Part shown: one piece after another, positions 1-44,947 of the stretch
Layout: every line of letters begins with the position of its first letter
Numbering within the stretch: position 1 is the stretch's first letter
NCBI GenBank assembly: GCA_002898715.1
Contig: BEIA01000006.1
Location: 1-44,947 of the forward strand
Length of the DNA: 44,947 nt
Direction: 5' to 3'
Origin: a bacterium HR24
Lineage (GTDB): Bacteria; Chloroflexota; Dehalococcoidia; SM23-28-2; HRBIN24
Notes under the pieces: generated by a model
The model's input: only the letters and a program-made list of their open reading frames with translations
The model's database searches: none
What the model was told of the DNA's origin: nothing
Made by a program: the position numbers and the translations under genes

Positions 1-99
1 CCGTACTCGGGCGAGCGCAGCACCGAGAGCAGCCCCTTGCGGCGGCCGTTCAGTCCGCTCCCCACCTCGGCCACCACCTTCGCCACCCGGATCCCCCTC
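1..99. repeat. Terminal inverted repeat, left copy (pairs with 44849-44947)
   Basis: The first 99 bases are the exact reverse complement of the last 99 bases of the window, and the first mismatch falls at position 100. Both copies lie inside the IS607-type recombinase reading frame. Homology continues inward with mismatches to about 385 on the left and 44562 on the right. An exact match ending abruptly at 99 bases could be two recent IS copies, or it could mark where an assembler stopped in a repeat. Confidence 0.9.
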
Positions 100-332
100 T
101 CGGCCGCGAACATCGCCAGCCGCGCCACCTGGCGGTCGAGGTCGGCCCTCTGGTCGGCCGACGACACCCTGGCGTACAGCACCGCCCCGGCGTCCTCTCG
201 CTCAGGCACGTCCACCAGGATGGTGCCGGTCGGCGTCTGGCGGGCGGGCACCGGGAGCTTGCCCCGCTTCCACCACAGCCAGGCGGTCTTGTACGAGATG
301 CCGTTGGCCCGTGCCCAGTCTGACAGCTTCAT
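1..332 (-). CDS. IS607-family serine recombinase (OrfA/TnpA), 5' part, cut by window edge
   Basis: The gene reads leftward from the ATG at 330-332 and runs off the window after about 110 codons. The first 50 residues form a MerR-like helix-turn-helix (MKLSDWARANGISYKTAW, then the typical WxRxGKLPVP segment). The catalytic start of a small serine recombinase follows: LYARVSSADQRADLDRQ, where the serine of RVSS is the expected nucleophile. This domain order (HTH first, resolvase second) defines IS607 recombinases, which move elements without terminal repeats or target duplications. A TnpB gene usually follows but would lie outside the window. No stop or frameshift is visible in this copy, unlike the decayed copy at the right end. 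Confidence 0.85.
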   Translation of the reverse strand, partial: MKLSDWARANGISYKTAWLWWKRGKLPVPARQTPTGTILVDVPEREDAGAVLYARVSSADQRADLDRQVARLAMFAAERGIRVAKVVAEVGSGLNGRRKGLLSVLRSPEY

Positions 333-353
333 GGGGACAGCATACCATGAAGC
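326..353. promoter_or_regulatory. Palindrome over the recombinase start codon
   Basis: A perfect 9-bp inverted repeat (GCTTCATGG and CCATGAAGC, 10-nt spacer) covers the start codon of the IS607-type recombinase. The same arms and spacer length recur at 44594-44621 in the other copy, although the spacer sequence differs. This would suit a binding site for the recombinase's own HTH domain, either for autoregulation or as part of the transposon end. That role is inferred. Confidence 0.45.
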
Positions 354-398
354 CGGTCATGTTGCCACAAACCTGTCAGCTGTTGCAAACCCTTGCGC

Positions 399-404
399 TA
401 TAAT
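399..404 (+). promoter_or_regulatory. -10 box (TATAAT) upstream of tetR
   Basis: A consensus TATAAT lies 31 bases before the TetR start codon. The nearest TTGCAA (383-388) is only 10 bases upstream, too close for a normal -35. CTGTCA at 373-378 is 20 bases upstream and is the other candidate. The -10 assignment is reasonable and the -35 is unclear. The box sits just outside the IS607 homology, so the insertion may have supplied part of the promoter. Confidence 0.5.
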
Positions 405-435
405 CGGATTGGTAAGACGCGGGAGGTGCGTATCT

Positions 436-933
436 ATGGTGACGCAGCGCAGGAGGCGGCTGCCGGCAGAGGAGCGGCGGCGGCAGTTGGTGGAGGTGGG
501 AGGGCGCATCTTCGCCATCCACGGCTTCTCCCGCACCGGCACCGCCGACATCGCCCGTGCCTGCGGCATCGCCGAGCCCACCATCTACCGCCACTTCACC
601 TCCAAGGAAGAGTACTTCCTGGCAGTGGCCCGCGAGGCGGTGGGGCGCCTCTGTGAGCGGCTGAAGGCGGCTGCCCCCAGGGACATAGAGGCGCTGCAGG
701 CCCTCCTGGGGGAGGAGGCCGCCCAGGGGCCGGAGCTGGCCATTCTGGGACGTCTCCTCCACGAGGGGCGCGAGCCGCCCTTCCGGGAGGCGGCGGAGGA
801 TGCGGTGAAGGCCATAGGCGACGCCGTCGCCTCCCTGAGGAAGATGGCCCCCCTGGGGGAGGCAACCGTCCTGGCGGCTGCCCTGCGGGCAGCGGCGGGC
901 ATGCTTGCCGGCGAGGAGAAGTGGGCTGCCTAG
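436..933 (+). CDS. TetR/AcrR-family transcriptional regulator
   Basis: This is a 165-residue DNA-binding regulator. The TetR_N helix-turn-helix spans about residues 17-60, with the hallmark order FSRTGTADIARACGIAEPTIYRHF followed by SKEEYFLAV. The C-terminal ligand domain is short and alanine-rich, below the usual 190-220 residues in total, and gives no clue to the ligand. The start is the ATG at 436 because GGGAGGTG lies just upstream; longer in-frame readings begin inside the IS607 sequence. It is followed by a MITE-like element and then faces the tail of the molybdenum hydroxylase operon, so its target is unknown. A tempting but unproved guess is the neighbouring hydroxylase or acyl-CoA genes. 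Confidence 0.85.
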   Translation: MVTQRRRRLPAEERRRQLVEVGGRIFAIHGFSRTGTADIARACGIAEPTIYRHFTSKEEYFLAVAREAVGRLCERLKAAAPRDIEALQALLGEEAAQGPELAILGRLLHEGREPPFREAAEDAVKAIGDAVASLRKMAPLGEATVLAAALRAAAGMLAGEEKWAA

Positions 934-937
934 GCGG

Positions 938-1096
938 CAGGGATTTACCCACATCTCTTGGCGGAATACGGCTGCGGGGGATGAGCCAAAGCGCCCGCGT
1001 GTACAGGCGAACTCGTCCCCGCATCCAACGAAGGAGGTAGTAACATGCGGAGAAGAAGCCACGCCAATTCAGGATGGAGATGTGGGTAAATCCCTG
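938..1096. mobile_element. MITE-like element with 19-bp perfect terminal inverted repeats
   Basis: CAGGGATTTACCCACATCT at 938-956 is repeated as its exact reverse complement at 1078-1096. The arms enclose 121 bases with no recognisable gene; only a 14-codon reading frame (from ATG at 1044) follows an AAGGAGG. Perfect 19-bp arms around a short non-coding core are typical of a miniature inverted-repeat element. No obvious target-site duplication can be seen, and the arms do not recur in this window. A large stem-loop acting as a terminator between the converging genes is the alternative, though the long loop argues against it. Confidence 0.5.
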
Positions 1097-1108
1097 ACAT
1101 AATGCACC

Positions 1109-1420
1109 TCAGGCTACGACGTGGTGGTCTTCGCGCTGCAGGGGCGGGATGGACAGGCTCAGGACGAGGGCGTCGCGCTCGCCCGGGCGCAGGGCATGAA
1201 CCACCCCCTTCTCCACCCGCACCGTTTCGTAGGGCAGTAGACGGTAGGTCCGTTCCCCCACCTGGACCTCCACCTCCGACTCCAGGACGGTGTATATCTG
1301 GACGCACTCGCGATGGTAGTGGGGGGAGACGTGCTCGCCCTGGCGCAGACGCAGGATGCGCAGGCTGCACTCGGCCGTCTCCACGTGGGAGAGCACCTCG
1401 TAGTTGCCCATGGACTGCAT
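1109..1420 (-). CDS. Small single-domain cupin protein
   Basis: A 103-residue protein made of one cupin barrel. It carries the HxH...E-type metal motif (SPHYHRECVQIYTVLE, about residues 32-47) and the second-strand signature HALRPGERDALVLS. Such small cupins bind a metal or a small ligand and may be enzymes, isomerases or sensors; the family alone does not decide. The gene starts 11 bases after the stop of the molybdenum subunit on the same strand, so it is the last gene of that operon. A role in handling the hydroxylase substrate or product is plausible but inferred. Confidence 0.75.
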   Translation of the reverse strand: MQSMGNYEVLSHVETAECSLRILRLRQGEHVSPHYHRECVQIYTVLESEVEVQVGERTYRLLPYETVRVEKGVVHALRPGERDALVLSLSIPPLQREDHHVVA

Positions 1421-1431
1421 GGCCGCGCCCC

Positions 1432-3732
1432 CTAGTCCCGCAGCTTGCCCAGGGCGCGCAGGACCCGCTCGGGCGTCAGGGGCGCCTCGAAGACGCGGGC
1501 GCCCACGGCGTCGGCCACGGCGTTGGCCACCGCCGCCGGCCCGGGCACGATGGATGGCTCCCCCACGATCCGCGCGCCGTAGGGACCCTCTTCCGAGGGC
1601 ACCTCGACGATGATGGCCTCGATGGGCGGCACGTCGCGGGCCGTCGGCAGGCGGTAGTCGAGCAGGTTGGGGTTCAGCAGCCGCCCCTTTTCGTCGTAGA
1701 CCATCTCCTCGAAGAGGGCTATGCCCAGGCCCTGGGCAGCGCCCCCCTGCATCTGCCCCTCCACCGACTTGGGGTTGATGGCGAAGCCCACGTCCTGGGC
1801 CACGGCGTAGCGCAGCACCGTGACCTGGCCCGTGTCGGGGTCCACCTCCACCTCGGCCACCTGGGCCGTAAAGCCCGGCGCCTGGCGGCGGGCGGTGATG
1901 GCCCCCCGCCCCACGATGGGGGCGTAGCGGGCGCCGAAGCCGGTGGTCAGCCGCCCCAGCTCGCGGAAGGTGACCTGCTTTTCGGGCTGGCCCCTGGCCC
2001 GCACTACTCCGTCCTGCATCTCCAGCTCCTCGGCCGGCACCTCCAGGCGCTGGGAGGCAATGGCCAGGATCTGCTGGCGGGCGTCCTCGGCGGCCAGCTT
2101 CACCGCCCGCCCCACGGTGTAGGTGGTCTTGGAGCCGGCGCTCATGCCGGCGTAGGGGGCGGTGCGGGTGTCGCCCGTCACCACCGAGACCATCTCCAGG
2201 GGGAGGTTCAGCTCCTCGGCGGCGATCTGGGCGAAGGAGGTGTTGGTGCCGGTGATGTCGGCGGCCCCGACGGTGACGTTGATGGTGCCGTCGGCGTTAA
2301 GGCCCACGGTGGCCGAGGCGGGCTGCAGGCCGCCCAGCCAGCCACCCACGGCCAGCCCCACCCCGCGGTGGGGATGCTGGCGTATGCGGCGCCGCTCTCG
2401 CCAGATGTCGGTGCGGGCGATGGCCTCCAGGCATTCCTTGAGGCCGATGGCCGGGTAGGGCTGGCCGCTGGGCAGGGGGTCGCCCTTCTCGACGGCGTTC
2501 TTCAGCCGAACCTCCAGGGGGTCCAGCTCCAGACGCTGGGCCAGCATGTCCATGGCGCTCTCCAGGGCAAAGGCCACATGGGGGGCACCAGGGGCACGCA
2601 GGGCGCCCACGCTGACCTTGTTGGTCAGCACCTCGAAGCCCTGGATGTCCAGGTTGGGACACTTGTAGGAGCCGCCGATGAGCAGGCAGCCCGGCAGCAC
2701 CGGTGCCCCCGGGAAGGCGCCGGCATCGTAAATGACCCGCGCCTGGAGGGCCACCAGGGTGCCGTCGGCCTTCATGCCCGCCTTGAGCTGGACCACGGCC
2801 TGGGGCGCTGGGGTGGCCGCCAGCATGTCCTCCCGTCGGCTCATGGTCAACTTCACGGGGCGCCGCACGGCCATGGCCAGGGCGGCCACCAGCGGCTCAT
2901 ACAGGTATATCTTGCCCCCGAACCCACCCCCCACCTCCGTGGCCGTGACCCGCACCCGCGCCTCGGGCAGGCCCAGGGTGCGGGCCACCTCGTGGCGCAC
3001 GTGGAAGGGGGCCTGGGTGCTGGACCAGATGCTCAGCTCGCCGCTGGCGTCGTAATCGGCGATGATGACGTGGGGCTCTATGTAGGACTGGTGGACCATG
3101 GACGAACGCCAGGTGCCCTCTACCACGGCGTCCGCCTCGGCAAAGCCCGCCTCCACGTCCCCCCGCCGGAAGGTGATGCTGGAGGAGACGTTGCTGGGGT
3201 GGGACTGGGCCTGCTCCTGCTGGGCCTCGACGGTGATGTGTCCTTGTTCCTCGGAGCGGTCGGCATCGCGGATGGCGCCGGTGCGGGCCAGGGGCGCATC
3301 GTCGCGCATGGCCTCCAGGGGGTCCACCACCGCCGGCAGCTCCTCGTATTCCACCTCCACCAGGTCGCGGGCATAGGCAGCGGTGTAGGGGTCGCGGGCC
3401 AACACCGCCGCCACCGGCTGGCCGTAGAACAGCACCTCGTCGCTGGCCAGCAACACCTGGGCGCGGGCATCGGGGTTGGTGCGGTGGGGCGGCAGGTCGG
3501 CGGCGGTGAGGACGGCCTCCACGCCGGGCACCGCCAGGGCCTTGGAAGCGCCGATGCGGCGAATGCGGGCGTGGGCCACAGGGGCGTGCACCAGCTTCAC
3601 GTGCAGCAGGCGGGGCAGACGCAGGTCGTCGCCATAGACGGTCTGGCCCGTCACCTTGGCCGTGGCGTCGATGCGGTCCACGGGCCTTCCCACGTGCCGG
3701 AACCGGGGCCGCTCAAGGGTCTCTCGCGCCAT
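1432..3732 (-). CDS. Molybdenum hydroxylase large subunit (xanthine dehydrogenase/CoxL family)
   Basis: This is a 766-residue catalytic subunit that would bind the molybdopterin cytosine dinucleotide cofactor and hydroxylate an organic substrate with water as the oxygen donor. The a/b hammerhead domain occupies about residues 20-130. Cofactor loops include SSTQAPF (Gln240) and GGGFGGK (268-274). A GEPS motif near the C-terminus supplies the expected catalytic glutamate (about residue 725). The AYxCSFR active-site loop of true aerobic CO dehydrogenase is absent; GALRAPGAPH occupies the comparable place. It is therefore better called an aldehyde, xanthine or N-heterocycle hydroxylase than a form I CODH. 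It follows the iron-sulfur subunit by 5 bases. Confidence 0.9.
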   Translation of the reverse strand: MARETLERPRFRHVGRPVDRIDATAKVTGQTVYGDDLRLPRLLHVKLVHAPVAHARIRRIGASKALAVPGVEAVLTAADLPPHRTNPDARAQVLLASDEVLFYGQPVAAVLARDPYTAAYARDLVEVEYEELPAVVDPLEAMRDDAPLARTGAIRDADRSEEQGHITVEAQQEQAQSHPSNVSSSITFRRGDVEAGFAEADAVVEGTWRSSMVHQSYIEPHVIIADYDASGELSIWSSTQAPFHVRHEVARTLGLPEARVRVTATEVGGGFGGKIYLYEPLVAALAMAVRRPVKLTMSRREDMLAATPAPQAVVQLKAGMKADGTLVALQARVIYDAGAFPGAPVLPGCLLIGGSYKCPNLDIQGFEVLTNKVSVGALRAPGAPHVAFALESAMDMLAQRLELDPLEVRLKNAVEKGDPLPSGQPYPAIGLKECLEAIARTDIWRERRRIRQHPHRGVGLAVGGWLGGLQPASATVGLNADGTINVTVGAADITGTNTSFAQIAAEELNLPLEMVSVVTGDTRTAPYAGMSAGSKTTYTVGRAVKLAAEDARQQILAIASQRLEVPAEELEMQDGVVRARGQPEKQVTFRELGRLTTGFGARYAPIVGRGAITARRQAPGFTAQVAEVEVDPDTGQVTVLRYAVAQDVGFAINPKSVEGQMQGGAAQGLGIALFEEMVYDEKGRLLNPNLLDYRLPTARDVPPIEAIIVEVPSEEGPYGARIVGEPSIVPGPAAVANAVADAVGARVFEAPLTPERVLRALGKLRD

Positions 3733-3737
3733 CTCTC

Positions 3738-4226
<489 letters not shown>

Positions 4227-4229
4227 GGC

Positions 4230-5114
4230 CTAGCCTCTCCTGGCCCTCTCGATGGCCTCCCGCAGCAGGCGCTCGGTCATGACCCCCACCAGGTGGCGGC
4301 GGAGGGCCGCCGAGCCGCGCACGTCGGATATGGGGCGCGCCTCCTCCTGGGCGATGGCCGCCGCCCGGGCGATGGCCTCCGGGCTGGGGGCCTGCCCCTC
4401 CAGGGCCGCCTCCGCCCGCCGCGCCCTGATGGGCGTGGGCGCCACCGCCCCCAGGGCGATGCGGACTTTTTTGAGGGTCCGACCACCGTCGTCCAGCGCC
4501 ACCGCCACGGCCACCCCCACCACGGCGATATCCATCTGCTGGCGGGGGGTGTGGCGCCGGTAAAGGGAGGCGCTACGGGGCAGGGGCGGGGGCAACAGGA
4601 ACTCCGTCAGCAACTCGCCGTGGCGGAGGACCGTCTCGCCCGGCCCCAGCCAGAACTCCTCCAGGGGCAACAGCCGCTCGCCCTGCGGCCCCACAATGCG
4701 CGCCTGGGCCTCCAGGGCCAGTAGGGGCGGGGCGGTGTCGGCGGAGGGGGCCGCGTTGCAGACGTTGCCGCCCACCGTGGCCATGTTCATGGTCTGGCGG
4801 GACCCCACCAGCCCGGCGCCGTCGGCCAGGGCGGGGTAGCGCTGGCGCACCCAGTCGTTACTGGCCACCTCGGCCATGGTCAGGCCAGCCCCCAGACGCA
4901 GCCCCTGTTCCTCATGCCAGCCAAGGGCCCTAAGCTCGGGCAGGCGACGGAGGGAGACGAGGTAACGGGGATAAGGGAACTTGTGCCCTCCCTCTTTCAG
5001 TTGGACCACCAGGTCGGTGCCGCCGGCCAGGGGCCGTCCCCCTTCGCCCTCGCGCCTGAAGATGTCCAGCGCCTCGTCCAGGCTCCGGGGGGCGAAGTGA
5101 GCGAAGGGCCTCAT
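4230..5114 (-). CDS. Molybdenum hydroxylase medium subunit, FAD-binding (CoxM type)
   Basis: This 294-residue flavoprotein subunit passes electrons from the iron-sulfur clusters to an external acceptor. Two FAD-binding signatures are intact: LAGGTDL (residues 29-35) and TVGGNVCNAAPSAD (113-126). The CO-dehydrogenase flavoprotein C-terminal domain follows. It is the first gene of the M-S-L operon, the classical order. No Shine-Dalgarno sequence is evident before the ATG at 5114. A CATAAT hexamer (reverse strand, 5129-5134) lies only 14 bases upstream, so the transcript may be nearly leaderless. Confidence 0.92.
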   Translation of the reverse strand: MRPFAHFAPRSLDEALDIFRREGEGGRPLAGGTDLVVQLKEGGHKFPYPRYLVSLRRLPELRALGWHEEQGLRLGAGLTMAEVASNDWVRQRYPALADGAGLVGSRQTMNMATVGGNVCNAAPSADTAPPLLALEAQARIVGPQGERLLPLEEFWLGPGETVLRHGELLTEFLLPPPLPRSASLYRRHTPRQQMDIAVVGVAVAVALDDGGRTLKKVRIALGAVAPTPIRARRAEAALEGQAPSPEAIARAAAIAQEEARPISDVRGSAALRRHLVGVMTERLLREAIERARRG

Positions 5115-5742
5115 GGAAGCAAAGCCAAATTATGGTCTCCGTGGAAAAAGCCAGACGTGGCACCGGCGCCTAGGATCAGGCCCTGGCTACAAAACGCTGT
5201 AGGGAAGGTGTAGGCAGGCAGTAGGCCCGGGCACGAAGTCTCAGACCTCGGGCCCTGGCCCCTCGGCAGCGGTACCCGTGCACGGCGAGTCCGCGCGCGG
5301 CAGTCTCGCAATAGCTGCACGCCAGCGGCAGCCGGGCGGGTGACCCTGCACGAACGCCTCCTGCCGGGGGCCCCGCAGTGGAAAGCAGCCCAAGCCGTCT
5401 CGAGACGGTATGGGCCACATCTCCCAAGGCGGCCTCCCGCGGGGAGACCTTTCCGCACGAGCTGCAGGAGTGGGTGGTCATAAAACCGGCTGCCGGAGTA
5501 GGAAGAGACGTTCGATAGCCAGGGCGGACAGCGCTTGGCGGCCGTGCTGGAGTCCCCCCTCACCCTCCTCCGCCAGCTGGACAGATCCGGCTCCCCCTGG
5601 GCGCTAGGAGGCGAGGGTCTGTCCTGCCCTCGCACCTTTGGGTCGAACCGGTCGTCGAAGCTCTCTAGCATCTGCGCGGGGGATGCCAGCACCCCCTGCC
5701 ATAGCGCCTTTGCGAAGCTGCGCCTACGGCCCATCTGTCCCT
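5115..5742 (-). other. 628-bp gap without a confident gene; possible gene relic
   Basis: No intact gene is evident between the CoxM-like gene and caiB. On the minus strand an ATG at 5734, 8 bases after the caiB stop, opens a frame whose first 35 or so residues look protein-like (FAKALWQGVLASPAQMLES, then FDDRFDPK). The rest turns into an arginine- and proline-rich translation typical of non-coding GC-rich DNA. A second minus frame (5176-5481) has scattered CxxC pairs but no recognisable fold. It could be the relic of another operon gene, like the decayed hydratase upstream of caiB, but I cannot name the family. Confidence 0.3.
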
Positions 5743-6948
5743 CTAGAGGATGGCGCCCTCGTCCTTGAGGCGGACAATGTCGTCCCAGCCATATCCCAGC
5801 TCGAGCAGCACTTCCTCGGTATGCTGGCCGAGCTCCGGCGCCGGGCTCCTGGCCCCCATAGCGGGGAAGTCGGCCGGCCCGGCAATGAATTCTCCACCCT
5901 CATCTGACGCTGCAAGGAGGACCCCCGCCTCTCGGACGAGCGGGTCCTGCACCGCCTCGTTGACGGTGTTTACCGGCGCCCACCACACTCCGTGGCGGTC
6001 GAGAACGGATCCCCACTCGTGCCGGGGGCGCTGAGCGAAGGCTGCATCCAGCTCGGCGACCAGCGCAGGAGCGTTATTGGCCCGCGCGTAGATGTCGCTG
6101 AAACGGGGATCGTCCACCAAGTCCTCCCGCCCCAAGGCCCGACAGAGGCTGGCCCAGTGGCGGTCCGGCTGGACACATAGGAGCCAGAGCCACCGGCCAT
6201 CGCCCGCCCGGTAGCAGTTGATGAGCGGGTTACGCACGTGGTAGCGGTCCACGGGCCGGACCGTGCTTCCCAGCCGGGCCGCCCGCAGGAGGTCCCAGGC
6301 AAGGAGGAAGGCACCTACGCGCAGCAGCGGCACCCCTACCCACATGCCCTGACCTGTCCGTTCCCGCTGTGCTAGGGCGGCGCAGATAGCCCCCGCTGCT
6401 GCGAGGCCGGTGGCGTGATCAAACAGCATGTTGGGCTCTTGGGGCGGCTCCCCGTCAGGGTCATGGGGGGGACTCACGAGGCGGGCCATGCCCAGCCGGG
6501 CGTAGACCCCCACGTCCACCAGGGCCCGATCGCTCTCCCTGTGGTCATGGCCGTAGCCGCTTACCTGGCAGTAGACCAGCCGACGGTTCCGCGAGGCCAG
6601 CTCCTGGTAGGTGCACCCCAGCTCCCGCAACGCCCGCGGCCTCAGGTTGGTCACGACGACGTCGACCTTGCTAGCCAGCTCATAAAGGACGCGTCTTGCC
6701 CCCTGCCGGCGAAGGTCAAGGGCCAGGCTGCGCTTGCCACGGTTCACCTGCTCGAAGAAGGGGTTGCGGTCGCCCCGCCCGGTCGGAAAGGTGGAGGTGA
6801 GGACGGCCCGCAAGGGGTCGCCCTCGGGCGGCTCGAGCTTGAGCACCGAAGCCCCCCATTCGGCCAGCAGATAGGCCGCCGCGGGGGCAGCGATCCACTG
6901 CCCCAACTCGAGGACGGTCACACCGGCCAGAGGGGCCTCCATTTTCAT
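5743..6948 (-). CDS. CaiB/BaiF family (class III) CoA-transferase
   Basis: A 401-residue enzyme of the formyl-CoA transferase family, which moves CoA between carboxylic acids through an aspartyl-CoA thioester. The N-terminal Rossmann-like part has the usual LAGVTVLELGQWIAAPAAA start and EPPEGDP loop. The catalytic aspartate is Asp177 in NMLFDHATGL, at the position equivalent to Asp169 of formyl-CoA transferase. The C-terminal LGQHTEEVLLELGY signature is complete. The start chosen is ATG 6948 (MKMEAPL), where the family homology begins; longer readings run into the decayed gene upstream. Its likely job is to activate a carboxylate with CoA for the neighbouring beta-oxidation enzymes. Confidence 0.9.
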   Translation of the reverse strand: MKMEAPLAGVTVLELGQWIAAPAAAYLLAEWGASVLKLEPPEGDPLRAVLTSTFPTGRGDRNPFFEQVNRGKRSLALDLRRQGARRVLYELASKVDVVVTNLRPRALRELGCTYQELASRNRRLVYCQVSGYGHDHRESDRALVDVGVYARLGMARLVSPPHDPDGEPPQEPNMLFDHATGLAAAGAICAALAQRERTGQGMWVGVPLLRVGAFLLAWDLLRAARLGSTVRPVDRYHVRNPLINCYRAGDGRWLWLLCVQPDRHWASLCRALGREDLVDDPRFSDIYARANNAPALVAELDAAFAQRPRHEWGSVLDRHGVWWAPVNTVNEAVQDPLVREAGVLLAASDEGGEFIAGPADFPAMGARSPAPELGQHTEEVLLELGYGWDDIVRLKDEGAIL

Positions 6949-6959
6949 CGCCACCCCCT

Positions 6960-7490
6960 TAAGGCGGGCTTCCGTCCCCGTGAGGGGCATTGCCCCTCGG
7001 GGTCGCCCACGTCTCGCAGGACAATGCCGGGTGCGGGGTTGTTCGGCCGAGCAGCGTCCAAGCGGGGACGGCCCCAATCGGGCGCCACCATGTCCTCAGC
7101 CGTGCTCGGAACGTATTCCGTGCGGCCGGGAGCTGGCCTGTGGGGCGCATCGCCCATAGCTCTCCTAAAGGGGACCGAGATGGCAGGCAGCTCGTGGCGC
7201 TGCCGCCCGCAGCCAGACCCCACCTGGGCTCCGCCAGGCCAATGCCGAGGTCCTCGGTCGCCGCTGGCAGATCGCAGGCCGGGGCCAGCCCCGTTCACCC
7301 GGTCAGGGAGTGGTCGTTGATGGTGGCCGTGACCCGCTCGTAAGAGGGGTGGTCGGCCCGTGATAGCCGCGCGCACGAGGTTGGCCCCAGTTGGGAAGCT
7401 AGACGCCCCCTTGACGGCAATGATGGCCACTCGTGCGCTATCGCGGGCCCCGCACGCAGCCGCGCCTGGGCCTGCTCCTTGACCACGGGC
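6960..7490 (-). pseudogene. Decayed enoyl-CoA hydratase/isomerase (crotonase) gene
   Basis: Crotonase-family signatures appear in order but in different frames. DSARVAIIAVKGASSFPTGANL (a spoiled form of the usual AFcaGADL loop) is read in one frame. TATINDHSLTG (usual form AxxNGHxxGGG) is in a second frame and is followed by an in-frame TGA at 7297-7295. After that stop the same frame continues ACDLPAATEDLGIGLAEPRW, then GLAAGGSATSCLP and SPLGELWAM. These match the oxyanion-hole and FGxPExxxGLxPGGG regions. The N-terminal region is unrecognisable and the C-terminal third is lost. It lies between the DUF35 gene and caiB on the same strand, so the operon once encoded its own hydratase. Confidence 0.75.
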
Positions 7491-7570
7491 GGACGCGTAA
7501 CGCCGCAGGCCCGTGGTCGATTCAGGCCGACACAGGCGACGCCGTGGTGTGCCCTGGCAGGGGGCCGCCC

Positions 7571-8026
7571 TCATTGCTGTCCCTCTGGGTCAGCGGAGTC
7601 CGTCTCCATACCATCGGGCCGGAAGAGGACAAGCCCCACCTCGTCCGAGAGGCGCTCGAAAGTGGCCCGCACCGGCATCTCCACCCGCACCTCCTCCGGC
7701 CGGCAACCGACGATGTTGGTGACCAGTCGGGGGCCCTCTTCCAGCTCCACGATGGCGAGGACGTACGGTACCATAGCAGCGAAGGCTGGCGTAGCCGCGC
7801 GCCGCACGACGGTATAGGTGTAGACCCGACCCCGCCCGGAGGCCTCGTGCCACTCCAGCTCCTCAGCCAGGCAACGTGGGCAGAAGGGCCGTGGATAGTA
7901 AATGAACAGGCCACAGCGCCGGCAGCGCTGCAACAGGAGCTTGCCCTCCGCCGCTCCCCGCCAGAAGGGGGCGCTGATACGGGTGGGCCGGGGCAGCGGC
8001 CGTTCCTGCACCTCTCGCTCGCTCAC
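7571..8026 (-). CDS. DUF35 zinc-ribbon/OB-fold protein, partner of the thiolase-fold enzyme
   Basis: A 151-residue protein. The N-terminal rubredoxin-like zinc ribbon carries C35, C38, C49 and C52 (RCRRCGLFIYYPRPFCPRC), and an OB-fold follows (GRVYTYTVV...VAIVELEEGPRLVTNIVG type). DUF35 proteins bind acyl-CoA and act as obligate partners of thiolase-like enzymes; in steroid degradation ChsH2-DUF35 pairs with the aldolase Ltp2. The start is the GTG at 8026, which overlaps the upstream stop in a GTGA arrangement, a sign of translational coupling to the thiolase-like gene. A longer ATG reading would run back into that gene and is unlikely. Confidence 0.88.
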   Translation of the reverse strand: MSEREVQERPLPRPTRISAPFWRGAAEGKLLLQRCRRCGLFIYYPRPFCPRCLAEELEWHEASGRGRVYTYTVVRRAATPAFAAMVPYVLAIVELEEGPRLVTNIVGCRPEEVRVEMPVRATFERLSDEVGLVLFRPDGMETDSADPEGQQ

Positions 8027-9192
8027 GGCTCCACTCCCAGGATCAGGCTTACCTGTTCGCTCATGATGCCGCCGTTCCCTTGCACGAAGGCCAGCTGACA
8101 ATCGCGCACCTGCCGCTCCCCTGCCTCCCCCCTCAGCTGGTAGACCGCCTCCAGCACGTGGGAGGCTCCCCCGGCCAGCCCGGGCTGCCCATAGGAGAGC
8201 TGGCCTCCGTGGGTGTTGACCGGGAAGTCTCCCCGGTAGGTCAGGTCATGCTCTTCTACGAACGGGCCACCGCGCCCCTTGGGGCAGAAACCGGCGTCCT
8301 CCAGAGTGACGATGACAGTGATCGTGTAGCAGTCGTACACCGATACCAGGTCGATGTCTTGGGGTTCTACCCCCGCCATCTCGAAGGCCCGCCTGGCCGT
8401 GTAAGCGACTGCGGAGGTGGTGAGATTCGGGGCATGGGAGGGCATGCTGTGGGTCACCTTCTCGCCAAACCCCAGGAGGTAGACAGGGGGGTGCAGGCCC
8501 TCCCGCGCCACCTCCGGCCTCGCCACGACGAAAGCGATGGCCCCCGAACAGGGCATGACGATCTCCAGCAGATGGAGAGGGTCCACGATGACAGGTGACT
8601 CCAAGACGTCGTCCACCGTGATGGGGCGCCCGTAGAAGAGGGCCCTCGGGTTGGCGCACGCGTTCTGGCGCTGATCGACCGCCACCTTGGCCCGCTGGCG
8701 GTCGGTGGTACCATACTCGTAGCCATGGCGCATGGCGATCATGGCGTACCCCGAGTTGGCCCCCATGGGGCCGTACGGACGCTCGAACTCCGGCAGGGGA
8801 AGGCCGGGCCAGCGCACCCCTCGGGTATAGAAGGACTCAGGATCCACCGCCTCTCCCGTTAGGCAGAGGACCGCCCGCGCCGCCCCCGCAGCCACGGCTG
8901 CCGCTGCCCGCCACACCATGCCCGCCGCCGTGGCGCCGCCCAGGTCGACGATGTCGGCGTAGGTGGGCGACAAGCCCAAGTACTCGGCCAACATGGAGGG
9001 AAGGGTCACCGGTGCCCCCACCAGCAGGGGCGCCACCAGCAGCCCGTCCACTTCCGCCGGCTCCAGCCCGGCGTCCACCATAGCCAGCCGCCCGGCCTCG
9101 AGCATCAGCTCCACCGCTGTCCTGTCACTCGCCTCTCGGAAAGGCCCCACCTCCCCTACCCCGCAGATAGCCGCCCTGCCACGCAGGTCCAT
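8023..9192 (-). CDS. Thiolase-superfamily protein, Ltp2-like (non-thiolytic, probable retro-aldolase)
   Basis: A 389-residue lipid-transfer-type thiolase homologue. The site where real thiolases hold the nucleophilic cysteine reads VDLGGATAAG (about residues 82-91) with no Cys, so classical thiolysis is excluded. Features shared with Ltp2 aldolases include SVYDCYTITV (284-293), the LEDAGFCPKG loop, RGDFPVNTHGGQLSYGQPG (320-338) and GNGGIMSEQ. Ltp2 with a DUF35 partner cleaves beta-hydroxyacyl-CoA by a retro-aldol step; the coupled DUF35 gene downstream supports the same role here. The start at 9192 follows GGAGG at good spacing and begins with the typical AAICGVGEV strand. It is first in the operon and divergent from a monooxygenase. 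Confidence 0.85.
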   Translation of the reverse strand: MDLRGRAAICGVGEVGPFREASDRTAVELMLEAGRLAMVDAGLEPAEVDGLLVAPLLVGAPVTLPSMLAEYLGLSPTYADIVDLGGATAAGMVWRAAAAVAAGAARAVLCLTGEAVDPESFYTRGVRWPGLPLPEFERPYGPMGANSGYAMIAMRHGYEYGTTDRQRAKVAVDQRQNACANPRALFYGRPITVDDVLESPVIVDPLHLLEIVMPCSGAIAFVVARPEVAREGLHPPVYLLGFGEKVTHSMPSHAPNLTTSAVAYTARRAFEMAGVEPQDIDLVSVYDCYTITVIVTLEDAGFCPKGRGGPFVEEHDLTYRGDFPVNTHGGQLSYGQPGLAGGASHVLEAVYQLRGEAGERQVRDCQLAFVQGNGGIMSEQVSLILGVEP

Positions 9193-9247
9193 CGTTCGCC
9201 TCCCTTGCGCTACAGCCTTCTCTTGGCCCACCTGAACGCGGGGGGGG

Positions 9248-9310
9248 TTGCAAAATGGAAACTCACACAATATGATACTGGACACAAAACGGTGAGCTGT
9301 GTCAAGGGGT
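9248..9310. promoter_or_regulatory. Divergent promoter/operator, related to the one at 15658-15715
   Basis: On the plus strand TTGCAA (9248-9253), 17 bases, then TATGAT (9271-9276) forms a good sigma-70-type promoter for the monooxygenase at 9320. On the minus strand TTGACA (complement of 9300-9305), 22 bases, then TATCAT (complement of 9272-9277) points toward the thiolase-like operon; that spacing is long, so this promoter may need help. The two -10 boxes overlap. The minus-strand sequence from 9310 to 9257 closely resembles plus-strand 15658-15706, differing by one 5-base gap and scattered substitutions. This suggests a shared regulator. Confidence 0.65.
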
Positions 9311-9319
9311 GCGAGCGGC

Positions 9320-10501
9320 ATGAAGGTGAGCTTGTTCTACCTGCCCACCATCGGTTCCCGACGGGACATCGAGGCCGGCCTGGCCGGCCTGCGCGACGAC
9401 CTCTACCAGCGCATGCTCCAGGAGCTGCGCGAGCAGGCCCAGCTGGCCGACGACCTGGGCTATCAGTCCATCTCCTTCACCGAGCACCACTTCCACATCG
9501 AGGGCTTTGAGCTGTCCAACAACCCCGTCCTTCTGGACCTGTTTGTGGCCCTGCAGACCAAGCGCATCCGCGTGGGGCAACTGGGCATCGTGCTGCCGGC
9601 CCACAACCCGCTGCAGGTGGCCGAGGACCTGGCCATGGTGGACCACATGACCGGCGGACGGCTGGACGTGGGCTTCGCCCGCGGCTACCAGCGGCGCTGG
9701 GTGGACGTGATGGCCCAGCACTACCACAACGTCCACGGCGTCCAGCCCGGCCAGCACGACGAGGTGGACCAGGCCAACCGCGAGGCCTTCGAGGAGTGCT
9801 ACCGTATCATCAAGCTGGCCTGGACGGAAGACCTCATCTCCTTCCAGGGCAAGTTCTGGAAGATCCCTCCCGAAGGCACCCCCTGGCCCCTGCAGGCCAC
9901 CCGCCAGTGGGGGGCGGGGGTGGACGAGGACGGCATCCTGCGCCAGATAGGCGTGGTGCCCAAGCCGTTACAGAAGCCCCACCCGCCCATCTTTCAGCCC
10001 TTCGCCTCCAGCGAGGCCACCATTCGCTGGTGCGCCCGCGAGGGCATCACTGCCATCCTGCCGCCCATGTATCTGCAGCTCCAGAACTACCTCTACGAGG
10101 TCTACCGCGAGGAGGCCTACCGTCATGGCCGCCGCCTGGCCGAGGGGGAAGGGCTGGGGGTGCTGCGGGACGTGGTGGTGGCCGACACCGATGAGGAGGC
10201 CCTGCGCCTGTGGCTGGAGGGGCCGGCCTTCGTGGGGGCGGCCTGGTTCGCGCCCTTCGGCTTCGACCGGGTGCTGCGGGAGCCCGGCCGGGAGTCGGAC
10301 CTGACGCCCCAGGAGCTGATGGACCGCTCTTTGGTGCTGGTGGGGAGCCCCGACACCGTCTGTTTCCAGCTGGAGCGGCTGCTCAGGCAGACGCCCGTCT
10401 CCTGGCTCTTCGCCTGGACCTACAACGGCGTCATACCCCACCAGAAGCTGATGCGCTCCCTGGAGCTCTTCGCCACCAAGGTGCTGCCCAATTTCCGCTG
10501 A
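9320..10501 (+). CDS. Luciferase-like (LLM class) flavin-dependent monooxygenase
   Basis: A 393-residue enzyme of the bacterial luciferase superfamily. These TIM-barrel proteins use reduced FMN or F420 to oxygenate or oxidise a substrate. Family marks include YQSISFTEHHF near residue 45, the RIRVGQLGIVLPAHNPLQVAEDLAMVDHMTGGRL block, VGFARGY, and PKPLQKPHPPI before the insertion-rich C-terminal part. The flavin type cannot be told from sequence here. The start at 9320 has AAGGGG upstream and begins with the usual first strand. The stop TGA overlaps the AGGAGG of the next gene. It heads the run monooxygenase, alcohol dehydrogenase, acyl-CoA dehydrogenase, aldehyde dehydrogenase. Confidence 0.9.
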   Translation: MKVSLFYLPTIGSRRDIEAGLAGLRDDLYQRMLQELREQAQLADDLGYQSISFTEHHFHIEGFELSNNPVLLDLFVALQTKRIRVGQLGIVLPAHNPLQVAEDLAMVDHMTGGRLDVGFARGYQRRWVDVMAQHYHNVHGVQPGQHDEVDQANREAFEECYRIIKLAWTEDLISFQGKFWKIPPEGTPWPLQATRQWGAGVDEDGILRQIGVVPKPLQKPHPPIFQPFASSEATIRWCAREGITAILPPMYLQLQNYLYEVYREEAYRHGRRLAEGEGLGVLRDVVVADTDEEALRLWLEGPAFVGAAWFAPFGFDRVLREPGRESDLTPQELMDRSLVLVGSPDTVCFQLERLLRQTPVSWLFAWTYNGVIPHQKLMRSLELFATKVLPNFR

Positions 10502-10512
10502 GGAGGGGTTCT

Positions 10513-11616
10513 ATGGCTTACAGGGTCAAGGCGGCGGTCTTCTACCGTCCCCATGAGCCCCTGGCCGTGGAGGAGCTGGAGCTGGAGGCGCCCCGGCAGG
10601 GGGAGGTGCTGGTGCGGGTAGCGGCCTGCGGCGTCTGCCACTCCGACCTCCACTTCATGGAGGGGCTGGTGCCCATCGCCTCGCCCTCGGTGCTGGGGCA
10701 CGAGGCGGCGGGCGTCGTCGAGGCGGTGGGCCACGGGGTGGAGTCGGTGCGCCCGGGCGACCACGTGGTCCTGAGCTTCATCCCCGCCTGCGGCCGCTGC
10801 CCCTACTGCGCGGTGGGGAGGCCCAACCTGTGCACGGTGGCCAACCGGGCCATGAGTCGCGGCACCATGCTGGACGGCACCCCCCGCTTCGCCAAGGAGG
10901 GGAGGCCCGTCTACCAGATGGGGGCCATCGGCGGCTTCGCCACCCGCACGGTGGTGCCCGAGGCGGGCTGCGTGAAGATAAGGGAGGACATGCCCCTGGA
11001 CCGGGCGGCCCTGCTGGGCTGCGGCGTCATGACCGGCGTGGGGGCGGCCATCAACACCGCCCGCGTGCAGGCGGGCAGCGACGTGGCGGTGGTGGGCTGC
11101 GGCGGGGTGGGGCTGAACGTGGTCCAGGGGGCGGCGTTGGCCGGGGCGGGGCGCATCATCGCCGTGGACGTGCTCCCCCACAAGCTGGAGCTGGCCCGCC
11201 AGTTCGGCGCCACCCATGCGGTGGACGCCTCGCGGGAGGACCCGGTGGCGGCGGTCCGCCAGATAGCCGCCGGCGGTGTCGACTACGCCTTCGAGGTCAT
11301 CGGCCGGCCGGAGACCATCCGCCAGGCCTTTGACATGACCCGACGGGGCGGGCTGACGGTGGTGGTGGGGGTAGCCCCCGCCGGCGCCGAGGTCTCCCTG
11401 CCCGCCGGTGCCTTCCTCACCGAGAAGACCATCACCGGCTCGGCCTACGGAGGGGCACGGATGAGCGTGGACGTGCCCCGCCTGGTGGAGCTTTACCTGG
11501 CCGGCCGGCTGAAGCTGGACCAGCTCATCAGCCGCCGCTATCCCCTGGAAGGCATCAACGACGCCTTCGACGCCCTGCGCCGGGGCGAGGTGGCCCGCAG
11601 CATCGTCGCCATGTGA
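10513..11616 (+). CDS. Zinc-dependent alcohol dehydrogenase (MDR family, class III-like)
   Basis: A 367-residue NAD(P)-dependent dehydrogenase. Catalytic zinc ligands are C42, H63 with E64, and C170; the structural zinc site is C93, C96, C99 and C107. The Rossmann motif VVGCGGVGLN lies around residues 194-202. The overall pattern (GVCHSDLH, LGHEAAGVVE, CGRCPYCAVGRPNLC) is that of alcohol/formaldehyde dehydrogenase-type MDR enzymes. It starts at ATG 10513 after AGGAGGGG. It probably oxidises the alcohol made by the upstream monooxygenase to an aldehyde or ketone, which the aldehyde dehydrogenase at 12840 could take further. A paralogue occurs at 17526. Confidence 0.93.
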   Translation: MAYRVKAAVFYRPHEPLAVEELELEAPRQGEVLVRVAACGVCHSDLHFMEGLVPIASPSVLGHEAAGVVEAVGHGVESVRPGDHVVLSFIPACGRCPYCAVGRPNLCTVANRAMSRGTMLDGTPRFAKEGRPVYQMGAIGGFATRTVVPEAGCVKIREDMPLDRAALLGCGVMTGVGAAINTARVQAGSDVAVVGCGGVGLNVVQGAALAGAGRIIAVDVLPHKLELARQFGATHAVDASREDPVAAVRQIAAGGVDYAFEVIGRPETIRQAFDMTRRGGLTVVVGVAPAGAEVSLPAGAFLTEKTITGSAYGGARMSVDVPRLVELYLAGRLKLDQLISRRYPLEGINDAFDALRRGEVARSIVAM

Positions 11617-11641
11617 GGCAGATCAGACTGGGAGGCCGGTC

Positions 11642-12832
11642 ATGGAGTTCCGCTTTTCGCCGGAGGAGGAGGCCTTCAGGCAGGAGGTGCGCGAGTTCCT
11701 GCGCCGCGAGTGGCCCGAGGAGGCGGCCGGGGGTGGCGCCGAGAGTCCCCTCGGTTACGGGGGAGGACGCGGCCTGGAGGAGATCAGGCGCTTCCAGAAG
11801 AAGCTGGCCCAGAAGGGGTGGTTGACCCTCGCCTGGCCCAAGGAGTACGGCGGCATGGGGGCCAGCATCATGAAGCAGGTCATCTTCAACGAGGAGATGG
11901 CCTACCACCGCGCCCCCCAGCAGCTGGGCGTCGGCCCCGACCGCGTCGGGCCCACCATCATCCTCTACGGCACCGAGGAGCAGAAGCGGGAGCACCTGCC
12001 GCCCATAGCCAACGCCGAGGTCATCTGGTGTCAGGGCTTCAGCGAGCCGGGGGCTGGCTCCGACCTGGCCTCCCTCCAGACCACCGCCGTTGAGGACGGG
12101 GACTACTTCGTGGTCAACGGGCAGAAGATCTGGACGTCCCTGGCCCACGTGGCCGACTGGATGATCCTCCTGGCCCGCACCGACCCCGACGCCCCCAAGC
12201 ACCGGGGCATCTCTTACTTTCTGGTGGACATGCGCACGCCCGGCATCACCGTGCGGCCCCTCATCGACATGACGGGGCGGCACGCCTTCAACCAGGTGTT
12301 CTTCGACAACGTGCGGGTGCCGAGGCGGAACCTGGTGGGGGAGCTGAACCGGGGCTGGTACGTGGCCGCTGCCACCTTGGACTTCGAGCGCTCGGGCATC
12401 AACCGTGTCATGGCCGGCATCCGCCTCTACGAGGAGCTGGTCCAGTTCGCCCGCGAGACGGAGCGGGACGGTCGGCCGCTGCTGGCGGTCCCTGCCGTCC
12501 GACACAAGCTGGCTGAGCTGAAGATCGAGTTCCAGGTGGGGAGGCTGCTGGCCTACCGGGTGGCCTGGGTCCAGTCCCAGGGCCGCATCCCCAACCAGGA
12601 GGCGTCCATGAGCAAGCTGTTCGGCTCGGAGCTGCAGCAGCGGCTGGCGCGGGCGGGCATGGAGATGCTGGGCCTGGGGGGCCAGCTCCGGCCCGGGAGC
12701 GAGTGGGCGCCCCTGGCGGGCCGCATCGCCGACTACTACCTGGGCTCGGTGGCCACCACCATCGCCGCCGGGACGTCCGAGGTGATGCGCAACATCATCG
12801 CCATGCGGGGCCTGGGGCTGCCGCGGGGGTAG
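11642..12832 (+). CDS. Acyl-CoA dehydrogenase
   Basis: A 396-residue FAD enzyme that introduces an alpha-beta double bond into an acyl-CoA. Seen are the N-terminal helical domain (EFRFSPEEEAFRQEVREFL), the FAD/substrate signature WCQGFSEPGAGSDLASLQT, the GQKIWTS motif, FNQVFFDNVRVP, and the C-terminal GTSEVMRN. It belongs to the FadE17/FadE26-like group, common in steroid and branched-chain catabolism and often heteromeric. It is a close paralogue of the gene at 19951. GGGAGG lies upstream of ATG 11642. It is 25 bases from the alcohol dehydrogenase gene and 7 bases before the aldehyde dehydrogenase gene. Confidence 0.93.
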   Translation: MEFRFSPEEEAFRQEVREFLRREWPEEAAGGGAESPLGYGGGRGLEEIRRFQKKLAQKGWLTLAWPKEYGGMGASIMKQVIFNEEMAYHRAPQQLGVGPDRVGPTIILYGTEEQKREHLPPIANAEVIWCQGFSEPGAGSDLASLQTTAVEDGDYFVVNGQKIWTSLAHVADWMILLARTDPDAPKHRGISYFLVDMRTPGITVRPLIDMTGRHAFNQVFFDNVRVPRRNLVGELNRGWYVAAATLDFERSGINRVMAGIRLYEELVQFARETERDGRPLLAVPAVRHKLAELKIEFQVGRLLAYRVAWVQSQGRIPNQEASMSKLFGSELQQRLARAGMEMLGLGGQLRPGSEWAPLAGRIADYYLGSVATTIAAGTSEVMRNIIAMRGLGLPRG

Positions 12833-12839
12833 GGGGGCC

Positions 12840-14348
12840 ATGGGACTGAGCCATGCCGAGCTTGCCGCACGCCTAGGGGTCGACCGCCGTTACCGCTTCC
12901 TGATCGGAGGGGAGCTGGTGGAGCCACGAGGTGAGCGCCACCTGGTGGCCGAGGACCCTTCTACGGGCAGACGCCTATACGACCTGCCGCAGGCCACGCC
13001 GGGTGAGGTGGAGGCGGCAGTGGCAGCGGCGCGCAAGGCGTTCGATGAAGGGCCGTGGCCGCGGCTGGCCCCGGCCGAGAGGAGCAGGGCACTGGAGCGG
13101 CTGGCCCGCTTGGTGGCGGCACACGAGGAGGAGCTGGCCCAGCTGGAGGCGCTGGAGGCAGGCGTGCCGCTGCGCATGGCCTCCTCGTTCTCCGTAAGGG
13201 CGCTGCGTCGCAACCTCGAACACTTCGCCAGCTGGCTCGACAAGCTCTACGGCCGGGTGGTGCCTGTGCCCCAGGGCGGTGCCCTGGACTACACCGTCTA
13301 TGAGCCGTACGGTGTGGTGGCCGTCATCCCGGCCTGGAACACTCCTAGCCTGTTCCTGGGCTCCAAGGCGGGAGCGGCTCTAGCAGCAGGCAACACGGTG
13401 GTGATCAAGCCCTCGGAGCTCGCCTCTCTGCCCGCCCTCCGCTTCGCCGAGCTAGCGGCCGAGGCAGACCTGCCGCCTGGGGTCGTCAACATCATCACCG
13501 GCGACGGGGAGGTAGGAAGGCTCCTCACCGAGCACCCGGGGGTGGACAAGGTGAGCTTCACCGGCGGCACGGCCAAGGGGCGCCAGATCATGATGCAGGC
13601 GGCACCACGTGCCGTGCAGCTGGAGCTGGGAGGGAAGTCGCCCCACATTATCTTTGCCGACGCCGATCTGGAGCGGGCCTCCCTGGCTGCGGCCCTGGGG
13701 GCTTTCGGCCTCAGCGGCCAGATGTGCGCGGCCGGCACGCGTCTGCTGGTCGAGGCCGCGGTTTACGAGGAGGTGCTCGAGCGCGTCATAAAGGTGGCCA
13801 GCTCGCTGAAGGTGGGGGACCCTCTCGACCCCGGAACCACCCTGGGCCCCCTCATCTCCCGGCAGGCGGTGGACCGGACCTTGCGTTACATCGAGGACGG
13901 GCTGGGACGGGGTGGGAACCTCCGCTGGGGGGGTCAGCGGCTAGCCCTCGAGGGAGAGCTGGCCGGAGGCCACTTCCTGCAGCCCGCCATCCTCGACGAG
14001 GTGGGCCCCGATTGGCCCATCGCCTGTGAGGAGGTGTTCGGGCCTGTCCTGGTCGCCTTCCCATTCGAGGACGAGGGACAGGCCCTGAGGTTGGCCAACG
14101 CCTCAGAGTACGGGCTGGCGGCCGGCGTGTGGACGAGAGACGTATTTCGGGCCCATAGAGTGGCGTCCGGCCTGCGGGCGGGCGTGGTGTGGGTAAACAC
14201 GTACGGCCCCTTGCCCTATAACGTGCCGTTCGGCGGCTTCAAGCTGAGCGGGGTGGGACGCGAGGCAGGGCTTGAGGGCTTGCTTGAATTCTGCCAAGTA
14301 AAGAACGTGTACCTGGAGTTGCGACCGCCCCGATCGCCCACGGCCTAG
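12840..14348 (+). CDS. Aldehyde dehydrogenase (NAD(P)-dependent, ALDH superfamily)
   Basis: A 502-residue enzyme oxidising an aldehyde to its carboxylate. Catalytic residues are in place: Asn167 (IPAWNTP), Lys190 (VIKPSE), Glu262 (LELGGKSP) and Cys296 (SGQMCAAGTR). The FTGGTAKGR nucleotide-binding turn precedes the glutamate. Length is normal. The usual PWN signature reads PAWN, a small insertion also found in some relatives. It follows the acyl-CoA dehydrogenase with a 7-base gap and closes the first plus-strand run. The carboxylate it makes would be a natural substrate for the CaiB or CoA-transferase enzymes nearby. Confidence 0.94.
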   Translation: MGLSHAELAARLGVDRRYRFLIGGELVEPRGERHLVAEDPSTGRRLYDLPQATPGEVEAAVAAARKAFDEGPWPRLAPAERSRALERLARLVAAHEEELAQLEALEAGVPLRMASSFSVRALRRNLEHFASWLDKLYGRVVPVPQGGALDYTVYEPYGVVAVIPAWNTPSLFLGSKAGAALAAGNTVVIKPSELASLPALRFAELAAEADLPPGVVNIITGDGEVGRLLTEHPGVDKVSFTGGTAKGRQIMMQAAPRAVQLELGGKSPHIIFADADLERASLAAALGAFGLSGQMCAAGTRLLVEAAVYEEVLERVIKVASSLKVGDPLDPGTTLGPLISRQAVDRTLRYIEDGLGRGGNLRWGGQRLALEGELAGGHFLQPAILDEVGPDWPIACEEVFGPVLVAFPFEDEGQALRLANASEYGLAAGVWTRDVFRAHRVASGLRAGVVWVNTYGPLPYNVPFGGFKLSGVGREAGLEGLLEFCQVKNVYLELRPPRSPTA

Positions 14349-14373
14349 GGTGGCTTCGGATCCCTAGCGGGGT

Positions 14374-15603
14374 TCAGAAGGCCAGGTCGCCCCTCAGGAG
14401 GCGGTGGGCCACAGTACGGCGCATGATCTCGGCCGATCCGTCGGCTATGCGAACGGTGCGCAGCTGGTGCCAGGCGTCGTAGAGCCTGACGTGGTTGGTC
14501 AACCCTAGCGCCCCCAGCACCTGCATGCAGCGGTCGACCGTTCGGAAGCCGGCCTCGCTGGCGAAGGCCTTGATCATGGCCGTTTCCTTGACGGCGCGCT
14601 CGCCTCGCTCCAGTCGGGCCGCGCAGTCGAGTCCCATGGTCCTGGCGGCATAGGTCTCGATGGCCGAATCGGCCAGGAGCCACTGCACCCCCTGGAACTC
14701 AGCGATGGGCCGGCCGAAGGCGACCCTCTCCTGGGCGTGACGCACGGCCATCTCCAGCGCCCAGCGGGAGAGGCCAACTGCCCTGGCGCAGTTGTAGAGA
14801 CGTCCGGTGTTGACCCCTTCCAGGGCGATCTCGAAGGCGCCGCCTACCTCGCCCAGCAGGCGCCGCGCGGGCACCCTCAGGCCATGGAAGCGGAGGACAG
14901 CCTCCATCCCGCCGACCCGACCATAGAGGCGCAGCACCTCGGCCACCTCATAGCCGGGCCAAGCGGCGTCCACCAGGAAGCAGGAGATGCCCCCCTGACG
15001 TCGGGCAGCAGCCTCTGGATCGGTGACGGCGAACACGAGGGCATGGTCGGCGTAGGGCCCGTTAGATATCCACTGCTTCACCCCATCCACCACCCATACG
15101 TCCCCTTCCCTCCGCCCCGTCGTCGTGAGGGCCCAGGCGTCAGAGCCGGCCTGGGGCTCGCTAAGGGCGAAGCAGCTAGTTCGCTCGCCCGAGAGGAGGC
15201 CGGGCAGCACCTCAGCCCTGGCCGGGTCGGGCAGGTGGCGCAGGTGGGGACCGGGGCCGCTGGTCCAGTGGGCAACCGCCTGGTAAGGGAGCAGCCGGTC
15301 TCCCCCAACGTGATGGTAGAGGGCTTCCCAGACAACGAACAGCGCGGTGGGCCCGAGGCCCTCGCCGCCCAGGTCTCTGGGAACGAACAGGTTGTAGTGG
15401 CCTGCCCGGGCGGATGCCGTCCTCACCCGCCGCATCAGCGCCAGGGCCTCAGGGACGAGCCTCCCGTCGCTCCCATATAGGCGCTGGGCATCCTCCAGAA
15501 GGTCCCTAGCGCCCTCTTCGAGGGGCTCCACCACCTCCTTCACGAACTGGATCACAGCCTCAGCAGCCTGCTCCGCTCTAGCGATCGCCTCGTGATCGGT
15601 CAT
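14374..15603 (-). CDS. Acyl-CoA dehydrogenase (short/medium-chain type)
   Basis: A 409-residue acyl-CoA dehydrogenase from a different branch than the two plus-strand copies. Motifs seen are CFALSEPQAGSDAWALTTT, KQWISNGPYADHALVF, FHGLRVPARRLLG, ERVAFGRPIAEFQGVQWLLAD and the C-terminal ADGSAEIMRR, which holds the glutamate region of the FAD site. GGGAGG lies upstream of the ATG at 15603. It converges with the aldehyde dehydrogenase gene (25 bases between stops, no clear terminator hairpin) and diverges from the XRE-cupin regulator. The divergent arrangement suggests it is a direct target of that regulator. Confidence 0.92.
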   Translation of the reverse strand: MTDHEAIARAEQAAEAVIQFVKEVVEPLEEGARDLLEDAQRLYGSDGRLVPEALALMRRVRTASARAGHYNLFVPRDLGGEGLGPTALFVVWEALYHHVGGDRLLPYQAVAHWTSGPGPHLRHLPDPARAEVLPGLLSGERTSCFALSEPQAGSDAWALTTTGRREGDVWVVDGVKQWISNGPYADHALVFAVTDPEAAARRQGGISCFLVDAAWPGYEVAEVLRLYGRVGGMEAVLRFHGLRVPARRLLGEVGGAFEIALEGVNTGRLYNCARAVGLSRWALEMAVRHAQERVAFGRPIAEFQGVQWLLADSAIETYAARTMGLDCAARLERGERAVKETAMIKAFASEAGFRTVDRCMQVLGALGLTNHVRLYDAWHQLRTVRIADGSAEIMRRTVAHRLLRGDLAF

Positions 15604-15657
15604 GACCGAACGCCTCCCTTTTCGGGCGCCTCGCCAGAAGGCCCCCTCGCTTGCGCC

Positions 15658-15715
15658 ACCCCTTGACAGGGCTCGTCTTGTCCACTATCGTATTGCACGA
15701 GTTTCGAACTGACAA
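15658..15715. promoter_or_regulatory. Overlapping divergent promoters with shared operator sequence
   Basis: On the plus strand TTGACA (15663-15668), 17 bases, TATCGT (15686-15691) reads toward the XRE-cupin gene. On the minus strand TTGTCA (complement of 15710-15715), 17 bases, TACGAT (complement of 15687-15692) reads toward the acyl-CoA dehydrogenase. The two -10 boxes occupy almost the same bases, so a protein bound here would affect both genes. Bases 15658-15706 align with the reverse strand of 9257-9310. Shared blocks include ACCCCTTGACA, GCTC, TCCA, TATC, TATTG and GAGTTTC. Autoregulation by the XRE-cupin protein is the simplest model. Confidence 0.7.
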
Positions 15716-15739
15716 CTGCATCAAGGGCAGAGCGAGGGT

Positions 15740-16342
15740 ATGGCTGGAGACGTTACTAGCGGCGTGGAGCGGCTGGTCACCGAGGCGTTGCGGCTCTTGC
15801 CCAAGCGCCTGCGTCAGGCGCGGGAGCAAGAGGGCCTGAGCCTGCGGCAGCTCGCCCGGCGGGCAGGGGTGGCGGCCAGCACCATCCAGAAGATTGAGAA
15901 GGGGGCCCTGGTGCCGAGCGTCGCCGTCGTCCTCCGGCTGGCGGAGGCGCTCGGGAGGCGTCCGTCCTATTTCATCAGCCCCGTCGACGAGGAGCGGGAG
16001 CTGGAACTGGTGCGGGCAGGTGAGGGGAGGCCCATCAGCAAGCCCGGGGGGGCCGTGGCTTTCTACTACGTGGCCGAGCCCCTCAAGGAGCCCATTATGG
16101 AGGCCTATCTGGTGGAGGTGGCGCCCGGCGGCCACAGCGGCGAGGAGAGCCCCCTGGCCTATCGAGGAGAGGAGATAGTGCTCTGCCTTCGGGGGCACCT
16201 ACTCTTCGAGTTTGAGGGCGGGGAGGTCGTGGAGCTCCGTCCGGGCGACGTGCTCCACTTTAAGGGGCATCTACCCCACCGTTGGTACAATCCCGGCCCT
16301 GAGAGGGCGGAGATGCTCATGGTCTGCTCCTTTGCTCGATAG
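15740..16342 (+). CDS. XRE-family regulator with C-terminal cupin domain
   Basis: A 200-residue transcription factor. The helix-turn-helix occupies about residues 22-80 (RLRQAREQEGLSLRQLARR, then GVAASTIQKIEKG). A cupin_2 sensor domain occupies about 115-198, with RGEEIVLCLRGHLLFEFEG and the HFKGHLPHRWYNPG metal or ligand motif. HTH-cupin regulators commonly sense small organic acids or amines in catabolic operons. Its gene lies between the divergent acyl-CoA dehydrogenase and the long plus-strand run from 16439, and its promoter overlaps the divergent one. It is the best candidate local regulator of this region. The ATG at 15740 has GAGGG close upstream. Confidence 0.9.
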   Translation: MAGDVTSGVERLVTEALRLLPKRLRQAREQEGLSLRQLARRAGVAASTIQKIEKGALVPSVAVVLRLAEALGRRPSYFISPVDEERELELVRAGEGRPISKPGGAVAFYYVAEPLKEPIMEAYLVEVAPGGHSGEESPLAYRGEEIVLCLRGHLLFEFEGGEVVELRPGDVLHFKGHLPHRWYNPGPERAEMLMVCSFAR

Positions 16343-16438
16343 CCTTTGGCAGATAGGAGGTCCGGGATGCTGAAGTAACAGGGGCCGGCCCAGATAGGCG
16401 GGGCCGCGTCGGTAGTCTAGCACACAGGAGGTGAAAGG

Positions 16439-17515
16439 ATGATCGACTTGGGCATGCTGCACCTGTTCGAACACCCGGCCGGGAGGACGGAGCAGCAGGT
16501 GCTGCAAGAGCAACTTGACATCATGGTGCGGGCCGAGGACTACGGCTTCCACTCGGTCTGGCCGGCGGAGCACCACTTCAGCGAATACGGCTACTGCGCG
16601 TCGCCAGCCGTGCACTTGGCCTACGTGGCCGCTCGCACCAAGCGGCTGCGCCTGGGTACGGGAGTGGTGGTGCTTCCCCTCAACCACCCCGTCCGGGTGG
16701 CCGAAGACTATGCGACGCTGGACCTCATCTCAGACGGCCGGGTGGAACTGGGCCTGGGCCGGGGCTACCAGCCCCACGAGTTCCGAGGCTACGGCGTGGA
16801 CCAGTCCCACTCCCGCCAGATCTTTCAGGAAGGGGTGGAGGTGATAGTGCGGGCGTGGACCCAGGACCGCTTCAGCTACCACGGTCAGTTCTACCGATTC
16901 GAGGACCTGGAGGTGAGGCCCAAGCCTTTGCAGAAGCCCCACCCGCCCATCTGGATGGCCGCCCTCTCGGACGACTCCTTCGCCCTCTGCGGCCGTTACG
17001 GGTTCAACCTGCTCACCGCCTTCGCCTTCGGGGCCGACGTCGACCGCATCCACCTGAACATCGAGCGGTGGAAGGAGGCCCTCCGTCAGGCGGGCCGCGA
17101 CCCTTCCAGCTACCGGGTGGGCTGCTTGGCCATGACCTACGTGGCCGAGACCAGCCAACAGGCGCTGGCAGACTTCGCCGAGCCGGTCCTGTGGTACTAC
17201 CACACCTTTGCTAAATACGTTGCGCCGCCCGCCGGCCACCCACCTATCCCCACCTACGAGCTTTATGCCCTGACGCGCGACTTCGTGCAGTCGGTGACCT
17301 GGGAGGACCTGGTGCGCCGCGGGGCGGTGGTGGTGGGCAGCCCCGATCAGGTAGTGGACCGTATCGGCCAGATCGTGGAGAAGACGGGCTTGAGCCTCTA
17401 CCTGGCCTGGATACGCATCGGCGGCCTCGACCACGCCAAGGTGCTCAAGTGCATGGAGCTCATGGCGAGCAAGGTGATGCCCCAGCTCAAGGGCATGGGG
17501 GCACCGGTGCCATAG
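16439..17515 (+). CDS. Luciferase-like (LLM class) flavin-dependent monooxygenase, second copy
   Basis: A 358-residue bacterial luciferase-superfamily enzyme. It carries the same family blocks as the gene at 9320: YGFHSVWPAEHHF, RLRLGTGVVVLPLNHPVRVAEDYATLDLISDGRVELGLGRGYQPHEF and PKPLQKPHPPIWMAAL. It is 35 residues shorter, mainly lacking the central insertion. It starts at 16439 behind a strong AGGAGGTG. It leads a run of six genes with short gaps (8-46 bases), which looks like one transcription unit ending at 24936. The substrate is unknown; the gene order mirrors the 9320 run. Confidence 0.9.
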   Translation: MIDLGMLHLFEHPAGRTEQQVLQEQLDIMVRAEDYGFHSVWPAEHHFSEYGYCASPAVHLAYVAARTKRLRLGTGVVVLPLNHPVRVAEDYATLDLISDGRVELGLGRGYQPHEFRGYGVDQSHSRQIFQEGVEVIVRAWTQDRFSYHGQFYRFEDLEVRPKPLQKPHPPIWMAALSDDSFALCGRYGFNLLTAFAFGADVDRIHLNIERWKEALRQAGRDPSSYRVGCLAMTYVAETSQQALADFAEPVLWYYHTFAKYVAPPAGHPPIPTYELYALTRDFVQSVTWEDLVRRGAVVVGSPDQVVDRIGQIVEKTGLSLYLAWIRIGGLDHAKVLKCMELMASKVMPQLKGMGAPVP

Positions 17516-17525
17516 GGGGCCTGCC

Positions 17526-18629
17526 ATGAAAGCTGCCGTGCTGCGCGCCGTCGGCGCCCCCCTCACGGTGGAGGAGGTGGATCTATCCGGTCCTGGCCCC
17601 AATGAGGTCCTCATCAGGGTCGTCGCCAGCGGTGTGTGCCACTCTGACCTGCACGTGATGGAGGGGGTCCTGCCCTACCCCCTCCCCACCGTGCTGGGGC
17701 ACGAGGCGGCGGGGGTAGTGGAGGACGTGGGGCCGGGGGTGAGCGCCCTACGTCGGGGCGCTCACGTGGTGGTGGCAGTGGTCCCATCCTGCGGGCGCTG
17801 CCGCCTGTGCCTGCGGGGCCGGCCCAACCTGTGCACCGCCATCAGGGGGAGGCCGGGCGTCATGGCGGACGGGACCAGACGTCTGCGCCTACCGGGAGGG
17901 GAGGAGGTCAACCACTTCACTATGATCTCCTCCTTTGCCCAGTTCGCGGTGGTGCATGAGGCGGCAGCGGTGCCGGTGAGGGAAGACATCCCCCTGGAGC
18001 GGGCCTGTCTCCTGGGCTGTGGCCTCCTCACAGGGTGGGGTGCCGCCGTCAACCGCGCGCGGGTGGCCCCTGGGAGCTCTTGCGTGGTGTTGGGCTGTGG
18101 CGGGGTGGGTCTGGGCATCGTCCAGGGCTGCGCCGTGCGGCAGGCGGAGCCCATCGTGGCCGTCGATCTCTGGCCTCAGCGGCTGGAGGTGGCGGCCCGC
18201 TTGGGCGCCACCCATACGCTGCTGGCAGGGCAGGAGGACGTACCGGCCCTGGTGCGGCAGCTCACTGGAGGAGGTGCTGATTATGTCTTCGATGCGGTGG
18301 GGAGCCCGCAAACGGCGGCGCTCGCCCTTTCCTGCCTGGGCAGGGGAGGGACAGCCGTGCTGGTGGGTGTGGGCCAGCGGGACGCCAGCCTGAGCGTCCC
18401 CATCACCGCCACGGTCCTCAATGAGCGAGCCGTCCTGGGCTGCGACTACGGGTCGGCCTGGCCTCAGAGGGATATCGCCCTGCTCGCCGACATGTATGCC
18501 GCCGGCCGACTCAAGCTGGACGAACTTGTGGATCGAACTTATCCCCTGGAAGGGGTCAACGAGGCGCTGGCCGACCTCAAGGAGGGGAGGGCGTTACGAC
18601 CGGTGATCCTGCCGTGGGGGGACAGCTAG
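17526..18629 (+). CDS. Zinc-dependent alcohol dehydrogenase (MDR family), second copy
   Basis: A 367-residue paralogue of the enzyme at 10513. Catalytic zinc ligands are C38 and H59 with E60, plus a cysteine in LLGCGLLTG. Structural zinc ligands are C89, C92, C95 and C103 (CGRCRLCLRGRPNLC). The nucleotide motif VLGCGGVGLG is intact. It follows the monooxygenase by 10 bases. The same pairing of monooxygenase and dehydrogenase in both runs suggests a two-step oxidation of related substrates. Confidence 0.93.
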   Translation: MKAAVLRAVGAPLTVEEVDLSGPGPNEVLIRVVASGVCHSDLHVMEGVLPYPLPTVLGHEAAGVVEDVGPGVSALRRGAHVVVAVVPSCGRCRLCLRGRPNLCTAIRGRPGVMADGTRRLRLPGGEEVNHFTMISSFAQFAVVHEAAAVPVREDIPLERACLLGCGLLTGWGAAVNRARVAPGSSCVVLGCGGVGLGIVQGCAVRQAEPIVAVDLWPQRLEVAARLGATHTLLAGQEDVPALVRQLTGGGADYVFDAVGSPQTAALALSCLGRGGTAVLVGVGQRDASLSVPITATVLNERAVLGCDYGSAWPQRDIALLADMYAAGRLKLDELVDRTYPLEGVNEALADLKEGRALRPVILPWGDS

Positions 18630-18669
18630 CTGGCAGTGGCAGTGGCGGCTAGAGAAAGGAGGGCGAGGC

Positions 18670-19923
18670 ATGCGCGTGCTATTGGCGCTCTTAGGTGCGG
18701 CAGCCCTGGTTGGGGGCCTGGTTGCCTGCGGTGGCTCAGAAGCACCGCCGCGGACGGAAACGCCGACACCACGACAGCTAAAGACTGACGTGGGCGTCAC
18801 TGAGAGCGAGATCAGGCTAGGGACCACGGCCGTCCTCTCGGGTAGCCTGGTGGCCGCCTACCAGCCCATCGTTCCCGCCATGCAGGCCTACTTCGAATAT
18901 GTAAACCGCGAAAAGGGCGGCGTCTGCAACCGCCGCATAACCCTCATCGTGGAGGACCACCAGTACAGCCCGCCCAAGGCGAGGGAGGCCGTGACGAAGC
19001 TTATCGAGCAGGACCGGGTGCTGGCCCTGGTGGGCGACCTGGGGACGGGGCCTGTCCTTGCCGAGGCCGACTACGTCAACGAGCAGAAGGTCCCTCATCT
19101 CTTTGTGCAGACCGGAGCCACCGCCCTCGGCGACTACCGCCGCTGGCCCTGGACCATCGTCTTCATCCCCGACTACCGCAGCGAAGGCCGCATCCTGGGC
19201 CGGCTAGCGAACGAGCGCTTCCCTAATGCAAAGGTAGGCATCCTCTACCAGAACGACGACTTCGGCCAGGATGGGCGAAGTGGCTTCAAGGAGGAGTTTA
19301 AGGGCCAGATCGTGGCCGAGCAGTCCTACGAGGCCACGGCCACCGACATCAGCTCGCAGATGGCGAACATCCGGGCGGCCGGGGCCGACCTGGTCTACAT
19401 CTACGCCACCGCCGCCTTCACCGCCCGCGCCTTCCAGTACATGCAGCAGACCAACTGGCGGCCCCAGGTGATCATGAGCTACGTAAACCCAGCGGACACG
19501 GTGGCTAACCTGGTGGGTGGGGGCAACAAGGAGGCTGGCGCCTCGGTGATAAAGGGGACCATCGTGCCCATTTGGTACATGGATCCAGCGGTCGACAAGG
19601 ACCGGCCGGAGATGAAGGAGCATGTGCGCATCATGCAGGCCTACGGCGGGCCGCCGGTGCAGCGCCTGACTCCGTACGCCCAGGCCCTAGCCGAGCTGGT
19701 GGTGGAGACCCTGAGGCGGGCCTGCGAGGCGGGCGACATGACCCGCCAGGGCGTCCTGAGGGCGGCCGAGTCCATCCGCGACTTCCATCCTACGACCCTC
19801 GTGCCCGGCATCGATGTCACGTTGGGGCCAGATGACCACTTCGCGGTGCAAGCCTTGGTGCCGGCCGAGGTGCAGGCCGACGCCACCCCCCGGCCAATAG
19901 GGCCCGCTATATCGACGCGGTGA
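18670..19923 (+). CDS. ABC transporter substrate-binding lipoprotein, LivJ-like (Peripla_BP_6)
   Basis: A 417-residue exported receptor. The signal peptide ends in the lipobox LVAC with the lipidated cysteine at residue 20, followed by a short Pro/Thr linker. The mature part begins GVTESEIRLGTTAVLSG and has the two-lobed type I periplasmic binding fold used for branched amino acids, amides and aromatic acids (LIVEDHQYSPPKAREAVTKLI, VGILYQNDDFGQDG). No permease or ATPase genes lie next to it, so it must share a transporter encoded elsewhere or act as a scavenger. Its place inside the catabolic run suggests that it captures the pathway substrate. Confidence 0.9.
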   Translation: MRVLLALLGAAALVGGLVACGGSEAPPRTETPTPRQLKTDVGVTESEIRLGTTAVLSGSLVAAYQPIVPAMQAYFEYVNREKGGVCNRRITLIVEDHQYSPPKAREAVTKLIEQDRVLALVGDLGTGPVLAEADYVNEQKVPHLFVQTGATALGDYRRWPWTIVFIPDYRSEGRILGRLANERFPNAKVGILYQNDDFGQDGRSGFKEEFKGQIVAEQSYEATATDISSQMANIRAAGADLVYIYATAAFTARAFQYMQQTNWRPQVIMSYVNPADTVANLVGGGNKEAGASVIKGTIVPIWYMDPAVDKDRPEMKEHVRIMQAYGGPPVQRLTPYAQALAELVVETLRRACEAGDMTRQGVLRAAESIRDFHPTTLVPGIDVTLGPDDHFAVQALVPAEVQADATPRPIGPAISTR

Positions 19924-19950
19924 CCACGGGACCCGCGGGAGGGGACCAAG

Positions 19951-21123
19951 ATGCGCTTTCGTCTATCGCCCGAGGACGAGGCCTTCCGCCAGGAGGTGCG
20001 CTCCTGGCTGCGGGAGCACCTCCCCCGCGACTGGGAGGACCAGGTCCCCGAGGGCGAGACGTGGGAGTTCACCCGCCACTTCACCCGTAAGCTGGCCGAA
20101 AAGGGTTGGGTGGTGCCCCACTGGCCCAGGGAATACGGCGGCCTGGGCCTCTCCCTGTGGCAGCAGCTGGTCTTCCGCGAGGAGATGGCCTACCACCGGG
20201 CGCCGCTGGGCTACATCGCCATCGGCGCCGACTGGGCGGGGCCCACCATCATCGTCTACGGCACCGAGGAGCAGAAGCGGGAGCACCTGCCCCGCATCGC
20301 CCGGGCCGAGGTGATGTGGTGCCAGGGCTTCTCGGAGCCCAACGCCGGCTCCGACCTGGCCAACCTGCAGACGCGGGCCGTGCGCGACGGCGACGAGTAC
20401 GTGGTCAACGGCCAGAAGATCTGGACATCGGGCGCCCACCGCGCCGACTGGATGATCCTCCTGGCCCGCACCGATCCCGAGGCGCCCAAGCACAAGGGCA
20501 TCTCCTACTTCCTGGTGGACATGAAGAGCCCGGGCATCACCGTCCGCCCCCTCATCGACATGATGGACAACCACGGCTTCAACCAGGTCTTCTTCGAGAA
20601 CGTGCGGGTGCCGGCCCGCAACCTGCTGGGGGAGGAGAACCGGGGCTGGTATATGGCCACCACCACCCTGAACTTCGAGCGCTCCTCCATCGGCGGCGCG
20701 GCGGCAGCGAGACGGCTGCTGGAAGACCTGGTGGAATACGTGCGCGACTCCTCCCTGCCCGAGGGCAGGCGCCTGGACGACCCTCGTGTGCGCTACCAGC
20801 TGGGCGAGGCGGCGGTGGAGCTGGAGATAGGGCGGCTCCTCTCCTACCGGGTCGTCTCCCTGCAAGCGCGGGGGCTGGTGCCCAGCTATGAAGCGTCGGT
20901 GGCCAAGCTCTACAACACCGAGATGGGGCTGCGGCTGGCGCGGCGGGGCCTGGCAATCCTGGGGCTGTACGGGCAACTGCAGCCCAAGTCCCGCTGGGCG
21001 CGCCTGCGGGGGCGCTTCGAGCGCCAGTATCTGTGGATGACGGGCATGGTGGTGGGCGGCGGCACGTCCGAGATCCAGCGCAACCTGATAGCCATCCGTG
21101 GCCTGGGCCTGCCGAGGGGCTGA
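19951..21123 (+). CDS. Acyl-CoA dehydrogenase, paralogue of the 11642 gene
   Basis: A 390-residue FAD-dependent acyl-CoA dehydrogenase. It shares nearly every motif with the gene at 11642: MRFRLSPEDEAFRQEVRSWL, WCQGFSEPNAGSDLANLQT, GQKIWTS, FNQVFFENVRVP, GGGTSEIQRN and the same ending RGLGLPRG. The similarity along the whole length points to duplication within the region. It starts 27 bases after the binding-protein gene behind GGGAGGGGA. Such pairs can form heteromeric enzymes in FadE-type systems, but here the two genes sit in different runs, so separate substrates are equally likely. Confidence 0.92.
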   Translation: MRFRLSPEDEAFRQEVRSWLREHLPRDWEDQVPEGETWEFTRHFTRKLAEKGWVVPHWPREYGGLGLSLWQQLVFREEMAYHRAPLGYIAIGADWAGPTIIVYGTEEQKREHLPRIARAEVMWCQGFSEPNAGSDLANLQTRAVRDGDEYVVNGQKIWTSGAHRADWMILLARTDPEAPKHKGISYFLVDMKSPGITVRPLIDMMDNHGFNQVFFENVRVPARNLLGEENRGWYMATTTLNFERSSIGGAAAARRLLEDLVEYVRDSSLPEGRRLDDPRVRYQLGEAAVELEIGRLLSYRVVSLQARGLVPSYEASVAKLYNTEMGLRLARRGLAILGLYGQLQPKSRWARLRGRFERQYLWMTGMVVGGGTSEIQRNLIAIRGLGLPRG

Positions 21124-21169
21124 AGACAGCTTCCCCAGCACGACGGGCACGGACGGAGGTGCTTGAGCT

Positions 21170-22492
21170 ATGGGCTGGCGCGAGACGGTGGCGGGCAAAT
21201 TGGTGAGCCCGCAGGAGGCTGTCGCCAGCATCCGGTCGGGCGATACGGTGGTGGCTGCACCGTTCACCTGCACCCCCTACACCCTTTGCCAGGCCCTGTA
21301 CGACAGGCGGGCAGAGCTGCGGGGGGTACGGGTCCATCACCCCGCCGGTCTCTTCCAATGGATCAGGGAGGAGGCTGACGCCGAGTCTTTCCTATGCACG
21401 GACTTGTACGCCACGCCCCTCAACAGGGAGTGGGTGAACAGGGGGGTGGTGGACTATCTCGTTTTTGGTGCCTGGCGGGATCATGAGATACCGGCCGGAT
21501 TCGAGGCCCAGCCCGACTACTTTTTGGTCCCCGTGTCGCCTCCCGACAAACACGGCTATTGCAGCTTCGGCCCTGGGGTCTGGCTGTCCAAGACCTGGTC
21601 CCGTCAGGCCAAGAAGGTCATCGCCGAGGTGCACGAGGACTTCATCCGCACAGGCGGCGAGAACTACATCCATATCTCTGAGATCGACTTGCTGTGCGAG
21701 GGGCAGGCCCAGACGGGAGCACTGCCCATCCCTCCCCGCAGCGAGGAGGAGGTGGCCGTCACCGAGGTCATCTGCACCCTGGTGGCCAGCGAGATCATCA
21801 AGGACCGGGACACGGTGCAGATCGGCATCGGCACCGTTGCCGCCGCCCTGGGCATGTATCTGGGCGACAAGCACGACCTGGGCATCCAGACGGAGATCAT
21901 CACCGGTGGCATCGCCCAGCTGGTGGAGGCGGGGGTGGTGACGGGCAAATACAAGACGCTGCACCGGGGGAAGGTGGTTGGCAGCGCCTGCGTCGCCATG
22001 CCGCCGGAGGAGCTGGCCATGATCGACGGCAACCCCGTCTTCGAGCTCTACGACTTCGGCTATACCGATGACATCCGGCTGTTGGTGCGGTTCGAGAATT
22101 TCGTGGCCGTCAACAACGCCCTGATGGTGGACCTGACGGGCCAGGTGGCCTCGGAGACCATCGGCCCCCGCATCTGGACGGGGACGGCAGGACAGCTTGC
22201 CTTCATGATCGCCGCCCGTTATGCCCCCGGCGGCCGCTCGGTCATCGTGCTCCCCTCCAGCCACCTGGTGCAGGGGGAAAGGCGGACTCGCATCGTCCCC
22301 GCCCTGCCCGAAGGTTCCGCGGTCACGGTCCCCAGGACGCTTGTGGACTACGTGGTGACGGAATACGGCGTCGCCACCCTGCGCGGCAAGACGGTGCGGG
22401 AGCGCATCGGCGAGCTGATCGCTGTGGCCCACCCGGACTTCCGCGGCGAGCTGAAGAAGGAGGCCCAGCGCCTCTACGGCATCAGCGTCTGA
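21170..22492 (+). CDS. Acetyl-CoA hydrolase/transferase family (4-hydroxybutyrate CoA-transferase-like)
   Basis: A 440-residue class I CoA-transferase. The N-terminal domain begins KLVSPQEAVASIRSGDTVV, and the C-terminal AcetylCoA_hyd_C domain carries VDYVVTEYGVATLRGKTVRERIGELI. The catalytic glutamate that forms the glutamyl-CoA intermediate is probably Glu242 in GIQTEIITGGI, preceded by the QIGIGTVAAAL loop. Members move CoA between acetyl-CoA and butyrate, 4-hydroxybutyrate, propionate or succinate; the sequence does not single one out. It could activate a product of the oxidation steps using acetyl-CoA. The gene starts with ATG at 21170 and ends 5 bases before the next start. Confidence 0.9.
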   Translation: MGWRETVAGKLVSPQEAVASIRSGDTVVAAPFTCTPYTLCQALYDRRAELRGVRVHHPAGLFQWIREEADAESFLCTDLYATPLNREWVNRGVVDYLVFGAWRDHEIPAGFEAQPDYFLVPVSPPDKHGYCSFGPGVWLSKTWSRQAKKVIAEVHEDFIRTGGENYIHISEIDLLCEGQAQTGALPIPPRSEEEVAVTEVICTLVASEIIKDRDTVQIGIGTVAAALGMYLGDKHDLGIQTEIITGGIAQLVEAGVVTGKYKTLHRGKVVGSACVAMPPEELAMIDGNPVFELYDFGYTDDIRLLVRFENFVAVNNALMVDLTGQVASETIGPRIWTGTAGQLAFMIAARYAPGGRSVIVLPSSHLVQGERRTRIVPALPEGSAVTVPRTLVDYVVTEYGVATLRGKTVRERIGELIAVAHPDFRGELKKEAQRLYGISV

Positions 22493-22497
22493 GGCCC

Positions 22498-24936
22498 ATG
22501 CCCCGGGCGCCCTTCTGGCTGGAAGGCGTGCAGGCCCTGGAGGCGGGCGAGGGGCTGGCCATCGCCTACGCCGGCCACCTGCTGGCCCGCCTGGGCGCCG
22601 TCGTCTGGAAGGTCGAGCCGCCCCGGGGCGACCCCATCCGCGCCCTGGGCCCCTTCCCCGAGGACGTGCCCCACCCCGAGCGGGGCGCCCACCACCTCTT
22701 CTACAACGGCGGCAAGCGCAGCCTGGCCCTGAACCCGGAACGCCGGGGCGACCGCGCCTTGCTGAGCAGGCTGGCCCGCGCCGCCGACGTCCTGCTGGTG
22801 GACGCGGCCTGGGCCGAGGCGACGCGGGCACGGGCCCTGGCCCGTCGCGGCGCCGTGGCGGTGGTCGTCACCCCCTTCGGCCTCACCGGCCCCTATCGCG
22901 ACCTGCCCGCCTGCGACCTGGTGCTGCAGGCCATGATGGGCCTCGCCTACATCACCGGCGAGCCCGACCGGCCGCCCCTGCAGGTGGGGCTGCCCGTGGC
23001 CGAGCTGACGGCGGGACAGTTGGCGGCGGGCATCGCCCTCGCCTGCCTGTGGCGGAGGCGCCAGGGCGGACGGGGCGTCCTAGTGGACCTGTCCTGCTGG
23101 GAGGCGGCCCTGACGGCCATGGAGCATGCCCCCATGGCCTGGTCCTATCTGCGGCGGGTCTGGCGACGGCGGGGCAACCTGGGCGGGCTGGCCGGCTGGG
23201 GCCTCTATCCCTGCCGCGACGGCTACGTGGGCGTCATATCCGGCCTGGGCGATGCCTACCTGCGCTTTCTGGAGATGGTGGGGCCGCCCCTGGACGACCC
23301 CAGGTTCCGGAGCATGTCGGCCCGCACCCGCCTGGCCGACGAGATGCACGCTGCCATCCTGGCGTGGCTGGCAGGCAGAGGCCGCGAGGAGGTGGTCAGG
23401 GAGGCCCAGGCACGCGGCCTTCCCTTCGGCTACCTGCACACGGTGGAGGACCTGCTGCGCTCCCCCCAACTGCGGGCACGGCGTTTCTTCCGTGTGGTCC
23501 GCCAGCCGGGCCTGGGCGAGATAACGGTGCCCTATGCCCCTTTCCGCGCCCGCGGGGTGCGCTGGCGCCTGGCCCCCGCCCCTGCCCTGGACCGTCACCG
23601 CGCCCTGGCACGCCACCTATCCCCCCGGCCCCAGGGGCCCAAGGGGCTGGACAGGGACCTGCCGCTGGCCGGAGTGCGGGTGCTGGAGATGGCCGTCGTC
23701 TGGGCAGGGCCCCTGTGCGGACGCCTGCTGGCCGAGGCGGGGGCCGAGGTCATCAAGCTGGAGACGGCCCGCCGCCCAGACCTCATCCGCGGGCCGGCAC
23801 GACCCCTGCACCCGGCCGATGGCGTCTACCCCCGCGCCCAGCCCGGCCCCGACCCCTGGAACCGCCACGCCTACTTCAACGACCGCAACCGCGGCAAGCT
23901 CGGCATCTGCCTGGACCTGGACCGCCCGGAGGGACGAGAGCTGGCCCGCGCCATCGCCGCCCGTTGCGACGTGGTGGTCGAGAACCTGTCGCCGGGCGCG
24001 TTGGCCCGCTTCGGCCTGGACTACGCCACCCTCAGTCGCCTGCGCCGGGACATCATCTATCTGTCGATGCCCGCCCAGGGCCTAACGGGGCCGGAGCGGG
24101 GATACGTGGGCTACGGCGCCACCAATGACCTGACCAGCGGCCTCATCAGCGTCACCGGCTACGAGGACGGCACCCCCCAGAACGCCGGCATCAACGTTAG
24201 CGACCCGGTGGCGGCCTTTCACGGCTTCGTGGCGGTGGCGGCCGCCCTGCACCTGCGCCAGCGCAGCGGCCGTGGCCTGCACATCGACCTGTCCCAGCGG
24301 GAGTCCACCGCCTACTTCATGGCCCCCTACCTGCTGGACTACCTCTGGAACGGTCGGGTGGCCCGGCCCACGGGCAACGCTCACCCCCATTGGGTGCCCC
24401 ACGGCCTCTACCCCTGTGCCGGGGAGGACTCCTGGCTGGCCATCGCCGTGCGGGACGATGGCGAGTGGCAGTCCCTGTGCCGGGTGATCCCGTCCCTGGC
24501 TGCCCTGTCCGGGCTGTCGCTGACGGAGCGCCTCGCCCGCCGCCGCGAGATAGATGACCTGCTCGCGGGGTGGGCGCGGGCGCTGCCGCGGGCGGAGGCG
24601 TGGCGAAGGCTGCGGGAGGCGGGCGTGCCCTCTGGTCCGGCCTACGAGGGGCCTGCCCTCTTCGCCGACCCCCACCTGCGCCGACGTGGCTTCTGGGTGG
24701 CGGCCCACCACCCGTCGGCAGGCCGTCGGCTCTACCCGGGGCCGCCCTGGCGCCTGGGCGACGGCACCCCCAGCCGCCGCCCGGCCCCGACCCTGGGCCA
24801 GCATAACCGCCTCGTCCTCTCCCGACTGCTGGGGCTATCCGAGGAGGAGATGGACGAGCTAGAGAGCCAGGGCGTGCTGGCCACGCAACCTAAGGCGCAT
24901 CATCCGAATTCAAGTGGGGGCCTGGCGCAGCACTAA
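22498..24936 (+). CDS. Double-domain CaiB/BaiF (class III) CoA-transferase fusion
   Basis: An 812-residue protein, twice the usual length, made of two CaiB-type domains in tandem (about residues 1-375 and 385-790). The first lacks the canonical N-terminal strand, and at the catalytic position it has glutamate (Glu169 in LPVAELTAG) where the family has aspartate. The second looks complete: LAGVRVLEMAVVWAGPLCGRLLAEAG, RNRGKLGICLDL, and the expected aspartate Asp569 in NVSDPVAAFHGF. The ending LGQHNRLVLSRLLGLSEEEMDELESQGVL is typical. Fused CaiB pairs may replace the interlocked homodimer seen in single-domain enzymes. Activity may rest with the second half. The extra C-terminal 15 residues look non-conserved. 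Confidence 0.88.
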   Translation: MPRAPFWLEGVQALEAGEGLAIAYAGHLLARLGAVVWKVEPPRGDPIRALGPFPEDVPHPERGAHHLFYNGGKRSLALNPERRGDRALLSRLARAADVLLVDAAWAEATRARALARRGAVAVVVTPFGLTGPYRDLPACDLVLQAMMGLAYITGEPDRPPLQVGLPVAELTAGQLAAGIALACLWRRRQGGRGVLVDLSCWEAALTAMEHAPMAWSYLRRVWRRRGNLGGLAGWGLYPCRDGYVGVISGLGDAYLRFLEMVGPPLDDPRFRSMSARTRLADEMHAAILAWLAGRGREEVVREAQARGLPFGYLHTVEDLLRSPQLRARRFFRVVRQPGLGEITVPYAPFRARGVRWRLAPAPALDRHRALARHLSPRPQGPKGLDRDLPLAGVRVLEMAVVWAGPLCGRLLAEAGAEVIKLETARRPDLIRGPARPLHPADGVYPRAQPGPDPWNRHAYFNDRNRGKLGICLDLDRPEGRELARAIAARCDVVVENLSPGALARFGLDYATLSRLRRDIIYLSMPAQGLTGPERGYVGYGATNDLTSGLISVTGYEDGTPQNAGINVSDPVAAFHGFVAVAAALHLRQRSGRGLHIDLSQRESTAYFMAPYLLDYLWNGRVARPTGNAHPHWVPHGLYPCAGEDSWLAIAVRDDGEWQSLCRVIPSLAALSGLSLTERLARRREIDDLLAGWARALPRAEAWRRLREAGVPSGPAYEGPALFADPHLRRRGFWVAAHHPSAGRRLYPGPPWRLGDGTPSRRPAPTLGQHNRLVLSRLLGLSEEEMDELESQGVLATQPKAHHPNSSGGLAQH

Positions 24937-25091
24937 AAGGGGATGCATGCCAATGCCAGCTGCGGAGGCCTCCAGTCATGATGCCACTTGCTGACGTGTT
25001 CGTCCCCACTTGTGATCTATAAGGGCAGGGTTCTCCTGCCCTACAGTTGGGGTAAAGAGAGAAACCCTGAGGGAAAGGAGGCCCCAGAGAG
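24937..25091 (+). ncRNA. Non-coding left end of IS110 element; candidate bridge-RNA region
   Basis: There is no gene between the fused CaiB stop and the IS110 transposase start. The segment holds a perfect 8-bp hairpin, AGGGCAGG (25022-25029) and CCTGCCCT (25035-25042), with a 5-base loop about 50 bases before the start codon. A GGAAAGGAGG ribosome-binding site follows. In the IS110 group proper, the left-end non-coding region encodes the structured RNA that guides target choice. That a similar RNA lies here is inferred from position and the hairpin; its target and donor loops were not identified. Confidence 0.35.
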
Positions 25092-26141
25092 ATGTTCTAT
25101 GCTGGCCTGGACCTTGGCAAGAGGCATTCCTACGTGGCGGTGGTGGACGAGAGGGGTAGGATCGTGAGGCAGGGGAGGGCCGAGAGCAGCCCCGAGGGGT
25201 TGCTTTGGGCCCTCTCGGGCCTGGGCCCAGGGCTCAAGCTTGCCCTGGAGGCCACCAGGGCCTGGGAGTGGGCCTACGACCTCCTCTCGGACCAGGGGCT
25301 GGCGGTGACCCTCGTCCATCCCGCCGTGTCCAGGGCCATAGCCTCGGCCAGGCCGGGGAAGCGACCGGCTGGACGCCCACATCCTGGCCCAGATATGCGG
25401 GCAGACCTGGTGGCCAGGGCCTACGTGGCCCACAAGGAGACGAGGGCCCTGAGGGAGCTCCTGCGCTACCGGGCCTTCCTGGTGGGCCTCGAGAGGGCGG
25501 TGAAGAACCGCATCCATGCCCTCCTGGACCGGCTGCCGGTGCGGCCGCCCATGGCCACCCCCTTCTCCAGGAAGGGGCTCGGGTGGCTGGCGGGGCTCAG
25601 GTTGCCCGAGCCCTACGGCGCGGAGCTTGCGGGCCTGTTGCGGCTGCTCTCGGCCCTCAGGCAGGAGCTTGCGCTGGTGGCAGGGAGGGTGCGGGAGGTG
25701 GCCAGGAGGGACGAGCGGGCCCTCTTGCTCACCACCGTGCCCGGCCTGGGCTACTACCTGGCCCTGCTGGTGCTGGCCGAGATAGGGGACGTCTCCCGCT
25801 TCCCCAGCGCCAGGCACCTCGCCAGCTATGCCGGGCTGGTGCCCTCCACCTACGCCTCGGGAGGTGTGGTAAGGCACGGCGCCATCACCAAGGGGGGCTC
25901 CCGCTTCCTCAGGTGGGCCCTAGTGGAGGCGGCCATCCATGCCGTGCGGCGGCCTGGGCCCCTGCAGGAGTTCTACCGGCGGCTCCTGGTGGGCAAGGGG
26001 GCCCAGAAGGCGAGGGTAGCGGTGGCAAGGAAGCTCGCCAAGGCCATCTTCTGGATGCTCAAGACGGGCAGGTCCTACAGGGAGGTGGAGCCGTACCTCG
26101 CTCCCCAGGGGCAGGCGGGCTCGAGGCTTTACATGGCCTAG
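25092..26141 (+). CDS. IS110-family transposase, full length but catalytic segment out of frame
   Basis: A 349-residue recombinase of the IS110 (DEDD/Piv) family. The N-terminal RuvC-like domain has GLDLGKRHS (Asp7) and LALEATRAW (Glu53). A C-terminal IS116/IS110/IS902 domain follows (VPGLGYYLALLVLAEIGDVSRF, SYAGLVPS, GAITKGGSRFLRWALVEAA). Residues 91-102 read RPAGRPHPGPDM where the family has DRLDAHILAQIC, and that exact wording is present one frame over from 25363. Two small deletions before and after it restore the frame. The protein therefore keeps its length but loses the D-x-x-D catalytic pair and is probably inactive, unless the site is a sequence error. Confidence 0.85.
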   Translation: MFYAGLDLGKRHSYVAVVDERGRIVRQGRAESSPEGLLWALSGLGPGLKLALEATRAWEWAYDLLSDQGLAVTLVHPAVSRAIASARPGKRPAGRPHPGPDMRADLVARAYVAHKETRALRELLRYRAFLVGLERAVKNRIHALLDRLPVRPPMATPFSRKGLGWLAGLRLPEPYGAELAGLLRLLSALRQELALVAGRVREVARRDERALLLTTVPGLGYYLALLVLAEIGDVSRFPSARHLASYAGLVPSTYASGGVVRHGAITKGGSRFLRWALVEAAIHAVRRPGPLQEFYRRLLVGKGAQKARVAVARKLAKAIFWMLKTGRSYREVEPYLAPQGQAGSRLYMA

Positions 26142-26387
26142 GTGAGGGCCGGCCCTGTGACCCCCCAGCCTGCTTCGCATACGGGACATATTGTCCTCGG
26201 GCAGGGACGGAGAGTGACTCTCGGCGGTGCTTGCTGGAGCGTGTCCTTTGGCCTTGTGGCCAGGAGGGAGGAGGCCATGGCCCCCCCTGAGGAAGCCTTG
26301 ACTCGGCCCCCGCCCTTAGAGACACGTAAAGCGCTGTCCTTTAGCTCCCGCTGTGGGGCCCAGTGCAGGCCCTGCCCTCGTGGCTTC

Positions 26388-27569
26388 CTAAGCCCCAGGA
26401 TGCCGCCGCTCCGCCACGACAAGGACGTCGACATCTTTGGTGAGGCGTAACAACCTGTCCGCGATCGCGCCCCGCAGCAGCTCGTGCAGGCGGCTACGTC
26501 GCGAATGACCGACGACGATGGTGTCCACGTTCTTCTCGCGTGCGACCTGCGCAAGCGCAGCCGCTACGTCGTTCGCCTTGACCCGAATGCATTCGGCCCC
26601 CAGGTCTTCGGCAAGACGAAAGTGCTCCTCCAGCCGCCGCTTCGCCTCCGGCGAGGCATGTGCCCAGGCCGGCGTCTCGACGAACACGGCCAACAGGTCT
26701 GACTGCTGACGCTGCGCCAGGCGCCAGGCGCGCCGAATCAGGTACTGCGAACGCGGACCGTCGTCGATCGCCACCATCAGCCGTTCGCCGGCCGGCCAGA
26801 CCGCCCCGATCCCATGCTGGCGCATGTACTGCTCAAGGTCTTGTTCGACCCGCGCCGCCATCTTTCTGAGGGCCAGCTCACGCAGCGCCGCGAGGTTCCC
26901 TTCACGGAAGAAGTGACGCAGTGCCTGCTCGGCGCGCTCCCGCGGATACACATCCCCATCGCGGATGCGCTGTCGCAGCGTATCCGGCGTCACGTCTATC
27001 AGTTCGATCTCGTCCGCCTGGTCGACGACCCAGTCGGGGATGCGCTCGCGCACCCGCACGCCGGTGATGCTCTCGACGATGTCGGCCAGGGACTCCAGGT
27101 GTTGGATGTTGAGGGTGCTGATGACGGTGATGCCGTGGTCGAGCAGTTCTAACACGTCCTGCCAGCGCTTGGCGTGTTTAGAGCAGTTGGGGACGTTGGT
27201 ATGGGCGAGCTCGTCGACGAGGGCCACGGCCGGCCGACGGCGGATGATGGCATCGACATCCATTTCCTCGACCGTGACGCCCTTGTACTCGCATCGCTTG
27301 CGGGGAATGATCTCCAGATCCCCGATAGCCTCGATGGTCCTGGGGCGACCGTACGTCTCGACGAAGCCGATGACGCAGTCGACGCCGCGCGCCTTTAGCC
27401 GGTGCAGCTCCATGAGAGCGGCGTACGTCTTGCCCACGCCCGGCGCCATGCCCAGGTAGATGCGCAGCCGACCCCGCGCGCCGGCCCCAGCCTCCCGCCG
27501 CACCCGCTCGAGCATCTCGCTAGGCGTGGGCCGCTCTTCCCGACGCCCGCCGGGCCGCTCGTGGCTCAT
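26388..27569 (-). CDS. kdpD: KdpD sensor half: KdpD N-terminal domain plus universal stress domain, no kinase
   Basis: A 393-residue cytoplasmic protein equal to the N-terminal part of KdpD. The KdpD domain has a Walker A motif GMAPGVGKT (40-48), a Walker B-like VALVDELAHTN, and the signature GITVISTLNIQHLESL. A Usp domain follows from about residue 260 (RLMVAIDDGPRSQYLIRRAW...DTIVVGHSRRSRLHELLRG). The transmembrane, GAF and kinase parts of a normal 900-residue KdpD are absent; a separate gene at 34053-35672 supplies them. It is the last gene of the kdpFABC operon, 9 bases after kdpC. In E. coli this half senses cytoplasmic cues and binds ATP and c-di-AMP, so it may tune the separate kinase. 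Confidence 0.9.
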   Translation of the reverse strand: MSHERPGGRREERPTPSEMLERVRREAGAGARGRLRIYLGMAPGVGKTYAALMELHRLKARGVDCVIGFVETYGRPRTIEAIGDLEIIPRKRCEYKGVTVEEMDVDAIIRRRPAVALVDELAHTNVPNCSKHAKRWQDVLELLDHGITVISTLNIQHLESLADIVESITGVRVRERIPDWVVDQADEIELIDVTPDTLRQRIRDGDVYPRERAEQALRHFFREGNLAALRELALRKMAARVEQDLEQYMRQHGIGAVWPAGERLMVAIDDGPRSQYLIRRAWRLAQRQQSDLLAVFVETPAWAHASPEAKRRLEEHFRLAEDLGAECIRVKANDVAAALAQVAREKNVDTIVVGHSRRSRLHELLRGAIADRLLRLTKDVDVLVVAERRHPGA

Positions 27570-27578
27570 CGCTCGGGA

Positions 27579-28169
27579 TCACGGCCTATCAAGTCGGTCG
27601 AGGGCGAGGTTCAGCTTCAGCACGTTAACGCGCGGCTCGCCGAGGAAGCCCAGGGTTCCGCCCTCCTTGAGGCGATCCACGAGTGCGCGCACCTCGTCCT
27701 CCGAGAGCCCGCGTGCCCGCGCCACGCGCCCGACCTGTAGGTAGGCGTTAGCGAGACTGATATGCGGGTCGAGTCCACTGCCAGATGCAGTCACTGCGTC
27801 TGCCGGAACCGGTGCGTCGGGAGCAAGCCCGTTCTCCTGCCGATATGCCTCCGCCCGTTCCCGCACGGTGGCAATCAGCTTCGCGTTCGTCGGCCCGAGG
27901 TTGGAAGCGCCGGAGCTCGTCGCATCATAGCCATCGCTGCCAGCTGCCGATGGCCGCGGATGGAAGTAGTCTGGCCGGGTGAACGCCTGCCCGATGAGCT
28001 CCGAGCCGATAACGTTGCCGCTAGCATCACGGATCAGGCTGCCGTTTGCCTGGTAAGGGAAAAGGACTTGGGCGATGCCGGTGACCGTCAGCGGGTAGAC
28101 CAGACCCGTGAGCGCTGTGAGCAGCACCACCGCGAGGACGGCGACCCTCGCCTGTCGTGCAATCTCCAC
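27579..28169 (-). CDS. kdpC: Potassium-transporting ATPase subunit C (KdpC)
   Basis: A 196-residue subunit of the KdpFABC potassium pump. One transmembrane helix (about residues 8-32, [23 protein letters not shown]) is followed by a periplasmic domain with the conserved blocks [50 protein letters not shown] and [16 protein letters not shown]. KdpC raises the affinity of the complex and links KdpA to KdpB. All family blocks are present. It lies between kdpB (14-base gap) and the kdpD-like sensor half. Confidence 0.96.
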
Positions 28170-28183
28170 GATGCCTCCCTCCG

Positions 28184-30388
28184 TTAGGCCAGCCCTAGGG
28201 CTGCAATGATGAGGTCGATGAGCTTGATGCCGATGAACGGGGCCACGATGCCACCCACGCCGTATACGAGCAGGTTGCGGCGCAACAGCTCGGCCGCCGG
28301 GGCCGGGCGGTAGCCCACGCCCCGGAGGGCCAGCGGCACCAGCGCAACGATGATGAGCGCGTTGAAGATCACTGCCGACAGGATGGCGCTCTCCGGCGTC
28401 GCCAGGCGCATGACGTCCAGCGTGCCTAACTCTGGGTAGGCTGTGGCGAACATAGCCGGGATGATGGCGAAGTACTTTGCCACGTCGTTGGCGATGGAGA
28501 AGGTGGTGATGGCGCCACGGGTGATGAGCAGTTGCTTGCCTAGGGCGATGACCTCGATCAGCTTGGTCGGGTTTGAATCGAGGTCGACCAGGTTCGCCGC
28601 TTCCTTGGCCGCGGCCGTGCCCGAGTTCATCGCCAGCGCCACGTCCGCCTGGGCGAGGGCCGGAGCGTCGTTCGTGCCGTCGCCGGTCATGGCCACCAGG
28701 TGGCCCTGCCTCTGCAGCTCTCTTATGATCTCGATCTTGTCCTCGGGCTTGGCCCCGGCCACGAACTCATCGACGCCGGCCTCACGGGCGATGGTCGCGG
28801 CAGTGAGGGGATTATCGCCGGTGATCATGATAGTCTTGATGCCCATGCGCCGGAACTCCTGGAAGCGCTGGCGCAGACCTGGTTTGACCGTATCTTTGAA
28901 GTGTACGACGCCGACGACGCGGCCATCCAGGGCCAGCGCGAGCGGCGTCCCTCCCTCACGAGCGATCCGCTCGATCTGTTCGTTCAAGTCCGCCGGAGCC
29001 CCTTCGCCCGTGCGGGCGAGGATGGCCTCCGGAGCGCCCTTCAGGTATTCGTGGCCGCCCTGCCGAAGGCCGCTCAGGCGCGCCTGAGCCGTGAAGGCGA
29101 TGATCTCGGCGTCTGGACGAATGCCTTCGGTCGCTGGTGCGCCCATCTGCTCGGCGAGAGCGAGCAGGCTCCGCCCCTCGGGCGTCTGGTCGGCCAGGCT
29201 TGACTGCCGGGCCGCGATGAGGGCGTCCAGCAGCGAAGCACCGTTAACAGGGATGATCTCGGCTGCCAGTCGGTTGCCGTAGGTGATCGTGCCCGTCTTG
29301 TCCAGCAGCAACACGTCCACGTCGCCGGCCGCCTCGATGGCGCGTCCAGAGAGGGCCAGCACGTTGAAGCGGGCGACGCGATCCATGCCGGCGATACCGA
29401 TGGCCGGGAGCAGCCCACCGATGGTGGTCGGCATTAAGCACACGAGCAATGCCACCAGGACCACCGTCGCGACCGGGTTGCCGGCGTAGATGGCGAACGG
29501 CTCGACGGTGGCCACTACCAGGAGGAAGACGAGCGTCAGCCCCACCAGCAGGATCGTCAGGGCGATCTCGTTCGGCGTCTTCTGGCGCCGGGCACCCTCC
29601 ACCAGCGCGATCATTCGATCGAGAAAGCTCTCTCCCGGGTCAGCGGTGATGCGGATCTTGAGCCAGTCACTCACCACCTGGGTACCGGCAGTCACGCCCG
29701 AGCGGATGTCCGTTCCCGGCTCCTTCAGGACCGGGGCCGACTCGCCGGTGATCACCGCCTCGTTGACGTAGGCGATCCCCTCGACCACCTCGCCGTCTCC
29801 CGGGATGATCTCCCCTTCGCGCACAAGCACGATGTCGCCCTTGCGGAGCTGGGACGACGGAACCAGTTCTTCTCGGCCATCGCGCAGCCGGCGGGCAGGC
29901 GTCTCCTTCCTCGTCGCGCGCAGGGTTTCAGCCTGGGCCTTGCCGCGGGCCTCGGCCAGCGCCTCGGCGAAGTTCGCGAAGAGCACCGTGAACCAGAGCC
30001 AGAGGCTGATCTGGATGCCGAACCCCAGGCTGAACCCACGCCCAAGCTCAGGCACGACAAGCTGCGCTAGCGTCACCGCCGTGGTCCACAGCGCGCCGAT
30101 TTCGACGACCAACATGACGGGGTTCGTGACGAGGTGCCGCGGATCGAGCTTGACCACGGCATCGCGCAGCGCCCGTTTCAGGAGTGGCCCGGACCAGGGG
30201 CTCGCCCCCCGGAGTCGCCGCTGCAGCAGCTCCTTCATCTCATCGGTCTCGGGCGTGCGAACAGGCGGGGGCTCGAGTCCGCGCATCGGGTCGGCGTCCC
30301 GCGCCGGCATCGTGCGCGGAGCCCGCTGGCTGTCCTGCCGTCGGTTGCGGTCCGTCACCCCCGCCTGCTCGCGATCGTGCCCGCTCAT
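28184..30388 (-). CDS. kdpB: Potassium-transporting P-type ATPase subunit B (KdpB)
   Basis: A 734-residue energy-coupling ATPase of the potassium pump. Phosphorylation occurs at Asp363 in [14 protein letters not shown]; other hallmarks are VITGESAPV in the actuator domain and [25 protein letters not shown] in the hinge. Membrane helices flank these domains. The N-terminus carries about 50 extra charged residues before [11 protein letters not shown], longer than E. coli KdpB; an internal Met in this stretch could be the real start, though GGGAGAG precedes the ATG at 30388. It lies between kdpA and kdpC in the standard order. Confidence 0.96.
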
Positions 30389-30416
30389 TGTTGCTCTCTC
30401 CCTTCCAGTGCTCCGC

Positions 30417-32144
30417 TCAAAAGGTCCGGCCGGCGCCCAACAACAGTTGTTCGGCGATCGGACCGAGCGCCAGCGCTGGGAAGAAGCTGAGCGCCCCCAC
30501 GATCACCACGGTTCCCACGAGCATGCCCACGAACAGGGGCGTGTGCGTCGGCATCGTACCCAGGCCGGGTGCCAGCCGCGGCTTGCGCGCCAACGAGCCG
30601 GCGATGGCCAGGACCGGCACCATCGTCAGAAAGCGGCCGATCAGCATCGCCAGGCCGACGGTGACGTTGTAGAAGAGCGTGTTGGCACTCAGGCCGGCGA
30701 AGGCCGAGCCGTTGTTCCCGGTACCCGAGCTGTAGGCGTAGAAGATCTCGCTGAAGCCGTGGGGGCCAGGATTGAGTATGCTGCTGACCCCATAGGGAGC
30801 CACGCTCGCCCAAGCGGTGAAAACGAGGATGGAGGCTGCTCCCGCCAGCACGAACAACATCGCCATCTTTATCTCGAAGCTCTCGATCTTCTTGCCGAGG
30901 TACTCAGGAGTGCGACCGACCATCAGGCCGGCGATAAACACCGCCAGGATGGCAAAGATCAACATGCCGTAAAGCCCCGATCCGACGCCGCCAAAAATTA
31001 CCTCACCGAGCTGCATGTTGAACATCGTCACCCCTCCGGACAGGGGCAAGAGGCTGTCGTGCATGGTGTTGACAGCTCCACAGGAGGCCGCCGTGGTGAC
31101 CACGGCAAACAGAACTGACGCGACGATGCCGAACCGCACCTCCTTGCCCTCCAGGTTGCCACCTGGCTGCAGTGGTGACGCCTGTTGGTCGACGCCCAGC
31201 CGGGCGAGTAGTGGATTGCCACCTTGCTCCACCAGCAACGTCACAGCGAGGCCAGCGACGAACAGGACGGCCATCGCCGCCCACACGGCCCAGCCCTGGC
31301 GGGTGTCGCCGACCATCCGGCCAAAGGTGTGGGTGAGCCCGGCCGGGATGGCAAAGATCAGCAGCATCTCGATGAGATTGGTGAGGGGTGTCGGGTTCTC
31401 ATAGGGATGGGCGGAGTTGGCGTTGAAAAACCCCCCACCGTTGGTGCCGAGAAGCTTGATCACTTCCTGGCTGGCCACCGGCCCCTGGGCGATGGTCTGC
31501 GCTCCGCCCTCGAGCGTCTGGACATGGATGTAGGGCTTGAGGTTCTGCGGCACCCCCTGCCACACCAGCACCAGCGCGACGACCACGCTGAAGGGCAGCA
31601 GCACGTAGAGGGTGGCACGGACCAGGTCGACCCAGAAGTTGCCGATGGCCTCGGCCGAGCGACGGGAAAGGCCGCGGATGAGCGCCACCGCGACGGCGAT
31701 ACCGGTCGCCGCCGAGACGAAGTTCTGAACGGTCAGTCCCGCCATCTGGGTGAGGTAGCTCATCGTGCGCTCGCCGCTGTAGGCCTGCCAGTTGGTGTTG
31801 GTGCTGAAGCTAGCAGCCGTGTTAAAGGCGAGGTCAGGGGCGACCGGCCCGAAGCCCTGCGGGTTGAGCGGTAGGAACCCTTGCAGACGTTGAAGCGCAT
31901 AGAGAAGGATCATCCCAGCCAGGTTGAAGAGCAGCACCGCGGCGGCGTAACTGGGCCAGCGCTGCTCCGCAGCAGGGTCGATCACGCACGCCCGGTAGAC
32001 CGCTCGCTCGAGCGGTGAGAGGAGCGGGCTAAGCCACGTCCGCTCGCCCTGAAAGACGCGGGCCATATAGGCGCCGAGCGGTTTCGTAAGCGCCAAGAGA
32101 AGCCCCACGAAGAGGACGATCTGGACAAGGGCGATAGCATTCAT
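30417..32144 (-). CDS. kdpA: Potassium-transporting ATPase channel subunit A (KdpA)
   Basis: A 575-residue integral membrane protein, the potassium-selective subunit of KdpFABC, related to Trk/Ktr channels. Four pore loops with central glycines are visible, including [49 protein letters not shown] and [13 protein letters not shown]. Length matches the family. The ATG at 32144 overlaps the stop of the upstream 103-residue gene (ATGA), showing translational coupling. kdpB follows after 28 bases. Confidence 0.96.
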
Positions 32145-32452
32145 TGTCCCGCGTCACCTTCCCGTGGGTTGGCCGTGTTCGTCCGACGGGCAAACCAGAG
32201 AACGATTACGCGGGTTTCGGCCCGTCCCCAGCAACACAGGCCGTACTCTCGCGCAAGCCGCTCGCTTTCACGCAGGATCTCGAGCGCCTCGCCCGGCTCG
32301 CCGTCCAGCGGGAGGGTCAGCGAGACGCGGGCGACCAGGTCCGCCGCCGTCCGCGCCAGCAAGAGACAGGAGGCCCGCACCCGCTCCATGGCGGAGGCGA
32401 CCGCTCCCGATCGGCTTAGGCAGTTTCGCCGTCGCCGCCGCTCGGACGACAT
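32141..32452 (-). CDS. Small hypothetical protein (103 aa) coupled to kdpA
   Basis: This 103-residue basic protein is read between kdpF and kdpA. Its stop overlaps the kdpA start as ATGA and its own start lies 11 bases after the kdpF stop. The tight packing argues that it is real. It contains [20 protein letters not shown] and a stretch [24 protein letters not shown], probably helical, and ends [23 protein letters not shown]. No transmembrane segment or known domain is recognised. Longer readings from 32644 would run back through kdpF in another frame and were rejected. Confidence 0.6.
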
Positions 32453-32463
32453 CGGCCGTCCCC

Positions 32464-32553
32464 TCAGAGGCGGTCGGCGTCGATAAGCGCGTAGACCAGG
32501 TAGAGTGCCAGGGCGATCGAGATGATGCCTCCAACCACCCATTCCCACTCCAT
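32464..32553 (-). CDS. kdpF: KdpF, small membrane subunit of the potassium pump
   Basis: A 29-residue single-helix peptide, MEWEWVVGGIISIALALYLV followed by YALIDADRL. The pattern of a short Gly/Ile-rich helix ending YLxYALxxADRL, located upstream of kdpA, matches KdpF, which stabilises the KdpABC complex in the lipid bilayer. It starts at 32553, where its ATG shares one base with the TGA of the preceding small gene (TGATG), and ends 11 bases before the next start. Confidence 0.85.
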   Translation of the reverse strand: MEWEWVVGGIISIALALYLVYALIDADRL

Positions 32554-32651
32554 CAGCCGCGCCGTTGCCGGAGGCGCTCGCAAGCCAGCACGTAGCCCAG
32601 TGCGAGCGCGAAGAACGCACCGGTTGCCACCACGAACGCCACATCAGCCAT
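32553..32651 (-). CDS. 32-residue single-helix membrane peptide in kdp operon
   Basis: A very short gene encoding MADVAFVVATGAFFALALGY then VLACERLRQRRG: one hydrophobic helix and a positively charged tail, so the C-terminus should face the cytoplasm. It overlaps the end of the receiver gene by 8 bases and its stop shares a base with the kdpF start. Packing this tight suggests that it is translated. It could be a second small regulator or subunit of the Kdp pump. No named family is recognised. Confidence 0.6.
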   Translation of the reverse strand: MADVAFVVATGAFFALALGYVLACERLRQRRG

Positions 32652-33150
32652 GGATAGGCTCCTCCTCTGCAGGCGCTTCACCCGCCGCCATTTCACCGTC
32701 TCGCTCGCCCGTGGCCGAGCCGAGAACGAGCCGCAACAACGCCTCGAGTGGAAACGGCTTCGGGAGGTAAGCCAGCGGCCGGAACTCCTCGAGGTGGCCT
32801 TTCGGCACGCGAACCGCCGAGAGGATGACTGTGGGGACGTAGATGCCCCGTCGCCCCAGCTCGCGCAGCACGTCCCAGCCGCTGCGATCGGGCAGATCGA
32901 TGTCGAGCAGCAGCAGGTCAGGACGGTCCTCCGCCATGCTCGCGATCGCCTGACTGGCGGTCTCTGCCTCACGGACCTCCACCCCGCGGGCGCGCAAGTT
33001 CCGGGCGACGATCTGGCGGAACGTCGCCTCGTCTTCGACGAACAGCACCTGCCGGGCGCGCAGGATGGGCGGCGCGGCGAGCGAGTCGCCCGACTCAGCG
33101 CGCGGCGGGCCAGCCGCCGGCCCGTGTCGCTCTATCGCCTGCCCCTCCAT
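32644..33150 (-). CDS. Receiver-only response regulator in the kdp operon
   Basis: A 168-residue protein with one CheY-like receiver domain (about residues 33-145). The acidic pocket is FVEDE, the phospho-acceptor Asp83 lies in LLLLDIDLPD, and the conserved lysine is Lys131 in YLPKPF. There is no DNA-binding domain; the flanking N-terminal 30 and C-terminal 20 residues look disordered. It is the first gene after the phased repeats at 33215-33266, so the Kdp system may drive its expression. It could act as a phosphate sink or modulator for the nearby kinase. Confidence 0.82.
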   Translation of the reverse strand: MEGQAIERHGPAAGPPRAESGDSLAAPPILRARQVLFVEDEATFRQIVARNLRARGVEVREAETASQAIASMAEDRPDLLLLDIDLPDRSGWDVLRELGRRGIYVPTVILSAVRVPKGHLEEFRPLAYLPKPFPLEALLRLVLGSATGERDGEMAAGEAPAEEEPIHG

Positions 33151-33193
33151 CGTCGCGGTATGCCCCGGTGCCTAGCGTCTCGACAGGCCACCC

Positions 33194-33266
33194 GAGATAC
33201 TGTGGATCGGATGCGCTCAACGGACGCTCAACGGGGCCTCCATGGATCTCAACGATCGCTCAACAT
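33194..33266 (-). promoter_or_regulatory. Phased direct repeats (probable KdpE boxes) and promoter of the kdp structural operon
   Basis: Four copies of GTTGAGC (one as GTTGAGA) occur on the minus strand, seen on the plus strand as GCTCAAC at 33215, 33226 and 33258 and TCTCAAC at 33247. Their spacings are 11, 21 and 11 bases, so all face the same side of the helix, as expected for tandem OmpR/PhoB-type dimers such as KdpE. A TATCTC (complement of 33194-33199) lies downstream, 15 bases from the last TTGAGC. The site lies between kdpE and the first gene of the pump operon. KdpE binding is inferred. Confidence 0.6.
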
Positions 33267-33357
33267 CTGGCGCTGAGGCCGCCAGTGAGGGCAAGCGGCA
33301 TGAGCGGGTGCGCGCTCAATGCCGGTACGGTGGCCCCAAGAAAGGGGGGCGGCCGGC

Positions 33358-34056
33358 TCAGGCGAGGTGCTCCTCGGTCACGAGCCGGTAGCCGACGCCT
33401 GGCTCTGTCACTAGGCGTCGGGCCGCTGGCCCCAGCTTCTTACGCAGGCGAGCAGCGTAGACGTGGAGGTAGTGCGGCTCATCGACGTACTGCAAGCCCC
33501 ACACCTGTGTCAGGAGCTGGCGGTTTGTCAGCACCTTATCTGGGTGGGAAGCCAGCACCTTGAGAAGGTCGTACTCCTTCGGAGTGAGGTCCACCTCCTG
33601 ACCCGCGACCGTGACGCGCCGATGCTCTAGATCGATGAGCATCTCCCCGGCCTGGATGACGGGCGCTGCGCTGGCGAGGTGCGCAGCGTGGCGCAGCGCC
33701 ACCCGGATGCGCGCCAGAAGTTCCCGCACCCCGAACGGTTTCGTCAGGTAGTCGTCCGCGCCCTGCTCGAGCGCCGCAACCTTTTCTGCCTCCTCGCCGC
33801 GCGCCGACAGGACTATGATGGGCGTGCCCGAATGCTCGCGAATGGTGCGGATGACCTCGCGCCCATGCATGTCTGGGAGGATCAGGTCCAAGAGCACGAC
33901 GTCTGGCCGGAACCTCTCGAATCGCTCCAGCGCCTCCTGGGCAGTTTCAGCGACCTCCACCCGGAAGCCGTGCCCCCGGAGATTGGAGCTGACCGTGCGG
34001 AGGATGGCCGGCTCGTCATCCACCACCAGGATGCGGGCGCCCTGCGGCACGGTCAC
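33358..34056 (-). CDS. kdpE: KdpE-like response regulator (OmpR/PhoB family)
   Basis: A 232-residue two-domain regulator. The receiver has VVDDEP, phospho-acceptor Asp57 (VVLLDLILPD) and Lys106 (DDYLTKPFG). The winged-helix DNA-binding domain spans about 135-230 (VDLTPKEYDLLKVLASHPDKVLTNRQLL, then VYAARLRKKLGPAARRLVTEPGVGYRLV), closely following KdpE. The start is taken as GTG 34056, which overlaps the kinase stop as GTGA; the longer ATG reading adds 33 residues from inside the kinase gene. It should respond to the kinase at 34053-35672 and activate the pump operon. Confidence 0.93.
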   Translation of the reverse strand: MTVPQGARILVVDDEPAILRTVSSNLRGHGFRVEVAETAQEALERFERFRPDVVLLDLILPDMHGREVIRTIREHSGTPIIVLSARGEEAEKVAALEQGADDYLTKPFGVRELLARIRVALRHAAHLASAAPVIQAGEMLIDLEHRRVTVAGQEVDLTPKEYDLLKVLASHPDKVLTNRQLLTQVWGLQYVDEPHYLHVYAARLRKKLGPAARRLVTEPGVGYRLVTEEHLA

Positions 34057-35672
34057 GGGGCCACCTCCGTGGCCGACGAAGATGCGCCGCCGGGCTCCCC
34101 GATCGGCAGGGTGAAGATGAAGCGTGCCCCACCGCCGGGGCGGTTCTCGGCCCACATACGTCCGCCGTGGGCCTCGACCAGCCCCTTGGCGACCGCCAGT
34201 CCGAGCCCGCTGCCGCGTGACTGGGCCCCCTGCCCATCCAGACGATAGAACGGCTCGAAGACCCGCCCGAGCGCTTCGGGTGGCAGGCCAGGGCCACGGT
34301 CGGCCACCTCGACCTGCACCTCCCCGTCAATGCGAGCACCAGAAATGGTGATCTCCGTCCCGGGTGGAGTATGCTTCGTGGCGTTCTCGATCAGGTTCGA
34401 GAGGACCTGGGCGATCTCGACGTAGTCAAGCAACAGCGGCGGCAGGTCGTCGGGCATCTCGACGGTCACTCGGTGACGAGCGGTAACCGGCCTGAGGCGA
34501 TCCAGCACTTCCTCCACCAGCCCACGTAGGTCGTGCCACGCCTTCTGTGGGTGGAGCTTGCCGCCCTCGATCCGGGACAGGTCCAGGAGATTGTCGACCA
34601 GCCGGCCGAGCCGCCGCGCTTCTTCCGCGATGTCACGGGCAAAGGCGGCCCGCTCCTCCGGCGACCAGTCCACGTCCTGTTGGAGCAAGCTATCTGCCGC
34701 CGCGCTGATCGTCGCCAGCGGCGTGCGCAAATCGTGGGAGACCGCGCTCAGCAGCGCCGACTTCAGCTCGTCAGTGCGACGCAGGATCTCGGCCTCGGTC
34801 GCCTCGCGGCGAAGCCGGAGCCGCTCCAGTGCTATACCGACCTGTGCCGCCACGGCCGACAGCAGACGGTTATCCGCGGCGGTGAAGCCCGGCCCGTCAG
34901 GCGCTCGTACTAACACAATCACGCCGGCACGCTGTCCCTCTACGGTAACCGGGACCAAGTACAGACGGTTGCTCACGATCGTCCGTGCTGTGCTAGGGGG
35001 CCGGGGTGGCACCACGCCGATCCAGCGGCCGGGAGCACCGCGGCGGATGGGTGTCGGAGCAGCCCCCTGCTTGAGCAGACGACTAGAAGCCACAGTGGAT
35101 GCCCTGGCCAGCCACAGGGCCTCGGGATCCCCCGCTATAGCTCTGATGACATCATGACCCTCGCCTTGAGCGATCTCGATGGAGACCGCAGCCAGTTGCA
35201 GTTCCTGGCGCAACCGTGCTGCCACGGCATCCAGTGCCTGGCCGAGGTCAGGCTCACTCATCAGGCGGACGACATCGTAGAGGACGATTGCCTCGCGCTC
35301 TCGCTGCTCTGCCTCCCAAGCCCGGCGGCGTTGGCTGGCAGCAACATGGCCAGTCACAATAGCGGTCAGCAGGAAGAGCAGTAGTGCAACCCATTCCTCT
35401 GGGTCGGAGACGGTGAGGGTGTGGACCGGCTCGACGAAGAAGAAATCGAACGCAAGGAATGCCGCTACTGAAGCGACCACGGCGGGCCCGCTTCCGAACC
35501 CCACGGCCACCGTCAGGACAGCGACCAGGTAGAGCATCGAGATGTTCGCGATGTGGACGCGCCCCGGCACGAGCCCGATGACGATGGTGACCAGCGCGAC
35601 GCTTATAAGCGACGCCGCGTAAGCGATCCACCTGGAGCGAAGCACAGGTCGGAGCCGGAGGAGCGGCCTCAT
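34053..35672 (-). CDS. kdpD: KdpD kinase half: DUF4118 membrane domain, GAF and histidine kinase
   Basis: A 539-residue membrane histidine kinase that corresponds to the C-terminal two-thirds of KdpD. Four transmembrane helices in about residues 15-112 form the DUF4118 domain (AFLAFDFFFVEPVHTLTVSD is its mark). A GAF domain covers about 130-285, HisKA contains His313 (SAVSHDLRTPLATI), and the ATPase domain shows NLIENATKHTP, DRGPGLP and SRGSGLGLAVAKGLVEAHGG. The cytoplasmic KdpD-Usp half is missing here and is encoded at 26388-27569. Start and stop overlap the neighbours by 4 bases each (ATGA, GTGA), making an HTH-kinase-kdpE operon. Confidence 0.92.
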   Translation of the reverse strand: MRPLLRLRPVLRSRWIAYAASLISVALVTIVIGLVPGRVHIANISMLYLVAVLTVAVGFGSGPAVVASVAAFLAFDFFFVEPVHTLTVSDPEEWVALLLFLLTAIVTGHVAASQRRRAWEAEQREREAIVLYDVVRLMSEPDLGQALDAVAARLRQELQLAAVSIEIAQGEGHDVIRAIAGDPEALWLARASTVASSRLLKQGAAPTPIRRGAPGRWIGVVPPRPPSTARTIVSNRLYLVPVTVEGQRAGVIVLVRAPDGPGFTAADNRLLSAVAAQVGIALERLRLRREATEAEILRRTDELKSALLSAVSHDLRTPLATISAAADSLLQQDVDWSPEERAAFARDIAEEARRLGRLVDNLLDLSRIEGGKLHPQKAWHDLRGLVEEVLDRLRPVTARHRVTVEMPDDLPPLLLDYVEIAQVLSNLIENATKHTPPGTEITISGARIDGEVQVEVADRGPGLPPEALGRVFEPFYRLDGQGAQSRGSGLGLAVAKGLVEAHGGRMWAENRPGGGARFIFTLPIGEPGGASSSATEVAP

Positions 35673-35848
35673 TCTGGCATCTGCTCGAGCAACGCGAGCA
35701 GGTCCTCCCGCCTGATGCGAACGAGACGTCCGCCCGGGAGCTTGTAGGCGCGTAGGATACTGCGACGCAGGTAGTTGTTGATAGTCGGCACGCTGACCTG
35801 GAGATAGTCGGCTGCCTGCCGCTTGGTCAGGAGGTCGGGCAAACTCAT
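35669..35848 (-). CDS. Small HTH (excisionase/MerR-type, HTH_17) DNA-binding protein
   Basis: A 59-residue protein consisting of one winged helix: LLTKRQAADYLQVSVPTINN, then YLRRSILRAYKLPGGRLVRIRREDLLALLEQ. This is the helix-turn-helix_17 pattern of excisionases and small MerR-like factors. It is coupled to the kinase gene through an ATGA overlap, so it is expressed with the two-component pair. The start chosen is ATG 35848; ATG 35902 would add 18 residues and cannot be excluded. It may be a local regulator of the kdp genes or a trace of how the block was moved. Confidence 0.75.
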   Translation of the reverse strand: MSLPDLLTKRQAADYLQVSVPTINNYLRRSILRAYKLPGGRLVRIRREDLLALLEQMPE

Positions 35849-36085
35849 GCCGGTTCCGGCCTGGTCTGCAGCCACGTCTCTCACTTGTCTTGGTGCTCCC
35901 ATCAAAATGATAGCGCTCGGCTCCATAGGAGAGTAGCTGGCAACGGGACTGGAACTGTCATGATGTGCGATCGGTGATTTTCCCACCACGGCCACCGGCC
36001 AGGGTGCCCTGGTCCTCACGGAGAGGGACGAGCCCCGGTCGTCGCCCGGCTTTTGGCCGACATCCAGCCTCGATTTAGGGATGGT

Positions 36086-36204
36086 GGTGTCGCTAAAGTT
36101 GTGTAGAACAAGAGGATGGAGTAGAGGGCGCTAGGGATGGAGAAGGAGGACCTGCGGGAGCTGGCGCGGGAAGCGGCGCATGCCCGCATAAGGGAGCAAC
36201 CGTC

Positions 36205-36208
<4 letters not shown>
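36086..36208 (+). mobile_element. IS256-type left end with truncated transposase start
   Basis: GGTGTCGCTAAAGTTGTGTA at 36086-36105 resembles the outer end at 37679-37698 (complement) and looks like an IS256-family terminus. Behind it an ATG at 36137 opens 23 codons, MEKEDLRELAREAAHARIRE then QPS and a stop, with the helical N-terminal style of mutator-type transposases. The frame ends exactly where the IS110 relic begins, so the rest was lost or interrupted. The family assignment is moderate because only the first residues remain. Confidence 0.5.
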
Positions 36209-37164
<956 letters not shown>

Positions 37165-37353
37165 GGCACCTCCTTGGCCTATGCCCTGCCTTGTGGATGC
37201 GGGCTCATGGGCCCTGGCAACCGTGCGGGCCACAGGCTGGTGGGCGTGGCGACCGGCGCTCCCCTGCGGCCCTTGCTGACCAAGGGGGATGCGGCCTGCC
37301 ACGCCCTTAGCTGCACTTACTGTCATGATCCCTGTCCCCTGCCGAAAGATACA

Positions 37354-37700
37354 AGGGGGAAGGATGGCAGGCCTGAAGGCACCGCCCCGCCTCACCCTGG
37401 GCACCTTCAGGTCCAGCTGCCCCAGGGTGAGGTACAGCTTGCGCTGATAGAAGCCATTGGCCTGTTCCCCCTTGCCCATCTCCAGGAAGCGCCGCCTCTC
37501 CCGCTCCATGAGCCTGTGCAGCAGCCCCTCCAGCAGGTGGGAGAGGGAAGGCCTCTCACCCCGTTCCATGCGCTCGTACATCTCGTCCACCAGCCTGTCC
37601 CGCCACTCCTGGCCGGCCTCTGCCTCCTTGCGCCTCCTCGGCATTCGTCTCACCTCCATCCCTGGACTGCCCACAGCATACACATTTTTCGAGACACCCC
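37354..37700 (-). mobile_element. IS256-family (mutator) element, 5' fragment
   Basis: The outer end, read on the minus strand from 37700, begins GGGGTGTCTCGAAAAATGTG, an IS256-like terminus. An ATG at 37644 then opens a transposase N-terminus: MPRRRKEAEAGQEWRDRLVD, HLLEGLLHRLMERERRRFLE, and the family block QANGFYQRKLYLTLGQLDLK with VPRVRRGGAFRPAILPP. Homology stops near 37354, where sequence leading to the IS110 relic takes over. Only about the first 97 of some 400 residues remain, so it cannot encode an active enzyme. Confidence 0.7.
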
Positions 37701-38027
37701 CTGATGGAGGGGCTACGGCTTGAGGGCAAGAGGGGGAGGCCCAGGACGAGGCCTGGAGAGGTGTGCGCTGATGGCGCCTACGACTCGAGGGAGGTGCGGC
37801 TCTACCTGCGTCGGCGGGGCATCAAGGCTAGCATCCCCCAGAACCCCAGGGGTAGGAAGAGCCCCAAGGTGGGGAAGCCCTATCGCTTCTGCCAGGTGAC
37901 GTACCAGGCTGCCAGGGGTGCGGTGGAGCGCCTCTTCGCCTGGCTCAAGGGAGGGTTCCGCAGGCTGGCCCTGGGCTACGAGCGGCTCCTGGCCACCTTC
38001 GTCGTAGCCGGGAAAGCTCTGAGGTGA
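37701..38027 (+). pseudogene. IS5-family DDE transposase, C-terminal fragment
   Basis: The reading frame gives EGLRLEGKRGRPRTRPGEVC, then ADGAYDSREVRLYLRRRGIK and the final catalytic region AARGAVERLFAWLKGGFRRL. These are the second aspartate (ADGAYD) and the glutamate block (VERxFxWLK) of IS5-type transposases. The N-terminal half with the first aspartate is missing, cut by the IS256-type end at 37700. The frame closes at 38027. Confidence 0.75.
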
Positions 38028-38240
38028 GTTGTAGGGCTCTTCCCCAAGCAGCCTGGCAGGCGGCCATCAACGTCCGCCCCGCCGCTAGGATCCTCACCCG
38101 GCGCTTCCACCACCGCGGCAAGCCCGCGCCTGCGCGTCGGCGTCAGGCACCCGAAGCCCGTATGGAGGCACTGTGACATCCCGGCGAACCGTCGCCGAGG
38201 TGCTGCTTTGCCGACTGCCAAGGTCGGCCAGAGTTGGAAA
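38028..38240. other. Unassigned sequence between IS5 fragment and the Pho-box-like repeats
   Basis: No complete gene is visible. One plus frame stays open to a TGA at 38174-38176 and reads WQAAINVRPAARILTRRF then HHRGKPAPARRRQ. The AAINV wording faintly recalls the end of a TnpB-type protein, but it is too short to assign. No start codon or ribosome-binding site is convincing. It is probably further mobile-element debris. Confidence 0.25.
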
Positions 38241-38284
38241 GGCTTTACAGACTTTTAAACCCGGTTAACTCGAGATTAACGACG
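38241..38284 (+). promoter_or_regulatory. Four 11-bp tandem repeats resembling a Pho box
   Basis: Four consecutive 11-mers line up: GGCTTTACAGA, CTTTTAAACCC, GGTTAACTCGA and GATTAACGACG. The last two share the TTAAC core exactly 11 bases apart. PhoB/PhoP-type regulators bind tandem 11-bp direct repeats. The downstream gene, 43 bases away, encodes a PstS-like phosphate-binding protein. The AT-rich patch stands out in this GC-rich region. No clear -10/-35 pair can be placed with it. Confidence 0.55.
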
Positions 38285-38327
38285 CCACAGGGCTTTCACG
38301 CGATAGTGGCTGTGGGAGGTGAGAGAG

Positions 38328-39359
38328 ATGGCCGGTGGCTACGACCGGCGCGGGGGCCGGCTTGCTTTGCGGGCGTGTGCCCTACTGCTGGCAGGGACAT
38401 TAGCCGTTGCTGCCTTTTCCTGTGCCGGGCCGGAGAGCGGTGGTGGCCGCTTATCGGGCAGCATCGTGATCGACGGCTCAGGGACGGTCTTTCCCCTCAG
38501 CGAAGCGGTTGCCGAGGGTTTCAGGGGGCGCGAGCCTAAGGTAGACGTAGTGGTTGGCAGCTCTGGCACAGGGGCCGGCTTTCAGAAGTTTTGCAATGGG
38601 GAAACGGCGATCCAGGACGCTTCACGGCCCATAACTGCGTCGGAAATGGAGACATGCCGCAGCCGCGGCATCGATTTCGTAGAGCTGCCGGTGGCACTCG
38701 ACGCCCTGACGGTAGTGGTTCACCCGAGCAACCGTTGGCTGGAGTGCATAACGGTGGCCCAGCTAAAGAAGATGTGGGAGCCGGCCGCCGAGGGCGTGGT
38801 GACCCGCTGGAACCAGGTGGACCCCTCCTGGCCAGAGCGGCCGCTCCACCTTTATGGGCCTACGACCGCCCATGGCAGCTTTGACTATTTTACCGAGGCC
38901 GTGGTAGGCCGGGCACGAGCCTCACGGGGCGACTATTCGGCTAGCGCCGACTACAACGTCATCGTGGCCTCGGTGTCGGCAGATGGGGACGGCTTGGGCT
39001 ACATGGGCCTGGCCTACTACCAGCAGAACGCGTCGCGCCTCAAGGCGCTGGCCGTCGACGGGGGCCAGGGCTGCGTGCAGCCTGCGCCCGAGAAAGTTAT
39101 CGATGGCAGCTATCCCCTGTCGCGGCCCCTCTTCATCTACGTCAGCTCCCGGGCCATGGGCCGCCCCGACCTCCGCGCCTTCGTGGATTACTACCTAGAG
39201 ACGGCGAAGGGGCTTGCGGCGGAGGTGGGCTACATTCCCCTGTCAGACGAGGCCTACGAGCTGGTGCGGGGTCGCTGGCAGGAGGGAAGGACCGGCAGTG
39301 CCTTCGCAGGGAGCAGGCCTGGAACCAGCGTGGTGGACGTCCTGCGGGGGGCCTCGTAG
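38328..39359 (+). CDS. PstS-like phosphate ABC transporter substrate-binding lipoprotein
   Basis: A 343-residue exported binding protein. The signal peptide ends in the lipobox AFSC with the lipidated cysteine at residue 32. The mature fold shows the PstS phosphate-loop blocks: [48 protein letters not shown] and [15 protein letters not shown]. The start is ATG 38328 behind GGGAGGTG; a GTG at 38319 overlaps that site and is unlikely. No pstC, pstA or pstB genes follow, so it works with a transporter encoded elsewhere or as a stand-alone scavenger. The Pho-box-like repeats upstream suggest induction by phosphate starvation. Confidence 0.88.
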
Positions 39360-39509
39360 CGCCGAGGGCCGGGAACGGTGGCCGATCGGGACTGCCGGGG
39401 GAACCCTGCAGCGGCACCCCAGGACCATCTCACAACGTGGGCGATAAGGGGCCACAACGAGCCTTGACGCAGGCGAGGCCGTAGTCCACGGTAATGATGT
39501 AGCCGCTGC

Positions 39510-40805
<1,296 letters not shown>

Positions 40806-40880
40806 CGGCACCGGTGTTCGTCGGCAGCACCCCCAGGAGGCATATGGCTGCGTCACGGCTGTGGCGCGTATCCCGAAGGC

Positions 40881-42236
40881 ATGGGTAGGAAGGCCCCACC
40901 CCAACGGCGCTTCGACCTGGCCGTCATCGGCGGGATCGCCCTGTTTGCCGCAGCCTCCGTGTACGGCCTACTGTTGGTGGCTTCGTGGGCAGAGCGACAT
41001 CTTGTTCCCGGCAGCCACATGCTCGGCCCCCTTGCCAGCCTGCCAGGCATGGGGGGAGGCGCTGGGCCGGAGGCGGCCACGCCCGAGCAGCGCATCAACG
41101 TGCTGCTGCTGGGCCTGGACCTGCGGCCGGACGACCCGCCGGGCACGCCCGCCCGCACCGACAGCATCGCCATCCTCACCCTTGACCCGTACAGCAACAC
41201 CGCCGGTGTGCTCAGCATCCCGCGCGACCTGTGGGTGCAGATACCTACCGGCCGCGGCGGCTACTTCTATCAGCGCATCAACGTGGCCTACGAGGCAGCG
41301 GACTGGCCGGACGTGCGCTACCCCGGCGGCGGAGTGGCGCTGGTGAAGGACACCATCAAGCGCAACTTCGACATCACCATCGATCACTACGTGGTGATGG
41401 AGTGGTCGTCGTTCGTCCAGTTGATCGACGCCCTGGGCGGCATCGACATCAACGTGCCCGAGACGGTTTACGACCCGGCCTATAACGACTGCAACCGCTG
41501 CCCCTACCGAGAGGTGCTGTTCCGCCCCGGGCCCCAGCACATGGACGGGCAACGCGCCCTGGCCTACGTCCGCATCCGCTACGGCTCCGACGACCTGGAC
41601 CGCATCGAACGCCAGCAGCAGGTGATGATGGCGGTGCTGGACAAGGCCACCAGCGCCGGTATCCTCCTGAACCCCGCCCGCCTGCGGGAGCTGTACGACC
41701 GCTTTCGCCGGGCCGTAAACACCGATGTCGGCCCGGCTCGCGCCCTGGGGCTGGCCCTCAAGCTCAGGGACGTGCCCCGTGAGCAGATCAAGGCTGTCTC
41801 GATGCGGGACGTGGTCTACCCCATGACCACCGCTGGCGGCGCCGATGTGCTGGGTTGGGACCAGGACAGGATGCGGCTACTGGTGCGGCAGTTCTTCCTG
41901 GACGGGAAGGTAGACCAGGAGGCAGCCCGTATCGAGGTGCAGAACGCCAGCGGCGTGCCCGGCCTGGCCACCCAGGTGCGCGACTTCCTCACCGGTCAGG
42001 GCCTGCCCCAGGAGCGGCTGTCGGTGGCCAACGCCAATGGCCCCCGCACCGCCGAGACCACCATCTGCGACCTGAACGGCAAGGGCTACACTGCCCGCAA
42101 ACTGGCCGAATGGCTGGGCCTGCCGGAGACGCGCGTCGCGGCCAGCGCCTGCGCGGGCGTCGCGCCCGTGAACGGGCCAGCGGACATCGTCGTCCTGGTA
42201 GGGTGGGACTGGGCGAGCCGGAGGGCGGGCTCTTGA
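40881..42236 (+). CDS. LytR-CpsA-Psr (LCP) family cell-wall protein with LytR_C domain
   Basis: A 451-residue membrane-anchored enzyme. One N-terminal transmembrane helix (about 12-35) is followed by the LCP catalytic domain: INVLLLGLDLRPDD, ARTDSIAILTLDP, VLSIPRDLWVQIP and GQRALAYVRIRYGSDDLDRIERQQQVMMAVL, with the arginines and aspartates that bind polyprenyl pyrophosphate. LCP proteins attach glycopolymers to peptidoglycan or other envelope carriers. The C-terminal LytR_C domain starts near residue 350 (ARIEVQNASGVPGLATQVRDFL). It lies 75 bases after the protease gene. Confidence 0.92.
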   Translation: MGRKAPPQRRFDLAVIGGIALFAAASVYGLLLVASWAERHLVPGSHMLGPLASLPGMGGGAGPEAATPEQRINVLLLGLDLRPDDPPGTPARTDSIAILTLDPYSNTAGVLSIPRDLWVQIPTGRGGYFYQRINVAYEAADWPDVRYPGGGVALVKDTIKRNFDITIDHYVVMEWSSFVQLIDALGGIDINVPETVYDPAYNDCNRCPYREVLFRPGPQHMDGQRALAYVRIRYGSDDLDRIERQQQVMMAVLDKATSAGILLNPARLRELYDRFRRAVNTDVGPARALGLALKLRDVPREQIKAVSMRDVVYPMTTAGGADVLGWDQDRMRLLVRQFFLDGKVDQEAARIEVQNASGVPGLATQVRDFLTGQGLPQERLSVANANGPRTAETTICDLNGKGYTARKLAEWLGLPETRVAASACAGVAPVNGPADIVVLVGWDWASRRAGS

Positions 42237-42273
42237 AGCTGGGGCCTGACGGGCGGGTCTTCTTGCCTGAGGG

Positions 42274-44445
42274 ATGCGGGCAGCTACACTTGGGCGGATG
42301 GCGTGTCCGACCCTGCGCCGGTCTGGGGGAAACGCGATCGTGGGAACACGGGCGCTCATCGCCACAATCATGATCGCCCTCGCCTTCGCCTTGGCAAGCG
42401 GCGGCCGTGATACCTCTCGTAGCACCGGTCCCGGGACCCCGGCGCCTGGGGGGGAAGCGATAGCGGCACAGCGGGAGCGCTACCGCCACCTGCGCCGAGG
42501 CCCTAAGGAGCCGCGCCTCTCCTACCACCTGTCCCGGCTGGTGGACTTGGAGGAGTCCCTGGCCAGATACGCCAGCGACCCCGTGGGCCTTCTTGCCGCG
42601 CCACCCGACCTCCAGGCCCTCGCGGCCGCTGGCCTAGCCCGCCGGGACGCCCAAGACCGTTTGCAAGTCTTCGTTTATGCAGACGACCTGGGCCGGGCGG
42701 CAGATGCCGTCCGCTCCCTGGGCGGCCTGGTGGAGCGCGCTGCCCCCGAGGCTGGCATCCTCCAGGCCTGGGTGCCGATAAAGAGCGTGCGCCTTCTGGC
42801 CGCCCAGCTCGGGGTGCGCTTCCTGGACCTGCCAGCCTATCCGGCCTTCCAGGCAGGCAGCGTCCAGAGCCAGGGGGACGTCATCCTCAAGGCGGCAGAC
42901 CTGCGCTCCACCCTGGGGCTGAGCGGCGCGGGGGTACGGGTGGGAGTGATCTCCGATGGCGTGCGTGGCCTCGCCCAGAGCCAGGCCTCCGGCGACCTGC
43001 CCGCCGTCAACGCTACCGACTGCAACGTGGTCGCCATCGACCCTGCCCAGACCGGCGCCGAGGGCACGGCCATGCTGGAGATCGTGCACGACCTCGCCCC
43101 CGGGGCAGAGCTATGGTTCGCCGGTTTCGGCGGCAGCTCCGGCACGGCCCTGGACTTCAACGCCGCGGTCAACTGCCTGGCCCAGCGGGTGGACGTGGTG
43201 GTGGACGACGTCAACTGGTTCAACGTGGGCCCCTACGACGGCAGCAGCATCGTCTCGCGCAACACCGCGGCGGCTCTCAACGGCCCCACCAACCGCGTGC
43301 GCGCCCACGTCACCGCTGTAGGCAATCACGCCGCCACCCATTACCAGGAGCCTTACCAGCCCTGCCCCGGCGAGGCCGCCTTTCATCGATTCGCCGCCAC
43401 CGAGCAGACGCTGGACCGGGGCGGCCTCGGCCCTCGCTGCGACAACCCCGTCCTGGTGCCGGCCGGCTCGACGCTGAGGGTGCTGGTGCAGTGGAACGAC
43501 CCCTGGGGGGCCTCCTGCAACGACTACGACGTATACATCTTCGCCCACGACTCCCCCACACCCCTGGCCGCCAGCCAGAACTTCCAGTTCTGTGCCCAGA
43601 ACCCCACCGAGCTGGCGGTTTGGCAGAACGTGTCCACCTCGCCGGTGACGGTGGACGTGGTGCTGGCGCCCATCGGGCAGGTGGAGCCGCGCACCTTCGA
43701 TATCTTCTTTCTGGGCGGCATCCCCAACTACTACACCCCCACCAGCTCGGTGCCCAATCAGGCCGACGCCGGGGGCGGCGTGCTGGCAGTGGGAGCCATC
43801 AACGCCTTCGAGGACGGCCACGACGAGATCGCCCCCTACAGCAGCCGTGGCCCCACCAACGATGGCCGCACCAAGCCGGACGTGACGGGCATCGATGGCG
43901 TGTCAGTGACCGGTGCCGGCGGCTTCAGCACTCCCTTCCTGGGCACATCGGCCGCGGCGGCCCACATCGCTGGCATACTGGCGCTGCTGCTGGAGTGCCG
44001 TCCGGGCCTGAAGGCCGGCGAGCCGGGCGACGCCCCGGCCCAGGACCGCTCAGCCCTGGCCAACGCCCTTCTGCTCACGGCGGCGGACCTGGGACCTCCC
44101 GGGACCGACAACACCTACGGCGCCGGTCGGGCCGATGCGCTGGCGGCGGGACGCCTGCTGTGCCAGCACCAGCTGGTCATGTGGGGCGACCTCGACTGCA
44201 GTCTTACCCTGGACTCGGCCGACGCGCTGCTGCTGCTGCGGGCGACCCTGGGGCTGCCGGTGGCCCAAAGCCAGCCCTGCCCGCGCGTCGGCGATGCCGT
44301 CGGCGGGGTCCTGTGGGGGGATATGGACTGCGATGGCAGGGTGACCATCGCGGACGTCAGGGCCGTCCTCCGAGCGGCCTCGGGGCTGCCATGGGCGCCC
44401 CATCCTGGCTGCCCGGCAGCAGGCGCCCTGCTGTCGCTCCCGTGA
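42274..44445 (+). CDS. Secreted S8-fold serine peptidase with Glu in place of His and dockerin-like repeats
   Basis: A protein of up to 723 residues with a signal-type helix (ALIATIMIALAFALASGG). The subtilase domain begins around residue 205: Asp228 (VGVISDGVRG), then GAEGTAMLEIVHDLAPGAEL where the usual HGT histidine is Glu263, and the nucleophile Ser559 in LGTSAAAAHIAGILALLL. A beta-sandwich-like insert lies between, with PSSRGPTNDGR-type wording before the serine. Two EF-hand/dockerin-type repeats close the protein: GDLDCSLTLDSADALLLLRA and GDMDCDGRVTIADVRAVLRA (about 637-710). Start choices are ATG 42274, ATG 42298 or GTG 42340; the last has the best upstream GGGGGA. Confidence 0.85.
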   Translation: MRAATLGRMACPTLRRSGGNAIVGTRALIATIMIALAFALASGGRDTSRSTGPGTPAPGGEAIAAQRERYRHLRRGPKEPRLSYHLSRLVDLEESLARYASDPVGLLAAPPDLQALAAAGLARRDAQDRLQVFVYADDLGRAADAVRSLGGLVERAAPEAGILQAWVPIKSVRLLAAQLGVRFLDLPAYPAFQAGSVQSQGDVILKAADLRSTLGLSGAGVRVGVISDGVRGLAQSQASGDLPAVNATDCNVVAIDPAQTGAEGTAMLEIVHDLAPGAELWFAGFGGSSGTALDFNAAVNCLAQRVDVVVDDVNWFNVGPYDGSSIVSRNTAAALNGPTNRVRAHVTAVGNHAATHYQEPYQPCPGEAAFHRFAATEQTLDRGGLGPRCDNPVLVPAGSTLRVLVQWNDPWGASCNDYDVYIFAHDSPTPLAASQNFQFCAQNPTELAVWQNVSTSPVTVDVVLAPIGQVEPRTFDIFFLGGIPNYYTPTSSVPNQADAGGGVLAVGAINAFEDGHDEIAPYSSRGPTNDGRTKPDVTGIDGVSVTGAGGFSTPFLGTSAAAAHIAGILALLLECRPGLKAGEPGDAPAQDRSALANALLLTAADLGPPGTDNTYGAGRADALAAGRLLCQHQLVMWGDLDCSLTLDSADALLLLRATLGLPVAQSQPCPRVGDAVGGVLWGDMDCDGRVTIADVRAVLRAASGLPWAPHPGCPAAGALLSLP
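44182..44403 (+). repeat. Two dockerin-like calcium-binding repeats within the protease
   Basis: Two duplicated segments at the end of the protease share the pattern GDxDC, then a short calcium loop, then DxxxxLRAxxGLP. Paired F-hand loops of this kind make up type I dockerins, which bind calcium and dock to cohesins. They are also common as free C-terminal tags in Chloroflexota secreted proteins. No cohesin gene is present in the window. Confidence 0.65.
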
Positions 44446-44561
44446 CCGCCGCTTCATGGGAGCTGGTGACGGGGGGCTTGCCGGGCGGGCGGAGGCTGGT
44501 CATGAGGACGGGCCGAAAGGCAGCGCCGAACCTTTTTGGCCAGAGGCCCATGCAGGGTACC

Positions 44562-44947
44562 CAACGGCTGACAGGTTTATGGTGACATGACCGGCTTCAT
44601 GGTATGCTGCTCCCATGAAGCTCTCCGACCGGGCACGGGCCAACGGCATCCCGCACAAGACCGCCTGGCTGTGGTGGAGGCGGGGCAAGCTCCCGGTGCC
44701 TGCCCACGAGACACCGGCGGGCACGAGCCTGGTGGACATGCCCGAGCGGGAGGAAGCCGAGGCGGTGCTGTAGGCCAAGGGCGTCGCCGGCGGGCCGAAG
44801 GGCCGCTCTTGACCGCCGGGTGGCGCGGCTTGCATCGTTCGCGGCCGGGAGGGGGATCCGGGTGGCGAAGGTGGTGGCCGAGGTGGGGAGCGGACTGAAC
44901 GGCCGCCGCAAGGGGCTGCTCTCGGTGCTGCGCTCGCCCGAGTACGG
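44562..44947 (+). pseudogene. Decayed IS607-family recombinase copy, cut by window edge
   Basis: This copy is the inverted counterpart of 1-385. The start ATG at 44615 opens MKLSDRARANGIPHKTAWLW then WRRGKLPVP, but after 52 codons a TAG (44771-44773) replaces the TAC for the tyrosine of LYARVSS. A one-base insertion follows within the next 44 bases, so the resolvase domain is out of frame. The outer 99 bases are still identical to the left copy, which is surprising next to this decay. The palindrome over the start codon is retained at 44594-44621. Confidence 0.8.
44849..44947. repeat. Terminal inverted repeat, right copy (pairs with 1-99)
   Basis: This is the exact reverse complement of the first 99 bases of the window. 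It lies within the resolvase-coding part of the IS607-type sequence. The mismatch on the inner side (position 100 on the left) is followed by many more, so identity is concentrated at the extreme end. Confidence 0.9.

Follow-up and report, generated by a model that had tools for sequence, protein, structure and literature searches.

In Pseudomonas, XRE-cupin proteins act locally, each repressing one or a few metabolic promoters nearby; they bind palindromes in core promoters, and at least one of the intergenic regions adjoining their own gene is occupied (PMC7901475). PsdR recognises TTAAG-N5-CTTAA, and one half of its site may be imperfect (PMC10965056). Here, we describe a locus with an XRE-cupin gene on a contig of the Chloroflexota bacterium HR24 (BEIA01000006.1, positions 1 to 44,947; this whole stretch of 44,947 nucleotides is referred to as the window). 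Two intergenic regions of this locus, sites A and B, are near-copies whose similarity goes beyond chance. We propose, with a probability of about 0.6, that both derive from one promoter-operator segment by copying and are bound by the XRE-cupin protein whose gene lies beside site B (Table 1).

Table 1. Features of the XRE-cupin locus, in coordinates of the window
Feature	Coordinates	Strand	Basis or remark
Thiolase-like protein gene, divergent to LLM1	8023..9192	-	Pfam Thiolase_C_1; start from ortholog comparison
Site A, whole conserved element	9242..9315	-	profile match 69.8 bits and alignment
Site A, setting			between thiolase gene (-, start 9192) and LLM1 (+, start 9320)
Proposed XRE-cupin operator, site A, GTTTCCATTTTGCAAC	9247..9262	-	position matches ortholog footprint; binding predicted
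Promoter of LLM1 and the genes behind it, sigma-70-like TTGCAA-17-TATGAT	9248..9276	+	promoter scan
TTGACA-22-TATCAT facing thiolase gene	9272..9305	-	alignment; missed by promoter scan
Luciferase-like monooxygenase gene LLM1	9320..10501	+	first of LLM1-alcohol dehydrogenase-acyl-CoA dehydrogenase-aldehyde dehydrogenase
Acyl-CoA dehydrogenase gene, divergent to XRE-cupin gene	14374..15603	-	domain search
Site B, whole conserved element	15653..15721	+	profile match 62.6 bits
Site B, setting			between acyl-CoA dehydrogenase gene (-, start 15603) and XRE-cupin gene (+, start 15740)
XRE-cupin operon promoter TTGACA-17-TATCGT	15663..15691	+	promoter scan; layout also upstream of orthologs
Acyl-CoA dehydrogenase promoter TTGTCA-17-TACGAT	15687..15715	-	promoter scan; -10 overlaps opposing -10
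Proposed XRE-cupin operator, site B, GTTTCGAACTGACAAC	15701..15716	+	pattern and ortholog footprint; binding predicted
XRE-cupin regulator gene (200 aa)	15740..16342	+	HTH_3 residues 24-78, Cupin_2 residues 124-196
Luciferase-like monooxygenase gene LLM2	16439..17515	+	XRE-cupin/LLM pair conserved in 3 other genomes

The initial annotation had aligned minus-strand 9310-9257 with plus-strand 15658-15706, and this likeness proved real. Between the reverse complement of 9204-9319 and 15604-15739, the best local alignment scores 42, a value reached by none of 3,000 dinucleotide shuffles (maximum 29), and the opposite orientation scores 16, which is the shuffle mean. When only the bases outside TTGACA, the -10 heptamer and the complete dyad were shuffled, 42 was again absent from 20,000 shuffles (maximum 39). 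Every sequence block named at the outset is found in the same order at both sites (CACCCCTTGACA, GCTC, TGTCCA, TATC, TATTG and GAGTTTC), and a further shared block, CAAC, lies past the end first given, so that the likeness, from CACCCCTTGACA to CAAC, is a little longer than first stated. The DNA flanking the element differs between the two sites. Scanning the full genome for the motif, as the annotation had suggested, showed that it is not scattered at random: a core 25-mer with up to three mismatches has exactly two matches in the window and the same two in the whole 2.05-Mb genome, and a 76-position profile of the element likewise finds only sites A and B. These were pattern and profile searches of an assembly of 159 contigs that is 92% complete, and further sites could be missing from it. 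In 24 relatives, the profile gave no match above noise. The description of both sites as lying between divergent catabolic genes stands for site A; at site B, one of the two partners is the regulator gene itself.

The remainder of the window holds several features of other kinds. A TetR regulator lies at about 394-930, at the window start, near genes that by eye resemble those for molybdenum hydroxylases. The contig ends (1-385 and 44562-44947) form a 387-base inverted repeat that is 89% identical, and copies of a repeated element therefore probably make up the two ends. A kdp potassium-transport operon occupies 26388-35672, in which a short KdpD-sensor protein is fused to a universal-stress domain; two response-regulator proteins are encoded there as well, along with a separate histidine kinase. 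A transposase-like reading frame, its family judged by eye, is present at 25092-26141, and a match to a Mutator-family transposase at 36979-37683. Paralogous enzyme genes are also present, and indicate that the region has undergone duplication: at the DNA level, the acyl-CoA dehydrogenase genes at 11642-12832 and 19951-21123 are 79.5% identical over 600 bases, and the alcohol dehydrogenase genes at 10498-11616 and 17526-18629 are 71% identical.

Promoter scanning recognised only three promoters at the two sites: two well-formed, divergent and overlapping ones at site B, and a single well-spaced one at site A, pointing towards LLM1. The spacings originally claimed between the -35 and -10 boxes, 17 bases on the XRE-cupin side and 22 on the thiolase side, are present, and opposing -10-like boxes overlap at both sites. 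The view that the 22-base arrangement functions as a thiolase promoter and differs only in strength is, however, unsupported, as the scan did not score it as a promoter and the well-spaced promoter faces the LLM1 operon. A 22-base spacer is far outside what works well for sigma-70 polymerase, and for this reason we read TTGACA-22-TATCAT as probably a damaged promoter with five extra bases. Since every ortholog XRE-cupin promoter has 17-base spacing, the extra bases would most simply be an insertion at site A. It is doubtful that thiolase expression is driven from this site. Read in the LLM1/acyl-CoA dehydrogenase direction, sites A and B align without gaps from the -35 box past the start site, and the five-base difference falls in the transcribed leader.

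The HTH_3 (3.7e-15) and Cupin_2 (4.2e-14) matches of the regulator both exceed their curated cut-offs, giving it the N-terminal XRE helix-turn-helix and C-terminal cupin sensor domain of an XRE-cupin protein. Its orthologs are 64% identical in genome G002, 61% in G003 and 47% in G222, which belongs to another family; none was found in G001 (95% complete), the sole other genome of the same genus searched. In the window and these three genomes, the XRE-cupin gene is followed by a luciferase-like monooxygenase gene, which speaks to linkage only, and the four proteins have nearly identical recognition helices (A/P-STI-Q/L-KIE). Upstream of the three orthologs we found the same composite layout, TTGACA-17-(-10 box)-9..11 bases-GTTTCC, though the surrounding DNA has diverged. 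This layout matches site B, and it matches site A too except for the five extra bases. The shared six-base block at like distance scores 23 of 24 across the three orthologs and site B, a level that none of 600 shuffles reaches. We accept the XRE-cupin protein as the regulator mainly because of this footprint, which is drawn from sequences that played no part in defining the element. The initial annotation's preference for it as common regulator is to that extent supported, with binding as the predicted step. If sites A and B are copies, they do not count as independent evidence.

The ortholog promoter of G002 has a perfect 16-bp dyad, GTTTCCTAAAGGAAAC, at the only place in that genome within two mismatches of it, and the corresponding dyad in G003 is GTTTCCCTTAGGAAAA. 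Searches with GTTTCCTWWAGGAAAC and three mismatches gave no enrichment over control in G003 and only a mild one in G002, and we therefore claim no further targets in these genomes. The LLM1 and thiolase orthologs of G002 and G003 have no such element, which indicates that the second target is not conserved. More distant XRE-cupin homologs (about 25-35% identity) showed no matching upstream dyad; several of them lie directly behind acyl-CoA dehydrogenase genes with no clear promoter of their own. A scan of genome contigs for homologs returned weak matches only, restricted to the helix-turn-helix region.

Both sites of the window carry a decayed dyad, GTTTC-N6-(A/G)CAAC, and this candidate operator extends about 10 bases past the coordinates of the initial annotation. 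Its left half, GTTTC, is conserved in all orthologs and kept in 7 of the 7 composite sites compared, and the right half matches poorly at both sites of the window and in G222. The full dyad can be read clearly in G002 and almost as clearly in G003, but only weakly in G222 and the window. Site A has the ortholog consensus C at the sixth operator position (GTTTCC) and site B does not. At site A, the candidate operator and the -35 box of the LLM1 promoter overlap; at site B, the candidate operator spans the start region of the XRE promoter together with the -35 box of the divergent promoter. Genome-wide, GTTTCN6RMAAC matches three times, at sites A and B and at position 4474 of contig C46, where a coding region starts; TTGACAN30-38GTTTC matches only at A and B (0 for the reversed-pattern control). 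A search with CCCCTTGACANNGCTC and two mismatches gave hardly any enrichment over its control. The same operator-like element is thus found at both promoters and is rare elsewhere in the genome, as in a regulon of two promoters.

In G222, TTGACAN30-38GTTTC matches the XRE promoter, a near-copy at the end of contig 173, and a promoter on contig 180. The near-copy is accompanied by the start of a second, near-identical XRE-cupin gene. Two near-identical amidohydrolase/XRE-cupin junctions occur in this genome, L115 (G222:C173) at 1400-1719 and L106 (G222:C225) at 1150-1560, and represent a duplication or a strain mixture. The contig 180 promoter, TTGACA-17-TACCAT-10-GTTTCC, lies away from the regulator gene and upstream of genes for a flavin reductase and a nitronate monooxygenase. 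Luciferase-like monooxygenases commonly need the reduced flavin that such a reductase supplies, which would make this promoter a sensible further target. Four further G222 matches have no clear -10 box, so a single match is weak evidence.

Could the likeness of the two sites have arisen without a common XRE-cupin regulator? A chance likeness of two sigma-70 promoters through the consensus boxes TTGACA and TATNNT is hardly credible, given 0 of 3,000 shuffles, 0 of 20,000 with the boxes fixed, and only two matches in 2.05 Mb. Duplication of a promoter segment might instead have produced the two sites, without any shared regulator at work today, so that their resemblance reflects ancestry only. 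This would account for conservation that reaches columns outside the promoter and operator elements, and the nearby paralogs (acyl-CoA dehydrogenases, alcohol dehydrogenases) show that duplication has occurred. We nevertheless consider it rather unlikely, because the C of GTTTCC is kept at site A and not at site B, because GTTTC persists in every composite site compared, and because the DNA flanking the element is unlike.

Another regulator, either the TetR protein or one encoded elsewhere, might also bind the shared region, for example at a small dyad, TCRTATTGYRYGA, that lies over the -10 boxes. On direct view, the TCR...YGA of this dyad changes symmetrically, with A-T in A and G-C in B, and a 41% homolog of the window TetR is encoded next to the LLM1 ortholog of G001. 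The initial annotation had also named TetR as a candidate, but no matching element lies by the TetR gene or elsewhere in the window, and the ortholog promoters have GTTTCC and not the small dyad. We regard this alternative as improbable.

Sites A and B as copies of one segment bound by the XRE-cupin protein thus remain our preferred reading. The likeness goes further than the shared boxes would demand, and this speaks for a copied stretch of DNA. A site-B-like segment was most likely the source of site A, which would then have acquired five bases in the spacer from -35 to -10; the thiolase-facing promoter would as a result be weak or dead. We considered and rejected joint duplication of promoter and enzyme block as a single unit, since the element is oppositely oriented relative to the two LLM-dehydrogenase blocks; in addition, LLM1 and LLM2 are only 38% identical over their matched part. 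The poor right half of the dyad and the non-conserved second target weigh against the preferred reading, and so does G001, in which the regulator was not found but an LLM1 ortholog (93%) is kept. The DNA upstream of that ortholog is quite different and includes a divergent TetR gene, so that LLM1 regulation has been rewired within the genus. We tentatively suggest that an autoregulated repressor's promoter-operator cassette reached a second divergent junction by copying, inverted relative to the paralogous enzyme genes, and recruited a second catabolic operon within one genus.

The most likely kind of system is a local, autoregulated XRE-cupin regulon, in which a metabolite-sensing repressor encoded beside site B is probably common to both sites. 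An XRE-cupin dimer would bind the imperfect dyad. Binding at site B would mask the -35 box of the acyl-CoA dehydrogenase promoter as well as the start region of the promoter that the regulator itself uses; binding at site A would do likewise for the -35 box of the LLM1 operon promoter and for the start region on the thiolase side. One operator could in this way silence both directions at each junction. When ligand-free, the protein would repress the divergent units and its own operon, and a pathway intermediate in the cupin domain would release repression. Predicted targets are the XRE-LLM2-alcohol dehydrogenase operon, the divergent acyl-CoA dehydrogenase gene, and the LLM1-alcohol dehydrogenase-acyl-CoA dehydrogenase-aldehyde dehydrogenase genes.

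Our analysis proposes a single switch for two catabolic gene groups, in a lineage that has been little studied and is rich in luciferase-like monooxygenases. It provides a candidate operator that can be tested for a group of XRE-cupin regulators not yet characterised, and a possible small example of regulon growth through promoter copying.

The locus resembles those of ErfA, PsdR, PauR and their relatives in Pseudomonas in that the regulator combines a helix-turn-helix with a cupin domain and has metabolic neighbours; few, gene-adjacent targets and palindromic sites in core promoters would be further parallels (PMC7901475). The proposed tolerance of a poor right half also has a parallel in PsdR, which still binds a non-palindromic site at lasR with one imperfect half (PMC10965056); that site has a single mismatch, whereas the right half-sites here are more degenerate. 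The dyads differ as well, TTAAG-N5-CTTAA for PsdR (PMC10965056) and GTTTCC-N4-GGAAAC as the predicted operator here, as do the genes, which in this case encode luciferase-like monooxygenase, acyl-CoA dehydrogenase and thiolase. By analogy, the regulon proposed here appears to fit the local XRE-cupin kind described in Pseudomonas, with an operator sequence and a gene set of its own.
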